The notes under the pieces are model-generated. The model ran no database searches. It was not told the origin of the DNA and worked only from the letters and a program-made list of their open reading frames with translations. 64,000 nt of DNA from Scytonema tolypothrichoides VB-61278 (GTDB lineage Bacteria > Cyanobacteriota > Cyanobacteriia > Cyanobacteriales > Nostocaceae). Shown here in pieces: positions 1 to 64,000 of this stretch (position 1 is the stretch's first letter; each line of letters starts with the position of its first letter). The translations under genes were made by a program, and so were the position numbers. The DNA lies in assembly GCF_000828085.3 (NCBI RefSeq), contig NZ_JXCA02000023.1:225655-289654 (forward strand), given 5' to 3'.

Positions 1-1
1 T

Positions 2-292
2 GCTAACAAACAAATTCTCCTAACTGTTGACCAAGCAGGTTGGCATACAAGCAATGATCTCATCCTTCCAGATGGAATTCACTTTTTCCCCATGCCTGCC
101 TATTCCCCTGAATTACAACCAGCAGAACGACTGTGGCCGCTCACAAATGAAATTGTTGCCAATCACTCTCCCCACACCTTAGAGGAGTTAGAAAAATTGT
201 TAGTTTATCGTTGCCAACAATTACTTGAACAACGTGATTTTATTCGCGGGTTGACTTGCTACCATTGGTGGCCGATGACCAGGGCAATTTAA
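2..292 (+). CDS. IS630-family transposase, C-terminal part (cut by window edge)
   Basis: The frame is open from the first bases of the window, so the gene starts upstream. The readable part begins with ANKQILLTVDQAGWHTS and continues to PAYSPELQPAERLWP. The DQAGWH stretch and the PAYSPELxPAExLW block are typical of the C-terminal DDE catalytic half of IS630/Tc1-mariner-like transposases, where the last acidic residue lies in the PAE segment. The protein ends normally at a TAA. Whether the full element is intact cannot be judged. No clear terminal inverted repeat was recognised in the 160 bases after the stop. Confidence 0.8.
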   Translation, partial: ANKQILLTVDQAGWHTSNDLILPDGIHFFPMPAYSPELQPAERLWPLTNEIVANHSPHTLEELEKLLVYRCQQLLEQRDFIRGLTCYHWWPMTRAI

Positions 293-458
293 TTATAAGT
301 GTTCATCCGAACTTGATATTAGGCGTTCTTCGCGCGATGACGTCCGCCTATACTCTTGTAACAATCGCGACAACTTTAACTCTGACGCATCCTCAGACAG
401 CCCATCAAGAAAGTACTTGACTTCTAGACTAGCAATTCGCTCATCAAGATGAAGTCAT

Positions 459-1247
459 TCAACCGTTCAAAAGCCGAGTAGGCGAACTTTTGACAAAAAT
501 GAGTAACACAAGAACAGCTGCACATGCCAAAGCCAATATTCTCAGAGTCGGATTGTTCCACTGTTTGAGAGCAATCGCTACCATTGCCCAAATCACGACT
601 CCTGTGTAAGCGATGTCTCGGCGCTGGACAGCTATGAATATAGCAAGTGCTGCTGCAACTAGCAACATGATAACTGTCCAGACTTCAGCAGAAATCCCCC
701 AGCCGTTCCAGCCCACAAAAGACAGCGCACAAGCCACATTAACTATCGTTGCGACACTAATCCACGCCAGATAAATACTAATAGGAAAGTGGACGCACCA
801 CTTCTTGATACGAGATACAGAATTTGTGCCAATTCCTAATCTTATATATATAACAATGAGAGGCAGTAAAATTCCCAGCATAGCTACAACTGAAAGTGAA
901 AAAAGCCGGGAGAGGAACAGATAAACCCAAATAATTTGAGCAAAGCAAGCAACTACTAGCAAGTAACCTGTTTTACGTAAATCTATCTCATGTCTCTGGT
1001 TTGGCAAAACTTGATAGATTCCGAAAGCAAATAAACCAAGATAAATCAATCCCCAAATTGCAAAGGCGTAATTAGCGGGAATAATCTGCACGTTTTTGAA
1101 CAGAGTATTAGAAATTTCACCAATGCTGAGTCCATTTAAGGGAAAGATGTTCGACAAAACGTTAACTACAAAAGCGCCAACGATTGCAGCTAGGGTAGCA
1201 AGCTGTCGTAAAAAATCTCGGTCATAGCTAGAATTGGACTGCTGCAT
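459..1247 (-). CDS. TspO/MBR-like (tryptophan-rich sensory) membrane protein
   Basis: This 262-residue protein is almost entirely hydrophobic, with about seven or eight predicted membrane segments. The block PANYAFAIWGLIYLGL near residues 57-72 matches the signature of the TspO-related 'tryptophan-rich sensory protein' family common in cyanobacteria. Tryptophans recur at helix ends. Classical TspO proteins have five helices and about 160 residues, so this is the longer cyanobacterial variant. Family members are linked to tetrapyrrole binding and stress signalling, but the ligand here is unknown. The gene stands alone, with the divergently placed neighbours well separated. Family assignment is fairly sure; function is not. 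Confidence 0.7.
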   Translation of the reverse strand: MQQSNSSYDRDFLRQLATLAAIVGAFVVNVLSNIFPLNGLSIGEISNTLFKNVQIIPANYAFAIWGLIYLGLFAFGIYQVLPNQRHEIDLRKTGYLLVVACFAQIIWVYLFLSRLFSLSVVAMLGILLPLIVIYIRLGIGTNSVSRIKKWCVHFPISIYLAWISVATIVNVACALSFVGWNGWGISAEVWTVIMLLVAAALAIFIAVQRRDIAYTGVVIWAMVAIALKQWNNPTLRILALACAAVLVLLIFVKSSPTRLLNG

Positions 1248-1403
1248 AGGTCAGATGGCATCATTCATACATGAGAACTTATCTCTATTGTGCTTCGTAA
1301 TGTATCTATGCAGCGCGATTGTTTGATGAGCCAAAAAACATCTCCAAGAATGAGTCCCGAACCCTGATGAAACTGTGGTTAATTTTTGGAAACTTTTATC
1401 TTA

Positions 1404-2366
1404 CTATCGACCTTGTGGTTCCAAAGACACAGATTGCCCATTTATCGTTAGTGTTGTCGCTTCTACAGTCTGTCCAGAATCATTACGAGTGCCAAATCCC
1501 TCCGCTTGGACTTTGTCTCCCACATTTGCGATGCTGTCTAGCTGATGGCTCGCATAGCGTGGAAACCTTACAATAGAACCATTAGAAAGGACAACGCCAT
1601 TAATTTCTCCTCGGTGTCCCACCAACCAATGTTGAGCAGTTCCTTCCACAGATACATTACCATAGTTGCCAGAGTTGGGTGGTTGAGGGAGTATTGGAGA
1701 AGTTTGTGGCATTAAAGTCTGCCCTGTTTGAGGATTGGTGATGCTTCTTGCTCTGATTTCCTGACCAAAGCGGGTGGGAAAGCCTAAAGTACCTGAAATG
1801 GTGATTTGAGTTCCTGGGGAAACTGTCGCCATCAAACTATCTCCCATAAAGGCAGCAAATTTTACCTGTAACCCATTGTTGAGTAACAGTCCATCTACCT
1901 GCCCTTCAGGATTAAAAAGATACTGTTGCACTTCTCCTGTTACATTTGTTATGTGTTGCCTGTGATGCCTCACATGTCGGAAGTGGTCTGGTGGAAGTCG
2001 ATTTTGGTTTTCACCTCTCCAAAAGCGAGCAGCGTGGAAACGATGTTCTGGCGAACGCCTAGTGTGCGTAAACTGACTCGTGATCATGTTGTAAACCAAT
2101 ACACCGAAAAGCATCAGTGCAGCTCCTGCACTACCACTAATGAGAATTAACTTTAATTTTTGTTGTCGTTCGCGAGCTTGGATTTGCTTTGCTTTTATTT
2201 GCTGTACAGCTCGTATAATGAACTCTGAGGGAATTTCTACTTCTGCCCCAGCCTGTATCAGTTCTTCTAGGGAATAATCCTGACTTTCTTTCGTATACGA
2301 CTCAGCAGCAAGCGCAAAAACATCCGCAGCAATGTCTTTAGAAATGCGAACTTTTGAATTATTCAT
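1404..2366 (-). CDS. Uncharacterised one-TM protein with two OB-like repeats
   Basis: I do not recognise a named family. The 320-residue protein starts with a charged helical region (residues 1-70), including a stretch with many K, Q and R residues, then one hydrophobic segment at about 73-93. A basic, histidine-rich linker follows (HRFHAARFWRG, HVRHHRQH). The C-terminal half holds two similar beta-rich units, one around 135-205 (GEVQQYLFNPEGQVDGLLL) and one around 237-312 (GTAQHWLVGHRGEINGVVL). Both carry the pattern of a short strand, G-x-I/V-x-G-hydrophobic, then a variable G(D/T)xV/I segment, as in OB-fold-like proteins. It is probably membrane-anchored with a soluble C-terminal domain. 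It is divergently placed from the TetR gene across 318 bp. Confidence 0.5.
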   Translation of the reverse strand: MNNSKVRISKDIAADVFALAAESYTKESQDYSLEELIQAGAEVEIPSEFIIRAVQQIKAKQIQARERQQKLKLILISGSAGAALMLFGVLVYNMITSQFTHTRRSPEHRFHAARFWRGENQNRLPPDHFRHVRHHRQHITNVTGEVQQYLFNPEGQVDGLLLNNGLQVKFAAFMGDSLMATVSPGTQITISGTLGFPTRFGQEIRARSITNPQTGQTLMPQTSPILPQPPNSGNYGNVSVEGTAQHWLVGHRGEINGVVLSNGSIVRFPRYASHQLDSIANVGDKVQAEGFGTRNDSGQTVEATTLTINGQSVSLEPQGR

Positions 2367-2684
2367 TACTTTGATTGACTAGTTTGATGGGTCGCGAAAT
2401 CTGGATTGTGTGAGATTGGGATTCGTCTGTACTCAATATTTTTATCTTAGAAGTTAGAAATGTCACCTAAATGAGACAAAAGTCACGCTCTTAGTGTTAC
2501 CAAAGTCATAAATTTGGCTCCAATCTACTCATTCATGCTAGCTAAAACGAGTTTATCCCCTTTTCTAAGGAGATTCTGTATTCTGTGTTCTGCCTTCTTC
2601 CTCAAGTCTAAAGCTTGACAAGCCAGAAGTAATGATAGTAACTTAATAAATAACTAGCGTTCGATATAAAATATGTGAACAAAA
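2367..2684. other. Intergenic region between divergent genes
   Basis: This stretch of 318 bp separates the divergent one-TM protein gene and the TetR gene, so it should hold promoters for both. I see no clear palindromic TetR operator. It is AT-rich close to the tetR start, and no further gene is visible. Confidence 0.4.
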
Positions 2685-3272
2685 ATGCCAAAGATTGTTG
2701 ACCATGACCAATACCGTAAGGAACTCCTCAGTAAGTGCTTTGATTTGTTCGCCCAAAAAGGCTACTCAGCAATTACCATGCGCCAAATTGCTGAAGGCTT
2801 AAGTGTTTCTACTGGAACGCTCTATCACTACTTCCCGAGTAAACAGGTGTTATTTGAGCAATTAATGGAAGATGTATGTGAGCAAGATGTATTGCTGGCG
2901 AAGGCTGAGTTGGAAGGAATTCAAACTTTGCACGAACGACTAGAAGCTTTAGGGAAATTTCTGGCTAAAAACGAAGATTATTACATCAAGTGGATTTATT
3001 TACAGGTTGATTTCTGTCAGCATCAAGACGTCAAGGAAATCCAGGATAGTGTTGCGTTTAAACGTGCAACAAAGCGATATGAAAAGGCAGTGCATGATAT
3101 TTTGGGTATTCAAGACCCAGTACTCACTTGGTTTATCTTGAGTCTGATTGATGGCTTAATCTTTGAACGCTTGACGGATAATAAAGCGGTTTCTATTACT
3201 GAACAATTTTCTTTATTAAGCAAGATGCTAACAGCATATTTAGAAAAACCAACTGTCGAATCAAACTTATAA
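2685..3272 (+). CDS. TetR/AcrR-family transcriptional regulator
   Basis: A 195-residue protein with a classic N-terminal TetR helix-turn-helix at about residues 10-55. The segments FAQKGYSAITMRQIAEGLSV and STGTLYHYFPSKQVLFEQL are the recognition core, including the YHYFPSK motif. The C-terminal helical part (60-190) would bind an unknown ligand and form the dimer interface. No strong Shine-Dalgarno sequence precedes the ATG. The gene is divergent to the 1404-2366 gene and is followed by a possible coding relic and a DUF2834 gene, either of which it may control. The family is sure; ligand and target are unknown. Confidence 0.9.
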   Translation: MPKIVDHDQYRKELLSKCFDLFAQKGYSAITMRQIAEGLSVSTGTLYHYFPSKQVLFEQLMEDVCEQDVLLAKAELEGIQTLHERLEALGKFLAKNEDYYIKWIYLQVDFCQHQDVKEIQDSVAFKRATKRYEKAVHDILGIQDPVLTWFILSLIDGLIFERLTDNKAVSITEQFSLLSKMLTAYLEKPTVESNL

Positions 3273-3273
3273 C

Positions 3274-3472
3274 GGTTAATGGCAGAGCAAAACTATGGTT
3301 TGAAAAGTATTATCAAAACCAAGCATATGAGAAACATAAATTAAAAGTCAACTTGTCTTTTGTTCATTTTTTTATCAGGAGGATTTTTCAACAAAATGCT
3401 TTGCAAAACTTCCCGCATTTGGATGATCAGGAGAACTTACCCTTGGGCGACTTTGGCAATTACAGCTTTTAG
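3274..3472 (+). pseudogene. Possible coding relic without a start codon
   Basis: One frame is open from just after the tetR stop to a TAG at 3470-3472. It reads like ordinary protein, with segments KLWFEKYYQNQAYEKHK and LDDQENLPLGDFGNYSF, but no ATG or GTG opens it. An overlapping 75-codon frame (3360-3587) looks less protein-like. I cannot assign a family. It may be the tail of a decayed gene, or chance. Confidence 0.25.
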
Positions 3473-3606
3473 GCTCACTTACTCAAAGGGTGTCAAAAGA
3501 AATAGAGAAAAAATGCGTTTTTTGATGGTTTATTTCAAGATTGACTTTGCAAGCGTTCTATCGCTTGTGAATGACATGATTTTTTGAACAAAACAGAGGT
3601 GTCAAA

Positions 3607-3936
3607 ATGTTGAAAACGATATACTTAATTCTTTGCATATTAGGTACTGTTTTACCTTACTCACAATTTGTTCCCTTTCTTATACAAAACGGACTGGATG
3701 TGAGGCTCTTCTTAGAGCAGCTTTTTGCTAACCGAATTTCGGCATTTTTTGGTATGGATTTAATTGTCTCATCATTAGTTCTGTGGGTATTTGTCTATTG
3801 GGAAGGTTCACGTCTGGGAATGAAAAATCTGTGGATTTATATTGCCAGTAATTTGCTTGTTGGTGTTTCGCTGGGACTACCTTTATTTCTGTTAATAAGA
3901 CAACGCAAGTTTGAACAAACATCACTAACTGTGTAG
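3607..3936 (+). CDS. DUF2834 family small membrane protein
   Basis: A 109-residue protein with three or four hydrophobic segments (about 3-25, 42-68, 76-95). It is preceded by AGAGGTG six bases from the ATG, a good ribosome-binding site. The pattern of a short first helix with a Tyr-Pro-x-(F/L) region, a loop with 'FFGMDL', and a helix ending in W matches the DUF2834 family, found widely in cyanobacteria and proteobacteria. The function is unknown. It lies on the same strand as the TetR gene, 334 bp further on. Confidence 0.7.
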   Translation: MLKTIYLILCILGTVLPYSQFVPFLIQNGLDVRLFLEQLFANRISAFFGMDLIVSSLVLWVFVYWEGSRLGMKNLWIYIASNLLVGVSLGLPLFLLIRQRKFEQTSLTV

Positions 3937-4103
3937 TGTGTCAAAAAGTTTTCTGAAATGTTTCGTAAATGGCTTCGTAGAACGCCGCGTTTCTCATAAC
4001 AATAGTGATGTGTACCTTTTCTGGCGCAGTGGCGATGCGGAAGTTACAATCTGCCGACCCTGCAGATGTATTTTAGTGAGTCATATCATGTCTGGATAAA
4101 AAA

Positions 4104-4161
4104 TACCCCTCCCCAACCCTCCCCGAACCCGCGGGGAGGGTGCCGTCAGGCGGGTGGGGTA
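4104..4161. repeat. GC-rich hairpin repeat
   Basis: Outer arms TACCCC (4104-4109) and GGGGTA (4156-4161) enclose an inner stem CCCTCCCC (4117-4124) paired with GGGGAGGG (4133-4140). It lies in a non-coding gap just upstream of the methyltransferase gene. It looks like a dispersed cyanobacterial palindrome rather than a gene-specific terminator, as no T-run follows. Confidence 0.6.
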
Positions 4162-4230
4162 AACCCATGGGGATGATAAACAATCAACCAAACTCAAGAT
4201 TAAGTGATGACAGGAATTAGGAGTACATCA

Positions 4231-5049
4231 ATGTCAAATGACTTGACAAATGCACTGAATCATGAAAATCGTGATGCGTGGAATACCAACGCTAGTGTAT
4301 GGGACGCCCGCATGGGTGATGAGGGGAACGACTTTCATCAACTGCTGATTCGTCCTGCAATGGAAAGACTGCTGCAGGTAAAACCAGGTACCCGCATTTT
4401 GGACATAGGCTGTGGAACTGGGCTGACAACTCGCAGATTAGCTAGCTTGGGCGCACATGTCGTCGGAATAGATTTTGCTGAGGAGATGATTACTTGTGCC
4501 CGCAAAAGAACTCAACAGCATGAGACATCAATTGAGTATCACGTTCTAGACGCTACAGATGAGACAGCTTTACTTGGGCTGGGGGAACGTTCCTTTGATG
4601 CTGCTGTATCCGCAATGGTACTTATGGACATGGCAGAAATTGACCCTCTCCTACGGGCACTCACAAAGTTGTTGCGTCCTGGAGGCTGCTTTGTCTTTGC
4701 TCTCATGCATCCTTGTTTCAATAGTACACATACCAGTATGGTTGCAGAAGTTAAGGATTGCGAAGGTCAATTAGTGACGCAATACTCAGTTAAAGTGTCT
4801 GGATATTTACAACCCAGTACCACAAAAGGATTAGCAATTGAAAATCAACCAAAACCGCAATTGTACTTCCATCGACCATTGCACGTTCTGTTAGGTGCAG
4901 CATTCCGTGTTGGGTTTGTACTTGATGGCTTGGAAGAACCTGCTTTTCCTGCTGACGATTCTTTTGACAGTCGTTTTTACAGTTGGTCTAACTTTACGCA
5001 AATTCCACCTGCACTTGTTGCTAGGTTGAGATTTTCTGATAATTTTTAA
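4231..5049 (+). CDS. Class I SAM-dependent methyltransferase
   Basis: The Rossmann-fold SAM-binding motif I is clear (RILDIGCGTGLTTRRLASLG). It is followed by an acidic residue after strand 2 (VVGIDFAEEM), a motif II-like VLDATDE segment and a post-motif LLRPGGCFVFALMHPCF region, as in UbiE/small-molecule methyltransferases. The frame is open from a GTG at 4204, but the ATG at 4231 has AGGAG at the right distance and is my preferred start, giving 272 residues. The N-terminal sequence NRDAWNTNASVWDARMGD is typical of this group. The substrate is unknown. The gene is isolated, with repeats on both sides. Confidence 0.85.
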   Translation: MSNDLTNALNHENRDAWNTNASVWDARMGDEGNDFHQLLIRPAMERLLQVKPGTRILDIGCGTGLTTRRLASLGAHVVGIDFAEEMITCARKRTQQHETSIEYHVLDATDETALLGLGERSFDAAVSAMVLMDMAEIDPLLRALTKLLRPGGCFVFALMHPCFNSTHTSMVAEVKDCEGQLVTQYSVKVSGYLQPSTTKGLAIENQPKPQLYFHRPLHVLLGAAFRVGFVLDGLEEPAFPADDSFDSRFYSWSNFTQIPPALVARLRFSDNF

Positions 5050-5083
5050 AGTTGCCTCCTTGGCTAATAGGAGTAGTATTCAA

Positions 5084-5208
5084 ACAGTGAACAGTGAACA
5101 GTTAACAAAAGAAACGAATCCGTATTTCTCTTTGATCACTGGTAACTGATCACTGGTAACTAATAACTGATAACTGATAACTGATAACTGGTAACTGGTA
5201 ACTGATAA
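5084..5208. repeat. Short tandem repeats (CAGTGAA and TAACTGA/TAACTGG heptamers)
   Basis: The tract starts with copies of CAGTGAA and ends with about nine tandem copies of TAACTGA, TAACTGG and close variants, with an irregular spacer between. It matches the short tandemly repeated repetitive sequences known from heterocystous cyanobacteria. The same two motif types recur, on the other strand, at 35635-35743. Confidence 0.85.
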
Positions 5209-5265
5209 ATTCTCTGCCAGTCAGCAAGGCAATAAATTCAGGAGCCATCTATTGATTTCGGCTCA

Positions 5266-7482
5266 TTATACATGGATTTTAGCTTTTTTTGTCAACTCTT
5301 CAGCGGGAAAATATTCCTTAGCATGAGAGAAATAACTGCTAGATTCATTTTTCTCAATGATCCCATTAACCACCAAACCTAACACGTTTTGACCAGAGCG
5401 CTCTAACATCTCTTGAGCAGTATTAGCACTGTTAGAATCAATGACCCCGGGTCTGGCCACTAACAAAATTCCATCAGTCATTTGGCTTAAAGTAAGAGCA
5501 TCAGCGGCGAGGAGAAGGGGAGGAGCATCGATAATGACAAAGTCATATTCAGATGAAAAACCCTCAATAAGTGATGCCATTCGCTTAGAATCAAGCAAAG
5601 CTAATGGATTGGGAGGTCTAACTCCAGCAGTTAAGACATCAAGATTATTCATTACCTTAGACGCAGCAGTGCTAGATTGAGTCTGTCCCACAAGAACCTC
5701 GCTCAAACCGACTGCATTAGTTAGTTGCCAGAGATGATGCTGAGAAGGAAGGCGCATATCTGCATCAATGAGTAAAACTTTACGTCCTAGTTGAGCGATC
5801 GCAGCCGCTAAATTTGCTGAAACTGTGGATTTGCCTTCTTTGGGAACTGCGCTAGTTACCACAATAGTTTTCAGTACTTTATCTGAACTCAGAAATTTCA
5901 GATTAGCTTGAATCATCCGGTAGATTTCGCTAGTTAAGGAATGGGGCTTATCTCTAACAGCGATTTCTGGAGTCGTTGATTCTAAATCACGATGACGGGA
6001 GCGAACCTTACTAGCAGACAACGGCACAACCCCTAGCAAAGTATATCCAAATACCTCTCTAACTTCCTTAAGTGTTTTTAGAGATCTATCTCTCAATTCT
6101 AGGAAAAGAACGGTACTAGTGGACAAAAAGGCACCGAACATCACGCCTATCACCAAAATGATAGGTTTTGACCCTCCTATAGGCTTTTCAGGAAGTAAAG
6201 CCGTAGCAATGATCCGGGCATTAGCTGTATTTTTATTCTTGGCTACCTGTAATTCTTGAACCTTTTTGAGTAGAGTTTGATATGTAGATTGAGCAACTTG
6301 AAGTTTCTGTTCTAGTTCGCGTTGATTTTGTACTAACTGGGGTATAACTTTTGTTCGTTGTTCGTAGGCAGTCCGAGAATTATACAGAGAAGCCAGTTTT
6401 TGGGCTAAAGCAACGCGTTGTATTTCTGATTGCAGAAAATCTTTAATTAAGCTTTGTTTGAGTTCTCCAATCTGCAATAGTTTTGATGGAACTTTTGCCT
6501 GGCTGCCAACTGTTTGTTCAATTTGCTTTTGCAGAAGAGTCTGTAAGTTAGCTTTTTTAGCTTCTAGATCGACAATTGTAGGGTTATTATCCACAAAACG
6601 GCTGCGCTGAACTGCTAACTGCCGTTGTGTATCTTGCAGTTGTGTAAGAACTCCCTGGACAGCAGGCGACTGACTTAGGGCACTCACAGCGCTCGCTTGT
6701 TGGAAATTTAGACCTACTTTCTGACCAAGCTCATTGGTTTGGGCAGTTACCTGATCCAATTCAGCCTTAAGATTATCAATTTGGCTGTCTAAATTTCCAA
6801 TATTTGCAACGGCTGTCTTAGCTTCTTCTGATAGATCAACAACATTATTCTTCTGTTTAAATATGCGTAGCTCTACTTCTGCTTGGTGAACAGCTGCTTG
6901 AGTTTTAGGAAGCTGCATTGCCATAAATTGACGAGTAGATTCCGCCTCAGAGCGACTTGTGAGAATATCATTTTCTAAATAAAGATTCATTATTTTATTG
7001 ACTACTGCCGCTGCTTCTTCCGGGTTACGGCTTTTATAAGTAATCTGTAAAACATCCGTGCCACCAACAATTTTCAGAGTCAGAGCTTTTTCAAGCTCTT
7101 CAGTTTTCAAGAGTTCACCTTTTTTGTTTTTGAGTTGTAGTTCGTTAATTGTCCTCTGCAACAAAGTTGGGGAAGATATCACTTCTATCTGACTACTAAT
7201 AGGATTTTGAGTTGATACTAGTGATCTCAAATCTCCTGTTTCTCCTCCTTCAGAAATACTTGGCAAGAGATTAGAACCAACTATGTTAAAAGAAGGACTT
7301 TTGAATAATAGTTTTCCTTGTGCTTCATAAGATGGTTTGAGTAAAGTTGTGGATAAAGCGCTGAGGGTAACTGTAGCTGCAAAAATACTAACAGCGGGTA
7401 ACCACCGCCGCTTCAATGTTGAAAAATAACGACCAAGGTCTAAATCAATTGATTCTCTAGATTGCATAAAGCTTTCCAACAT
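5266..7482 (-). CDS. Wzc-type polysaccharide co-polymerase / BY-kinase
   Basis: This 738-residue inner-membrane protein controls chain length and export of polysaccharide. An N-terminal Wzz domain begins with DLGRYFSTLKRRWLP and a membrane segment at about 30-52. A long coiled-coil periplasmic part (about 170-430) ends in a second membrane segment near 443-463. The cytoplasmic kinase has Walker A (SAVPKEGKSTVSANLA), Walker A' (VLLIDADMR) and Walker B (FVIIDAPPLLLAAD). The C-terminal tyrosine cluster is reduced to two residues, Y717 and Y724. The fused arrangement is as in proteobacterial Wzc. It is the last gene of the minus-strand EPS genes and probably forms its own unit, with a 176-bp gap to the GH10 gene. 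Confidence 0.93.
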   Translation of the reverse strand: MLESFMQSRESIDLDLGRYFSTLKRRWLPAVSIFAATVTLSALSTTLLKPSYEAQGKLLFKSPSFNIVGSNLLPSISEGGETGDLRSLVSTQNPISSQIEVISSPTLLQRTINELQLKNKKGELLKTEELEKALTLKIVGGTDVLQITYKSRNPEEAAAVVNKIMNLYLENDILTSRSEAESTRQFMAMQLPKTQAAVHQAEVELRIFKQKNNVVDLSEEAKTAVANIGNLDSQIDNLKAELDQVTAQTNELGQKVGLNFQQASAVSALSQSPAVQGVLTQLQDTQRQLAVQRSRFVDNNPTIVDLEAKKANLQTLLQKQIEQTVGSQAKVPSKLLQIGELKQSLIKDFLQSEIQRVALAQKLASLYNSRTAYEQRTKVIPQLVQNQRELEQKLQVAQSTYQTLLKKVQELQVAKNKNTANARIIATALLPEKPIGGSKPIILVIGVMFGAFLSTSTVLFLELRDRSLKTLKEVREVFGYTLLGVVPLSASKVRSRHRDLESTTPEIAVRDKPHSLTSEIYRMIQANLKFLSSDKVLKTIVVTSAVPKEGKSTVSANLAAAIAQLGRKVLLIDADMRLPSQHHLWQLTNAVGLSEVLVGQTQSSTAASKVMNNLDVLTAGVRPPNPLALLDSKRMASLIEGFSSEYDFVIIDAPPLLLAADALTLSQMTDGILLVARPGVIDSNSANTAQEMLERSGQNVLGLVVNGIIEKNESSSYFSHAKEYFPAEELTKKAKIHV

Positions 7483-7658
7483 AAATTTTTACAAGAGCAG
7501 ATTTTGAGCAAGGGAATAAATGTTTATTTACTGAGAGCAGATAGAAAACACTGTTATTTACATAACTGATAGGTTTGACAATAATACTAGACTATCTAGA
7601 TTGTACAATGCTAAAATCATCCTTAAGTTGGGGTTTCATTTACCGGAAATACAAAATC

Positions 7659-8840
7659 CTAGTTACGTTTGGGAGCGTGATCAAAAGCACGAGCGATCGC
7701 ATTCCAAGCTAATTTGTGCTGCATTTGAGCATCAAGAGGTAAAGGACGAACTGGCGCACGATCAGATCTGGGTTGAGATTCGTTGACGTAAGAATAGCGA
7801 TCGCTCAGTCCCCACGTGATTACAGCAATGACTGCTTTTTCGTCGAGCACGGTTGAGAGATAATCTTCGTAGACTCCAGCGATGATGCGATCGCGGACTT
7901 TTACGTCTATAGGCAACTTTTTATCAACGACATCCATTTCTGTAATCATAATTTTTAATCCCATACTGGCTACATCCTGCAGAAATTTTCGTAGCTTGCT
8001 TGGGTTAAATTTCTTCTCACCAGGTGACAAGTGAGCTTGAATACCAAGGGCATGAATCGGTGTACCCTTAGTCCGTAAACGCTCTAGTAACTTTAGTACC
8101 GCCGTTCTTCTTGCTTCCTGATCAGGAGTGTCATAATCCAAACCAAAATCGTTGTAGACTAATAATGCTTTAGGGTCAGCCGCAGCAGTGAGACGAAACG
8201 CTAAATCAATATAATTTTGTCCTAACACTTTTAACCAGGAAGTCATTCTCAAACCGTCATTTCTGCCATCTTCTGGTTGGATCGCTTCATTTACTACATC
8301 CCAAGAATGAATTTTTCCGGCGTAGCGTTTCACAACTGTTTGAATGTGGTTCTCTAATAGCTGTGCTGCATTATGGCTATTCACTGTTTTATCAAACCAT
8401 GTGGGTAAAGAATCATGCCAGACTAAAGTATGAGCACGCAACAGTAGGCTGTGAGTTTTAGCAAAGTTAGCCATCCAGTCTGCTTTGCTAAAATCAAAAC
8501 GATCTGGACTTGGACGAAGTGTTGCATTGCCAGCAGTCCACTTAAATTCCAATTCTGGCACGAGCACACCGCAATTTTGGACTATGGCAGCAGCATATGA
8601 AGCATCTGATGAGAGAGCAATATTGTGAGCCGCTGCCCCATAAATTATTCCTTTCTTAGCAGCACGTTCTTTTAAAGAAAGTCCCTCACTAATTATAAAA
8701 TTCCTGTTGGGATTATCAAGCGCTTGTATCTGCTGATTCTGATAAGCAGCTTTACTCGTTGCTACAGCACTCATAGTTGCTAAGCTACCTAAGCCGAATA
8801 AAAAACTGCGTCTGCCAATTAGTCTACGCTTTTGATTCAT
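7659..8840 (-). CDS. GH10 endo-1,4-beta-xylanase-like glycanase
   Basis: The protein of 393 residues has both glycoside hydrolase family 10 signatures. WDVVNEA carries the acid/base Glu185 and ITEMDV carries the nucleophile Glu301. The N-terminus IGRRSFLFGLG followed by a hydrophobic stretch looks like a twin-arginine (Tat) signal, so it is probably exported folded. Other family blocks such as RAHTLVWH and VYNDFG are present. Its start overlaps the upstream glycosyltransferase by 17 bp, so they are co-transcribed. In an EPS locus it more likely trims or releases the cell's own polymer than digests plant xylan, but that is inference. Confidence 0.9.
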   Translation of the reverse strand: MNQKRRLIGRRSFLFGLGSLATMSAVATSKAAYQNQQIQALDNPNRNFIISEGLSLKERAAKKGIIYGAAAHNIALSSDASYAAAIVQNCGVLVPELEFKWTAGNATLRPSPDRFDFSKADWMANFAKTHSLLLRAHTLVWHDSLPTWFDKTVNSHNAAQLLENHIQTVVKRYAGKIHSWDVVNEAIQPEDGRNDGLRMTSWLKVLGQNYIDLAFRLTAAADPKALLVYNDFGLDYDTPDQEARRTAVLKLLERLRTKGTPIHALGIQAHLSPGEKKFNPSKLRKFLQDVASMGLKIMITEMDVVDKKLPIDVKVRDRIIAGVYEDYLSTVLDEKAVIAVITWGLSDRYSYVNESQPRSDRAPVRPLPLDAQMQHKLAWNAIARAFDHAPKRN

Positions 8841-9927
8841 AAAGACTGTGTTTTTTTGTGGGTGTCAATACTGAGTTATAGACATTGAGCAAAGAATGGA
8901 GATAATTTTTAATATCGTATGGCATCACACGTTCTCTTGCAGTTCTTCCCATGATCAACCTTAATTCCTCATTAGTAATTAAAGATAGTATTGCTGCTGA
9001 TAACTGTTGAATATCACCAGGTTTAACCAGCAAACCATTCTCATTAGAAACTACTAGCTCAGGAATTCCTCCAACTGGTGTAGTAATTACAGGCAATCCC
9101 CAACTCATCGCTTCAAGTATTGCCATCGGCAAACCTTCATTGTAAGAGGGCAATATGAATACATCCGCTTTAGCTAATAGTTTGTCTCGTTGTTGTGAGT
9201 TTACCCAACCCGTAAAAGTAATATTTTCTGTAAGATTTAGATTCTCAACTAACTTGCGCCCTTGTTCTATATCTCCATCTCCGGCGATAATTAGCTTTGC
9301 GCAGTTTTTTTGCTCAGCAGGTAGGTTGGCAAACGCCTCAATTAAATCAAATGTTCCCTTGCGTTGACCAACACGCCCGCAAAAGAGTAGAGTTACTTGA
9401 TTGACATTCTGGCGTTGCGGAATTTGTACAGGCAATTCTGTAGGGTTAGGCAGTACAAAAACTTTTTGTGGGTTTAGACCTAGATTCTGAACATAGAAAT
9501 CTTTCCAAGAATTTGACAAAACAATCAAACCATAGCATCCCCGGAATATTTGCCTAACCAATTGCTGTACCCATTGAGGAAGTTGAGAGTAATTTAAATG
9601 AAATTCAGCCCCATGAGCATGCATGACAACTGGCTTGTGAAAAAGAAAAGCGATGACGGCAAGAATGGATTTTCTCAAAAGACTACCACGTTCTGAAAAA
9701 TGAAGATACACAATATCTGTTTTCTGAGATAATAATTTCCAAATAAGCTTTGCTAAAGCTTTAGTAAATAGTATCAATTTATATGTGATCGAGCCATCAT
9801 CAAAGCTAGTAATATGTTGAATTTCAATATCAGTAGGAGCGTGCTTCACTAAAAGTTTTTCAACACTTGCGATGCCTCCATTTTGCTCTAAACTTGAACC
9901 CACCATGATAATTTTAACTTTCGTCAT
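8824..9927 (-). CDS. Glycosyltransferase family 4 (GT-B)
   Basis: A 367-residue GT-B enzyme. The N-terminal part has a GxxxxNGGIASVE loop (GSSLEQNGGIASVE) and the sequence MHAHGAEFHL. The C-terminal part has LLFCGRVGQRKG, then the E-x7-E nucleotide-sugar site in PSYNEGLPMAILEAMSWGLP and the following PVITTPVGGIPELV. These are classic GT4 features. It would transfer a sugar from an activated donor to the growing lipid-linked repeat unit at the cytoplasmic face. Donor and acceptor cannot be told from sequence. It is the first gene of a two-gene unit with the GH10 gene, and the conserved upstream module lies about 155 bp before its ATG. Confidence 0.92.
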   Translation of the reverse strand: MTKVKIIMVGSSLEQNGGIASVEKLLVKHAPTDIEIQHITSFDDGSITYKLILFTKALAKLIWKLLSQKTDIVYLHFSERGSLLRKSILAVIAFLFHKPVVMHAHGAEFHLNYSQLPQWVQQLVRQIFRGCYGLIVLSNSWKDFYVQNLGLNPQKVFVLPNPTELPVQIPQRQNVNQVTLLFCGRVGQRKGTFDLIEAFANLPAEQKNCAKLIIAGDGDIEQGRKLVENLNLTENITFTGWVNSQQRDKLLAKADVFILPSYNEGLPMAILEAMSWGLPVITTPVGGIPELVVSNENGLLVKPGDIQQLSAAILSLITNEELRLIMGRTARERVMPYDIKNYLHSLLNVYNSVLTPTKKHSLYESKA

Positions 9928-10081
9928 TTACCAATTCCCTTTCAGTGGTCTTCTTATAGTTAGTATTGGGTAAATAAATTAAAGTTGCCTTAACTTAGAT
10001 TCCCAAAGTATAAATTTTGGGTTAATTTCCTAAATGCTTTGCTACATGATTATAGTTTCCTTCTTAAACCGCAAGAGAAAC

Positions 10082-10180
10082 ACTATCTAATGGCTAATTA
10101 GAGCTTTAGATATACAGTATCCTCTTGGAAGTAATAAAAATATCCGCCTAGCTATCCACTTAGCAGTAGCGTGCAGATAG
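10082..10180 (-). promoter_or_regulatory. Conserved EPS upstream module, copy B
   Basis: Read on the minus strand toward the glycosyltransferase gene, this 99-bp stretch begins CTATCTGCAC, contains GGATAGCTAGGCGGA and GAGGATACTGTAT, and ends AAAGCTCTAATTAGCCATTAGATAG. It aligns over nearly its whole length with copies at 18768-18864 and 25498-25595. All three lie upstream of EPS genes in the same orientation relative to them. It could be an operator/promoter region or a mobile repeat. The rest of the gap 9928-10437 shows no gene. Confidence 0.7.
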
Positions 10181-10437
10181 CGTTAGGTGTTAAGCCAAAT
10201 TTAAATTTATACACAGCACATTGCACTTTTTGTGAAGTACAGAGATACGCCACCCGCGCACATCAAGCACCAGCCCCGATTCGTGGCCAGGGTTGGGCAA
10301 CTCACCGGTTCGCTTTGGGGATTAGGGGCAGGGTGTACTCCATTTAGATGCAAAGTGCTGTATTTATTCAAGTCAGGACTTATACTTAGTTGACAGACAG
10401 TCAGAGATTAGGGATTATCGCTAGATAAAATTTCTGT

Positions 10438-11718
10438 CTAATCCTGCATGAATTCAACCTTATTAAAAAAATTTCCGCTTTTTTTAATTGGGTTTACAGA
10501 AGCTATTTGCAATGATAAAGCAACTGCTACATAAAGCACCCAAGTAATTCGATTTGATTCTAGTAAAGTGGATTCAGTCAGGTTACTCAATACTACATAA
10601 GTCAAATATAATATTGGCCACATCGCTTCTGCTGTCTTACTAAAACGTAACAAAGCTATTGCTTTGATATAAGCACGTAAAAATCCCAACAGAAATATCA
10701 ATAATCCGAGTAGACCCAAATCGAGCCAAATAGCTAAAAAACCGTTGTGAGGATGTGTAACTGGCCATCCAACTCCACGCAAAATGTAAGCAGATTCACC
10801 ATTTAAGCCTTGCCAAAATCCACCAAATCCATAGCCTAACCAAGGTTGTTTCCGGATCATGTCTATTACTAATGGCCACAAATCTGTACGACCAGTCAAT
10901 GTTGCATCTTTACCAATTGCATCAAATAAAGCTCCAGCATTACTACTCAAGAAGAAATATAAACCTTCACCTATAGTTGTTATAGCGATTAATGACGGTA
11001 TCATAATTTGATATGACCACCGGAAAGTTTGAAAAAGGTAAAATGCAAATATCATTATTACCAAGGTAACTAGAGCTGAGCTTGAAGCCGCACGTAATAA
11101 GATAAAGAACGACAAAGCAAAGGTAGCCCATATAAATATACGCTTATTTTTAACATTATGGCCAAGAAGCAGAAAAATAATACTACTCACTACCATCCTT
11201 GCACCAAGAACATTTTTGTGATGGAATACTCCCCGCCACTTTCCTTGATGATTGCCACCCATAACTCCATATTTGGGCAAGGCTACAGCAAATACAAAGC
11301 TCAGTAATATCTGTATACTAAATGCCAAAGCTAGCAACTGTAATTGCTCTTTTAAAGTGTAACGTGTGGCTAAATAAATTCCAAATAAGCTTGAACCAAA
11401 TAGAGTAAAGCCATTCTTAAGAGTTGTCGCTGGTTCAAAAGACCAAAGAAGAGAGAAGATAGGTAGTAAGATTATAATGCTAATTATAAATTTGTCTTGA
11501 CTTAAGACATAAAGTGTTTTACGCCACCGCAAAACCAGTAAAAATAAAGTAACTATATAAAGTAATAAATTAATAATCCGAATTAAAGAACTATCAAAAG
11601 TCACAGACTCGTCCTCTTGTACTCCTCCTGAGAGAACAAGATATAAAATAGCTCCGGAATAAATTAGTAATCCTGTGATTGTGAAGGTCAGTTCAGCAAG
11701 AATCAGCAGCTTTCTCAT
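10438..11718 (-). CDS. O-antigen ligase/polymerase (Wzy/WaaL family)
   Basis: A polytopic membrane protein of 426 residues with roughly 10-12 hydrophobic segments. It has one larger hydrophilic loop in the C-terminal half containing GRTDLWPLVIDM, PWLGYGFGGFW and THPHNGFLAIWLDLG. This loop, with its G-x-G-F and H-x-H-N-G motifs, is the hallmark of the Wzy_C/O-antigen ligase family. It would polymerise lipid-linked repeat units, or ligate polymer to an acceptor, at the periplasmic face. The start codon overlaps the stop of the upstream glycosyltransferase in an ATGA arrangement, so the two are translationally coupled. Confidence 0.92.
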   Translation of the reverse strand: MRKLLILAELTFTITGLLIYSGAILYLVLSGGVQEDESVTFDSSLIRIINLLLYIVTLFLLVLRWRKTLYVLSQDKFIISIIILLPIFSLLWSFEPATTLKNGFTLFGSSLFGIYLATRYTLKEQLQLLALAFSIQILLSFVFAVALPKYGVMGGNHQGKWRGVFHHKNVLGARMVVSSIIFLLLGHNVKNKRIFIWATFALSFFILLRAASSSALVTLVIMIFAFYLFQTFRWSYQIMIPSLIAITTIGEGLYFFLSSNAGALFDAIGKDATLTGRTDLWPLVIDMIRKQPWLGYGFGGFWQGLNGESAYILRGVGWPVTHPHNGFLAIWLDLGLLGLLIFLLGFLRAYIKAIALLRFSKTAEAMWPILYLTYVVLSNLTESTLLESNRITWVLYVAVALSLQIASVNPIKKSGNFFNKVEFMQD

Positions 11719-12833
11719 AAATTGACTAAATGATATTTTTGCTTTTTATTGACGATACTGTGATAAATATCAACTGTTTGAGCAGCAATATTCGCCCAAT
11801 TTAAATCTTGCTGACAGCGGGCTAATGCCGCAGTTTGCATCCGTTGTTGTAAGTTGCGATCGCTCAATAAGCAAATAATGGCATCAGCTAAAGCCTGAAC
11901 ATCCCCAGGAGGAACTAACAAACCATCTTTTTCATGTTTAATGACTTCTTTCAATCCACCAACATCAGACGCAACTATTGGTGTTCCCATGCCATAAGAT
12001 AAGGCAGCTACACCACTTTGAGATGCTTCAATATAGGGTAAAACAGAGATTGTAGCGCGTTGAAATAGTGCAGCTACATCTTCTTCAGGAATAAAGTCGT
12101 TGATTATTTCGATACGCTTAGTATCTAAGCCATTAGGAAAATATTGTTGAATATTTTCTCCTCTCCCAGCAATAATCAATTTAACTTCTGGAATTTTTGC
12201 AGCAATTAATGGTATTGCTTCTATTAAGTAGTTTAAACCCTTATAAGGCCAAATTCTACCAAAGAAAAGTAAGGTATAAGGTTCTCGTTGTATATTGTTT
12301 TCTTTAGCTCGACGTTGATATAAACTACCAAGTTCTCCATGTTGCAAAATATTCACTCGATGCTGGGGAATCCGAAAGTCTTGAGTAAGAATTTTCTTCA
12401 AAGATTCAGCATGAACAATTATTTCTTGAGACCTATAAAAAGAAATGCGTTTAGTATAGTCTGAACCAAAAATATTGTTGCGATCGCCTGGATGCCAAAA
12501 TACATCATGGATTGTTGTGACCAATGGTGGCATTTCACTAAGCAGCAACGTTAGGTCATACCAAGGATCATTAGTTTCCTGAACATGCAACACGTCGGGG
12601 TTTATTTTATGAAGCGATCGCATCATCTCCCTCATTGATAGTAGATTTCTGGGATCCCGAATGCGAGGTTTTTTGAAACTAAAAACTTGAATGCGAGGAT
12701 CAAGGGCATCCTTACAAAAATCAGCAATTTTACAAGGTTGTATCAAAGTTAAATCAACGTAATTTGTTAGTGCATTTGCTAACTCGATAGTATAGTCTTC
12801 AAAACAAAAATGGAGTAAAGCGACTCTGAGCAT
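11715..12833 (-). CDS. Glycosyltransferase family 4 (GT-B)
   Basis: This is a 372-residue GT4 enzyme. The C-terminal donor-binding half has TLLFFGRIWPYKGLNYLIEA, LIIAGRGENI and the motif SVLPYIEASQSGVAALSYGM followed by TPIVASDVGGLKEVI. The conserved first Glu of the E-x7-E pattern sits in YIEASQSG. The N-terminal half holds PDVLHVQE and TTIHDVFWHPG, acceptor-side features. It is coupled to the Wzy gene by a 4-bp overlap and lies 109 bp downstream of the flippase gene. Sugar specificity is unknown. Confidence 0.92.
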   Translation of the reverse strand: MLRVALLHFCFEDYTIELANALTNYVDLTLIQPCKIADFCKDALDPRIQVFSFKKPRIRDPRNLLSMREMMRSLHKINPDVLHVQETNDPWYDLTLLLSEMPPLVTTIHDVFWHPGDRNNIFGSDYTKRISFYRSQEIIVHAESLKKILTQDFRIPQHRVNILQHGELGSLYQRRAKENNIQREPYTLLFFGRIWPYKGLNYLIEAIPLIAAKIPEVKLIIAGRGENIQQYFPNGLDTKRIEIINDFIPEEDVAALFQRATISVLPYIEASQSGVAALSYGMGTPIVASDVGGLKEVIKHEKDGLLVPPGDVQALADAIICLLSDRNLQQRMQTAALARCQQDLNWANIAAQTVDIYHSIVNKKQKYHLVNL

Positions 12834-12942
12834 AATAATTTTCTACTTTTAATCCGTACTTAATTAAGCAAATTTTCCAGTTTTAACATCATTGAGATTC
12901 CAAACTTGAATTAGAATGGAAAGTGTTTTATTCACTGAATAT

Positions 12943-14382
12943 TTATTTGCTAGTTATCCTCGCCCATGCTGCTCGAAATCCTCCAACTTCATAAATGGCG
13001 ATCGAGCCAACAATTATTAAGTATATAGAAGTTAAAATAGCTAAAGTAATACCAAAGTTCAAATTTATTTTTTTTAGTATAACAAAAAAAGGTGTTATCA
13101 CCAAACATATCAGTAGAGGGTAGCGAAGAGATTTCATAACATTTATAACATACAGACGATTATAAAAAGCATACATATACTGACAGAAAGTAGAAGTATA
13201 AATTACTAGGTTTAAGATGACTGCTCCTATCAGCTTATAGCTTGGTACTATAATCAATCCTAACCCAAGCTTAAGAGCCGCGCTTATGCTAACATCGCGC
13301 ATGTTGACTTTTTCTAATCCATTTGCCATTAACACATAGCTAAGAGGGCGGTTAAAAGACCAAATAATTAGCGCCAATGAATATATACTTAAAACTGTTG
13401 CAGCTTCTCGAAAACGAGGGCTTCCATAGACAAACTCCAATAAATCACCTGCAAAGAAGAAGAAACCAATGGAAGTTGGTAGCGCAATTGAAAGTAAAAT
13501 TTCAATAATAAATTGAGAAGTTTTTTTCTGTTGTTCAACTCCTAGCTTGGCTGACTTTGCTAAACTTGGATAAACAGCTGAAGTAATGCTGTCAACAATT
13601 ATTAGAAATGGCTGCATTAATTGGACTACTCCCCCATAAAGTCCAACTAAAAACTCACTACCAGTGAGTGAAATAATTAAAATTTCTATCCTAGAATTGA
13701 TAACTGTTACACTATCAATTAAAAAGAAATAACTAGATGATTTCAATATTCTAACTATAAACTTATGGTCAATTATCCACTTAATTCGGGTATTATAGGT
13801 TAATAAAAACCATTGAACAAAAAGTATTAAAAACTCAGAAGTAACAAATAGTGCAGAGACAGCTTTCAGCCCATACCCCTGTTGCATTGCCAAAATCATC
13901 AGCAATAGACGAGTAACGTAAACAGGTGCAGCAGATAATGCAATTAAATGCATTCTTTCCTGCGCCTGAAAAATCGCCTCCGTCATATTAGAAAGTGAAA
14001 AGGGAATAACCGCTGCTCCTACGATATAGCATATGATAGATGTATCATTTTCATAAGGTAATAAAGTTACCGTTATCAATAAAGCTACATAACCAAATAA
14101 ACTAAGTAAAAGTTGTAATAAACTACAGTTGATTAAGTAAAAGCTTATATTTTCACTATCTGTTTCATGAGCGACTTCTCTAACAATTGAAATCTTGAGA
14201 CCAGCGGAAAAAATACCAACAAAAATAAAGTAAATACTGAATGCTAATAAATATCTCCCTAGTTCATCTGCTCCTAGAATGCGAGCTATTGATGCTGACA
14301 ATATAAACGTTACAACGCTTTGCGTTAACCGATTGATGAGTACAGACAAAGAATTACTCAACAGTTTTCGTTTATTTTCCAT
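12943..14382 (-). CDS. Wzx-type oligosaccharide flippase
   Basis: The 479-residue protein has 12-14 hydrophobic segments spread evenly along its length. It starts with NSLSVLINRLTQSVVTFILS and continues with ARILGADELGRYLLAFSIYF, a pattern typical of the polysaccharide biosynthesis/MATE-like flippase family (Wzx, MOP superfamily). It would flip lipid-linked repeat units from the cytoplasmic to the periplasmic leaflet, feeding the Wzy-type polymerase encoded just downstream. Base composition is more AT-rich than in neighbouring metabolic genes, as is usual for flippases and polymerases. Confidence 0.93.
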   Translation of the reverse strand: MENKRKLLSNSLSVLINRLTQSVVTFILSASIARILGADELGRYLLAFSIYFIFVGIFSAGLKISIVREVAHETDSENISFYLINCSLLQLLLSLFGYVALLITVTLLPYENDTSIICYIVGAAVIPFSLSNMTEAIFQAQERMHLIALSAAPVYVTRLLLMILAMQQGYGLKAVSALFVTSEFLILFVQWFLLTYNTRIKWIIDHKFIVRILKSSSYFFLIDSVTVINSRIEILIISLTGSEFLVGLYGGVVQLMQPFLIIVDSITSAVYPSLAKSAKLGVEQQKKTSQFIIEILLSIALPTSIGFFFFAGDLLEFVYGSPRFREAATVLSIYSLALIIWSFNRPLSYVLMANGLEKVNMRDVSISAALKLGLGLIIVPSYKLIGAVILNLVIYTSTFCQYMYAFYNRLYVINVMKSLRYPLLICLVITPFFVILKKINLNFGITLAILTSIYLIIVGSIAIYEVGGFRAAWARITSK

Positions 14383-14462
14383 AATGGTATAAGTTGATTT
14401 TTTTATAGCTTCAAGCTTAACTGACTGAACTGAATAACAGGACTTTAATTACTAATCCAAAC

Positions 14463-15527
14463 CTATTTAGGTTTTCTAGCAGAATGAACATCTTTGATAT
14501 AATCTACGACTGTGCTTGTGAAATGTTCGACAGAATATTGATCTACAGCAATTTGATAGGCACGCTCAGCACGCTCTCTTGCTTCCTCTGGGTTCTTAAG
14601 TAGATAGGAGATCGCTTGTTTAAGCCCCTCAACATCTCCAGGTTCTACAGTAAGTATTGCGTCTGTTTGAAGATAGGAGCTAAGTCCTCTTGTTTTAGTA
14701 GCAACGATCGGACGTTTACAAGCTACAGCTTCTTGGAGAGATGTGATACCAGATGCATAATTGCTTTCAAAAGAACTTACAACCACAATATCTGCATCAC
14801 GATATAGCTGAACTAGTTCATTCCACGCATAGAAGCGACGAGACATATTATCAGGAAGTACTTTTGGGAAAGAGCGCTTTAATTGTTTTGCATGCGGAGA
14901 AACGCCACTAATCCTAACATCAACATCCATCTTCTCAGTTGCAAGAGCTAAAAGTCGGTAATCTCTATTCTCTAAACCTACGCTTGCGATCATGGGTCTT
15001 ATTTTTTTGGCAGAAGAACCAGGCGAAAAGAAGTTAAAATCAACGCAAAAAGGAATGAAGCGAACTTGAGATTCTGGTAAGTTTAGATGCTGGCGCAAAC
15101 GATCGCGTTGATACGTAGAGCAAACTATAAATAAATCAATAGCACGGGAAACTCTCAACAATTTAGTAGATGCTAGCCCTCGAAGACGAGTAAAGTTTTG
15201 AAAAAATGCCACAATTGTAGGGCGATTCTGACGATTTGCAAACAGAGTAGCGATTGGGGTTGCAGAATCTTCGCAGTCACAGAAGACGATATCATCTTCA
15301 TCTAATTCATGAGATAATTTTCTTGCCAGTGCCCAATTTTCAGGTTTCCCTTCCCATACTGATAAAAGTTTATCTGTGTTGCTTGGCTCAACATGAGGCA
15401 AGAGAAGAGATGCCTTAAGCTTTTCTTCCAGTAAAAGGATGTAATCTCTCGGACGTTGTTTTGTCTGAGCTTCTTGTTTTATTTGCTCCCAATCGTCTAC
15501 CCGTCTTAATACGATATAAGGCTGCAT
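14463..15527 (-). CDS. Glycosyltransferase (GT-B, group 1)
   Basis: In this 354-residue protein the C-terminal half is of GT4 type. It has ADIVVVSSFESNYASGITSL, where E-S-N-Y-A-S-G replaces the usual E-G-x-x-x-x-x-E arrangement, then EAVACKRPIVATKTRGLSSY and LTVEPGDVEGLKQAI. The N-terminal half is less conserved and has no clear glycine-rich acceptor loop. It lies just upstream of the flippase gene (80 bp), as the first gene of the minus-strand flippase-GT-Wzy group. A donor sugar cannot be named. The degenerate acceptor half makes the substrate hard to predict. Confidence 0.85.
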   Translation of the reverse strand: MQPYIVLRRVDDWEQIKQEAQTKQRPRDYILLLEEKLKASLLLPHVEPSNTDKLLSVWEGKPENWALARKLSHELDEDDIVFCDCEDSATPIATLFANRQNRPTIVAFFQNFTRLRGLASTKLLRVSRAIDLFIVCSTYQRDRLRQHLNLPESQVRFIPFCVDFNFFSPGSSAKKIRPMIASVGLENRDYRLLALATEKMDVDVRISGVSPHAKQLKRSFPKVLPDNMSRRFYAWNELVQLYRDADIVVVSSFESNYASGITSLQEAVACKRPIVATKTRGLSSYLQTDAILTVEPGDVEGLKQAISYLLKNPEEARERAERAYQIAVDQYSVEHFTSTVVDYIKDVHSARKPK

Positions 15528-15915
15528 ATTTTTACCACCAAAAACACAATGAAATCAACTTAACTTCGAGATATTAAAAAGAAGTCATAATTCAGAATAA
15601 ATGAGTCAGAATCACTTTTGTTGGCGATTGAAACCCAATAATATGTAGACACAGTGTAGACTTTGGGTATTTAAACCCCAAGACGAGTCCGCCAGCGAGG
15701 TGAAGTTCATTTTGATTTCTGGCGACTGACGCCTTCGTTCTCCTATTAATGCAAAGGGCTATCTTCTTTGATTTTAATTAATATCCGAACTGCTAACAAG
15801 GAATGCCCCCTAAGTCACTCAACAGTATTCTTTACCTAACAGTGAATTCCGCTATTTAACGACTATCAGATTTTGGTCATACTCTTGGTAATTCACCAAT
15901 TGAGGAAAGTTTTAG
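15528..15915. other. Intergenic region
   Basis: A gap of 388 bp between two minus-strand genes. It should hold the promoter of the flippase-cluster glycosyltransferase, and near its other end the terminator of the NRPS-like gene. TTTGGGTATTTAAACCCCAA is a small inverted repeat near 15662. No copy of the conserved EPS upstream module and no gene are visible. Confidence 0.4.
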
Positions 15916-18690
15916 TTAAATAGAGGAACGCATAGCATCTGCATATACCTTCTCCAGACACAACTTCAGTTTTTCAGCCAACTCTCGAACATGAGGTTCT
16001 CTCAACACACTATAGTGATCACAAGCAAGACTATGAATTTCTAAGCCTCCACTCACCAAATCACCCCAGCCCAAGTCAAGGTGTTCGGCAAACTTCACAG
16101 GCTGCAACTTGGAACGAAAAAGAGTAACTGTTCCTGGATACACTTCAGGTTGATAATTTTTCCTAGCTTGCGAATTGGTGTCTAAAACCCTAAAGTCGTA
16201 ATCAGGTTCAGACAACTCATTAATCAGTTCATCCTTGTAATTTCCACCTTTAAGATGCGACTGCACCCAGTCTTTTACATACTTCAGCCTTTGTTGAGGT
16301 TTAAGTTGCTTAAGGTTACTTAAATGAACCCTTAGAAATTTAGTAATTGATGAGCGAGTTGGTTGCAAAGTTGGAGAACTAACATCAAATAAGCCTAGTA
16401 AAGCTACTTTCTGACCTTGGGAATGAAGTTGCTGAGCCATCTCGAATGCGACAACTCCCCCAAAAGAATAACCTGCTAGAAAGTAAGGACCATTGGGCTG
16501 AATTGTGCGAATCTCTTTAATGTAGTGGTTCGCCATGTCTTTAATACATCTTAAAGGCTCTTGTTTACCAGTTAGCCCTTGTGCTTGCAGTCCATAAACT
16601 GGTTGCTCCCGACCCAAATAATTTGCTAAGTGATAATAATCTAAAACGTTACCACCAACTGGATGAATGCAAAATAAAGGTAGTTTCGAGCCGCTTGGTT
16701 GAATTGGCACAAGCGAGGAAGTCCAATTTTCTGGTTGTTCTTCTTGGCGTAGAACATCAGCCAGTCCCTCAACCGTTGGCGTCTCAAACAGGACAGCCAA
16801 AGGAAGCTTTCTACTCCAAATTCTTTCAACATCAGCAATTAAGCGCACAGCTATCAGCGAATTACCTCCCGCTTCAAAGAAGTTGTCTGTGACGCCAATA
16901 GGTTGAACACCTAAAACTTTTTCCCAAATTTTCGTCAGCCGAAGTTCCAACTCATCTCGGGGAGGTACAAATGTTTCTTCAGGTTCTTGTTTAAAGTCCT
17001 CGATTCCTGGTAATGCACGGCGATCTATTTTACCAGTCGGCGTAAGGGGAAAAGCTGCAAGCATTACGAAGGCAGAAGGAACCATGTATTCAGGTAACTT
17101 GTGTTTTAGGTAGTTTCGGAGTTCTTTACTAAAAGCCGTTTGGTTAATTTTACTTGAGAATGTTTGCGGAACGATATAAGCAACCAGCCGCGTATTACCT
17201 AATGTATCATCTTTACCCATGACCACATTTTGCTTAATGCCAGGATAAAGAGCAATATTTGATTCTATTTCGCCTAACTCAACACGCTTGCCTCTAATCT
17301 TTACTTGATAATCAACACGACCCACATATGCTATGTTGCCATCAGGTAGATAGCGAGCTAAGTCTCCTGTCTTGTAGAGGTGGGTGCCTAGGCGATTGGC
17401 TTTGCCACTGCGCTTTGCGCAATCGCTAAAGGGATTGGGAATAAATATTTTTTCCGTCAAATCTGGACGCTTGAAATAGCTGCGGGTAAGACAAGTACCA
17501 CTTATGTACATTTCCCCTATCTCGCCTACTGGTGCAGGGCGCAGATCTTCATCTAATATGTAAATTTGCGTGTTGGCGATCGCACCTCCTATAGGGACAA
17601 TTGTTACTTGATCTTCATCTGAGTCTGGAATCGGATAGACAGCAACAATGCCAGTGGTCTCGGTCTGACCATACATATTTATAAAGCTGACATCCTGCTT
17701 AAACTCAAACCGCCACTTCCTCGGAATGTCAGACAGTAATGGTTCACTAGCAGATAAAATTAACCGGAGTTGATTATCTAAAATATTTTTTCTTTGGTCA
17801 GGTGCCAAATTAGCCAGTACATCGGTACAACTCCGCCAATAAGAGGGAACAAGGTCGATGATGGTAATATGATGCTGCTTAATAAATTCAAACAGTGCTA
17901 ATGGTTTTTGTAGCTGCTGGGCAGTTGCTATAACAACAGTAGCTCCTTGAGAAAACGGCACCATGAGTTGCCTGATTGATGAGGAAAATGAGAAGGATGC
18001 TGTGTGGAGATAAATATCTTTGCTGTGAAGTTGCAATGCCTTACTCATTGCTTGAACATAATGATTAATGTTCACATGAGGAATTTCAACTCCTTTAGGC
18101 TTACCAGTAGAGCCAGAAGTATAAATCACATAGGCAAGGTGCTCTAATTTCACCTCACTGACTGGGTTTGCGTCACTTTCTCGTGCAATAGTCTCCCATT
18201 CAGTATCCAGACAAACCAGCCGTGAATCTAACTGGGGAAGTTCATTGACCAGATGCTTTTGAGTTAGCAGTATTAATACTTGAGTTTCTTCTACTATAAA
18301 AGCAATGCGTTCTTTTGGATAGGCGGGATCTAAAGGTACATAAGCTCCACCAGCTTTGAGAATACCTAACAACGCCACTACAATCTCTAGAGAGCGCTCC
18401 ATACAAATGCCTACAAGGCTCTCTGGCCTCATGCCCATTGCTTGCAGATAGTGTGCCAGTTGATTGGCGCGGCAGTTCAGCTGTTGGTAGGTTAACTGTT
18501 TCTCTTCAAAAATGACTGCAACAGCGTCTGGTCTTTGCTCCACCTGGTTTTCAAACCATTTATGAAAACAAAAACCTTTGTCGGTATCAAGAGTTTGCCT
18601 GAAATCTGGCTGTGTTACTTCATTAATATATACTTCGGTGTTACGTGTGTTATGTGTAGATATTACTATTGGTATAACTTGTTTGTTCAT
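15916..18690 (-). CDS. NRPS-like protein: adenylation, carrier and thioesterase domains
   Basis: A 924-residue single module without a condensation domain. The adenylation domain spans about 40-560, with core A3 TSGSTGKPKG (191-200), TGD and the A10 lysine K554. A carrier domain follows with the phosphopantetheine serine S611 in AGGNSL. A type I thioesterase has GYSFGG with nucleophile S742. In core A4 the usual F-D-A is F-S-S, so the Asp that binds the alpha-amino group is replaced by Ser236. The substrate is therefore probably not an ordinary alpha-amino acid. The residues around 424-437 come from an inserted repeat. The position in the EPS locus suggests an acyl or amino-acyl decoration of polymer or lipid, but this is inference. 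Confidence 0.92.
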   Translation of the reverse strand: MNKQVIPIVISTHNTRNTEVYINEVTQPDFRQTLDTDKGFCFHKWFENQVEQRPDAVAVIFEEKQLTYQQLNCRANQLAHYLQAMGMRPESLVGICMERSLEIVVALLGILKAGGAYVPLDPAYPKERIAFIVEETQVLILLTQKHLVNELPQLDSRLVCLDTEWETIARESDANPVSEVKLEHLAYVIYTSGSTGKPKGVEIPHVNINHYVQAMSKALQLHSKDIYLHTASFSFSSSIRQLMVPFSQGATVVIATAQQLQKPLALFEFIKQHHITIIDLVPSYWRSCTDVLANLAPDQRKNILDNQLRLILSASEPLLSDIPRKWRFEFKQDVSFINMYGQTETTGIVAVYPIPDSDEDQVTIVPIGGAIANTQIYILDEDLRPAPVGEIGEMYISGTCLTRSYFKRPDLTEKIFIPNPFSDCAKRSGKANRLGTHLYKTGDLARYLPDGNIAYVGRVDYQVKIRGKRVELGEIESNIALYPGIKQNVVMGKDDTLGNTRLVAYIVPQTFSSKINQTAFSKELRNYLKHKLPEYMVPSAFVMLAAFPLTPTGKIDRRALPGIEDFKQEPEETFVPPRDELELRLTKIWEKVLGVQPIGVTDNFFEAGGNSLIAVRLIADVERIWSRKLPLAVLFETPTVEGLADVLRQEEQPENWTSSLVPIQPSGSKLPLFCIHPVGGNVLDYYHLANYLGREQPVYGLQAQGLTGKQEPLRCIKDMANHYIKEIRTIQPNGPYFLAGYSFGGVVAFEMAQQLHSQGQKVALLGLFDVSSPTLQPTRSSITKFLRVHLSNLKQLKPQQRLKYVKDWVQSHLKGGNYKDELINELSEPDYDFRVLDTNSQARKNYQPEVYPGTVTLFRSKLQPVKFAEHLDLGWGDLVSGGLEIHSLACDHYSVLREPHVRELAEKLKLCLEKVYADAMRSSI
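17392..17426. repeat. 35-bp palindromic repeat inserted at a HIP1-type site, copy 1
   Basis: The sequence begins GCGAT and ends ATCGC, so removing the central 27 bases restores GCGATCGC. It contains TGCGCTTTGCGCA. It lies in frame inside the adenylation domain, adding nine residues between strands of the core. Similar 35-mers lie at 39814, 40699 and 56485. Confidence 0.75.
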
Positions 18691-18767
18691 AGCTCACTTA
18701 ACTCCCAGACTTGTGACTTGTAAATCAAGTCTAAGTACAGTATACGTCTCAAATAGTGATGAGCAAT

Positions 18768-18864
18768 ACTATCTAGCGGTTAATTAAAACCCTGTGTATA
18801 CAGCATCCTCTGGGGAGATGAAATTGTCCACATGACTATCCACTGGGGTGTAGCGTGTTGAAGC
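18768..18864 (-). promoter_or_regulatory. Conserved EPS upstream module, copy C
   Basis: On the minus strand toward the NRPS-like gene this copy reads CACGCTACACCCCAGTGGAT, GTGGACAATTTCATC, GAGGATGCTGTAT and CTAGATAGT. It aligns with the copies at 10082-10180 and 25498-25595, and ends about 78 bp before the ATG. It shares GTGGACAATTT with copy A. The rest of the gap 18691-19185 shows no gene. Confidence 0.7.
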
Positions 18865-19185
18865 TTTAAAGCTAATACTAGATTTATAAGCATTGTGTGA
18901 GTAAGCCTTTGCGTTTCGGTAACCAAAATAGCTTGATTCATTTAAGTTACTTATCTACTGTGCGATCGCACTTCATAGATCTCTCAATCACGTATCACAT
19001 GAGTTGGTTTATACTCCAGCATTGGTAACAAGTTCTGACAAGTTGCTGTTGGCTGAGTTACTTTCTACACTAACTATTATGTAAATGGCGTAGCAAAGGA
19101 CACAAAAGGACACAAGCATAGAGAAAAGTTTCGTTCTTTGTTCTGATTTTTTTGATCATAATTTTTCAAGGTACTAAGGTTTGTT

Positions 19186-19626
19186 ATGTCTGCAAATAAC
19201 TTAACTATGGCTCAACATCAAGAAACAAAACAAATTGACGCGCTGTCCATAATTCCTGTTGCCAATACCGGAGGCATTACAGTCACTGAGTTACGCCCTT
19301 GGGGTTCTTTCACGGTTTTGGAAGAAGGACATGGATATAAAATCAAGCGCATAGAAGTTAAGCCTGGGCACCGTCTCAGCTTGCAAATGCATCACCACCG
19401 CAGCGAACACTGGATTGTTGTCTCTGGTACAGCTAAGGTAACTTGTGGCGATCAACAAGTGCTGCTGACGAACAACCAGTCTACCTACGTACCTCAGTGT
19501 ACAGCTCACCGTTTGGAAAACCCTGGCGTCATTTCCTTAGTTTTGATTGAAGTGCAAAATGGCGAATACTTAGGAGAAGATGATATCATCCGCTTTCAGG
19601 ATGACTATGCTCGTACCAAAAATTAA
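19186..19626 (+). CDS. Mannose-6-phosphate isomerase, type II-like cupin
   Basis: A single-domain cupin of 146 residues. RPWGSFTVLEEGHGYKIKRI followed by the cupin box LQMHHHRSEHWIVVSGTAKV and VPQCTAHRLENPG is the pattern of the C-terminal isomerase domain of ManC-type enzymes. The paired histidines and the Glu in RSEHW would bind the metal. It lacks the pyrophosphorylase half, so it is a stand-alone isomerase linking fructose-6-phosphate and mannose-6-phosphate. It would supply GDP-mannose or GDP-fucose precursors. It is transcribed away from the NRPS-like gene, within the EPS locus. Confidence 0.88.
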   Translation: MSANNLTMAQHQETKQIDALSIIPVANTGGITVTELRPWGSFTVLEEGHGYKIKRIEVKPGHRLSLQMHHHRSEHWIVVSGTAKVTCGDQQVLLTNNQSTYVPQCTAHRLENPGVISLVLIEVQNGEYLGEDDIIRFQDDYARTKN

Positions 19627-20166
19627 ACTCCAAAAATTAAATTATCAGGGGCAAAGCACTATTGGTTTAATTCACAGACGCTCTCAAACTTGATCAACAA
19701 TCTGAATGTTTGCTAAACATTTACTTTATATAAGGGGTTCATTTACTAGAATCATAAATTCATTATTGACTTTCTTACCCTTACCTTTTCGAGTGCAGAC
19801 TGAACAAAGAACAAAATGTGTTTGCAAGCTATAACTAGTGCTAGGAGTCAGAAGTCAAGAGTCAGGATAAAAAACTTACACCACCAAGGTTGGAACCTAT
19901 TTCTAACTGTTTAGTTACAGCGTATTTCAGGTAACTGTGGTACACCATTTTTATAGACAGTTATATATCTATTTTAATAGGCGATTTCTGAATCATCCAT
20001 AAGATCTACTTCATTTACATACAAAGGGGTGTATTTCTGTTGTCCTGTACTATAGGACTCCAATTTTATTTTTTCAAAAATACTGAGACAGAAAAGCCGA
20101 TGTTAACAAAGTTTTATCTGAAATCCTGTTCATAAATCAGACAGAATTCCTATAGTAAGCGAGTTA
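19627..20166. other. Intergenic region, non-coding
   Basis: A gap of 540 bp between two plus-strand genes. It contains the short direct repeat GTCAGAAGTCAAGAGTCAGG near 19849 and AT-rich DNA before the kinase start. No gene, clear terminator or copy of the EPS module was recognised. Confidence 0.4.
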
Positions 20167-21399
20167 ATGAAAAATTTACTATCTGAAAATGAAATAACTA
20201 GGCTTGAGGTTCTTCGGCAATATCGGATTCTGGATACTGTCTCCGAAGCAGCCTTCGATGACCTCACCCTTTTAGCAGCACAAATTTGTAACACTCCGAT
20301 AGCTTTAATCAGCTTGATTGATGAGTGTCGTCAATGGTTCAAGTCAAAAGTCGGATTAGATGCTGAGTCAACACCACGGAATATAGCGTTTTGTGCTCAT
20401 GCGATTTTGCAGCCCGACATTTTGATTGTTCCCGATACACGACTCGACGAGCGATTCGCCACCAACCCACTGGTAACTTCTGACCCGTATATTCGGTTTT
20501 ATGCCGGTGTTCCGCTGATTGCACCCAATGGATATGTACTGGGAGCACTTTGTGTCATTGACCGTGTCCCACGACAGCTTAGCTCACAGCAAGTGCAGGC
20601 ATTGCGTACCTTAAGTCGTCAAGTTATTGCCCAAATGGAGTTAAAGCGTAATTTAGACAACCTGGAACGTATAACCACCGCTGAACGCCAACACATTGAA
20701 GATCTCATTTCTGCCCTTTCCCACGATATGCGTACTCCGTTGCTCGCAACTCGCGCCACTCTGCGTGCTATACTCGGTGGTGCTTTTGGTTCCATAAGCG
20801 ACACTTGGACACACCTGCTTGAAGATTGCCGCCAGGCTAACGAAGGCCTCCTTAAGCTTGTCGAAGCTCTCGTAGATATTTCTCGCCATAAAATAGAAGT
20901 TTGTAAGACTCTGAACTGCGAGATCCTTGATTGGAAAAATATCTTTGCCCAAGCCATTATCCAAAGCGATACCACGAGTAAGCGAAAGTGTGCAATTATC
21001 TATAAAATTCCTTCGTCACTGCCCACTGTCTGCGGTGATCAGCTTGACATTCAACGGGTTGTACAAAACCTGCTGAATAACGCTGTACAAGTGAGTGAGC
21101 AGAACCAGCAAGTTATCCTTGAGGTAGCACCGCTTGGAGTTGACAAAGTGAAGGTATCTGTACATGACTGTAGACCAGGAATTCCTCCCCAAGAAAAGGA
21201 AAGGCTCTTCCATCGCTTTAGTCACAGACGAGGACGAGGTGGCTCAGATGAACTGAGTCTCTACTTGTGCCGCCAAATTGTAGAGGCTCACGGTGGTACT
21301 ATCAACGTCGAAAGTACTCTCGGTGAGGGTAGCACCTTCTGGTTTACTCTACCTGTTGCCCCAGTTGGGGCTAAATTCCAGGATCACCAACAGATGTAA
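20167..21399 (+). CDS. GAF-domain sensor histidine kinase with degenerate ATP-binding boxes
   Basis: A 410-residue soluble protein. An N-terminal GAF domain (about 20-160) has the FKSKVGLDAESTPR block of a common cyanobacterial sensor family. HisKA has the H-box SALSHDMRTPLL with H186. The N-box QNLLNNAVQVS (N301, N304, N305) is present. The G1 box, D-x-G-x-G in the family, reads DCRPGI (G336 replaced by Arg). The G2 region, GLGLYL in the neighbouring paralogue, reads ELSLYL with both glycines lost. ATP binding is probably impaired. It may act as a phosphatase or partner of the kinase encoded at 22564. Its GAF domain resembles that of the 40468-42543 kinase. Confidence 0.88.
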   Translation: MKNLLSENEITRLEVLRQYRILDTVSEAAFDDLTLLAAQICNTPIALISLIDECRQWFKSKVGLDAESTPRNIAFCAHAILQPDILIVPDTRLDERFATNPLVTSDPYIRFYAGVPLIAPNGYVLGALCVIDRVPRQLSSQQVQALRTLSRQVIAQMELKRNLDNLERITTAERQHIEDLISALSHDMRTPLLATRATLRAILGGAFGSISDTWTHLLEDCRQANEGLLKLVEALVDISRHKIEVCKTLNCEILDWKNIFAQAIIQSDTTSKRKCAIIYKIPSSLPTVCGDQLDIQRVVQNLLNNAVQVSEQNQQVILEVAPLGVDKVKVSVHDCRPGIPPQEKERLFHRFSHRRGRGGSDELSLYLCRQIVEAHGGTINVESTLGEGSTFWFTLPVAPVGAKFQDHQQM

Positions 21400-21490
21400 A
21401 AAGTCATTTAAAATAAGTTAACTTCTTCGCCGTAAGTCCCGCACTATAACGGTACTTCGTTACCGTATTGCAGTATAAGTAGACATTACG

Positions 21491-21536
21491 AGCCTCCTGG
21501 TATTCAATCCAGTTTTACTGGAGAAGGAGGCTTTTT
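21491..21536 (+). terminator. Rho-independent terminator
   Basis: The stem AGCCTCCT (21491-21498) pairs with AGGAGGCT (21525-21532) and is followed by a T-run. It lies 92 bp after the stop of the degenerate kinase and would end its transcript. Confidence 0.75.
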
Positions 21537-22260
21537 ACAGCAGTAGGAAAACAATTCTGTAAGCGATCGCCTGTATCATCCCTTAAAAAGTAACGCTCAT
21601 CTCCACAACGCTTCACCCATATGCGATTCGGCTTATCTTAGTGCCATTCCACTTTGGGCTAGTCTTTATTGGCACCAATGGCAGGGGAATCTACTAGAGA
21701 ACACCGCAAACTAACAAGTAGGGCAGTTGATCACATCGACATTACATTGAAACCGTCTTTAGTGCCATCACTCATCTTTTTCCAAAGTCAATTCACGCGG
21801 TCAAAAACTCAGGGTTTTTACTTAAAAAAAAAGCATTTTTATTTTTATGTATTTTTACATAGTTATTTGAAATACGTCATATGTAAGACGAGAAATATGT
21901 TTTGTACTTAGATAATTGACTGAAGAAAACCTGCGGTTGCGCGATCGCACTCTATAAATTTCAGTCTGTCATTCATTACCCGCAAATTGAGTTAAGTAGA
22001 AAAAGTAAGAAATTTTCTGTCTAACTACATTAATTAAATTTTTTAGTGTATCATTTGAAAATAATAAATAAACTATAACTTGTCTTGCACAAGATTAATT
22101 CTGTGAAGGAAAATAAAAATGGTTTATTCTGCTGAACGATCATCTGGCGAAAAACTTTACAAATTTATGTAAGTTGATTCAACGAAGAAGTTTATATGAA
22201 GATGGCTAAATGAGGCCTGGTGGCGTTGTTTAATACAAGTAAAGATAGTGGTGACTTGTA
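21537..22260. other. Non-coding, AT-rich gap
   Basis: I see no supported gene between the terminator and the IS1-like relic. A 17-codon frame (22119-22172) with a purine-rich GAAGGAAAA before its ATG is too short to judge. GGTGGCGTTGTTTAATACAA near 22219 may be the left end of the IS1-like remnant that follows. Confidence 0.35.
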
Positions 22261-22503
22261 ATGCAATGTTCAGGCTGCAGATCTACTAAAAACTGCAAAA
22301 ACGGTCAACAACGAGCTAAAAAGAATTACATTTGTCAAGTGCATCGCCAGTTTGTAGAATACCATTACCGTAAAGAATATGCTGATACTTTATACCAACC
22401 TATACATTATAATCACCACTGCCAAAAACCCAGCGCTGGCAAAGGCTTGAAAGCAAAGCAATTTTGGCTCAACCAATTTTTGCTCAACCAATACGTGAGC
22501 TAA
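22261..22503 (+). pseudogene. IS1-like InsA relic
   Basis: The first 35 residues, MQCSGCRSTKNCKNGQQRAK and KNYICQVHRQFVEYHY, match the N-terminal zinc-ribbon of IS1-family InsA proteins (C-x2-C ... KNG ... Y/HIC ... C-x-RQF). The third zinc region is degraded, with CQVHRQF instead of a second C-x2-C. The sequence then loses all likeness and ends early. No InsB catalytic part follows. This is an inactive remnant between the two sensor kinase genes. Confidence 0.6.
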
Positions 22504-22563
22504 TAGTGTGATATTAGCTGTATAAGCATAAACATTTATTAGATAGTGTGAGCTATTAATTTA

Positions 22564-24030
22564 GTGCGTTTATTTGCTTCATCCACTTTGAAAACTCATT
22601 TATTTGCACCTCTGTACATTAGCCTCGGGATGCTAGTGTTATTGATACTTGGCCAACAAGGCTTAAACCTGTTGATAGCCTTCCATACTCAGCAAGCAGG
22701 CGATTTGGTAACCCGTACTTTAATTGTGGAACGTGAAGGAGAACGTCTGCTCAACGCTGTGATAGATGAGGAAACAAACTTTCTAGAAGTTCGCAGTAAT
22801 GGACAGTTGCCTTTCTACAGCAGCCTCAGCCGCCTATACACTCTTCTACAAGACAATCCTACTCAACTCCAACAACTCGATAAGATCAAAAATGTCCATA
22901 CCCGGTGGCAAAGCCAGTTGGCTCAGAGGGATACCTTGAGCTTGAGTAGTAGCTTTACTTGGGAGGAAAAGACCTTATTCGATTCCCTGCGCACTCATAT
23001 TCGCGTCTTGCTTGAGGGCGAAGAGAAACTGTTGGAGGAACGCAAGCATAATTTACAGCAACTCAATCATGTAAACACTGCTGTAAACATCTTTAGCACA
23101 ATCGTGATCTTGGTAGGAGTGGGCTTTAATCTCCGGTTTTTGTATCGACGAGTAGAGGTTCGCTTGCACAAGTTAATTAACGTAGGTGAAGCTTGGCGGA
23201 CGGGTCAAATGGAAGTCCGGCTTGGCTATTCGTCTGCCGATGAAATCGGTCGGCTGGCTAGGGTTCTCGACGCAATGGCAGGCGAGGTTCGCTATCGTCA
23301 GGAATGCATTGAGGAGCACACTCAACAGCTTGAAAACCTGATTTCTGCTCTCTCCCACGACCTGCGCACTCCTCTGCTTGCTAGCCGTAATACTTTAGAA
23401 AGTATGCTCAAAGGAGCTTTTGGTCCTGTTAGTGACACTTTGAGGGAAGTGTTCCAAGAGTACCGCGAAGCTAACGATGATCTCCTCAAGCTTGTGGAAG
23501 TCCTATTGAACGTCTCCCGTTATGAAGCTGGTTATTGCACTCACCTAAACTACGAGCCCCTTAACTGGGAAAAAATTTTTGTCAAAACAATTGCTCAGAT
23601 AAAAGCTACTTCAAAGCGTGAGTTAACCATCAGCTATAAAATTTCTCAATTACTGCCGACAGTCAACGGTGATGAGATAGAGATCCAACGGGTTGTACAA
23701 AACCTGCTTGATAACGCTGTGCGCGTGAGTGAGCCAAATAAAGAAATCCTCTTGAAGGTAACGCCTGTTGGGAAAGCTCAAGTGCAGGTTTCTGTGCGCG
23801 ATCACGGTTCTGGGATTGCGCCACAGGAGAAGGAACAACTCTTCCATCGCTTCGTTCAAGGACGAGGTCGGCGTGGAAAATCTGGTCTGGGTCTGTACTT
23901 GTGTCGTCAAATTATTGAAGCTCACGGAGGCAGCATTGGCGTCAAAAGTTCTCTCGGAGAGGGTAGCATTTTCTGGTTTACCCTCCCACTAACCCCAGAT
24001 AAAGCTAGGTATAAGCATGAAAAGATGTAG
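22564..24030 (+). CDS. Membrane sensor histidine kinase (CHASE3-like, HAMP)
   Basis: A protein of 488 residues starting at GTG. A membrane segment at about 17-38 is followed by a helical extracytoplasmic sensor of CHASE3 type (about 40-170), a second membrane segment near 178-200 and a HAMP linker (RRVEVRLHKLINVGEAWRTG). The H-box is SALSHDLRTPLL, the N-box QNLLDNAVRVS, G1 DHGSGI and G2 SGLGLYLC, all intact. It is a close paralogue of the degenerate kinase at 20167 in the catalytic half. The stop lies eight bases before the NarL-type regulator gene, its likely partner. Confidence 0.93.
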   Translation: MRLFASSTLKTHLFAPLYISLGMLVLLILGQQGLNLLIAFHTQQAGDLVTRTLIVEREGERLLNAVIDEETNFLEVRSNGQLPFYSSLSRLYTLLQDNPTQLQQLDKIKNVHTRWQSQLAQRDTLSLSSSFTWEEKTLFDSLRTHIRVLLEGEEKLLEERKHNLQQLNHVNTAVNIFSTIVILVGVGFNLRFLYRRVEVRLHKLINVGEAWRTGQMEVRLGYSSADEIGRLARVLDAMAGEVRYRQECIEEHTQQLENLISALSHDLRTPLLASRNTLESMLKGAFGPVSDTLREVFQEYREANDDLLKLVEVLLNVSRYEAGYCTHLNYEPLNWEKIFVKTIAQIKATSKRELTISYKISQLLPTVNGDEIEIQRVVQNLLDNAVRVSEPNKEILLKVTPVGKAQVQVSVRDHGSGIAPQEKEQLFHRFVQGRGRRGKSGLGLYLCRQIIEAHGGSIGVKSSLGEGSIFWFTLPLTPDKARYKHEKM

Positions 24031-24038
24031 GAGAAAGA

Positions 24039-24728
24039 ATGATACCAACGATACTTGATAATGGCAAACAGAAAACTGTGCAGATTCTGCTGGTCGATGA
24101 CCACACTTTAATACGCCGAGGAATGAAAGGTCAATTTAGCCTTGAACCTGGTTTTAGTGTAATTGGAGAGGCAGGTGACGGAGCACAGGCTATTGAATTA
24201 GCTGCTCAACTCCAGCCAGATGTCGTTTTGATGGACATTGATCTGCCAGTTATGGATGGAATTAGAGCTACGCAGCAGATAAAAAGTAGTTGCACAGCTA
24301 CTCGTATCCTTGCCTTGAGTGCCTTTGACAACGACACCCAGGTTATGGGAATGCTCGCAGCAGGTGCAGATGGTTACTGTCTCAAGACCATCGAATGGGA
24401 ACAACTCATTGCTGTCATTCAATTGATCCTCCAAGGTGGTGCTTATCTGGATCCTCAAATAGCTCAAAAGGTTGCCCGGATGCTCAAGCCCACCGTTGTT
24501 TCCGGCGAGATTCCTGAGTCTGGAGGACTCGAACAACCAGTTCTTAGTAATCGTGAACGCGAAATTCTTAAACTTATTGCCAAAGGATACTCAAACCAAG
24601 AGATTGCTAAAGAACTCTATCTCTCACTAGGAACCGTCAAATCTTACGTGCGTATGGTTCTCAATAAACTCAGTGTTGATGATCGCGTCCAGGCAGCAGC
24701 TCTAGCTGTGCGCGAAGGGTTGATTTAA
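24039..24728 (+). CDS. NarL/FixJ-family response regulator
   Basis: In this 229-residue protein the receiver domain (about 13-130) has the acidic pair in VDDHT, the phospho-acceptor aspartate in VVLMDIDLPVMDG and the lysine in YCLKTIEWE. A LuxR-type HTH (about 165-225) has LSNREREILKLIAKGYSNQE and LYLSLGTVKSYVRMVLNKLSV. AGGAG lies six bases before the ATG. It is in an operon with the CHASE3-like kinase (8-bp gap). Its position between EPS genes makes it a candidate regulator of the locus, perhaps through the conserved upstream module. That is inference. It overlaps the convergent gene at 24725 by a few bases. Confidence 0.95.
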   Translation: MIPTILDNGKQKTVQILLVDDHTLIRRGMKGQFSLEPGFSVIGEAGDGAQAIELAAQLQPDVVLMDIDLPVMDGIRATQQIKSSCTATRILALSAFDNDTQVMGMLAAGADGYCLKTIEWEQLIAVIQLILQGGAYLDPQIAQKVARMLKPTVVSGEIPESGGLEQPVLSNREREILKLIAKGYSNQEIAKELYLSLGTVKSYVRMVLNKLSVDDRVQAAALAVREGLI

Positions 24729-25024
24729 CCTAGGAGGACTTCCCGCAGACAGACATCAAGTTCTGTAAAAGTGGTAACCCATGGTAGCTTTTCATCTATA
24801 GGATCTTCTAACCACAAAATGTATCGGTGATTGATCTGGCGCAGGAAGTTCTCAGGAATGGGTAGACATAGCACCAAGACATCGGGCGCAAACAGAGTTA
24901 GCTCTTCATCCGTAGGAATACCATAGTAGGGGAACACTTCTGCACCTTGTTTGAGACAGTAGCTGCTAACGCGCTGTACTGTAGTAACTCTGCTACCAAT
25001 GACCATAATTCGATGCCTATTCAT
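24725..25024 (-). CDS. Small protein, possible degenerate receiver-like fold
   Basis: A 99-residue protein convergent with the NarL-type regulator; the stop codons overlap. The sequence RIMVIGSRVTTVQRVSSYCL and a later hydrophobic strand PDVLVLCLPIPENF recall the beta1 and beta3 strands of response-regulator receivers. The acidic pair is absent, and Cys stands where the phospho-aspartate would be (VLVLCLP). I cannot confirm this by sequence alone. It may be a cyanobacterial orphan that interacts with the neighbouring kinase system. The tail-to-tail overlap could also allow antisense interference. Confidence 0.5.
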   Translation of the reverse strand: MNRHRIMVIGSRVTTVQRVSSYCLKQGAEVFPYYGIPTDEELTLFAPDVLVLCLPIPENFLRQINHRYILWLEDPIDEKLPWVTTFTELDVCLREVLLG

Positions 25025-25124
25025 GGCAATTATAGGTTAATTAATTAGGTTATCGTCATATCAGTTTTCTGCTATATAAAACCTAGACAAAACTAGTCTT
25101 TTATTGGCAATAAGCCTGTGGCAA

Positions 25125-25146
25125 AAACCACGCTGTTTCGTGGTTT
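25125..25146. repeat. Small hairpin
   Basis: AAACCACG (25125-25132) pairs perfectly with CGTGGTTT (25139-25146) around a six-base loop. No T-run follows. It may be part of a dispersed repeat. The surrounding gap 25025-25857 contains this hairpin, the 68-bp hairpin element and copy A of the EPS module, and no gene. Confidence 0.45.
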
Positions 25147-25398
25147 GAGAACTTCCCGTGAATAGTTAGGTTTTAATAAGCAATTGCCCTTGGAAATGAT
25201 ATAGCTGAGTCATTTTCCTCTGATTGGCTAAGATGACGTCTTTTCCGTCAAAAGACCATATCAGCATTAGCACGCAAATGCTACATATCTAGCAAAATTA
25301 CCACGTAGTTGTCCAACGCCAACTACAGCCAATCATGAAAGTTTAGCACCAAAACGCGTTAATCTCATCATTCATTTAGGTTAATCTTATCATTCATT

Positions 25399-25466
25399 AG
25401 ACCTCTCCAAAAATTCATCTCAACCCTTTACTTTCTAGAGTTAACGTTCAATTTTTGGAGAGGTCT
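25399..25466. repeat. 68-bp hairpin element with 17-bp perfect arms, copy 1
   Basis: The 17-bp arm AGACCTCTCCAAAAATT (25399-25415) is repeated in perfect inverse as AATTTTTGGAGAGGTCT (25450-25466), around 34 bases of unrelated DNA. A second, diverged copy lies at 39531-39591. The layout fits a small non-autonomous element built from the ends of an insertion sequence. Confidence 0.75.
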
Positions 25467-25497
25467 ATTTAGTAGATGAATCTAGTATAAGACTTAA

Positions 25498-25595
25498 ACT
25501 ATCTGCACACTACAGCCAAGCGGATAGCTAAGTGGACAATTTTCTCCTCTAATGAGGATGCTGTATGCATAAAGCTCTAATAGCCATCAGATAGT
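25498..25595 (+). promoter_or_regulatory. Conserved EPS upstream module, copy A
   Basis: This 98-bp copy runs from ACTATCTGCACACTACAGCC through GGATAGCTAAGTGGACAATT and GAGGATGCTGTAT to GCCATCAGATAGT. Its two ends ACTATCTG and CAGATAGT form a perfect 8-bp inverted repeat. It lies about 260 bp upstream of the glycosyltransferase start, in the same orientation relative to the gene as the copies at 10082 and 18768. Confidence 0.72.
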
Positions 25596-25857
25596 ATTTC
25601 TATCGGTATTTACGGAGGAAACTATAGTAAGACTTTAATCTAAAAGTCTTAAATCAGATCAAGTTTTTTGTTGTGGTTCCCCATAAACAGGTGATGCAAC
25701 TATGGTAAAAGCCCCGATAGCTCAAGATTTTAGCCTAGTTGCACTCATAGTTTGTATGACCAGCAATTGGACTGGCTTGATATCAGCTAGACATAAGGCT
25801 GTAAGTATATTCCGGGTTAACACAAACCAGATATACCGGTAAAAATACACATTCTTT

Positions 25858-26667
25858 ATGCTTTTAATTACCGTATCTACCTCCTTGAAAGAACGAACTT
25901 TAAATTATATGGCAGACAAAGTTAGTTTTCTCAACACCCATTTTGATCGTATGTCCTCATCTGAGGCGATCGAACTGTTACTGGCACGGTTATTGAAGCG
26001 GCAGGGGGGTCGCGTGTATTATGCTAACGCGCACACCATGGTAACAGCTGCCCAAAACCCGTCACTGGCAGAGGCTTTAGAACACAGTGATATGTTGTTG
26101 GCAGACGGAAGTGGAGTTCGCCTGGGTAGCGCCTTGTTGGGTACACCATTGGTGCATAACCTCAATGGCACTGACCTAGTTCCGGCTCTGTGCAAGGCTG
26201 GGGCGGCGAAAGGCTTATCAGTCTATCTTCTAGGTGCCAAACCAGACGTAGTTGAAGAAGCGGCAGCTAACCTCAAGAAACGGTATCCTGGCTTGGTAAT
26301 TGCAGGAACTCATCATGGCTATTTCTCTGAAGCAGAAACCTCACAGGTATTAGAGAACATCCGGGCAGCGCGTCCGCACTTGCTGTTAGTGGCGATGGGC
26401 GTACCACTACAGGAAATTTGGATCAATCAATATGCTTGCCAACTGCCTGGTATTACTTGCATGGGTGTGGGGGGTCTGTTCGATTTTGTGGCTGAACGTG
26501 TACCCCGTGCCCCGTTTGCAATTCGTGCTGTTGGTATGGAGTGGGTGTGGCGACTAACAATGGAACCAAGTCGACTATGGCGGCGCTATCTCATAGGCAA
26601 CCTTGTCTTCTTCGGTTTAGTCATAACTTACGCCTTTTCCCCACGCCAGGATGAACAAACAACATAG
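25858..26667 (+). CDS. WecB/TagA/CpsF-family glycosyltransferase (GT26)
   Basis: The family signature is complete. VYYANAHTMVTAAQNPSL is followed by DMLLADGSGVRLGSALLG, where the Asp of ADG is the family's key residue, and then LLGAKPDVVEEAAANLKKRY. Later come LLVAMGVPLQEIWI and GVGGLFDFVAERVPRAP. The enzyme would add a sugar, often N-acetylmannosaminuronate, N-acetylmannosamine or glucose, to a lipid-linked intermediate. The frame opens at 25858, but an internal ATG at 25909 (MADKVSFLNTHFDRM) is a likely alternative start. It heads the plus-strand EPS unit, with the STAS and initiating transferase genes behind it. Confidence 0.92.
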   Translation: MLLITVSTSLKERTLNYMADKVSFLNTHFDRMSSSEAIELLLARLLKRQGGRVYYANAHTMVTAAQNPSLAEALEHSDMLLADGSGVRLGSALLGTPLVHNLNGTDLVPALCKAGAAKGLSVYLLGAKPDVVEEAAANLKKRYPGLVIAGTHHGYFSEAETSQVLENIRAARPHLLLVAMGVPLQEIWINQYACQLPGITCMGVGGLFDFVAERVPRAPFAIRAVGMEWVWRLTMEPSRLWRRYLIGNLVFFGLVITYAFSPRQDEQTT

Positions 26668-26732
26668 GAACATAAACCTGACAGCCAAATCAAATCAATA
26701 AATATGTACTAGCAGAACCAATAGTAAGATTT

Positions 26733-27071
26733 ATGACTCTCACACAAGAATGTCAATTGATTGTGCTTCAGCCTCAAGGGCGCTTAGATTGCCAACATGG
26801 TAAGGTTCTGAAGGAACAACTTTCTAGTTTAGTGCCGAAATCCCACCACCTTTGGGTGATTGATCTAGCCCAAGTAGATTCTATGGATAGTTCAGGGTTA
26901 GCCGCCCTAGTGATGGGGCTTGCCGCTGTACGTTCCAGTGGTTGTCGTCTTGTCATTTGCAACCTGCAAGCGCCTATCCGGATAATCTTTGAACTGACTC
27001 AACTAGATTCAGTGTTTGAAATTTTTGAGAGTTACGACGCTGTCTTGACCACGGTTAACGTTCAGTCGTGA
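26733..27071 (+). CDS. STAS-domain anti-sigma-factor-antagonist-type protein
   Basis: A single-domain protein of 112 residues. QGRLDCQHGKVLKEQL and VIDLAQVDSMDSSGLAALV give the STAS fold; the serine in DSSGL is at the site phosphorylated in SpoIIAA/RsbV-type proteins. Such proteins switch partners depending on phosphorylation by an anti-sigma kinase. Neither a kinase nor an anti-sigma factor is adjacent. It sits between two polysaccharide transferase genes, 65 bp after the first, and is probably co-transcribed, so it may tune synthesis post-translationally. Confidence 0.88.
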   Translation: MTLTQECQLIVLQPQGRLDCQHGKVLKEQLSSLVPKSHHLWVIDLAQVDSMDSSGLAALVMGLAAVRSSGCRLVICNLQAPIRIIFELTQLDSVFEIFESYDAVLTTVNVQS

Positions 27072-27212
27072 AGTCTTGATCAGGCGCTATGGTCTTAGCG
27101 ATTCACTTTAGTTAACCAATTAATAATCCTGCCAAAGCTGAACAACTTGCTCAATAGACTGACTTTTCAGCCAATTAACTTCCTAAACTCACCTACTGAA
27201 ACTCTGATCACA

Positions 27213-27905
27213 ATGTTTAACTTCTCTACTTCCGACTCAATTCACATACCAGTTCTAGATAGTGCCTACACCGTTCCTTTTGCCAAACTTCCAGTTCATG
27301 TTTCTGTAACAAGCAAGGCGAAGCGTATAATTGACATCCTAGGTGCCATTGTAGGACTAGGGATTACGGCAGTCGTAGCGATTCCTCTTGCTATAGCTAT
27401 TATGCTGGATAACCCAGGAGCCATCTTTTACAGTCAAATTCGCTGCGGTCTGAACGGACGCTCTTTCCGGATCTGGAAATTCCGCTCTATGGTGGTTGGG
27501 GCTGAACGACTCAAGCATTTAGTCAATAATGAAGCTAAAGATCATCATATCTTCAAGAATGAGAATGACCCCCGCATGACTCGTGTAGGCAAGTTTCTCC
27601 GCCGTACCAGCCTAGACGAACTCCCTCAGTTCTGGAACGTACTGTTGGGGGAAATGAGTTTAGTTGGTACCCGTCCCCCCACTCCTGATGAAGTGATGCA
27701 CTACTCAAGTCACCACTGGAAACGGTTGAACGTCAAACCGGGCATGACAGGCGAATGGCAGGCTAATGGTCGCTCCACCGTCAAGGACTTTGAAGATATT
27801 GTTCGCATGGATTTAAACTATCAACACAATTGGTCTATTGCTTACGATATTAGTTTGATATTGAAAACCCTAAAGGTTGTCTTAAATAAGAATGGCGCTT
27901 GCTAG
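27213..27905 (+). CDS. Initiating sugar-1-phosphate transferase (WcaJ/WbaP catalytic domain)
   Basis: A bacterial sugar transferase of 230 residues. KRIIDILGAIVGLGITAVVA forms the single membrane-dipping helix. The catalytic part has SFRIWKFRSMVVGAE, ENDPRMTRVGKFLRRTSLDE, LPQFWNVLLGEMSLVGTRPP and PGMTGEWQANGR, all hallmarks of the polyprenyl-phosphate hexose-1-phosphate transferase family. It lacks the N-terminal multi-TM part of full WcaJ/WbaP, as do PglC-like short enzymes. It would start repeat-unit synthesis on undecaprenyl phosphate. The frame opens at a TTG (27147), but ATG 27213 is preferred; no strong ribosome-binding site precedes either. Confidence 0.93.
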   Translation: MFNFSTSDSIHIPVLDSAYTVPFAKLPVHVSVTSKAKRIIDILGAIVGLGITAVVAIPLAIAIMLDNPGAIFYSQIRCGLNGRSFRIWKFRSMVVGAERLKHLVNNEAKDHHIFKNENDPRMTRVGKFLRRTSLDELPQFWNVLLGEMSLVGTRPPTPDEVMHYSSHHWKRLNVKPGMTGEWQANGRSTVKDFEDIVRMDLNYQHNWSIAYDISLILKTLKVVLNKNGAC

Positions 27906-27952
27906 TAAAAGAGATGTCAGAATTGATATCTCAGTCTAGGGCTGTATTATGG

Positions 27953-28142
27953 AAAGCTGCGGATTCGCTTTTCGCAATCTCTCCGTCATTTCTGCATCTA
28001 ACGCACAAGTATCAGCAGCTTGGTAATATACCTAATCATCAGTAGAATCCGCAGTACCGTCCCAACGAATCAACGCCGTCATCCGTTCCGTTGGGAAACT
28101 TCAAAAGCACTACCCGAACCCTGATTCGCCATCGCCTCCGCG
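27953..28142 (-). pseudogene. Antisense fragment of a ChlH-like gene
   Basis: This stretch aligns with 31936-32121, part of the 3' end of the intact ChlH-like gene. Shared blocks include AAGTATCAGCAGCTTGG, ATCAACGCCGTCATCCGTT and CGAACCCTGATTCGCCATCG. Both lie in the same orientation, so it is a minus-strand fragment. It carries many substitutions and a 5-base duplication (CCGTTCCGTT) that shifts the frame. The fragment ends abruptly where the DevA-like relic begins. It is the remnant of a second copy, not a recent duplication, given the divergence. Confidence 0.85.
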
Positions 28143-28478
28143 CGCCAGAAAGTTTATCGGGTGGACAAAAGCAAAGAGTGGCGATCGCCTCCCTTGCGCG
28201 TGTCGCTTTGCGACTCAGCGTTCCCGAAAGGAACTCGCCCGCGCCCTCATCAGTTAACCAAAGATAGTTCTAGCAGATGAACCCACAGCAGCACTCGACA
28301 AGAAATCCGGGCGTGATGTCGTGGAATTGATGCAGACGCTAGCGAAAGAACAAGGCTGTACAATTTTTCTCGTGACTCATGATAACCGCATTCTTGATAT
28401 AGCTGATCGCATCATTTATATGGAAGATGGTCATCTTATCAGTGATGGGGTGGATGCTGCAGCGAAAGTGGGTTAATT
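28142..28478 (+). pseudogene. DevA-like ABC transporter ATPase relic
   Basis: The reading APESLSGGQKQRVAIASLAR contains the ABC signature LSGGQ, followed after a break by PKIVLADEPTAALDKKSGRD with the Walker B region, and IFLVTHDNRILDIADRI with the switch histidine. The Walker A half is missing. Between the signature and Walker B about 40 extra bases with palindromic character (GTCGCTTTGCGAC) break the gene, and a TAA stands in frame before the Walker B segment. It resembles the DevA/MacB ATPases of cyanobacterial exporters. It is not functional. Confidence 0.85.
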
Positions 28479-28567
28479 ACTTCTTTTCTGCCATAAAATT
28501 AGCGATTTTAAACCGCAGAGGCGCAGAGAACGCAGAGAAAATACGTTTTGCTGTCAGAAGTTTTGAT

Positions 28568-28743
28568 ATGCCAGCAAGAGATATCTATTTGAACCTGAAA
28601 CGACATTGTATTTGGCGGTGCGCGATAATATATTTACAGCTTTGTTCGAGGAACCAATTGGTAAACTTTTGATAGAGACAGAAAATCTCTATCTAGTCGT
28701 GTTCAATCCTGACAGTGAGACGATTGTGCAATGGATTCCTTAG
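28568..28743 (+). pseudogene. xisH: xisH with internal deletion
   Basis: The gene begins MPARDIY, the conserved XisH start, and then jumps in another frame to FEPETTLYLAVRDNIFTALF and IETENLYLVVFNPDSETIVQ. It ends WIP-stop at 28741-28743. The middle, roughly 80 codons in the family, is missing, and the two parts are out of frame. The stop overlaps the start of the xisI gene, the usual arrangement of these pairs. The gene is dead by deletion while xisI remains intact. Confidence 0.85.
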
Positions 28744-29066
28744 AGACTTATCGACGTATTATTAAAGATGTATTAATTCCATATACACAGATTCCTTACT
28801 CGCACGGAGATATCCAGTGTAAAACAGTCTTCGATAGTGAAAATCATAGCTATTTACTCATTACCTTAGGATGGGATGGTGTTAAGCGGATTCATGGTTG
28901 TTTAGTCCACATTGATATTATTGATGGTAAGGTTTGGGTGCAACGGGATGATACAGAGGATGGCGTTACCTATGAATTAGTAGCTGCAGGAATTCTCAAA
29001 GATAGGATTGTATTAGGATTTCATCCAGCTAATGTTCGTCCTCATACAGGATATGCAGTTGCTTAA
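28731..29066 (+). CDS. xisI: XisI family protein
   Basis: A 111-residue protein matching the XisI family (fdxN element excision controlling factor) along its length. Blocks include IIKDVLIPYTQIPYSHGD, VWVQRDDTEDGVTYELVAAG and the C-terminal IVLGFHPANVRPHTGYAVA. In Anabaena the XisH and XisI proteins are needed, with XisF, for excision of the fdxN element during heterocyst differentiation, but many dispersed copies have unknown roles. Some treat the pair as toxin-antitoxin-like. Here the partner xisH is deleted, so the gene is an orphan. Its start overlaps the xisH stop. Confidence 0.92.
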   Translation: MDSLETYRRIIKDVLIPYTQIPYSHGDIQCKTVFDSENHSYLLITLGWDGVKRIHGCLVHIDIIDGKVWVQRDDTEDGVTYELVAAGILKDRIVLGFHPANVRPHTGYAVA

Positions 29067-29163
29067 GGTTACGGTTGAAGATTAAGTTGTTCCAAAATTG
29101 ACAAATTTCTGGTCTCTGGATATCTGTGCCAAAATAAATTCAAACTTTTGTGACTATCAATCA

Positions 29164-30210
29164 ATGACGTGGGCACCAGGACAGAAATTACACCGCGATA
29201 AGTACGAAATAAAACGAGAGTTAGGAAGAGGACGGATTGGCATTACTTATCTTGCCACAAATAGGGATGGAAAAGAAACTGTTATTAAAACACTGAATCC
29301 CGATTTACTCAATCAACTTGGTTTAGAAGACCGTAATTACTTAGAATCAGGGTTTTTAGATGAAGCCCCTAAACTTGCAAGATGTCAACATCCTAATATT
29401 GTCCTTATGATAGAGTCCTTCAAGGAAGGGGACTTACCATGCATAGTCATGGAGTATATTTAAGGAGATAATTTAGGGAAACTTGTCAAATCACGAGGAT
29501 TTTTTCCAGAAAAAGAAGCCCTCGGTTACATTCAGCAAATTGGACAAGCACTTATTGAAGTTCATAAACAAGGATTCTTACATCGCGATATCAAACCAGA
29601 AAATATCATGGTGCGGGCGGGTACGTATCAAGCTGTTTTGATAGACTTTGACTTAGCCAGAGGATTTGACAGTCCGTTGACAAGTCGCGGTGCTAGGGTA
29701 GACGGATTTACACCGATTGAACTGTACTCCAACTCTACCAGACAGCAGACGCGACGCGGTGGTTGGACGGATATTTATTCTCTTGCTGCAACTTTATATG
29801 TATTATTAACAGGACAACAGCCAGTTAGTGCGATAGACAGGAAAGACCAAAATAAAAGATTAACTGAACCCAAAGAATTGAACAACAAAATTAGCGATCG
29901 CATTAACAATGCCATAATCCACGGAATGGAACTAGAACCAGAACAACGTCCCCAGACAGTAGAGGACTGGTTGAAAGAATTGGGGTTGCAAACAAGAGGT
30001 TTTTCTCCCCTCAAACTTCTTTGGATAAAACCTCTGTGGGCACGGATAATAGGCATTTTGACTGTGTTGGGGTTATTGGCAGGAATAATATCAGGATTAG
30101 ACGCCACTATAAATTTGCGGGATAAATTGTTTCCAAAACCATCACCTACACCCACCAATTCCACAATACAAGATACGACACCATCTCCCAACCTCTTGCA
30201 AAAAAAGTGA
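29164..30210 (+). pseudogene. Ser/Thr protein kinase interrupted by a nonsense codon
   Basis: From ATG 29164 the frame encodes YEIKRELGRGRIGITYLATN (glycine-rich loop) and TVIKTL (catalytic lysine) up to VMEYI. A TAA at 29461-29463 then stops it. The same frame continues without shift into GDNLGKLVKSRGFFPEKEAL, LHRDIKPENIM (catalytic loop), LIDFDLARGF (DFD instead of DFG), and a C-terminal membrane helix near WARIIGILTVLGLL. A single C-to-T or G-to-T change would explain the stop. The two halves are unlikely to work apart. It could be a real mutation or a sequencing error. Confidence 0.82.
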
Positions 30211-30403
30211 GAAAATTTTGCTTTTATGACTGATACCACCATTAGTCCGCGCAGGCGGACTTTGTTTGTATAGCCGCGATTTCTAATCGCCAGGTCTTTT
30301 TGCAAAATTGGGATGCTTTCAGTACTTATGGCAAACTGTAGCACCTACCACACCCGCAAAAGGCGTGTCAAAATCAATAATAGTTAACGACAAACCTTTA
30401 ATT

Positions 30404-31699
30404 ATGTACTGGGGCGAGGGGCAACTCATACACAACGGCAAATACAAGATAGAAAGACAGTTGGGCGGCGGCGGCTTTGCTGTCACCTACCAAGCAATAC
30501 ATACTCAGCTTAATCGCCGAGTCGTCATCAAAACACCAAATTTAAGTGTCCAAAACGATCCAGACTATCCCAAGTATCTTAAACGCTTTAAAAAAGAAGC
30601 ACAGATGCTGGGAGAATGTTGTGCAGACTCCCATCCTCATATTGTGCAAGTCTTCGACTTCTTTGAGGAAGATGGTCGTTCTTGTCTGGTAATGCAATAT
30701 ATACCAGGCGAGAGTTTGTGGCAGTTTGTACAAAACCGAGGGGCATTACCAGAAACTGAAGCTGTGAAATACATCCGACAAATAGGATCAGCTTTGGTGG
30801 AAGTGCATAAAAAAAGTATCCTTCATCTTGATGTCACCCCTCCCAATATTATGCTCAGTTTTGAGCCAGTAGTTCCTAACTCTGGTAAGGCGGTGCTGAT
30901 TGACTTTGGTATTGCTGGGGATATGTCTCCACCTAGTACACTTTCCAGAACTTTTGGTAATAAGGCATTTGCGCCTTATGAATTAGTGCGTAAAGGAATT
31001 CGTCACCCAACAGTGGATGTGTATTGTTTGGCTGCGTCCCTGTATTATGCTGTAACTGGGCAACGCCCCACCAACTCCTTTGACCGCTTTGATGACGAGG
31101 AATTAGTACCACCAAAAAAACTTGTCCCCAATCTTAGCAATGGTGTTAATCAGGTAATTCTGCAAGGCATGGCGTTAGAGGCAAAAGACCGTCCTCAGAC
31201 GATGCAAGAGTGGGTGAAATTATTGCTTGAAAGCACCCCACAGCCAACCCCTTCTGGCAAGCAGGGATCAGATTACTCTAACCTAGAAAATTTACTCATA
31301 GACAAGAAGTGGCGAGAAGCGGATGAGGAAACTGCTAGAGTGATGTTGAAAGTAGCTGGCACAGAAGAGCAAGGCTGGCTAGATGTGAAAGACATTAACA
31401 ACTTTCCCTGCACTGACTTACGCACTATTGACCAACTTTGGGTAAAATACAGTGGTGGACACTTTGGCTTTAGCGTACAAGAGCGCATTTGGCAGGAGTG
31501 CGGCAGCAAGGTGGATTATGAAACGGAGTGTAAGTTGGGCGATCGCGTTGGTTGGCGAAAGAATGGTAGTTGGTTAACTTATTCAGAACGGGACTTCTCC
31601 CTGAGTACCCCACGTGGGAATCTTCCTTCATCTGGGCATCTTCCTTTGCAATACTTCTCTCGTGTCCAGACTTGTAAAATGTCACATATTTATTACTGA
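30404..31699 (+). CDS. Ser/Thr protein kinase with C-terminal GUN4 domain
   Basis: The kinase domain covers about the first 270 residues, with the Gly-rich loop QLGGGGFAVTYQA, the lysine in RRVVIKT and LIDFGIAG (DFG). The catalytic loop reads LHLDVTPPN: the Asp and Asn are kept, but the HRD Arg is Leu and the Lys two residues after Asp is Thr. The C-terminal 140 residues are a GUN4 domain (LENLLIDKKWREADEETARV, FGFSVQERIW). GUN4 binds porphyrins and stimulates Mg-chelatase through ChlH. The frame opens at TTG 30308, but ATG 30404 (MYWGEGQLIHNGKYKIERQ) fits the family better. It lies tail to tail with a ChlH-like gene. Confidence 0.9.
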   Translation: MYWGEGQLIHNGKYKIERQLGGGGFAVTYQAIHTQLNRRVVIKTPNLSVQNDPDYPKYLKRFKKEAQMLGECCADSHPHIVQVFDFFEEDGRSCLVMQYIPGESLWQFVQNRGALPETEAVKYIRQIGSALVEVHKKSILHLDVTPPNIMLSFEPVVPNSGKAVLIDFGIAGDMSPPSTLSRTFGNKAFAPYELVRKGIRHPTVDVYCLAASLYYAVTGQRPTNSFDRFDDEELVPPKKLVPNLSNGVNQVILQGMALEAKDRPQTMQEWVKLLLESTPQPTPSGKQGSDYSNLENLLIDKKWREADEETARVMLKVAGTEEQGWLDVKDINNFPCTDLRTIDQLWVKYSGGHFGFSVQERIWQECGSKVDYETECKLGDRVGWRKNGSWLTYSERDFSLSTPRGNLPSSGHLPLQYFSRVQTCKMSHIYY

Positions 31700-31805
31700 T
31701 ACCTGGCACTCGGTCAAACAACAGTCCTCTTGTTGTGTTTGTAGTACGATGCTGGCAAACTGAGGGTTATAAAAGTTAGCGAAGATATAAACCCACACTA
31801 CCAGT

Positions 31806-34800
31806 CTAAACCCTCACCCCTTCAATCTCCTCATCCGTCAACTCATACAACTCCCGTAACTTCTGCAACTTATCCTCACCAGCCTCCCAAAACCCGCGTC
31901 CATGCGCCTCCAACATCCTCCCCACAAGATTACGAAAAGCTTCCGGATTCGCCTTCCGCAACTTTTCCGCCATCTCTGCATTTAAAGCATAAGTATCAGC
32001 AGCTTGGTCATATACCCAATTATCAGTAAAATCCGCAGTACCGCCCCAACCAATCAACGCCGTCATCCGTTGAGAAATCTCATAAGCACCACCCGAACCC
32101 TGATTCGCCATCGCTTCCGCCCATTTAGGATTCAGCAACTTGCTGCGATACTCCATCCGCAACAAATCATCCAAATTTCGGGGAGTCGTATCCTTCGAGA
32201 AACTTTCCACAAAACTAGTTGTTACTTTTTTCCCGCGTTGTTTTTCCGCCGCTTTCTTCAAACCACCAGTATTGGCATAATATTCTTGAATATCAGTCAA
32301 ACCGTATTCCACCGAATCAATTTCTTGGACAATGCGATCGCTTGTTTGCAAAAGCTTCTTCAACACTTCTGGTCTAGCTTGACCCTTATCTTGTCTACCA
32401 TAGCTAAACACATTGCGACCTTGCCAAGTATCCCCCAACTCATCCCCAGATTCCCAATTACTATCAACCACTCGGTCATTTACCAAAGAACCAAAATCAC
32501 CAGCAGGATTAGAAAACAACCTCGCCGAAACATTCTCCACCCCTTGCGCCTTCAAAGCCAAAGCGTGTTTTCTGATATAATTTTCGTCTTCAGGTTCATC
32601 AGCCTCAGCCGCCCGTTCAAACAAATCATCCAGCAACTCAATAATATTCACAAAACTATCCCGAAAAATCCCCGATAAATTCCCCAACACATCAATCCGG
32701 GGATGTCCAACCTCAGCCAAAGGCTTCAACTCATAACGAACAATTCGCCCCGTCCCCTCCTTCACAGCATCCGCACCAACCAACTCCAACAAAATACCAA
32801 GAGATTCCCCCTTCGTCTTAATCGCATCCAAACCCCATAACATCACCGCCACAGTTTCCGGATACGTCCCATTCTCTTGCAGATGCTGGGCAATAATCTT
32901 TTGACCAATTTCCCGTCCCCGTGCAAACGCCGCAGGCGAAGGCATACGATAAGGATCTAAAGCATGAATATTTCTCCCCGTAGGCAAAACACCCGCACCA
33001 TCCCGCAACAAATCCCCACCAGGCGCAGGAGGAATATACTCCCCATTTAAACCCCGCACCAAATTCGTCAACTCATCAGTCGTCTGCATCAACAAATCTC
33101 TAACTTGTTTCTCCTCTTGTTTGCTTTCTTCTTCTTTTCTTTCTTCTTCGCGCCCTTCGCGCCTATGTCCTTCGGACACGCTTCGCGAACGCGGTTCGTT
33201 TCCAAAATAAGCCTCCAAATACCCCGCCAACTCCTCCTCACTTGGCTTTTCCCCCAAAACATGCAACCCAGAAGAAAACAGACGATTCTCCAAAACCTGC
33301 AAATACTCGTACAACTTCACCAGATAATCATCAAAAGCATGACCACTAAACATCCGGACATTCTCCGGCGTAAACCCAATCCCCAACCGCTTCGCATCCT
33401 CAAACGGACAATCAGCATCCAAACCAGTATCCACAATCTTCTTACAAATCGCTTCCTTAAGAACATAATTCTTCTGCGGATCCTCTCGATACTCCGCAAT
33501 CAAATCCCGCAACGTCACCAACTCCTTATACAAACCCGCACGCCCATAAGGCGGGACATTGTGAGAAATCAACACCCCATAACCGCGACGCTTCGCCAAC
33601 ATAGACTCCGAAGGATTATTCGCCGCATATATATATAGATTCGGCAAATCCCCCAACAAAATATCAGACCAAGAATAACCCGTATTCCCCAAAGGAGAAC
33701 CAGGCAACCATTCTACAGTCCCGTGCATCCCAAAGTGAACAACAGCATCAGCGTCAAATTCATTTTGCAGCCATTTATAAAAAGCAGCATATTGAGGATG
33801 AGGAGTTAAATCTCGTTCAAACATCAACCGCATCGGATCACCTTGTAATCCCAATGGTGGTTGTACACCTATCCAAACATTTCCTAACTGAACACCGCCA
33901 ATATGAAATTCATCGCCATAAGTTTTAATCCCTGTACTTGTGAGAGATTTCCATTGTTTCTCAATCCGCGATGTGCGGAGATATCCCAGCCATTTCTCCA
34001 AAGTTCTGACATTAACTGATGAGGAAGCAATATTTTCCTCATCTTGCTTATCTTCCCCTGAAAGTTCATCTGCTTGTTTCACCAGACGAATCAACTCTTC
34101 TCCATCTTCGGGTAAATCCCCAACAGTGTATCCCTCGTCTTTCAACGCTTTAAGAAATTTTAGTAAACTTCTTGGCACATTTAACAACGCAGCTGTTCCC
34201 ACAGCACCATAACCAGGCGGGAATCCATACAAAATAATAGCAATCTTGCGTTCAGAGACAGGTTTTTGCCGTAAAGCAACCCAATTTTTCACTCTCCCAA
34301 TTAATCGTTGCACCCGTTCGGGAATCAGATAAATCTTTTCTCCTACCAAACCACCAAGAGGAACGGTGTCGATCGCCCCATCCAATTCTGGCAAAGCATA
34401 TAATACAACACTTTGCAATCCTCCAATACCTTGGCGCGTCCAAGAATAAATATCTTGAATCAGCAATGGTGCGGCGACAATGTATGGTACATTCTTAGCA
34501 GTAAGGATGCGTTTTGCAACATCAACTTGTCTTCCTGCTTCCATTGAACCAGCCGGACCACCTACAAGAGGAAAGCCAATGGTAGAGACAATGGCGTCAA
34601 CCTTTACTGCTTCTTTTGAAAGTGAGGCAATTTCTACGTTTCCTAGTTGTCTTTGTTGGGTTTCGTAGTTGGTTGTCATCCAATCTCGAACCGCGACATG
34701 ACCTTCTACACCATTAATAAAAATGGGTAATGGTGTCAAACCAGCTTCTTCAAAGTGACGAATGAGTTGGGGTATGTAAGGTTGTTTAGTAATAACGTGC

Positions 34801-35561
34801 TTGCGATAGAGGAGAATTCCTACAACGGGTTTTGTCTTGACGTGCGGCGTTGGCTTTGTCTTGACGTTGCATGAAACGTCAAGACACGATTTTTGATACC
34901 ATTCCAGATACTGGCGTGGTGATTCAAAAAATCCTTGGTAGTCGGGATGTAACAACCCCATATTCGGGGTTTCGACTGGCGGAGGAATTTCGCCCACCTT
35001 CAGACTTAAATATTTTTCTGCCAATGTCCAGAATAAAGCAGCGACGTTTTCTGGTCCACCAGCATTCCAGTAACCATATATAATAAGCCAGTTGCGTAAG
35101 TCTTGCACTTTTTGCACTGGCACATATTTCAATAGCTTTGGTCCTATTTTTAAAAAGCTAATATAACCTGCGAGTTTATCTTCTTCTCGTCCGTTGCTGA
35201 ATTTGTCTAAGATAAATTTAACTGGTTTGGGCATTCCTTTGGGTTTATCGCCGATGGCGAAAGCACCCAGCTTAGTTAAACTCAGCAATTCCAAGGCTGA
35301 CTCAAATATGAGGCGGATGGGGATATGGGATATGCGATCGCGCAACCACAACACCTGATCATAATCAAACAGCAAACTGCCAAAAAACACGTCAGCATCT
35401 TTTAGTGCTGCTTCCACCTCAGTTCGTTTGGTGGTGATGTCGCGATCGCTAAACACGCGAATATCCAACTCACTAACACGAGAAGTCGCCAAAAAAGCTG
35501 CCTTCCGATACAACTCGGCGTTGAATGATTCAAACCCAGCAATTAAGACGATACGTTTCAT
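31806..35561 (-). CDS. Magnesium chelatase H subunit-like protein (ChlH/CobN superfamily)
   Basis: A 1251-residue protein of the H-subunit family, which binds the tetrapyrrole and, with AAA+ I and D subunits, inserts metal. Recognisable blocks include RNWLIIYGYWNAGGPENVAA, VVHFGMHGTVEWLPGSPLGN, AANNPSESMLAKRRGYG and GWGGTADFTDNWVYDQAADT near the end. At 1251 residues it is shorter than the canonical cyanobacterial ChlH of roughly 1330, and the N-terminus differs, so it is probably the second ChlH/BchH-type paralogue. Its metal and substrate are open. A low-complexity, E/R/K-rich segment near residue 800 comes from an inserted palindrome (33148-33196). The 3' end has a fragmentary duplicate at 27953. 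Confidence 0.9.
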   Translation of the reverse strand: MKRIVLIAGFESFNAELYRKAAFLATSRVSELDIRVFSDRDITTKRTEVEAALKDADVFFGSLLFDYDQVLWLRDRISHIPIRLIFESALELLSLTKLGAFAIGDKPKGMPKPVKFILDKFSNGREEDKLAGYISFLKIGPKLLKYVPVQKVQDLRNWLIIYGYWNAGGPENVAALFWTLAEKYLSLKVGEIPPPVETPNMGLLHPDYQGFFESPRQYLEWYQKSCLDVSCNVKTKPTPHVKTKPVVGILLYRKHVITKQPYIPQLIRHFEEAGLTPLPIFINGVEGHVAVRDWMTTNYETQQRQLGNVEIASLSKEAVKVDAIVSTIGFPLVGGPAGSMEAGRQVDVAKRILTAKNVPYIVAAPLLIQDIYSWTRQGIGGLQSVVLYALPELDGAIDTVPLGGLVGEKIYLIPERVQRLIGRVKNWVALRQKPVSERKIAIILYGFPPGYGAVGTAALLNVPRSLLKFLKALKDEGYTVGDLPEDGEELIRLVKQADELSGEDKQDEENIASSSVNVRTLEKWLGYLRTSRIEKQWKSLTSTGIKTYGDEFHIGGVQLGNVWIGVQPPLGLQGDPMRLMFERDLTPHPQYAAFYKWLQNEFDADAVVHFGMHGTVEWLPGSPLGNTGYSWSDILLGDLPNLYIYAANNPSESMLAKRRGYGVLISHNVPPYGRAGLYKELVTLRDLIAEYREDPQKNYVLKEAICKKIVDTGLDADCPFEDAKRLGIGFTPENVRMFSGHAFDDYLVKLYEYLQVLENRLFSSGLHVLGEKPSEEELAGYLEAYFGNEPRSRSVSEGHRREGREEERKEEESKQEEKQVRDLLMQTTDELTNLVRGLNGEYIPPAPGGDLLRDGAGVLPTGRNIHALDPYRMPSPAAFARGREIGQKIIAQHLQENGTYPETVAVMLWGLDAIKTKGESLGILLELVGADAVKEGTGRIVRYELKPLAEVGHPRIDVLGNLSGIFRDSFVNIIELLDDLFERAAEADEPEDENYIRKHALALKAQGVENVSARLFSNPAGDFGSLVNDRVVDSNWESGDELGDTWQGRNVFSYGRQDKGQARPEVLKKLLQTSDRIVQEIDSVEYGLTDIQEYYANTGGLKKAAEKQRGKKVTTSFVESFSKDTTPRNLDDLLRMEYRSKLLNPKWAEAMANQGSGGAYEISQRMTALIGWGGTADFTDNWVYDQAADTYALNAEMAEKLRKANPEAFRNLVGRMLEAHGRGFWEAGEDKLQKLRELYELTDEEIEGVRV
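33148..33196. repeat. Palindromic repeat inside the ChlH-like gene
   Basis: CGCGCC...TATGTCCTTCGGACACG and CTTCGCGAACGCG form nested palindromes. They encode the odd charged stretch RSRSVSEGHRREGREE, which looks unlike its surroundings. The TATGTCC-NNN-GGACACGCT core also occurs near 59478, with a relative near 38283. The insertion keeps the frame. Confidence 0.65.
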
Positions 35562-35634
35562 GTCTTGCGATAGAAAGCTAGTGGTTTTCTATCTTTATAT
35601 TGTGACCGATAATTCCGCACAAGGTACAAGCGCC

Positions 35635-35743
35635 TATCAGTTATCAGTTATCAGTTATCAGTTACCAGGAAGGTTAAGAAATCGCTTCCTCTGTTCACTG
35701 TTCACTGTTCACTGTTCCCTGTTCCCTGTTCACTGTTCCCTGT
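35635..35743. repeat. Short tandem repeats (TTATCAG and TTCACTG/TTCCCTG heptamers)
   Basis: At least three tandem TTATCAG units are followed by tandem TTCACTG and TTCCCTG units. These are the reverse-strand forms of the motifs at 5084-5208. The tract fills most of the gap between the ChlH-like and CHAD genes and runs up to the CHAD stop codon. Confidence 0.85.
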
Positions 35744-36808
35744 TTACACCGGCTGTAATATTGTTAAATGAAATCTTTGTCTTGTCTGGGCTTTCAGATA
35801 CTGCTGCTGTAAGGGCTGCCATTGCTGCCATAGTTTGTAACGATTTTGGGCGAACATTGAAGCAAGAGTTGGAAGTTGAGAATCTATTTCTGAGTTGAAC
35901 ACATCTGCAAGCCACTGCGCTAATACTGCGCTATCTTGCATTGCTCCCAATATCTCTTGGATATTTTTCACTTCTGCAATACAATTGGCATAAGACTCGC
36001 CGTATAAGTCAGTAAATAACTCCATTTGGTAGCGTAGGCGTTTGGCTTGTTTGCGTAAATCATGAAGAACTTCGCCATTCGTTGCTAATTCTTCTTCTAC
36101 CTTCTCGGCTTTCCAGCCTCTAGGTATAATAATTTCGGCTTCAGCTTTTTCTACTTGTCCTTCTAGTTGTGTTCCAATCAGCCAACCGGGATGCAGTAAA
36201 AATGTACTAACTTCTGGTAAAAGTAAATCTGGTAGCACTTGCTGAATTGGCAAATATGCTAGTGGTTGATAGAATGGATCATCTAACCACTCATTCAATG
36301 TCTGTTTGAGAGACTTGTAATGATCGTTTTTGAATGTTGACTTTACATCTGCCACAGCCTCTTCACGTTGTTTGCTTAAAGCTTCCATTGCTGTTTGCAA
36401 TGAACGTTGTTCTTTGCGGGGTAAATGTGATTGCTCAAGATTTTCCAAAGTTTCTTTTAGCACGTCTAAATCCCGGAGGTTACCCAGACGACGCGCAATT
36501 TTTCCAATATTTTTATCACTAGCTGGTTTTGGCAAATCTACAGCAGGGGAAAACCTTGTTACAGCTGTGCGTAGGCGACGCATCCCCACTCGCATCTGAT
36601 GTAGTGCTTCTGGATCTTTATCTTTTTTTACTGCTGTTTCCCACTCTAAAGTTTTTTTACTATGTTTTTTAATTGCTGAGTAAGCGTAGCTTCCTAGAGT
36701 TTTTATTTTGGTTCTTGTCGCTAATGTCATACTGCTTGAGATACCCCTTAGATAATAGCACTTAACTAAATGAAGTTCTTGAATGGTAGCATTTTTTTCC
36801 AAATCCAT
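35744..36808 (-). CDS. CHAD domain protein
   Basis: A mostly alpha-helical protein of 354 residues. It has ALHQMRVGMRRLRTAVTRF (residues about 70-90) and DLRKQAKRLRYQMELFTDLY in the second half. These conserved basic helices with spaced histidine and arginine residues define CHAD domains, which bind inorganic polyphosphate. It has no linked CYTH domain. AAAGGA lies before the ATG at 36808, supporting this start, though ATG at residue 27 is possible. It is 182 bp upstream of the ChlH-like gene on the same strand, separated by tandem repeats. The role is unknown beyond likely polyphosphate granule association. Confidence 0.9.
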   Translation of the reverse strand: MDLEKNATIQELHLVKCYYLRGISSSMTLATRTKIKTLGSYAYSAIKKHSKKTLEWETAVKKDKDPEALHQMRVGMRRLRTAVTRFSPAVDLPKPASDKNIGKIARRLGNLRDLDVLKETLENLEQSHLPRKEQRSLQTAMEALSKQREEAVADVKSTFKNDHYKSLKQTLNEWLDDPFYQPLAYLPIQQVLPDLLLPEVSTFLLHPGWLIGTQLEGQVEKAEAEIIIPRGWKAEKVEEELATNGEVLHDLRKQAKRLRYQMELFTDLYGESYANCIAEVKNIQEILGAMQDSAVLAQWLADVFNSEIDSQLPTLASMFAQNRYKLWQQWQPLQQQYLKAQTRQRFHLTILQPV

Positions 36809-36952
36809 CTATCCTTTGTAAAGTTTTTATGATTTACATTTTTGCAAAAAAATATTTTTTTCCATAAGTTTTCACCCATCTTTAGTATAAAATACTGAAA
36901 AAATCAGTTTCCTAAAAAACAAAAATAAAAAATATCTTTAGGAGTATATACA

Positions 36953-38020
36953 ATGGACTATTCACATCGAATAAATCAAGTTTTACTGACTTTTACTGAT
37001 GGTTTTAAAGAACATCGGAACGATCTTTCAGCACTGCTGCTAACTCCTGAAAAGCACTTGTGGTTGGGGTCAGATGAAACCTCAACGATTGAACGGCTAT
37101 CTTTTGTGGATGTAAGTAACTTTGCAGAGCATAAACAATTCCACGTAGTAGACTTTATCAGTTTACCTGCACCAGAAGAAGAAGAAATTGATATTGAAGG
37201 TTTGGCATATGCTGACTATTATCTGTGGTTAATTGGTTCTCACAGCTACAAACGCAAAAAACCTAAACCTGAATTTTCGGATGAGAAAAATATTAAAAGA
37301 CTCGCAAAAATTGCATCAGAACCAAATCGCTATATCATAGGACGTATTCCCTTGGTGGATGGTGAATTATTGCCATTATGCCAACATCCAAAAAAACCTG
37401 ATGTACAATTAAGCGCTGCCAAAGTTGAGGTAACACAACAGGGTAACTTGCTCATGGAAGCTTTAGCAGATGATCCACACTTGGGCTTTTTTGTGAAAGC
37501 GACAATTCCAGGTAAAGATAATGGCTTTGATATAGAAGGGGTTGCTGTTTACCAAAACCGAATTTTTATGGGTTTGCGTGGACCTGTGTTACGAGGTTGG
37601 GCTATCATTCTGGAAATAGAGTTAGAAAACTCGGGTCCAGGACTGCTAAGACTGAAAAATATTGGAGATGATAGCAAGGGATACAAGAAGCATTTTCTCT
37701 TCTTGAATGGTTTAGGAATTCGGGATTTATTTTTAGATGCTGAAGACTTGTTGATTTTAGCAGGACCAACAATGGATCTGGATGGACCCGTGCAAGTTTA
37801 TCGTGTAAAGAATGGCGTACATTTACAAGAAAAGGTTCTTAATTATCCAGAATTTGTGCTTGATATCCCATATGGAAATAGAGACGAACACGCTGAGGGA
37901 ATCACTTTATTTGATGATATAGCTGGGGTACCTTCAGTACTGACAGTTTATGATTCTCCGGCAAAGAATAGGCTGGTGGGAGATGGTGGTGTACTGGCAG
38001 ATGTTTTTAAACTGATGTAA
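36953..38020 (+). CDS. DUF3616 domain protein
   Basis: A 355-residue protein of beta-propeller-like make-up. The N-terminal part has DLSALLLTPEKHLWLGSDET, the middle has DIEGLAYADYYLWLIGSHS, and later parts FDIEGVAVYQNRIFMGLRGP and DIPYGNRDEHAEGITLFDD. The repeated D-I-E-G-(L/V)-A pattern and G-L-R-G-P are characteristic of DUF3616. An AGGAG lies eight bases before the ATG. It lacks an obvious signal peptide. Function is unknown. It is divergent to the CHAD gene with 144 bp between them. Confidence 0.88.
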   Translation: MDYSHRINQVLLTFTDGFKEHRNDLSALLLTPEKHLWLGSDETSTIERLSFVDVSNFAEHKQFHVVDFISLPAPEEEEIDIEGLAYADYYLWLIGSHSYKRKKPKPEFSDEKNIKRLAKIASEPNRYIIGRIPLVDGELLPLCQHPKKPDVQLSAAKVEVTQQGNLLMEALADDPHLGFFVKATIPGKDNGFDIEGVAVYQNRIFMGLRGPVLRGWAIILEIELENSGPGLLRLKNIGDDSKGYKKHFLFLNGLGIRDLFLDAEDLLILAGPTMDLDGPVQVYRVKNGVHLQEKVLNYPEFVLDIPYGNRDEHAEGITLFDDIAGVPSVLTVYDSPAKNRLVGDGGVLADVFKLM

Positions 38021-38797
38021 AAAAAGCAAGACTCTTAGCGGGACTTAGACAAAAATTAAGCCCAAATGTTACTCAAACTGGCTAGAGGCGCAAAAGTCAG
38101 ATCTACCCAGTAAGCCTGTGTAGGGGAAGAATACGTTTTTCACGTGAATTGGTTTCCCCCCCCCATCAAAAAACTCCTTTCTTTCATTTTTCTTTCCTCT
38201 ACACACGTCAGATACTAGGGAAACCCTCCTATGTCCTATGGCTAACGCCACGGCCCCGTGCCGAACAGACACGCTGAGTCCCAAGGGGACACGCACTCGC
38301 GTTCGCTATCAGTACTCACTCCCCTACGCCCCTAGTTTTTGACTCTGGGGAACTTCAGGTTAGAACAACATTCAAAAGAGGCGATACGCCCTTGGCGATC
38401 GCGCAAAGCACAAACGCGTTAAATTTGACCGAAACAGTGAACAGTGAACAGTGAGTCCAGTGCTGCACAGAGAAGTGCCTTGCGCGGGTTCCCCGCGTTG
38501 TGGCAACTTCGGAGAGGGTTTCCCTCACTTGGCATCTGGCGTATGCCTACGGCACGCCCTCTGGGCTAAAGCCGTCAGGCGTGCCGCAGGCATACCCGAA
38601 GGGTGACCAGTTACCAGGTAACAGAGAGACTTTTCACTGTTCACAAAATGGTACAAGCCCCCAAATTCATTTGTGGAAAGAAAAGAAAAGTTATTCCTTA
38701 GAGGTGTATTTAGTCCGCGAGATTATTTTCTGTCAAAACTAAAAAAAAGGGGCGTTGGTGAATCAGGGTTAAAATCAACAACGCCAAAAAAGGATGA
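38021..38797. other. Repeat-rich intergenic region
   Basis: No gene is supported. The gap holds a C-run near 38155-38165, GTCCCAAGGGGAC (a small palindrome near 38277), a CAGTGAA tandem tract (38434-38456), GCGCGGGTTCCCCGCG, GAGGGTTTCCCTC, and the hairpin listed separately. Open frames here translate the repeats and are not credible. Confidence 0.6.
38541..38595. repeat. Hairpin repeat with 18-bp arms
   Basis: GTATGCCTACGGCACGCC (38541-38558) pairs with GGCGTGCCGCAGGCATAC (38578-38595), with one mismatch. The ATGCCTNCGGCA core also appears near 53588 and 59450, so this is a dispersed family. No T-run follows. Confidence 0.7.
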
Positions 38798-39337
38798 TCA
38801 GTTAGCGGCTGCAACTTGTGCAGATGTCTGCGTCTCAACATCAGTTTCTTTAACATCAGCTTGACGATGCACTACAAAGACTGAACAGGAGGCATGGTGC
38901 AAAACATAATTACTCACGCTACCTAGTAACAATTCAGTCAGACCAGAACGACCCCGCCGCCCAACTACAATAAGGTCAGCACCCCAACTACGCGCTAAAT
39001 CACAGATAACTCGACCTGGAGACCCAATGTTTTGTGTAAATTCGGCATTAACACCTGCGGATAAAGCTTCAGTAGCACGTAAGCGCAGCATCTTCAAACC
39101 TTCAGTTTCATAAGCATCCCACTGCTTTTGATAAAACTCAAGATTTTGAGCACCTAGTCCAAGATAACCATCAATACTTGATGGCATAGGCATATATGGG
39201 CTACCCTCTTCTTCAGTAGATAGGACGTGCAGCAGCATGACTGAAGCTTCAGTCTTTTTCGCTAAGCCAAGTGCTTGCTCAAAAACTAAATTGCCCATTT
39301 CAGATGCATCCAATGCAGCTAAAATTTTGTTAAACAT
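38798..39337 (-). CDS. Universal stress protein (UspA family)
   Basis: A 179-residue protein of the Usp fold. It starts MFNKILAALDASEMGNLVFE, and the ATP-binding loop GRRGRSGLTELLLGSVSNYV follows the G-x2-G-x9-G-(S/T) pattern, so nucleotide binding is likely. The C-terminal strand HHASCSVFVVHRQ is typical. AGAGG lies six bases before the start. A short polar tail (about 20 residues) extends past the family end. It is a single gene near the repeats. Confidence 0.92.
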   Translation of the reverse strand: MFNKILAALDASEMGNLVFEQALGLAKKTEASVMLLHVLSTEEEGSPYMPMPSSIDGYLGLGAQNLEFYQKQWDAYETEGLKMLRLRATEALSAGVNAEFTQNIGSPGRVICDLARSWGADLIVVGRRGRSGLTELLLGSVSNYVLHHASCSVFVVHRQADVKETDVETQTSAQVAAAN

Positions 39338-39530
39338 ATAAACCTCTCATGCAATCTGCGTCCTACAGTTATAGTTATACGGAAACAATTTGAGGAACTT
39401 GTGAGCAAAGCAAGTATCCTTGTTAGGATAACTAGCTACCGTGAGAATTTTGTTGAAAGACTTTCTTACCGTTTTACCCAGTCCCAAGTGTATTGAGGAA
39501 GTCTTGCTAACAGCTATTTACCAACTAGCC

Positions 39531-39591
39531 CTCTCCAAAAATCGATTTCTAATGCAAGCGCCGTAAAGGTTTGATAGCCATTTTTGGAGAG
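39531..39591. repeat. Hairpin element with CTCTCCAAAAAT arms, copy 2
   Basis: CTCTCCAAAAAT (39531-39542) is mirrored by ATTTTTGGAGAG (39580-39591), with a 37-base loop unlike that of copy 1 (25399-25466). The arms match the inner 12 bases of copy 1. Outward, a TAG...CTA inverted match brackets both arms. Confidence 0.65.
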
Positions 39592-39632
39592 ATCTACTGG
39601 CTGAAATTGATCTCAAGGCTTGTCGCTGGATA

Positions 39633-40043
39633 TTGTGCAATTCTCATTATCTACAACCATCACTTGATTTAGTTGAGGTTGCTAAAAAGTTTGCACTCAC
39701 AAAGCTTGAAAATCAAGGTTTCTTAGTGGAAGAAGACTTTAGGTTTGATCCCAATGGTTATCTACAGGTTAAGAAAAGAGCTTTACCTGGGTTAATAATG
39801 GGGAATTCGGCGGGCGATACGCTTTGCGTCAAGCCAAGGGCTTATCGCTTGCTTCTACCACAGATTCTACAAGGAGAGCGATTTCACCTGACATCTGTAC
39901 CATTGCTGGAAAGCGCTACTCACATCTTAAATAAAGTTCATAGACTAAACATTTTACACAAAAATTTTTTGTTGTTACTCAACCACTCAGTACTAAAGCT
40001 AAAGTCCTTCATTTATCTCGAAAAATCAAAAAAAGTAATGTAA
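39633..40043 (+). CDS. Hypothetical protein, doubtful
   Basis: This 136-codon frame opens at a TTG and carries a believable block, SLDLVEVAKKFALTKLENQG, then turns into repeat-derived and low-quality sequence. I recognise no family. The frame is open upstream through the hairpin at 39531. A 35-bp palindromic insert (39814-39848) lies inside. It may be a decayed gene or the C-terminal part of one. No strong ribosome-binding site is visible. Confidence 0.3.
   Translation: MCNSHYLQPSLDLVEVAKKFALTKLENQGFLVEEDFRFDPNGYLQVKKRALPGLIMGNSAGDTLCVKPRAYRLLLPQILQGERFHLTSVPLLESATHILNKVHRLNILHKNFLLLLNHSVLKLKSFIYLEKSKKVM
39814..39848. repeat. 35-bp palindromic repeat inserted at a HIP1-type site, copy 2
   Basis: The sequence starts GCGAT and ends ATCGC with 25 bases between. 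Removing 27 central bases would leave GCGATCGC. It shares the length and ends of the copies at 17392, 40699 and 56485, and lies in the doubtful frame at 39633. Confidence 0.65.
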
Positions 40044-40265
40044 CTTTATTGCGCTAATTTTTCCGAAAACTCGGTTTCTACGGTAAGGGGCAAGAGATGA
40101 GCCTATTTCCTCACAAGATCTTCACAACTTTTTCATACATTGAGAATCAGTTGAAGGTGAAGTGATTCACACAAAGCTAAAGTTTCTTATCTCAATTGAA
40201 AAAAAAATTAATTTGAATTTTTACTAACTTGCTTGATTCACCTAGAAATTTGGGGTAAAAAGATC

Positions 40266-40454
40266 ATGAATGAATGTCCTTGCTGCTCTCATCAATTATT
40301 ACGCCACATTCGCCATCAACAAATTTACTGGTTTTGTTCGTCCTGTAGGCAGGAAATGCCGAATTTTTGCAATTCAGTGAAAGTGAGTAACTTATTCTCC
40401 ACGACTCTAAGCCAACGTTTGTCAGGGTACAGCATGAAAGTTAACACTATCTGA
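40266..40454 (+). CDS. Small zinc-ribbon-like protein
   Basis: From ATG 40266 the protein reads MNECPCCSHQLLRHIRHQQI and WFCSSCRQEMPNF, with C-x2-C and C-x2-C pairs about 20 residues apart. This suits a zinc ribbon, and I recall similar small proteins in cyanobacteria. The rest is polar. It lies just before a large sensor kinase gene (13 bp) and could be co-transcribed with it. The length is 62 residues. Confidence 0.6.
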   Translation: MNECPCCSHQLLRHIRHQQIYWFCSSCRQEMPNFCNSVKVSNLFSTTLSQRLSGYSMKVNTI

Positions 40455-40467
40455 TACCTGTTGAGTT

Positions 40468-42543
40468 ATGAAAACATTACTTAACAATAAAGCCGCGAGG
40501 CTGGAAGCCCTACTCAGTTATCAGATTCTTGACACAGAACCAGAAGAGTCATTCGATGCACTGACTCGTTTAGCCGCATATATTTGTCAAACCCCTATTG
40601 CCTTAATCAGCTTAGTCGATGAAAACCGCCAATGGTTTAAGTCGAAGATTGGTTTGCATGCAACTCAAACACCCCGCCACATCGCATTTTGTAACCATGC
40701 GATCTGCGCAAAGCGCAGCAGCGAAGCTATCGCCCAATCCGACGTTTTTATTGTCACTGATGCATTAACCGACGAACGGTTTGCAACCAATCCTCTCGTC
40801 ACCTACGATCCCTACATCCGGTTTGACGCTGGTGTACCTCTTATTACATCCCAAGGATATGCGCTAGGAACGCTGTGTGTGATTGACTATGTGCCACGGG
40901 AACTTGATGCTCAACAGATAGAGGCATTGCAAGCCTTAGGTCGTCAAGTCATGACACAACTTGAGCAACGGTGTACATTCGCACAATTAGTATACCGCAC
41001 TACTACACACAGACGAAATGAGGAGCGTTTGCAGTTAGCTCTAAATGCTGCCCACATGGCTTGTTGGGATTGGGATATTCAAACGAATAAAGTGACTTGG
41101 ACCAAGGATCATGAATTGCTGTTTGGTTTAGGTGTTAGCAGTTTTGGCGAAACGATTGAAGCCTTCCTTGAATGTGTTCATCCTCAAGACCGTAAATTGC
41201 TAGACCAAGCAATGACTCGTTCTCTAGAACAACGCTATTACGAACATGAATTTCGCGTTGTTTTGCCTGATAACAGTATCCACTGGATTGTCTCAAAAGG
41301 AGAAGTTTTTTTGAACGAAATCGGCAAAGCAACCCGTATGCTTGGAGTTGTCTGGGATATAACCGATCGCAAGCAACAAGAACAGCAAATTCGAGAGGAA
41401 GCGACTCTGGTGAATGAATCACAAGACGCTATTCTCGTTTTAGACACACAAGGGCGTATCACCTTTTGTAGCAAGAGTGCTGAGGATTTATTTGGTTGGA
41501 GTCAGAGTGAGCTGCTCGCCACAAAAGCTGACGAACTTTTATTTCAGCAAGCTTCTTCTGAATTTGCACAAGCCCAGAATATCACCACTGAGCATGGTTC
41601 ATGGCATGGTGAGTTGCATTTGTTGACAAAATCCGGCAAAGAAATCATCGTTCAAAGCCGGTGGACACTGCTGCTAGATGAGGAGCAAAAACCCAAATCA
41701 ATCCTTATTGTTAATACAGATATCACACATCAGAAAAAACTTGAAGCGCAGTTACTGGACACCCAGCGCTTGGAAACTATAGGCAGACTCTCCAGTGGCA
41801 TCGCTCACGATTTAAACAATATACTAACCCCCATTTTGTTAACCGCTCAACTTTTGCAGACACAACTTCATGATAAGCGAAGTCAACGTCTGCTACCAAT
41901 ACTAGTTAACAATGCGAAGCGTGGAGCTAATTTGGTCAAGCAAGTCTTATCGTTTGCACGGGGAATCGAAGGAAAGCACACGATTCTTCAAGCAAAACAC
42001 CTGATCTTGGAAATTCAGCAGATTCTCACAGAAGTCTTCCCAAAATCTATTGAGCTTGACACTAATATATCACCAGACCTTTGGACAGTTTCAGGAGATG
42101 CGACACAACTGTATCAAGTACTGTTGAACTTGTGTATCAATGCTCGCGATGCAATGCCTGACGGTGGAAGCCTGAATATTTCTGCCGAAAATCTGGTCAT
42201 AGATGAACACTATGCTTTGATCAATGTTGATGCTAAAGTTGGATATTATATTGTTATTACTGTTTCTGATACTGGAATTGGGATTCCACCCGAAATTATA
42301 GATAGAATTTTTGAGCCATTTTTCACGACTAAAGAATTGGGCTTCGGTACAGGGTTAGGTCTTTCCACAGTTATTGGAATTGTTAAAAGCCACGCTGGTT
42401 TTGTAAACGTCTACAGTGAAATCGGGAAAGGCACAGAATTTCAGGTGTATTTGCCTTCCTCGGAAAAAAGCGAAATGCAGCAGCATTTCCAAGACTTGGA
42501 AGAACTCGCAGGAGATGACGAACTGATGCATGGTTGTGGATGA
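40468..42543 (+). CDS. GAF-PAS-PAS sensor histidine kinase, receiver lost
   Basis: A 691-residue protein. A GAF domain (about 20-175) is followed by PAS domains at about 190-305 ([20 protein letters not shown]) and 310-425 ([20 protein letters not shown]). The kinase core has [20 protein letters not shown], the N-box [15 protein letters not shown]1 DTGIGIPPE and G2 [10 protein letters not shown], all intact. The gene stops soon after the kinase domain, at DELMHGCG. The receiver sequence continues downstream in other frames (42530-42899), so the ancestral protein was a hybrid kinase. The stretch CAKRSSEAI in the GAF domain comes from a 27-nt insert. It is the first gene of a phosphorelay block. 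Confidence 0.9.
40699..40733. repeat. 35-bp palindromic repeat inserted at a HIP1 site in the GAF domain, copy 3
   Basis: GCGATCTGCGCAAAGCGCAG starts the element and CTATCGC ends it. Without the 27-base insert the DNA would read CATGCGATCGCCCAATCC, which has a perfect HIP1 octamer. The protein would read HAIAQSD, matching HAILQPD in the paralogue at 20167. The insert adds nine residues in frame. Confidence 0.85.
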
Positions 42544-42899
42544 CGAAGCTGCAATTCGTGAGATTACCAAATTATCTTTGGAAGCGTATAACTATCGAGT
42601 GCTAACTGCAGCGTGATGGTGTTGAGGCATTAGCAACATATGCTCAGCATCAACAGGAAATTAGTGTCGTGTTGCTTGATATGATGATGCCAAATATGGA
42701 TGGACTAACAACCATGCGCACTTTACAAAAAATGAATTATTGTATCAAAATTATTACTATGAGTGGACTGGTGTCAAACGCTAGAATAGCAAAAGAAACC
42801 GGAATTGGAGTCAAAGCCTTTTTGTCGAAACCTTTTAATACGAAGGAATTGTTACAAACTCTTAAGGCGGTCAAGGGCAGGAATCAAAGGAATCAGTAA
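42530..42899 (+). pseudogene. Receiver domain fragment separated from its kinase by two frameshifts
   Basis: [20 protein letters not shown] in one frame ends at a TGA at 42614-42616. It continues in another frame with DGVEALATYAQHQQ, VVLLDMMMPNMDG (phospho-acceptor Asp) and AFLSKPFNTKELLQTL (the conserved Lys). Together these make a complete receiver. One frameshift separates it from the upstream kinase near 42525 and one lies near 42612. The second piece starts at 42615 and has an ATG at 42669. Confidence 0.8.
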
Positions 42900-42901
42900 C
42901 A

Positions 42902-44899
42902 ATGAGGATTCTCATCGTAGAGGATGACGAGTTAACTGCTAAAGCGTTGACAATGGTTCTTGAGGACCAAAATTATGCTGTTGAAGTCGCCAGCGATGGT
43001 CAAGCAGGTTGGGATTTGGTACAAGCATTTGAGTATGACTTAATCATGCTTGATGTCATGTTGCCCAAGCTGGATGGCATTAGCCTTTGCCAAAAGCTGC
43101 GATCGCACGACTTTAAAATGCCCATTCTCTTGCTCACAGGTCGAGACAGCAGCCATGATAAAGCAATCGGGCTTGACGCAGGTGCAGATGATTATGTTGT
43201 CAAGCCTTTTGACTGTGAGGAAATAGTCGCTCGTGTTCGTGCTTTACTGCGTCGAAGCAATTCTACCTCACTCCCTGTCTTGGAGTGGGGAAATTTACGT
43301 TTTGACCCGAGTATGCTGGAAGTACGTTATAAGACACGCATTGTAGAATTAACTCCCAAAGAGTATGCTCTGTTGGAGTTATTTCTGCGGAATCCTCAAC
43401 GGGTGTTTAGCTGTAGTGCAATTCTTGATCGCATTTGGTCTTTTGACAAAACACCCACACAAGAAGCAGTTAGAACTCAGATCAAAGGTTTGCGACAGAA
43501 GTTGAAAGCAGCAGGAGCTGCTGCTGATTTAGTGGAGACTGTTTATGGCATTGGGTATCGCCTCAAACCACATAAAGACGTTGCATCCTTCAGTTCTCCT
43601 GTGGAACAAATTCAACAGCAGACATTGGCAGCATTGAGTGGAGTTTGGAACCGATTTCAAGGAAAAATTAGTCAGCAAGTGTCCGTCTTGGAACAAGCTG
43701 CCACAGATGCGTTGCAAGATGCACTCACTCAGGAACTACATGCTCAAGCAGAACAGCAAGCCCACACACTAGCAGGTTCGTTAGGCACTTTTGGTTTTAG
43801 CAAAGGCTCCCAACTGGCGCGGAAGATTGAACAAAAGTTGCAAGCTGGTCAGTCGGTTGGAAAGAAACAGGGCAAACACTTGCGTAAATTAGTGTTGGAA
43901 CTACGTCAAGAAATCGAGCAATCACCCAAAGTGTCAGTTTCAGCAACCCAGACTAACCAAGATGAAAGATTTGACACGGATGCAGAAGCAGTGGTGATGG
44001 TCGTGGACGACGATCCGCAAATTTTGGTCACTCTGCAAACCTTACTAGAACCTTGGGGACTTAAGGTCATCACCCTCAACGATCCCCGGCACTTCTGGGA
44101 AACGCTAGAGGCATGTTCACCGGATCTGCTAATTTTAGACATTATGATGCCGCATTTGAGTGGAGTTGAACTGTGTCAGGTGGTGCGAAACGACCCGCGC
44201 ACTTGTGGTTTACCAATACTTTTTTTAACCGCTCACACAGATGCAGCCAGTGTGAATCAGGTGTTTGCTGTAGGTGCAGATGACTTTGTGAGCAAGCCGA
44301 TTGTCGGACCAGAACTGGTAACTCGCATTATCAATCGCTTAGAGCGAATCAAACTGCTTCGGAGTTTAGCTGAAATCGATCAACTGACTACAGTATTTAA
44401 CCGTTACAGAGCAACCCAAGACCTAAATAAATTCCTGCACTTGAGCGACCGACACAATCAACCAGTGTGCTTAGCTATTCTAGATTTAGATAACTTCAAG
44501 CTTATCAACGACGCTTTTGGTCACGCAACTGGCGATACGGTATTACGCCAATTTGGACAATTGCTCAGGCAATCATTTCGCTTTGAAGATGTAGTCGCCC
44601 GTTGGGGTGGAGAAGAATTTGTCGTGGGTATGTACGGTATAACCAAAAGTGATGGCGTTTCTCGGTTTGAAGAGGTGCTAAAAACTCTGTACAAGGAGGA
44701 GTTTTTATCCCCCGAGTGCACCAAGTTTCGGATAACTTTCAGCGCTGGCGTAGCTCAGTATCCTGAGGATGGGATTGACTTGCAATCATTGTATCAAGTT
44801 GCAGATGCAGCCCTTTATCAGGCAAAGGCAGCTGGACGCAATTGTGTGTTACCTGCTGCAAGTGCTCCCAAATCTGAAATCAGTGTTACAAAGCATTGA
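42902..44899 (+). CDS. Multi-domain regulator: REC-wHTH-Hpt-REC-GGDEF
   Basis: A 665-residue protein. An OmpR-type receiver (1-120, VEDDE and LIMLDVMLP) is followed by a winged helix (about 128-225, LTPKEYALLELFLRNPQRVF). An Hpt domain (about 230-330) has QQAHTLAGSLGTFGF with the phospho-accepting His. A second receiver (about 350-470) has VDDDP and LLILDIMMP. The GGDEF domain (about 485-650) has WGGEEF, so it is probably an active diguanylate cyclase, and the inhibitory I-site RFED stands five residues before it. It could take phosphate from kinases and answer with both DNA binding and c-di-GMP. It starts two bases after the fragmentary receiver frame and belongs to the block. Confidence 0.93.
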   Translation: MRILIVEDDELTAKALTMVLEDQNYAVEVASDGQAGWDLVQAFEYDLIMLDVMLPKLDGISLCQKLRSHDFKMPILLLTGRDSSHDKAIGLDAGADDYVVKPFDCEEIVARVRALLRRSNSTSLPVLEWGNLRFDPSMLEVRYKTRIVELTPKEYALLELFLRNPQRVFSCSAILDRIWSFDKTPTQEAVRTQIKGLRQKLKAAGAAADLVETVYGIGYRLKPHKDVASFSSPVEQIQQQTLAALSGVWNRFQGKISQQVSVLEQAATDALQDALTQELHAQAEQQAHTLAGSLGTFGFSKGSQLARKIEQKLQAGQSVGKKQGKHLRKLVLELRQEIEQSPKVSVSATQTNQDERFDTDAEAVVMVVDDDPQILVTLQTLLEPWGLKVITLNDPRHFWETLEACSPDLLILDIMMPHLSGVELCQVVRNDPRTCGLPILFLTAHTDAASVNQVFAVGADDFVSKPIVGPELVTRIINRLERIKLLRSLAEIDQLTTVFNRYRATQDLNKFLHLSDRHNQPVCLAILDLDNFKLINDAFGHATGDTVLRQFGQLLRQSFRFEDVVARWGGEEFVVGMYGITKSDGVSRFEEVLKTLYKEEFLSPECTKFRITFSAGVAQYPEDGIDLQSLYQVADAALYQAKAAGRNCVLPAASAPKSEISVTKH

Positions 44900-44924
44900 C
44901 TAGAAATAAGTATAAATACATTTT

Positions 44925-47900
44925 ATGACTAATTCTTTACTTGAAAATGAAGCTCAGGAACTGAGGTTAGCCTTAGAAGCAACTCATATGGGTATCTGGG
45001 ATTGGAATATTTTAACTAACAAAATGACTTGGGTTGGGGAACATGAACAATTGTTTGGTTTAGCACCTGGTACTTTTGGGGGAACTTATGAAGCCTTTGA
45101 TGAAAGAGTTCACCCAATGGATCGTCAAGGAGTTACACAGGCAGTAAACCGTGCGCGTCAAGAACGACAGAATTTCTGCCAAGAATATCGGGTTGTCTGG
45201 CCTGATGGTAGCGTTCATTGGGTCGAGGGCAAAGGACAATTTTTTTATGATCAAACAGGTCAAGCAGTACGCATGATTGGCACTGTTATGGATGTGAGTG
45301 AACGTAAACAAACGGAAGTCGCACTCCGAGAAAGAGAAAATCGTTGGCGTGCCATCATCGATGCTGAACCTGAGTGCGTTAAGCTGGTTGCAGCGGATGG
45401 CACGCTACTAGAGATAAATGCTGCAGGTCTAGCTATGATTGAGGTGGAAAGCGCTGATACAGTGATTGGTCAGTCGGTATATTCTCTGATTGCGCCTGAG
45501 TACAAAGCGGCGTTCCAGCATTTAAACGAGAGTGTGTGTACCTCAGGCAAAAAAGGTAAGCTAGAATTCGAGATGATTGGTTGTCGAGGCACTCGTCGCT
45601 GGATGGAAACTCATGCAGTCCCACTGCGTAACGAATCAGATGGAACGTTGCTACATTTGGGGATTACACGTGATATTACCTTGCAAAAGCTCTATCAAAA
45701 AAGCTTAAGTGCACGACTCGACCAGCAAGCAGCCGTGGCTAAATTAGGTCAATTGGCTTTATCAAGTTGTGACCTTTTTACCTTAATAGACGAAGCTGTT
45801 GCCCTGGTAGCCCAATGCCTGAAAGTAGAGTATAGCATGGTTTTGGAACTGCTTGGTGATGGTGACGCTTTACTTTTACGAGCAGGTGTAGGATGGCAAG
45901 CCGGACTTGTTGGTCATATGAGAGTGAGTACAGGTATTGATTCTCAAGCTGGCTATACCTTAGTTGCTAATGAGCCAGTGATTACAGAGGATTTGCCCAG
46001 AGAAACTAGATTTAGCGGTTCACCTTTACTGCATCAACATCAAGTCATCAGCGGTGTAACTGTTTCCATTCCAGGAAAGAACAATCCTTATGGGATTTTA
46101 GGCGCACATACAACAAAACAACGGACTTTCACTCAAGATGACATCAATTTTCTCCAAGCAATTGCCAATGTGCTCGCAGAAGCAATTGAACGTCAGCAAA
46201 CCGAGCAAATTCTGCAAGCATCACTCAAAGATTTGGCAGACATCAAGTTTGCTCTAGACCAGTCTTCTATTGTAGCAATCACTGACCACAAAGGAACGAT
46301 TACCTACGTTAATGATAAATTTTGCGAAATCTCAAAATACTCTAGAGCAGAACTTTTGGGACAAAACCACCGCATCATTAATTCTGGGTATCATTCCAAA
46401 GAATTCTTTAAACAAATGTGGACGACTATTACCAGTGGGCAAGTTTGGAAAGGCGAAATCAAAAACCGTGCCAAAGACGGAACATGTTACTGGGTAGATA
46501 CCACTATTGTACCGCTTTTAAATAGTCAAGGACAACCTGATCAATATGTAGCAATTCGTAGCGATATAACGGAGCGTAAGCGGGCAGAAGAGGCGCTGCG
46601 ACTAAGCGAAGAGCGCTTCCGCGCCTTAGTGGAAGGTGTAAAAGACTACGCAATTTACATAGTCAATCCAGAAGGATATATTGTCAGTTGGAATGCTGGC
46701 GCACAGCGCATTAAAGGCTATCAAGCTGAGGAAATTTTGGGTCAGCATTTCTCTTGCTTTTACACTCATGAAGATATCCAACTGTGTAAGCCAGAGCAAG
46801 AACTGAGGATAGCTGCTATTGTTGGTCGCTGTGAAGATGAGGGCTGGCGCGTACGCAAGGACGGGTCACGATTTTGGGCGAATGCGATCATGACAGCCTT
46901 ACATGATGAGTCTGGACAGCTATATGGCTTTTCCAAAGTAACCCGCGACATCACCGATGTCTACGACGAGCTTCGCTTACGCAAGCATACTGAAGAAGCG
47001 CTACGCAAAGCTAAGGATGAGCTAGAAATGAGAGTCGCAGAGCGTACAGCCGAATTAATTAGCGTCAACGCGCAGTTACTGTGTGAACTCGATGAGCGCC
47101 AGCGGACGCAGGAAGCTTTGCGGCTGTCACAAGCTCGGTTTGCGGGAATTTTGGAAATTGCTGATGATGCAATTATCTCAATAAATGCAAGCCAATGCAT
47201 TACCCTGTTCAATCAAGGAGCAGAAAAGATTTTTGGTTACACAGCTGCTGAGGTTATCGGTCAACCCCTTGATTTGCTCCTACCAGCCAGATATACTTGT
47301 GTTCATCGCCAGCACGTCGCTGGTTTTGCCTCATCTTCTGGTACAGCCCGTAGGATGGGAGAACGCCGCGAGATTTTTGCCCGCCGCAAAGATGGTACAG
47401 AGTTCCCCGCAGAAGCTTCGATTTCCAAGCTCGAATTGGGGAATGAAATAATATTTACTGTCATTCTACGTGATATAACGGAAAGCAAACGAGCAAGGGA
47501 AGCTCTAGAAAAGCTCAGTCATCAAAATGAGTTGATTTTAAATTCAGTCGGAGAAGGCTTGTGTGGATTGAATAAGTCAGGCAAAATCACCTTTGTCAAT
47601 CCAGCCGCTGCCAAGTTGCTGGGATACGAGGTGAGAGAATTAATCGGTCAGTCTATAGATATTCTCTTGCCCCTCTCAAAATTAGACGGGACAACGTACA
47701 CCTTGACAGATTCTCCCATTTATGAATCGCTAAAGGATGCATCAGTGCATCAAGTCACGAACGAAGTCTTTCGGCGCAAGAATGGTTCTAGTTTCCCAGT
47801 TGAGTATGCGTCAACCCCAATTTTAGAACAAGCTGTGGTAAAAGGAGCCGTTATCACCTTTAAGGACATTACCGAACGCCAAGTCGTAGAACGAATGAAG

Positions 47901-49481
47901 GATGAGTTTATTTCCGTCGTCAGCCACGAACTCCGCACACCCTTGACTTCAATTCATGGTTCTTTGGGGATGCTGTCTAGTGGGTTGCTCGATCCGGGTT
48001 CGGAACGGGGTAAGCGCCTGCTGGAAATTGCTGTAGATAGTACTGATCGCTTGGTGCGACTCATCAATGATATTTTAGATATCGAGCGCATTGAGTCCGG
48101 TAAGGTGACAATGGCGAAAGAGGTTTGCAACGCGGCTGATTTAATGACTGAGGCAGCAGATGTGATGCAAGCTATGGCACAACGGTATGGGGTGAATTTA
48201 TCAGTTTCACCTATTTGTGTTGATTTGTGGGCTGATAGCGATCGCCTGATCCAAACCCTAACCAACCTACTGAGTAACGCCATCAAATTCTCACCCTCTG
48301 GCAGTACAGTTTGGTTAACTGCCGAACGCCAAGAACTGGAGATACTATTTCAAGTCAAGGATCAAGGGCGAGGCATTCCTGCTGACAAACTCGAAACCGT
48401 TTTTGAACGCTTTCAACAAGTCGATTCCTCCGACTCGCGCAACCATGAAGGCACTGGCTTAGGTTTAGCAATTTGCCGCAGTATTGTGCAACAGCACTCT
48501 GGGCGTATTTGGGTTGAGAGTCAATTGGGTGAGGGTAGTAGCTTTTACTTTACCCTACCAATCTTCAAAGATTCAAAGCAAACCACACAGGAAACTGCCA
48601 ATCATTATCATCCCTTAGTATTGGTGTGTGATCATGACTTAAGAGCCAGAACTGTGTTACAAACAATCCTGGAACAACAAAACTACCGAGTTGTCACCGT
48701 GGCTTCTGGTGAGGAAGTTCTACAGCAGGCAGTAGCCTTGCAGCCAAACGCCATTCTACTTGATTTACTGATACCAGGGATGAATGGCTGGGAAATTGTA
48801 GCGGCGATCAAGCAGCACCCGGATACTAAAAATATTCCGATCATGCTTTGTAGTGTGTATTTACCAACGGATTCTTCAATCGGTGAGATTGATTCATACA
48901 CAACAGCCCTCACTAGAGATGGAACACCACAAAAGCTTACTGTTGAAGTGTTGGACGATAATGAAAACTACTACAACACTGGTTTTGTTGATTGGCTGTG
49001 TCAGCCTGTGAATGAACAATCGCTGCTGGAGTCACTCAAGCAAGTTATCGCTAAACCTCATAAGCAAGTCCGTATTTTGCTAGTAGAAGATGACAAAGAT
49101 TTAGCACAGCTGCTGATTATGCTGTTTGAACGTCATGAAATTGAGGTTTTTCATGCTCAAACTGTAAAGGAGGCAATCCGCCAAAGCCAGCAACTGCACC
49201 CAGATTTGCTCATTCTCGACTTGATACTACCTGATAAAGATGGGTTTGCAGTTGTAGAGTGGCTTTCTCAGCATAACTATTTGCACAACTTACCTTTAGT
49301 AGTATACTCTGCTAAGGATTTAGACAATTCTGAAAGAAATCGCCTCAAGTTGGGGCAGACCGAGTTCTTGACAAAAAGTCGTGTCACACCGCAAGAATTT
49401 GAGCAACGGGTGCTGGAACTCCTTTCCAGAATTACCCAGAACCAACGAAAGGATGACAGTGATGACAGCGATGACAACTAA
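44925..49481 (+). CDS. Large hybrid sensor kinase (PAS/GAF array, HisKA, HATPase, two receivers)
   Basis: A 1518-residue soluble protein. Domains in order: PAS ([17 protein letters not shown]), PAS ([16 protein letters not shown]), GAF (about 265-430), PAS ([16 protein letters not shown]), PAS ([17 protein letters not shown]), coiled coil, PAS ([15 protein letters not shown]) and PAS ([16 protein letters not shown]). Then come HisKA with [14 protein letters not shown] and HATPase with [17 protein letters not shown] and GTGLGLAI, all intact. Two C-terminal receivers follow, with phospho-acceptors in [12 protein letters not shown] and [13 protein letters not shown]. No membrane segment is seen. 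The stop overlaps the start region of the next gene. It is the main input of the phosphorelay block. Confidence 0.95.
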
Positions 49482-49851
49482 ACGCATTTTGGTGATTGAT
49501 AACGAGGAATACATTCGAGAAGTTGCTCAGATTTGTTTAGAAACTGTGGCAGGTTGGGAGATTCTAACTGCTGGTGATGGGCGTTCTGGGTTAGTTTTGG
49601 CTCAAAGTGAACAGCCTGATGCTATCCTGCTGGATGTAATGATGCCTGATATGGATGGTCCTACAACATTTCAACATTTACAGGCTAATGCTGCAACTAA
49701 AGACATTCCGGTGATTTTGCTGACAGCGAAAGTGCAGGCTTCGGATCGTCGCCGATATGCGTCTATGGGGATGAAAGCTGCAATTGCTAAGCCGTTTGAT
49801 CCGCTACAGTTAGCAAGTCTTGTAGCAGAAGCCTTAGGCTGGAGTTCATAA
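49462..49851 (+). CDS. Stand-alone receiver (CheY-like) response regulator
   Basis: The protein is a single receiver domain with [15 protein letters not shown], the phospho-acceptor in [13 protein letters not shown] and the lysine in [12 protein letters not shown]. The frame is open from 49381, but likely starts are the ATGs at 49453, 49462 and 49471. These are embedded in a nine-base repeat that also encodes the upstream kinase's DDSDDSDD tail in another frame. AAGG lies nine bases before ATG 49462, so I choose it. It overlaps the kinase gene by 20 bp and is likely translated with it, as its output or phosphate sink. Confidence 0.9.
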
Positions 49852-49879
49852 CAGATTTATGAGGTCTACTGGAAAAAAC

Positions 49880-52222
49880 TCACTTCTTATTGCTCTCAAT
49901 TGTTACTTTCCAGGTGTCTAATGTGGTTCCTAAAGTTTTATCAAGGTTCGTCAAAGCGTTGAGATATTCAATAGTTCCATTCAGTTCTGCGTTTCTTGCC
50001 TCTACCAAACTATTTTCCAGACTTACAATCTCAAAAACTCCAGATCCTCTGCCTAATCTCTGTTTTTCTCTTTCAATCTCTAGTTGTCGTTCAGAAGACT
50101 CCCTGGCAAGGCGTGCAAGTTCCACCTGCTTGAAACTCAAATTCACATCTCTAATCCTGTCTGTTACCTGAATTTCTAAACTTTCACGCTGATCGTTCAA
50201 ATTGTTTTCCGCTTGCAATTGGTTGACTCGGCTGCGCTGAAACCTCTGTTCCGGTGTGAGATCGCCCAATGTTTTGCCAAAAGTTAGTCCGGCTCTCACG
50301 TCTGGTGTTGCGTTGTCTCCTGTACTATCATAACTGACATTCAAACCCAAGTCCCAGCGTCTGTTATTTTTTGCCTGCAACAGGTCAAGTTTAGCTTTGT
50401 CCAAGTTAAGCTGTGCTTGCAAATACTCCGGCTGATTTTCAAACGCTAATTGCCGAAGTTTGTTCGCGTCTAGAGTCACGGGTGACGCCTTTGGGACTTC
50501 TGCTGCCAGAATATTGGTATTTTGATCAATGTCGAGAATCTGAATTAGAGCTAACTTTGTTGACTCAAGATTATTTTGAGCAGCCACCAAGCTGACTTGT
50601 CGGTTAGCGATCGCCGTCTGACTTTGGATAATATCAACCGGTGCCAACCTACCCGCCTCTATCAGAGCTTGGTTTATTTCCAGAAGTTCTTGAGCACTTT
50701 TCAGGGAAAGCTGCTCGATTTTTACCCGTTCCTGAGCACGTAGTAAATTTCTGTATCCTATTATAGCATCCGTCATGGTGTTTGTCAATGTCGATTTTAA
50801 ACCCAAGACGTTACTCTTTTCAGTGAGTCGAGCCGTCTGAATCGAAGCTGTGTTTACATCGATTCCAGCTCCTCTTAGTAGAGGTTGATTAAAAGTTATC
50901 TTTGGCGTTAGAGCGTTAGCTGTCAACCCAAAACTCAGTTCCCCCCCGGTGGGAATTTTCATTTTTGCCTCAAGACCGACTTCATTAGTCGTTGTGGTTG
51001 AACTTGAGCCGGATGATGCTATCGATGTTGACAGGGTAGGTGTGAAGTCAGGAGCAAATTTATCTTCTTCCACTGCCAAGTCTTGTTTTTGCGCTATCCT
51101 TTCGAGATATGCGTTTTTTATAGATCTATTGTTTTGCAAAGCCAAGACCACAATATCAGAGAGCTTTAGTTCAACAGGACGTACTTTTGGTAATGGTTTG
51201 GGTTGACTTTGTTTCAGACTACTTTGAGTCACTCTATTTGCTTGTTCTACTTTTGAAATTTGTGTTGAAATTTCATTTTGATACGAAGTTACATTCTGTC
51301 GTGGTACTTGACGCGTTTGAGAGAAGACATGGTGAAGCGGCTGTGATGACATGGAGAGGGAAAGACTCGGTGACGCGAGAAAAGACGCACCCCCTCTAAA
51401 GTTACTCTGCTTGCGGGACAACATCGGCTGAGTCTGCTGTTTTGAAGGAAGGTTTGGTGAGGTTGAAAGACGTGGTGACGTAGAGATATCCCTGTGTCCT
51501 TTTTCCTCGTGTCCTTTTGTCCCTTTGCTTTCTAATCTTTGCGTCCTCGTGTCCTCTTTTCTCGTATCTTCTCGTTCCCAGGTGGAACTTGAGAATGCTT
51601 TACCAGAGACAGAGTCTTTCATTTCTGGCGCAGGTATCGCCAAAGCCTCTCGTCTGTCATTTTTTGGTTCTTTCTGTAAATGAGAGGTTGAGGAGTGTGA
51701 TGTAAAGGCGACTTGCGATTGGGCGGAGTGCAGCGTTTGGGAGGGCGATCGCGTCGCGTCATTTAGCTTCCAACTGTTAACAAGCAGTTGGTTGTTTTGG
51801 CTCTGAGGTTGGGAATGAGTTATGGGTGTATTCGCGTTTACCGTTGGCATTCTTGAAGCGTAGTGTGTCAGTTTTCCGCTCTGAGTTTGCTGTGGACGTT
51901 CCCACTCTGTAGGAATTTCCGAAGGGTTTTTCAAGGGTAAGACAATCGCCTCACCCTTGTTGATCTGTTGATTGTCTTTGCTTTGGTGTTTGATGTTTTC
52001 ACCAGCCACAGGTTGAACGATTAACGGTTTGACACCTGGTTCAACGCTGACTGCTGGTTGAAGTATCTTTTGAGATTTCAAAATTGGGGTGAGAATACGA
52101 GCTGTACCCACAATTACAGTTAGAACAACGACCACATTAAGTAACAAAAAGTTAACGGGTCGGAGAAATTGATGCTCGCGTTGGTTTTGACGTTGAGAGT
52201 CTTGGTTAGGTGGCTTCTGCAT
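49880..52222 (-). CDS. TolC-family outer-membrane efflux protein with long N-terminal linker
   Basis: A 780-residue protein. The C-terminal 430 residues are a TolC/OEP domain, with SDIVVLALQNNRSIKNAYLE and AQKQDLAVEEDKFAPDFTPT, and later coiled-coil repeats (NNRRWDLGLNVSYDSTGD). The N-terminal 340 residues are unusual: a hydrophobic segment near 25-48 (LLLNVVVVLTVIVGTARILT), then a Q/S/P-rich, low-complexity stretch. Part of this stretch (WEREDTRKEDTRTQRLESKG and STSPRLSTSPN) translates dispersed heptamer-like repeats. It would form a trimeric channel. The nearest adaptor and permease genes lie 1.4 kb away on the same strand, with a plus-strand lectin between. Confidence 0.87.
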   Translation of the reverse strand: MQKPPNQDSQRQNQREHQFLRPVNFLLLNVVVVLTVIVGTARILTPILKSQKILQPAVSVEPGVKPLIVQPVAGENIKHQSKDNQQINKGEAIVLPLKNPSEIPTEWERPQQTQSGKLTHYASRMPTVNANTPITHSQPQSQNNQLLVNSWKLNDATRSPSQTLHSAQSQVAFTSHSSTSHLQKEPKNDRREALAIPAPEMKDSVSGKAFSSSTWEREDTRKEDTRTQRLESKGTKGHEEKGHRDISTSPRLSTSPNLPSKQQTQPMLSRKQSNFRGGASFLASPSLSLSMSSQPLHHVFSQTRQVPRQNVTSYQNEISTQISKVEQANRVTQSSLKQSQPKPLPKVRPVELKLSDIVVLALQNNRSIKNAYLERIAQKQDLAVEEDKFAPDFTPTLSTSIASSGSSSTTTTNEVGLEAKMKIPTGGELSFGLTANALTPKITFNQPLLRGAGIDVNTASIQTARLTEKSNVLGLKSTLTNTMTDAIIGYRNLLRAQERVKIEQLSLKSAQELLEINQALIEAGRLAPVDIIQSQTAIANRQVSLVAAQNNLESTKLALIQILDIDQNTNILAAEVPKASPVTLDANKLRQLAFENQPEYLQAQLNLDKAKLDLLQAKNNRRWDLGLNVSYDSTGDNATPDVRAGLTFGKTLGDLTPEQRFQRSRVNQLQAENNLNDQRESLEIQVTDRIRDVNLSFKQVELARLARESSERQLEIEREKQRLGRGSGVFEIVSLENSLVEARNAELNGTIEYLNALTNLDKTLGTTLDTWKVTIESNKK

Positions 52223-53059
52223 GATCAGTTGAATTTAGTAAATTGCTCTGCTTAGCCTGACTGACAATAGTTTTTTCCTCAACTCTCGCGCTGATTGTAA
52301 CATCTTGTCCGGATATGTCCGAAGAAATATTTCTTTAATCACGACTCTTTGGGATTGAGATTGATTTGGGACACCACCAGGACAAAGCCATTCGCTTTGA
52401 AATGAACGGTCAGGTCTTTGAACACCACCGCCACTGTTAAATTGGCGATGTTAGATTTAGGAGTTGCATCAGGCAGTCATTGAGTTTAGTAAAACTCATT
52501 GCTGCTGTCTGAATTATTGCCTTGATTTTACTTTACACTGCTCATGTTACTTTCTGTGTAAGTTTCAAAAAACAAAAGTGCTTTACTTTTGAGCGGAAAA
52601 GATGATGATTTTACTAATCATTAGCTTTCTTAAAAGCCGGAAGCACTCTAGATATTAATATTCAGCACCGCTCATACTCTCGACTATTTAAAATAGTTAA
52701 CAAAATCAAAACATAAATCCTGTAGTTATGTTTTATAAACCAGCTGCATCTCCTTGTTTTTCTAAAAAAAATCGTCTAAAAATTGAATTAAGTAGATTAG
52801 GCGTTGACAGTTTAGTTCTACTGAAAAAAGTAGGTGAAGACTACATCTCAACCTACATTATGCTAATGCAAACCCAAAAGTCTCATAAGAGTTTGAATCA
52901 CTTTTCAGTACAAATTCCAACACAAATCATAGGCAATTAATTCTGGCAGTCTAACACAGCAACTGCTGGTATTTATATTGTCCTTTTTCAGGAAAATGGA
53001 AGAACAACGTACACGCTAAATTCTGACAAGACAACTCAACTTATCAAAGGAGAATACCC
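52223..53059. other. Intergenic region with possible coding relics
   Basis: Between the TolC-type gene and the CVNH gene lie 837 bp. A stretch at 52351-52435 reads GIEIDLGHHQDKAIRFEMNG in one frame and continues MLDLGVASGSH in another. It may be a frameshifted C-terminal relic of an unknown gene. The rest shows no gene that I can support apart from the doubtful 70-codon frame. Confidence 0.35.
52728..52940 (+). CDS. Small hypothetical protein, doubtful
   Basis: A 70-codon ATG frame encodes FYKPAASPCFSKKNRLKIEL and a polar remainder. It has no recognisable motif, and no good ribosome-binding site precedes it. Its composition is basic and polar. It may be spurious. Confidence 0.25.
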   Translation: MFYKPAASPCFSKKNRLKIELSRLGVDSLVLLKKVGEDYISTYIMLMQTQKSHKSLNHFSVQIPTQIIGN

Positions 53060-53485
53060 ATGTCTTATCTCGCAAAACTCAGTCGCTCGCCACGTTTAAT
53101 GACTCTTGCTGCTTGTGGTGCAATCATGGCTACAATTCCCATTAATCCTCCTGCTTTGGCAGCACCCACCGATCCTAGTAGTTATCAAAATTCTTGTCAA
53201 AATATTGGTGTTTCTGGAGCTACCCTAACAGCACAATGTCGTAGAAGAAATGGCACATTCAACAACACATCAATTCTGATTCGGGGAATCTACAATGATG
53301 ATGGAAATTTGCGCTATACTAGTAACGCAACTGCCGCTAGTAGTTATGCAGCTTCTTGTCAAAACATTCGTGTTTCTGGAGCTACCCTAACAGCGCAATG
53401 TCGTAGAAGAAATGGCACATTCAACAACACATCAATTCTGATTCGAGGAATCTACAATGATAATGGAGTTTTGCGCTATTCATAG
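53060..53485 (+). CDS. Secreted cyanovirin-N homology (CVNH) lectin-like protein
   Basis: The 141-residue precursor begins with a signal peptide (RLMTLAACGAIMATIPINPP, cleavage near the AlaLeuAlaAla at 36-39). Two 42-residue repeats follow at 45-86 and 99-140. They start with SCQNI and include the block ATLTAQCRRRNGTFNNTSIL, in the order of the two cyanovirin-N halves. 39 of 42 positions are identical, and the DNA is nearly identical too, so the duplication is recent or gene-converted. Cysteines 46/60 and 100/114 could form the usual disulphides. CVNH proteins bind high-mannose glycans. AAGGAG lies six bases before the ATG. Confidence 0.9.
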   Translation: MSYLAKLSRSPRLMTLAACGAIMATIPINPPALAAPTDPSSYQNSCQNIGVSGATLTAQCRRRNGTFNNTSILIRGIYNDDGNLRYTSNATAASSYAASCQNIRVSGATLTAQCRRRNGTFNNTSILIRGIYNDNGVLRYS

Positions 53486-53544
53486 GTAGCAAGTAGGATG
53501 CCATAGAGACAGTTTTGTTGCCCGAATCTTTTGAGTAAATAAAC

Positions 53545-53577
53545 TACCCCACCTGATTTTAAAAGTCAGGTGGGGTA
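53545..53577. terminator. Bidirectional hairpin terminator
   Basis: TACCCCACCTGA (53545-53556) pairs perfectly with TCAGGTGGGGTA (53566-53577) around a 9-base loop. It lies between the convergent CVNH and ABC permease genes. The T-runs are short, so efficiency is uncertain. Confidence 0.7.
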
Positions 53578-53603
53578 CTTCGCTGCAATGCCTGCGGCAA
53601 GCA

Positions 53604-54770
53604 CTACGTGCTACGCAGGGCGGTAACTGGATTTAGCTGGCTAGCGCGTAGAGCCGGGAGGAAACCAGCGCCTACCCCCACCAGCAGCGCCGAACCTAAG
53701 GACAAGGCTGCTGTACTGCTTTCAAATTGGTAGGGCAAATCAAAAGTACTAGCAACCACCAATGTCAACCCATGCACCGCAGCGATCGCCACAGTTCCCC
53801 CCAACAAGCTCAAAACCGCCGCTTCCAGAATAAACTGCAACATGATGTCCAGCTTTGTTGCCCCGATTGCCAGCTTCAAACCAATTTCAGAAGTACGCTC
53901 CGCTACAGTGGCGATGGTAATATTGGCAATGCCGACACCCCCCACCAATAGAGAGATGACTCCCACTGCTGCCAGTGCCATTGAAACGGATTCAAGGGTT
54001 TTCTGTTGCTCCAAGATGTCTTCCACATTGTTGGAAACATAAAATTTTTGACCTGGAAAGCGCTGCTCCAACAGTTTCTTTGCCCGGTCTTCCAAGTTTT
54101 TCAGGTCTTCGAGTTTGCGGGGGCGCATCCAAATAGTTCCAATATCGCGACTACCCATTAAAGCGTTGAAAACCGACATCGGTATCAGTAGCTGACCCTC
54201 AGGTGCCTCGTTGTTACCAGCATTAGTTTTTACCACCCCCACAACGATATAGGGTCGGCGATCAGCATAAATGCGTTTACCCGTTGGCTTTTGACCTTTG
54301 AAAAGTTTCTCCGCCAGAAATTGATCAATGACCACCACAGGTCGATAGCGGGCAAAATCTGCTCTTGTGAAGAACCGTCCCTTCACTAATTGCTTACCCG
54401 ACGTGAGCAAGAAGTTTTGGGAAACACCCAACATCAAAGGATTCTTCGCCTCCTGATCTTGAAAAAATGTTTGAGAAGAAGTTGGGATACTGGACGCACT
54501 GATTGCTTGTAAGCCCAAGAGCCGTTTTTGCAAGAATTTCATGTCTTCTAGCCGAAGAAGTTGGGACTCCGGGTATACTACGACCTGAGGGGCATCTCGC
54601 TCTGCCATTTGACGGGCAATCACTGCCCGACTAATGCTGCCGACCTGAAGCGTTGCTGTCACCGCAGCTACACCCATGAAAACGCCTAAGGTGGTTAGGG
54701 TCGAACGCAAGGCGTTGCCGCTTAAAGAGCGGGAAGTCAGAGCTAGTAGGTCGAAAGGTGTGAGACTCAT
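53604..54770 (-). CDS. MacB-type ABC transporter permease (FtsX domain)
   Basis: A 388-residue membrane protein. One helix at about 20-43 (STLTTLGVFMGVAAVTATLQ) is followed by a periplasmic domain (about 45-255, with RDAPQVVVYPES and ADRRPYIVVGVV) and three C-terminal helices (about 268-380). VGGVGIANITIATVAERTSE is the FtsX-family signature. It starts almost directly after the HlyD-type gene, with 2 bp between. It would export a substrate using a separate ATPase, but none is encoded next to it. The 3' end lies in dispersed-repeat DNA. Confidence 0.93.
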   Translation of the reverse strand: MSLTPFDLLALTSRSLSGNALRSTLTTLGVFMGVAAVTATLQVGSISRAVIARQMAERDAPQVVVYPESQLLRLEDMKFLQKRLLGLQAISASSIPTSSQTFFQDQEAKNPLMLGVSQNFLLTSGKQLVKGRFFTRADFARYRPVVVIDQFLAEKLFKGQKPTGKRIYADRRPYIVVGVVKTNAGNNEAPEGQLLIPMSVFNALMGSRDIGTIWMRPRKLEDLKNLEDRAKKLLEQRFPGQKFYVSNNVEDILEQQKTLESVSMALAAVGVISLLVGGVGIANITIATVAERTSEIGLKLAIGATKLDIMLQFILEAAVLSLLGGTVAIAAVHGLTLVVASTFDLPYQFESSTAALSLGSALLVGVGAGFLPALRASQLNPVTALRST

Positions 54771-54772
54771 TG

Positions 54773-56272
54773 CTATTCGCTTTTAGTTTCAGTTGGGTTG
54801 TCTTGGGGAACAATTGGCGTTCCTGGTTCCAATTTGGAATCAGCTGAGGGCAGCACCACTTGCTCTCCAGGGCGTAGACCAGAGGTCACCTCCACATTTG
54901 TCAACCCCTCTAGCCCTAGAGTGATGTTTTTTTTCTGAGCCTTACCTTGTTTATCCCGCATCCAGACAAAGGGCTTTTCTTCTGAGCGCTGAATCGCTTC
55001 CGTGTCCAAAACCACCACGTTCTGCCGCTGTTGCAAAATAATCTCGACATTTACCTGGCTGCCAGGAATCAGCTTGCGGGAAGGGGTATTAAGTCGCACT
55101 TTTGCAGATACCGTTGCTTGCCCCGCTTGTTGGCTACTGCTTTGGCTCTCGTTCCCACTAGAGGTTGTTGCTATGGGAGACAAACTCTGCACCCGTCCCT
55201 CGAATGTCTGAGCATTGGGACCGATGACACTAATACGAGCTAATTGGTTGACGCGGACTTTAGCCGCATTCAGGGTGGAAAGCTGGAGGGACACCAGTTC
55301 TTGGGTGGGGTCGCCCAGGATGAGCAGGTCAGTACGCACCTGAACCCCTTCCCCATCCTTGACTTTGATGTCAAGAACGTTACCATTAATTGGTGCAGTC
55401 ATGACGTTGTTCTGGAGTTGCTGCTGGATTTTTTGCAGTTCAAGCCGAAGGCGCTGAAGTTCACGGATATCATTATTGACCGCTAACTGAGCATCCTGCA
55501 CAGCAGATTCAGCCTGCATAATTTTATCCCGCGTTTGCTGTTGCGTATTTTGGATCTCAAGCTGAAGGTTCTGAAGTTCGATGGTATCACTGCTGACGGT
55601 TAACTTCGCTTCCCACAGGGCAGTTTTTGCACGGCGAAGCTGTTCTTCCTGCGTCCGAAGTTCATTTTTGGGAATGAAGCCCCTTTGATCCAAAGCTTCA
55701 AGTTCTTGGAGTTTCGTTTCCTCAGCTTTGAGTTCTTCCTCAGCTTCGACAACTTTCTGGCGGTTACGTGCTACGGTGAGTTCCTGTTTTTGAATCTGCA
55801 ACTGCTTGTTGGTCTGGTTTTCCTGTTTAGCTACTTTTAGCTTTTCCTCAGCTTCGACAACTTTCTGGCGGTTACGTGCTAAGGTGAGTTCCTGTTTTTG
55901 AATTTGCAACTGCTGGTTGGCGAGGATAGTTTGGCGCTCGGGGTTACGCAGAATAATCAGCGGCTGACCGGACTTGACTTGCTCCCCAAGCCGCACTAGC
56001 ACCTGCTCAACTGCGCCTTCTGCTGGAGACTTAAGGGTCTGTTGACCACGCAGTTCAAGGGTGCCGCTTTCATTGATAGTGGTTTCAATGTTGCCCCGTT
56101 CTACGGTAACTACAGGCAGCGCCGCCGATTCTGCAGGTCGATTCCGAGTCTGGATATACACCAGCCAGCCCCCGGTGCTAACCAGAGCCAAAACTCCTGA
56201 CCAGGCTAACCATTGAACTCCAGATTTGAATTTCTTTACAGTTGGCATTGAGATAAGCACGCTGCCAGTCAA
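54773..56272 (-). CDS. HlyD/MacA-type membrane fusion protein (periplasmic adaptor)
   Basis: A 499-residue adaptor. An N-terminal membrane anchor (about 20-38) precedes the lipoyl-like barrel-sandwich half (VEQVLVRLGEQVKSGQPLII). A long coiled coil follows (about 115-290), then the second barrel-sandwich half (APINGNVLDIKVKDGEGVQV) and the beta-barrel domains. Within the coil, LQIQKQELTLARNRQKVVEA is repeated 36 residues later nearly unchanged, a recent duplication that would lengthen the hairpin. The start may be at residue 9 (MPTVKKF). It is the upstream gene of a two-gene unit with the permease. Confidence 0.92.
   Translation of the reverse strand: MTGSVLISMPTVKKFKSGVQWLAWSGVLALVSTGGWLVYIQTRNRPAESAALPVVTVERGNIETTINESGTLELRGQQTLKSPAEGAVEQVLVRLGEQVKSGQPLIILRNPERQTILANQQLQIQKQELTLARNRQKVVEAEEKLKVAKQENQTNKQLQIQKQELTVARNRQKVVEAEEELKAEETKLQELEALDQRGFIPKNELRTQEEQLRRAKTALWEAKLTVSSDTIELQNLQLEIQNTQQQTRDKIMQAESAVQDAQLAVNNDIRELQRLRLELQKIQQQLQNNVMTAPINGNVLDIKVKDGEGVQVRTDLLILGDPTQELVSLQLSTLNAAKVRVNQLARISVIGPNAQTFEGRVQSLSPIATTSSGNESQSSSQQAGQATVSAKVRLNTPSRKLIPGSQVNVEIILQQRQNVVVLDTEAIQRSEEKPFVWMRDKQGKAQKKNITLGLEGLTNVEVTSGLRPGEQVVLPSADSKLEPGTPIVPQDNPTETKSE
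55736..55925. repeat. Direct repeat (108-bp period) in the HlyD coiled coil
   Basis: The roughly 80-bp block starting at about 55741 with CAGCTTCGACAACTTTCTGG recurs at about 55849 with only a few changes (TACGTGCTACGG vs TACGTGCTAAGG). The period of 108 bp equals 36 codons, so the reading frame is kept. Confidence 0.85.
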
Positions 56273-56437
56273 TGAAGTTACTTGTGATGGAATTAGCTGC
56301 TTTATTGTCTAATCCCTCTTCAATATTTTGATATGAAATCTAGAAATTCAAGGATTTGAAATTTATTTTATATGCATAACTAAAGTAATTATGTTTTTTT
56401 TAAAGCTTTCATATTCAAAAACAAAGGTACTTTTATC

Positions 56438-56749
56438 TAGGACTTACGCACTGTACAAAAAGACCGGACCCGTGCATAACGTGGGCGATTGCCTTTGGCA
56501 CTGGCACCTGTGCAATCGTGAGGGAAGCATTGTCTGTATTTGCGGATCAATTGCACTGCGGCGGCAAAATTTTTCAGCTATCTACAATCCACGTTCCATC
56601 TTCCGCTAGTGCATAAGTTGATTTCACTTACACCTATATGAGAAGTAGAAGGAATCCTCGCTAGTTCAAAACCCCGACTTTGTTGAGGTGATTTATGTCT
56701 ACTATGGCAAAACCCACACAATCAAAATTTTGTTAATGCGTAAGTCCTA
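56438..56749. mobile_element. MITE, 312 bp, with TIRs and 5-bp target duplication
   Basis: TAGGACTTACGCA (56438-56450) is repeated in perfect inverse as TGCGTAAGTCCTA (56737-56749). The five bases TTATC stand directly before (56433-56437) and after (56750-56754) as target-site duplication. No transposase is encoded. The ends are those of an insertion-sequence-type element, so it is a non-autonomous MITE in the gap between the HlyD-type and HTH genes. It contains a 35-bp repeat (56485-56519). Confidence 0.9.
56485..56519. repeat. 35-bp palindromic repeat, copy 4, inside the MITE
   Basis: GCGATTGCCTTTGGCACTGG starts it and CAATCGT ends it. It has the same length as the copies at 17392, 39814 and 40699 and is closest to the copy at 17392 (GCGATTGGCTTTGCCACTGC). 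The last base differs from the ATCGC consensus. Confidence 0.65.
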
Positions 56750-57000
56750 TTATCTTACAAATCAAAGTGTAGTGATGCGCTCAACTGTTCACACGGGCTA
56801 TGTCTTTGGTTGTAGATGCTGCCTTGTCACAGCCTCAACATCTCATAAAGCGACACAGGTGACCGCTACCAAGACTAATGTGAATTTTTGTAACGAGTTG
56901 CAGGATTGCTGGACTTTTGATTCCGAGAAGTAGGCAGAGGTTCGCTGCCGAGCATCCAAACGAACTTCCAACACCCCAAGTTTTACCAGAAGGAATTGCT

Positions 57001-57582
57001 GTGGAAAACCAAAACCAAGGTCTTTACCTAACACCTAGAGATCGCAAGCTGCTGCTGAAAAGCCTAGAAGCCGAGTTACGTCCAGAATATCGCCGTCGTA
57101 TTGAAATCATGCTATTGGCAGATGCGGGTCAATCTCAAGCACAAATCTGTGAAGCACTGTTGTGTGCTCAAGAAACTGCACGGTACTGGATTGCTATGGC
57201 ACAGACAGGTAACGCTCATAACTGGGGCGATCGCCCGATAGGACGCCCCAAGACTGTGAATGAGCAATATCTCGCTCGGTTGAAAGAATTGGCAAGCCAT
57301 AGTCCGCGTGAGTATGGCTATCCATTTAAACGCTGGACAGCACAATGGTTAAGCAAGCATCTGGTAAAAGAATTGGGAATTCAGGTTAGCACTTGCCACA
57401 TTAACCGCCTGCTCAAGGAGATGGGGCTTTCCACTCGACAGAAAGACAACACAACTGAGAAAAAAACCTCTAGCCAACACAATTGCGGCATTATAATTCA
57501 AGATTTGCCACCAAGTAATTGCTACAACAACAGAAATCTCACAACGGACTGCCCTCTCCTCGCTCCAGAGCTTGTTCATTGA
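57001..57582 (+). CDS. Helix-turn-helix protein resembling an IS630 N-terminal half
   Basis: A soluble protein of about 193 residues. It begins YLTPRDRKLLLKSLEAELRP, then an HTH at about RRIEIMLLADAGQSQAQICE to AQETARYWI, then GRPKTVNEQYLARLKELASH and a second HTH-like WTAQWLSKHLVKELGI. The layout is like the DNA-binding half of IS630-type transposases, but no DDE part follows, and the C-terminal 40 residues are polar. It could be a domesticated regulator. The frame is open from TTG 56917. GTG 57001 has AGAAGGA six bases upstream and is preferred. It precedes the sigma factor by 103 bp. Confidence 0.65.
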   Translation: MENQNQGLYLTPRDRKLLLKSLEAELRPEYRRRIEIMLLADAGQSQAQICEALLCAQETARYWIAMAQTGNAHNWGDRPIGRPKTVNEQYLARLKELASHSPREYGYPFKRWTAQWLSKHLVKELGIQVSTCHINRLLKEMGLSTRQKDNTTEKKTSSQHNCGIIIQDLPPSNCYNNRNLTTDCPLLAPELVH

Positions 57583-57685
57583 CTCAAAATGTAAACAATT
57601 GTAAAAAATACAGTTGTTTTGCATAAAGTGCCATGCTGTGATCACGATAAAGAAATAGGAGTTCACTTCGGCTCTTGAACAAGGT

Positions 57686-58336
57686 TTGGAGTTTCAAGTA
57701 ATGACCAGAGATGAACTTGATTCGTATCTGCTACACCTTGCAACTGTTGCACAGCGACACCCGCCGCATTCCCAGGAACGGCAAATCGCTTTAACAAAGC
57801 TAATTCACACCATTGTGCGCTTTGGCAATCTTTGGTATCCATCCAAAAATCAATTTTTCAGTAATGTTCAAGATATTTACAATGAAGCACGTCAGGAACT
57901 TTTTCTTTATATTTGTCAAAATATTGACAAATACGACCCGGTACGCGGTACGGTTTTGGTATGGGTTAATGTTCTTTTGGAACGACGATTTTTTAAAGAT
58001 ACTCTTCGGAAAAACCTTAGTCATAGTTCCATAACAAAAATGACTATTACCGACCTAGATAATCTTGCCTTACCTGATGAATCACAAGACCTCACAACAG
58101 TCGTTAAGGAATGTATAGAATCAGACCCAGAAGACATTTTTAAAAATGAATATATAGAGAAATGTCCTCAAGCAACGTTTCAAGCATTAGCTATGCTCAG
58201 ATTCTCTGGAAAATCATGGAAAGAGATTTCAGCAGAATTTGAAATAAAAGTTCCTACATTGAGCAGCTTTTATTACAGATGTATCAAAAAGCTTTCTTTT
58301 AAGTTAAAAGAATATTGTGAAAATCAGGTAGATTAA
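57686..58336 (+). CDS. Divergent sigma-70-family RNA polymerase sigma factor
   Basis: A 216-residue protein of ECF-like size. Region 2 is around NVQDIYNEARQELFLYICQN and DKYDPVRGTVLVWVNVLLER. Region 4 is at the end, FSGKSWKEISAEFEIKVPTL followed by FYYRCIKKLSFKLKEY, with a helix-turn-helix shape. The sequence is diverged from housekeeping factors, and no anti-sigma gene is adjacent. The next gene, a DUF1822 protein, starts 15 bp after the stop. I recall this sigma-DUF1822 pairing from other cyanobacteria. The regulon is unknown. Confidence 0.82.
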   Translation: MEFQVMTRDELDSYLLHLATVAQRHPPHSQERQIALTKLIHTIVRFGNLWYPSKNQFFSNVQDIYNEARQELFLYICQNIDKYDPVRGTVLVWVNVLLERRFFKDTLRKNLSHSSITKMTITDLDNLALPDESQDLTTVVKECIESDPEDIFKNEYIEKCPQATFQALAMLRFSGKSWKEISAEFEIKVPTLSSFYYRCIKKLSFKLKEYCENQVD

Positions 58337-58351
58337 GGAATAGGTGTACAA

Positions 58352-59335
58352 ATGAGAGGAAATTTATCAGAATCTTTAACCTTTACGGTACCGATAAGCT
58401 TAGATGCTCACGCACTTGGAGAACGTTTCCGAAATAAACATAGGAATCCTCAGAAAGCCAAACAGGTTTATCTCAATACTTTGGCAGTATTTTCTGTCCA
58501 GTTTTATCTGCGTTGTATGGGAATTCAAACTTCTTGGGAGGAAAGTTTAAGTTGGAACCCTCTCATACAAACTCTCATGGATGTTGCTGATTTAGAAGTT
58601 ATTGGTTTAGGAAAAATAGAATGTCTCCCAGTGTTACCTAACGAGCAAGTTATTCATGTTCCACTAGAAGTTTGTTTAGATAGAATTGGCTATGTAGCTG
58701 TACAGTTTGAGTCATCACTTGAAGAAGCAACATTACTAGGATTTGTTAAAACAGTTCCCGATGACGGTGAGTTACTTCTAAGCCAGTTGGGTTCCCTTGA
58801 AGATTTACTTATACACCTGAACCAACTTATTGATAGCAAAGCGTGGCACTCTGATGCCATAAAAGTTAAACAGCCAATTCACTTGAGCCAGTGGTTTCTG
58901 AATGTTGTTGATGCTGGTTGGCAGACTATAGAATCACTTTTGAATCCGCAACAATCAGAACTAGTTTTTAGATTTCGAGGAACTGAACACACTTTAGTTC
59001 ACCCAAAAAATTCAACTTCTAGTCTACAGAAAGGTAAACTGCTAGACTTAGGACGAGATTCCAAAAGTCAAATCATCGCTTTAGTGATAGGACTGCTCCC
59101 AGTCTCAAGAGAAGAAATAAATATCGGTGTTAAAGTGTACCCAACTGCTGGTCAAAGTCACTTACCAGAAGAACTTGAACTGATAGTATTGGATTCAGAT
59201 GGAATAGCAGTCATGCAAGCAACTGCGAGAAATACAAAAAGTATTCAACTAAACTTTAGTAGCGAAATTGGAGAACGTTTTAGCGTTAAAATTGCTTTAG
59301 GTGATGTCAGTTTGACAGAGTTTTTTCTAACCTAA
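58352..59335 (+). CDS. DUF1822 family protein
   Basis: A 327-residue protein of unknown function. It opens LTFTVPISLDAHALGERFRN and has RNPQKAKQVYLNTLAVFSVQ and FYLRCMGIQTSWEESLSWNP, the DUF1822 N-terminal pattern. The middle has PLEVCLDRIGYVAVQFESSL and the C-terminal part is beta-rich (EINIGVKVYPTAGQSHLPEE). No signal or membrane segment is seen. It is probably co-transcribed with the sigma factor gene and may modulate it. The family is cyanobacterial. Confidence 0.85.
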   Translation: MRGNLSESLTFTVPISLDAHALGERFRNKHRNPQKAKQVYLNTLAVFSVQFYLRCMGIQTSWEESLSWNPLIQTLMDVADLEVIGLGKIECLPVLPNEQVIHVPLEVCLDRIGYVAVQFESSLEEATLLGFVKTVPDDGELLLSQLGSLEDLLIHLNQLIDSKAWHSDAIKVKQPIHLSQWFLNVVDAGWQTIESLLNPQQSELVFRFRGTEHTLVHPKNSTSSLQKGKLLDLGRDSKSQIIALVIGLLPVSREEINIGVKVYPTAGQSHLPEELELIVLDSDGIAVMQATARNTKSIQLNFSSEIGERFSVKIALGDVSLTEFFLT

Positions 59336-59399
59336 AGCTCACCAGACCAAATGACTTGTGATCTTTGCAATACCTATGTTTAATTTATTAAGGAAACGA

Positions 59400-59580
59400 A
59401 GAACCTCACCCGCCTGCGGCACCCTCTCCTACCTTGCGGGAAGCCTTATGCCTCCGGCACGGGTGCGCAAGAGCGGGTATGTCCAGAGGACACGCTACGC
59501 TTTGCGCATACGCCACCTCCTGTACCCTGACCGAACCCTTTCAGCAGTCTTCCCTCGTCGGGAAACCCTCACTTGATCGC
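59400..59580. repeat. Intergenic palindromic repeat cluster
   Basis: The 352-bp gap (59336-59687) is rich in palindromes: GGGTATGTCCAGAGGACACG, GCATGCCTCCGGCACGG-like sequence near 59450, and CGCTACGCTTTGCGCATACGCC. They relate to repeats at 33148 and 38541. The open frames here are repeat-derived. It also must hold the purA promoter; nothing specific was recognised. Confidence 0.55.
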
Positions 59581-59672
59581 TGCTTCACCACCGGACTGGT
59601 TCCAGAAGTCTAATCGCAAATTTGACAAAAGTCAGAAAATTTGCTATAAATAGTTTTTTGTGCAAACTTTAG

Positions 59673-61031
<1,359 letters not shown>

Positions 61032-61112
61032 AGCGAACAACAGAGCGCAATGCCTTGTGCCCGTACTAAGTGATAGTATCAAAATCTCAAATCTAAAATC
61101 TAAAATCGGAAA

Positions 61113-61745
61113 ATGGAGCTAACAGTCGATTGTCAGAAGCGACCAGAAGGCACTAAGCCCAATGCTTTGCGCCGTTCTGGAAAAATCCCCGCGAATTTGT
61201 ACGGTCATAAAGGTACCGAAGCAATTTCTCTCGTCCTTGATGCTAAAGTTGTTGAACGCCTGCTCATCAAGGCTTCGGTTAATAATACTTTGATTGACCT
61301 TAATATTACTGATGCTCCTTGGCGGGGAAAAACCTTGCTACGGGAAGTTCAGTCTCATCCAGCAAAACGTACGACTTACCACCTGAGCTTTTTTGCCGTT
61401 GCAGGTCACGGTGATACTGATGTGGAAGTACCTGTGAATTTTGTCGGAGAACCAGTCGGTGTGAAGCTAGAAGACGGTGTATTGGACACACAAATTACAG
61501 TCGTGTCGCTGCGTTGTGCACCAGAAAATATTCCGGAAGCGATTTCGGTTGATGTCTCCAACCTGCACGTAGGAGATAGTTTGTATGTCGATGCACTTAA
61601 TTTACCTGCAAATGTGACATATTTGGGTGATTCTGAACAAGCTATTGTTAGAATTTTGGGCCGACAAGTTAATGCTGAGGCTGAGGCTGAGGCTGAGGCT
61701 GCGGCTGCGGCTGAGTCAGAATCGGCAACATCAGAACAAGCTTAG
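61113..61745 (+). CDS. rplY: 50S ribosomal protein L25/general stress protein Ctc
   Basis: A 210-residue protein of the long (Ctc/TL5) type, which binds 5S r[23 protein letters not shown] is the L25 signature, and the second domain has [20 protein letters not shown] and [16 protein letters not shown]. The C-terminal tail is an alanine-glutamate tandem repeat ([17 protein letters not shown]), encoded by repeats of GCTGAG. A terminator follows 23 bp after the stop. Confidence 0.96.
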
Positions 61746-61768
61746 AATTTGATATAGTTACAAAGAAC

Positions 61769-61797
61769 ACCAGGGGTTGACCTCTGGTTTTTTTGTA
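61769..61797 (+). terminator. Rho-independent terminator after rplY
   Basis: ACCAGGGG (61769-61776) pairs with CCTCTGGT (61781-61788), with one G-T pair and a TTGA loop, followed by a T-run. Confidence 0.85.
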
Positions 61798-61839
61798 TCT
61801 TAATTTTAACCGCCAAGACGCCAAGGACGCAAAGAAAAA

Positions 61840-63387
61840 ATGACAGAAGTTTCTATGCCCCCTTTAATTCAGCAAATGTTGCAGCCTGAGTTTTATCCGC
61901 ATCAGGTGAAGGAACCTATTCAATTGGTTCAGACGCATATTTCTTATGTTCTGTTGACTGGGGATTATGCATACAAAGTGAAAAAGCCGATGAATTTTGG
62001 CTTTTTGGATTTTTCAACTTTGGACAAGCGGGGACATTTTTGTCAGGAGGAGTTGCGTTTAAATCAGCGAGGTGCTGGAGAACTTTATTTAGAGGTGTTC
62101 CCGGTGACTCAAGTTGGGGAACAGTACCAACTGGGAGGAACGGGAGAACCAGTGGAATATGTGCTGAAAATGCTCCAGTTCCCTCAGGAGACGCTGTTTA
62201 GCAAAATGTTTGAGCAGAATCAGTTAGATGAGGGACTTGTAGAAGAGTTAGGACGAGTCGTCGCTGAATATCATGATACCAAAACTGTAACGAATGATTA
62301 CATTCGCTCTTTTGGTGAGGTAGACCAAGTTCGGGCTGCATTTGACGAGAATTACGAGCAAACGGAAAAATATATTGGTGGTCCCCAGACGCAGAAGCAG
62401 TTTGAAGAAACAAAGCAAGACACAGATAAATTTTTTGCGGAACGTGGCGAACTCTTTAAAAGGAGAATTCAAAACAACTATGTTCGAGAATGCCACGGGG
62501 ATTTGCACTTAGGCAATATTTGTTTGTGGCGTGATAAAATTTGGCTGTTTGACTGCATCGAGTTTAATGAGCTGTTTCGCTTTGTCGATGTGATGTTTGA
62601 TGTTGCTTATGCTGTCATGGATTTGGAAGGCCAGCAACGTCCAGATTTGAGTAATGCTTATTTAAATACTTACCTTGAGGTGACTGGCGATTGGGAAGGG
62701 TTGCAGGTATTGCCCATTTATTTAAGCCGTCAATCTTATGTTCGGGCAAAGGTGACTTCATTTTTATTAGATGACCCAAGTGTATCTTCTTCAGTAAAGG
62801 AAGAGGTGGCAAAAAAAGCAGCTAATTATTACAAGCAGGCTTGGGAATATACAAAACCCCGTCAAGGGCGACTGATTTTGATGTCGGGTTTGTCGGGTTC
62901 TGGTAAAAGTACGACAGCGCGATATTTAGCTCGTCAATTGGGGGCGATTCACGTTCGTTCGGATGCAGTGCGAAAACATTTGGGGGGAATTCCGTTGATG
63001 GAACGCGGTGGTGATGATTTGTACACCAACGCGATGACTGAGAAAACTTATGGACGACTGTTGGAATTAGGAATTTTGTTGGCAAAAGAAGGGTATGTGG
63101 TGATTTTGGATGCTAAGTATGACCGACAGGGGTTACGTGAGGAGGCGATCGCCGCTGCTGCCCCGCATAAACTTCCCCTCGAAATTATCTCCTGTACAGC
63201 ACCACCATCCGTTTTGCAACAACGACTGAATAACCGTACTGGCGATATTGCTGATGCCACGGCTGATTTATTAGCGTCTCAACTTCAGCAAGCTGAACCC
63301 TTGACAGAAAAAGAACAACTACTGGCTAAAATTGTGGATACAACTCAACCAATAGAGGCACAATTAGAGAATATTATTCGCCAATAG
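61840..63387 (+). CDS. Aminoglycoside-phosphotransferase-like / AAA P-loop kinase fusion
   Basis: A 515-residue two-domain protein. The N-terminal half (about 1-335) is of APH kinase-like fold: YAYKVKKPMNFGFLDFST, VRECHGDLHLGNICLWRDKI (catalytic HGDLHLGN) and WLFDCIEFNELFRFVD (the DFG-like position). The C-terminal half (about 345-500) is a P-loop kinase with LMSGLSGSGKSTTARYLARQ and IHVRSDAVRKHLGG, like gluconate/CPT-like kinases. The two-kinase fusion is known in many bacteria, but the substrate is unknown. The start follows a repeat stretch (CCGCCAAGACGCCAAGGACG); its AAGGA could serve as a distant ribosome-binding site. It is 14 bp upstream of the next gene. Confidence 0.9.
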   Translation: MTEVSMPPLIQQMLQPEFYPHQVKEPIQLVQTHISYVLLTGDYAYKVKKPMNFGFLDFSTLDKRGHFCQEELRLNQRGAGELYLEVFPVTQVGEQYQLGGTGEPVEYVLKMLQFPQETLFSKMFEQNQLDEGLVEELGRVVAEYHDTKTVTNDYIRSFGEVDQVRAAFDENYEQTEKYIGGPQTQKQFEETKQDTDKFFAERGELFKRRIQNNYVRECHGDLHLGNICLWRDKIWLFDCIEFNELFRFVDVMFDVAYAVMDLEGQQRPDLSNAYLNTYLEVTGDWEGLQVLPIYLSRQSYVRAKVTSFLLDDPSVSSSVKEEVAKKAANYYKQAWEYTKPRQGRLILMSGLSGSGKSTTARYLARQLGAIHVRSDAVRKHLGGIPLMERGGDDLYTNAMTEKTYGRLLELGILLAKEGYVVILDAKYDRQGLREEAIAAAAPHKLPLEIISCTAPPSVLQQRLNNRTGDIADATADLLASQLQQAEPLTEKEQLLAKIVDTTQPIEAQLENIIRQ

Positions 63388-63401
63388 GTAGGCTACATCT
63401 T

Positions 63402-63899
63402 ATGGCACCACCGCAACTCAACTTTTCACCAAACTTCGTCACTCAAATCTTATTAGGGTTATTTTTTACACTAGTCTTTTTGAGCACGGGATACGATCCA
63501 GCCCTCAGTATTTTTCTGGGTGTATTGGGTGGTTTTGCCTTGGGCTGGGTGACAGCATCAACCAAAAGTGGGCCCCAGTCATCTACAGTCGCTACCTCTG
63601 AGGGCGTTGATGCGGGCTTGAAGTATTGGTTATTTTTCTTACTTGGCTTTGTGTTCGCAGGGTATCAACCACCTATGAGTATTTTCTTGGGTGCGATCGC
63701 TGGTATAGGCGGGGGCTGGACGATTGCTTGGTGGCAAAGCAAGGAAGAATCAAGAACTCAACTACCACAAGAACAACTAGAACAAATCGACGAAGCTGAA
63801 GTTTCTGGTGAAAGATCAAGCAGACGCCAAGTTAAGAAAACCACTCGACGTTTTCGTCGCCGTCCTGGAAGTTTTAATTTCAAATTTTGGGAAAAATAG
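63402..63899 (+). CDS. Small membrane protein of unknown function
   Basis: A protein of 165 residues with two similar hydrophobic units: LGLFFTLVFLSTGYDPALSI with FLGVLGGFALGWVTAS, and LLGFVFAGYQPPMSIFLGAI with GIGGGWTIAWW. Each has a helix, a short GY(D/Q)P loop and a glycine-rich second helix, so it arose by internal duplication. A basic C-terminal tail (RRQVKKTTRRFRRRPGS) could bind nucleic acid, lipid or the membrane surface. It starts 14 bp after the kinase fusion and is likely in its operon. Confidence 0.75.
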   Translation: MAPPQLNFSPNFVTQILLGLFFTLVFLSTGYDPALSIFLGVLGGFALGWVTASTKSGPQSSTVATSEGVDAGLKYWLFFLLGFVFAGYQPPMSIFLGAIAGIGGGWTIAWWQSKEESRTQLPQEQLEQIDEAEVSGERSSRRQVKKTTRRFRRRPGSFNFKFWEK

Positions 63900-63907
63900 T
63901 CAGCAAC

Positions 63908-63926
63908 TCCCGACTATAAGTCGGGA
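63908..63926. terminator. Short hairpin after the last gene
   Basis: TCCCGACT (63908-63915) pairs with AGTCGGGA (63919-63926) around ATA, without a T-run. It may be a weak terminator of the upstream operon or a repeat. Confidence 0.45.
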
Positions 63927-64000
63927 TTACTGACAAGCCCAGTATTTTCTTCACTTCTTTGATGAATTGGTTCAAAATTTGAGGTAAGTTGTTGATTTCT

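Follow-up and report, generated by a model that had tools for sequence, protein, structure and literature searches.

A conserved multi-site box precedes three EPS units in Scytonema tolypothrichoides VB-61278 and is a probable operator of a NarL-type two-component system

A conserved DNA module (the box) was found ahead of each of three exopolysaccharide (EPS) units in the window, i.e., the whole stretch of 64,000 nucleotides of Scytonema tolypothrichoides DNA that was analysed. Judged from the sequence comparisons, the boxes are very probably multi-site operators through which the two-component system encoded at 22564 and 24039 activates the whole EPS pathway. Three copies had been described in an earlier note on this DNA; each aligned over its full length when read in the orientation of its gene, and the earlier coordinates were correct to within a few bases (Table 1). 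The conservation continued for about 30 bp past the end reported there (length about 98 bp) and included a -10-like element. Together, the units that follow copies A, B and C constitute a complete Wzx/Wzy pathway for one secreted polysaccharide, and they jointly encode the initiating sugar transferase, a flippase, a Wzy-type polymerase, a chain-length co-polymerase and glycosyltransferases.

Table 1. Boxes, downstream units and associated genes (window positions, except where a locus is named).
Feature	Position	Strand	Content
Copy A	10078-10180	-	ahead of GT4 / GH10 / Wzz-type tyrosine kinase unit
Copy A, putative operator + promoter	10049-10175	-	GGATA-type sites 10157-10153, 10145-10141, 10122-10118; AGATA 10088-10084
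Copy A, -10-like TATAAT	10054-10049	-	
Unit after copy A	5266-9927	-	GT4 8824-9927; GH10 7659-8840; Wzz/tyrosine-kinase polysaccharide co-polymerase 5266-7482
Copy B	18764-18864	-	ahead of NRPS-like / GT4 / flippase / GT4 / Wzy unit
Copy B, putative operator + promoter	18737-18859	-	sites 18841-18837, 18829-18825, 18808-18804, 18774-18770
Copy B, -10-like TACTGT	18742-18737	-	
Unit after copy B	10438-18690	-	NRPS-like A-PCP-TE 15916-18690; GT 14463-15527; flippase 12943-14382; GT4 11715-12833; Wzy-type 10438-11718
Copy C	25498-25599	+	ahead of WecG/TagA-type GT26 / STAS / sugar-transferase unit
Copy C, putative operator + promoter	25505-25628	+	sites 25522-25526, 25534-25538, 25556-25560, 25589-25593
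Copy C, -10-like AACTAT/TATAGT	25620-25628	+	
Unit after copy C	25858-27905	+	WecG/TagA GT26 25858-26667; STAS 26733-27071; bacterial sugar transferase 27147-27905
NarL/FixJ-family response regulator	24039-24728	+	Pfam Response_reg PF00072 + GerE/LuxR HTH PF00196; proposed box-binding protein
Histidine kinase	22564-24030	+	CHASE3, HisKA, HATPase; directly upstream of the 24039 regulator
Second histidine kinase	20167-21399	+	GAF, HisKA, HATPase; kinase domain similar to that of 22564
99-aa stand-alone protein, predicted pseudo-receiver, unannotated	24725-25024	-	convergent with the 24039 regulator gene; conserved
Small protein, no Pfam match (VDTTEQVYQLIKQW...)	L219:9280-9576, L224:10956-11309, L217:9865-10122	-, +, +	directly downstream of box, non-Nostocaceae

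The anatomy of the box was evaluated via its homologs. A total of 193 Nostocaceae genomes were searched, and full-length copies were found in several dozen; the surroundings of these copies were fetched and the profile was iterated, which gave 65 copies in 31 regions, and the family alignment comprised 45 copies. According to this alignment, the box and its putative promoter spanned about 125 bp per copy and contained the conserved blocks CcAagcGGATAgctA-gTGGAtAATTTTAt, aGGATgcTgTat and TAgCCatcAGATAGTaTTT, followed by gaaAcTnTAc past the end reported earlier. The first two sites formed a 12-bp tandem direct repeat of CYAAGYGGATAR, the similarity score of which (13.9) exceeded the highest value among 1000 column permutations (12.7); the third site scored 8.4, above the 95% level of the permutations (7.9). 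After the repeat pair came a GGAT site at a distance of about 22 bp, then an AGATAGT site some 34 bp beyond it and the block tAcTnT after another 30–32 bp. This spacing was nearly rigid: the first interval was 12 bp in all 47 of the 47 copies, the second 22 bp (20–23) and the third 34–35 bp, and the final interval of 30–32 bp was observed in 33 of the 36 measured copies. The last block resembled a -10 element (TATAAT in copy A and TATAGT in copy C). No good -35 was present, and the AGATAGT site ended at the position expected for the -35 hexamer. A -10-like block preceded by a site that ends where -35 would stand suggests a promoter whose activity depends on an activator that binds upstream of -35. 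A point against binding by a NarL-type protein is that the family members of known structure mostly recognise inverted heptamers, whereas the box here is an array of direct repeats.

In the proposed mechanism, the 22564 sensor kinase, and perhaps also the 20167 kinase, would phosphorylate the 24039 regulator, and several regulator molecules would occupy the GGATA-type direct repeats, i.e., the two tandem 12-bp repeats and the sites about 22 and 34 bp on. Because the AGATAGT site, the last of the series, stops where the missing -35 would be, the regulator bound there may bring RNA polymerase to the -10 element 30–32 bp downstream. With one box ahead of each of the three units, one signal would turn on the entire Wzx/Wzy assembly line. 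Repeated sites at fixed spacing, a fixed distance to -10 in the absence of a good -35 and co-occurrence with a regulator, which are the marks of an activator-type operator-promoter, were all found. The main alternative is that the same two-component system uses the box as an operator but that the bound 24039 protein represses, with de-repression upon loss of the signal. The sign of regulation is not given by sequence data, and the kinase acts negatively in the regulation of synechan (PMC8205485). However, the lack of -35, the location of all sites upstream of -10 with the last one ending at -35 and the fixed -10 spacing form the layout of activator sites, and repression is considered rather unlikely.

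The earlier suggestion that the module is a shared promoter or operator with multiple binding sites, with the 24039 regulator as a candidate, was favoured by the comparative data on co-occurrence, spacing and orientation. Orthologs of the regulator (76–100% identity) were found in 31 of the 33 box-bearing Nostocaceae genomes and in 0 of the 160 others (Fisher p ~1e-33). One of the two exceptions had a partial regulator ORF beside the box, and the box contig of the other began inside the cluster. Two further genomes had a 66% identical regulator and no box. Among 391 genomes of the order, both elements were present in 19, the box only in 1 (a 67% complete assembly) and the regulator only in 3, the regulators of which (65–70% identity) were among the most diverged orthologs. 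Moreover, the box was within the fetched stretch at 27 of 29 loci with a regulator of at least 74% identity and at 0 of 51 loci with regulators of at most 41%. The carriers included Nostoc flagelliforme, Chlorogloeopsis fritschii PCC 6912, N. punctiforme NIES-2108 and Calothrix spp., as well as Aliterella atlantica CENA595 and a Pleurocapsales strain outside Nostocaceae.

The box and the regulator were usually physically linked, and co-inheritance of an island hence explains part of their co-occurrence. Linkage alone does not account for it, because the boxes of one genome were located at 372,110 and 377,890 of a scaffold that carried the regulator at 4,101,583 (up to 3.7 Mb apart), the boxes and the regulator of another genome were on different contigs, and elsewhere box and regulator were kept together with a changed target. 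Furthermore, among the proteins always near the box, a recognised DNA-binding domain occurred only in the 24039-type regulator. Regulators without a box differed at several HTH positions, e.g., VRNIL for VRMVL; a tie between these differences and the absence of the box is suggestive only. At one locus of genome G096 (L119:9450-12694), a paralogous regulator (74–76%) was observed near WecB/STAS/sugar-transferase genes; the only box there was weak and diverged (E 8e-5), and operator and regulator may have diverged from one another in this case. The box might instead be read by a different, unlinked DNA-binding protein or by an alternative sigma factor, with the local regulator being coincidental, as the case for the 24039 regulator is one of association only. 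The near-perfect co-occurrence with one regulator across several families, including target swaps, argues against such a reader, which is regarded as very unlikely; the SigJ J-Box (GGGaAtacT, PMC6495340) occurred in 1 of 65 copies when one mismatch was allowed, and the XssQ site (AAGTTNNAC, PMC8205485) also occurred in 1 of 65.

Activation by the 24039 regulator would be of a kind already known, i.e., a regulator that coordinates EPS operons, as RcsB or XssS/R/Q does. RcsB is a NarL/FixJ-family regulator of enterobacterial capsule/colanic acid operons that acts via a box upstream of the promoter; in that system the RcsA-RcsB heterodimer binds the RcsAB box, a short imperfect palindrome. The NarL/FixJ-family regulator and the exopolysaccharide operons are common to both systems, whereas the direct-repeat array here extends over about 80 bp and RcsA is lacking; the 24039 protein scored 51.9 against the RcsB NCBIfam model, the cutoff of which is 235. 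XssS/XssR/XssQ of synechan in Synechocystis 6803 is likewise a two-component system within a Wzx/Wzy EPS cluster, in which a consensus common to the promoters of several units activates those units (PMC8205485). The DNA-binding activator in that cluster is the STAND protein XssQ, which has the single or tandem site AAGTTXXAC (PMC8205485); here the site was absent from all but 1 of 65 copies, and the shared genes included no recognised STAND protein. The xss system was without substantial effect on xssF, xssH and xssK (Wzy, Wzx and PCP) (PMC8205485), whereas the boxes here precede units that hold Wzy, Wzx and PCP-type genes. The SigJ J-Box, which is an extended -10 of hormogonium genes in Nostoc punctiforme (PMC6495340), resembles the box as a common promoter element that coordinates a gene set in Nostocaceae, but the J-Box sequence itself was not found in the box.

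A structured leader had also been suggested; a 5' leader RNA of this sort, riboswitch-like or an attenuator, would control the three units. Copy C folded with paired termini, and the element stands ahead of genes in a fixed orientation. However, RNAalifold gave 0 consensus pairs on 45 sequences, folding in the gene orientation was no better than that of shuffles (z -1.4 to +1.2), and the -10-like element is situated downstream of the box, all of which render a leader extremely unlikely. The opposite strand of copy C folded with a z of -2.3 relative to shuffles, and an Rfam search of the window gave no match.

The genome-wide profile search that had been proposed earlier was carried out. In a blastn search of the 7.9 Mb genome with copy C, the self match had an E of 1.6e-47, followed by copy A (80% identity, E 1.3e-16) and copy B (74%, E 5.9e-8), and the next match had an E of 4.55. 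A model based on sequence alone and built from 45 homologs returned the same three (E 1e-28, 1e-24 and 2e-24), with the next at 0.17. Exactly three copies were present, all inside the EPS cluster and one per EPS unit; this is the opposite of the many copies, free of EPS or orientation bias, that the earlier note had named as the sign of a dispersed repeat. Among relatives, about 60 of the 63 copies with a following ORF read toward that ORF, and the usual targets were WecG/TagA, Wzz-like, GT2, NRPS-like, STAS and sugar transferase genes. Each cluster had 1–4 boxes, typically ahead of WecG/TagA, Wzz-like/Wzy/flippase and GT2 units; the units vary, and the control logic is the same. The copies grouped by downstream gene and not by genome (between-genome mean of 69% for the wecB-type copies, and 54% for copies within one genome), indicating that the boxes are old and have kept their positions. 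Chance insertion of a small mobile or dispersed repeat at three places, as might be suggested by the patchy distribution among genomes and by the terminal inverted repeat of copies A and C, is a negligible prospect given only three copies in 7.9 Mb, in one cluster, with fixed orientation and orthology by downstream gene, and given that a similar search did detect a true dispersed palindrome nearby.

This 70-bp palindrome (TAGACCTCTCCAAAAATT ... AATTTTTGGAGAGGTCTA, 25398-25467) lies just upstream of copy C and was matched, in full or in part, at six further places distributed over several contigs of the genome; in contrast to the box, it is a genuine MITE-like dispersed repeat. The terminal inverted repeat ACTATCTG/CAGATAGT, which had been attributed to copy A, was present in copy C and less perfect in copy A. 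Its left arm was not conserved, with low information across the family alignment, and the repeat was dropped as a functional feature. In the six other genomes of the same genus, no convincing box, regulator or pseudo-receiver was found; the cluster was gained by, or kept only in, this species.

The 22564 kinase adjoined the regulator at nearly all box loci and is its probable partner, and the 20167 kinase is a possible second input. The 99-aa protein had no Pfam or NCBIfam match. Its structural model (pLDDT 88) matched receiver domains in Foldseek, including the CikA pseudo-receivers, and an invariant Cys (C53) occupied the expected position of the phospho-acceptor Asp. The protein is thus modelled as a receiver fold without the phospho-acceptor Asp, i.e., a pseudo-receiver. 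Homologs were found beside the regulator in about 50 fetched loci, and in the Nostocaceae survey the protein was present in 30 of 193 genomes, only among those that also had the box. The gene was missing in two genomes (G117 and G181) and broken in two others (G035 and G099), all four of which kept the box and the regulator, indicating that the protein is an accessory and not the box reader. A main role of the box in driving the divergent pseudo-receiver gene was considered and set aside, because copies A and B have no such gene alongside and because some box-bearing genomes have lost it.

In other families, the kinase, regulator, pseudo-receiver and box stayed together, and the target gene was replaced by an unrelated protein of 85–128 aa without known function or by a receiver-domain protein. 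Hence, the box is not specific to EPS. The small protein listed in Table 1 is apparently the target in the non-Nostocaceae genomes. The four components may together be a control cassette that is transferable within Cyanobacteriales; its pseudo-receiver would tune the regulator without phosphorylation, and the cassette would have been rewired to different targets (the small unknown or receiver-domain protein in other families, and whole polysaccharide pathways or NRPS genes in Nostocaceae). This broader reading is tentative and held with somewhat less than even confidence.

In the open-licence literature, no description of this operator or motif, regulon or cassette was found, nor was one found of a NarL-type regulator of Nostoc EPS or of stand-alone cyanobacterial pseudo-receivers. 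Little is known about how matrix-forming cyanobacteria (desert crust, lichen and soil Nostoc; Chlorogloeopsis; Calothrix) control EPS production. The proposed activation is directly testable, since the putative operator-promoter is delimited to about 125 bp, the regulator is named and the complete regulon is predicted to consist of three promoters. Moreover, the motif alone predicts targets in other strains, including those distant from the regulator, and the accompanying pseudo-receiver suggests an unusual layer of control.

Two further observations were made. In one genome (G129, L118:10216-10354), a box was located ahead of NRPS genes with no EPS genes recognised nearby, and the box cassette may thus control a natural-product cluster there. 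In relatives, a protein of about 707 aa, GH74-like by eye, sits between the two kinases; the window contains a 19-codon remnant (21650-21706) that is 79–84% identical to the C-terminus of this protein, and the gene seems to have decayed.
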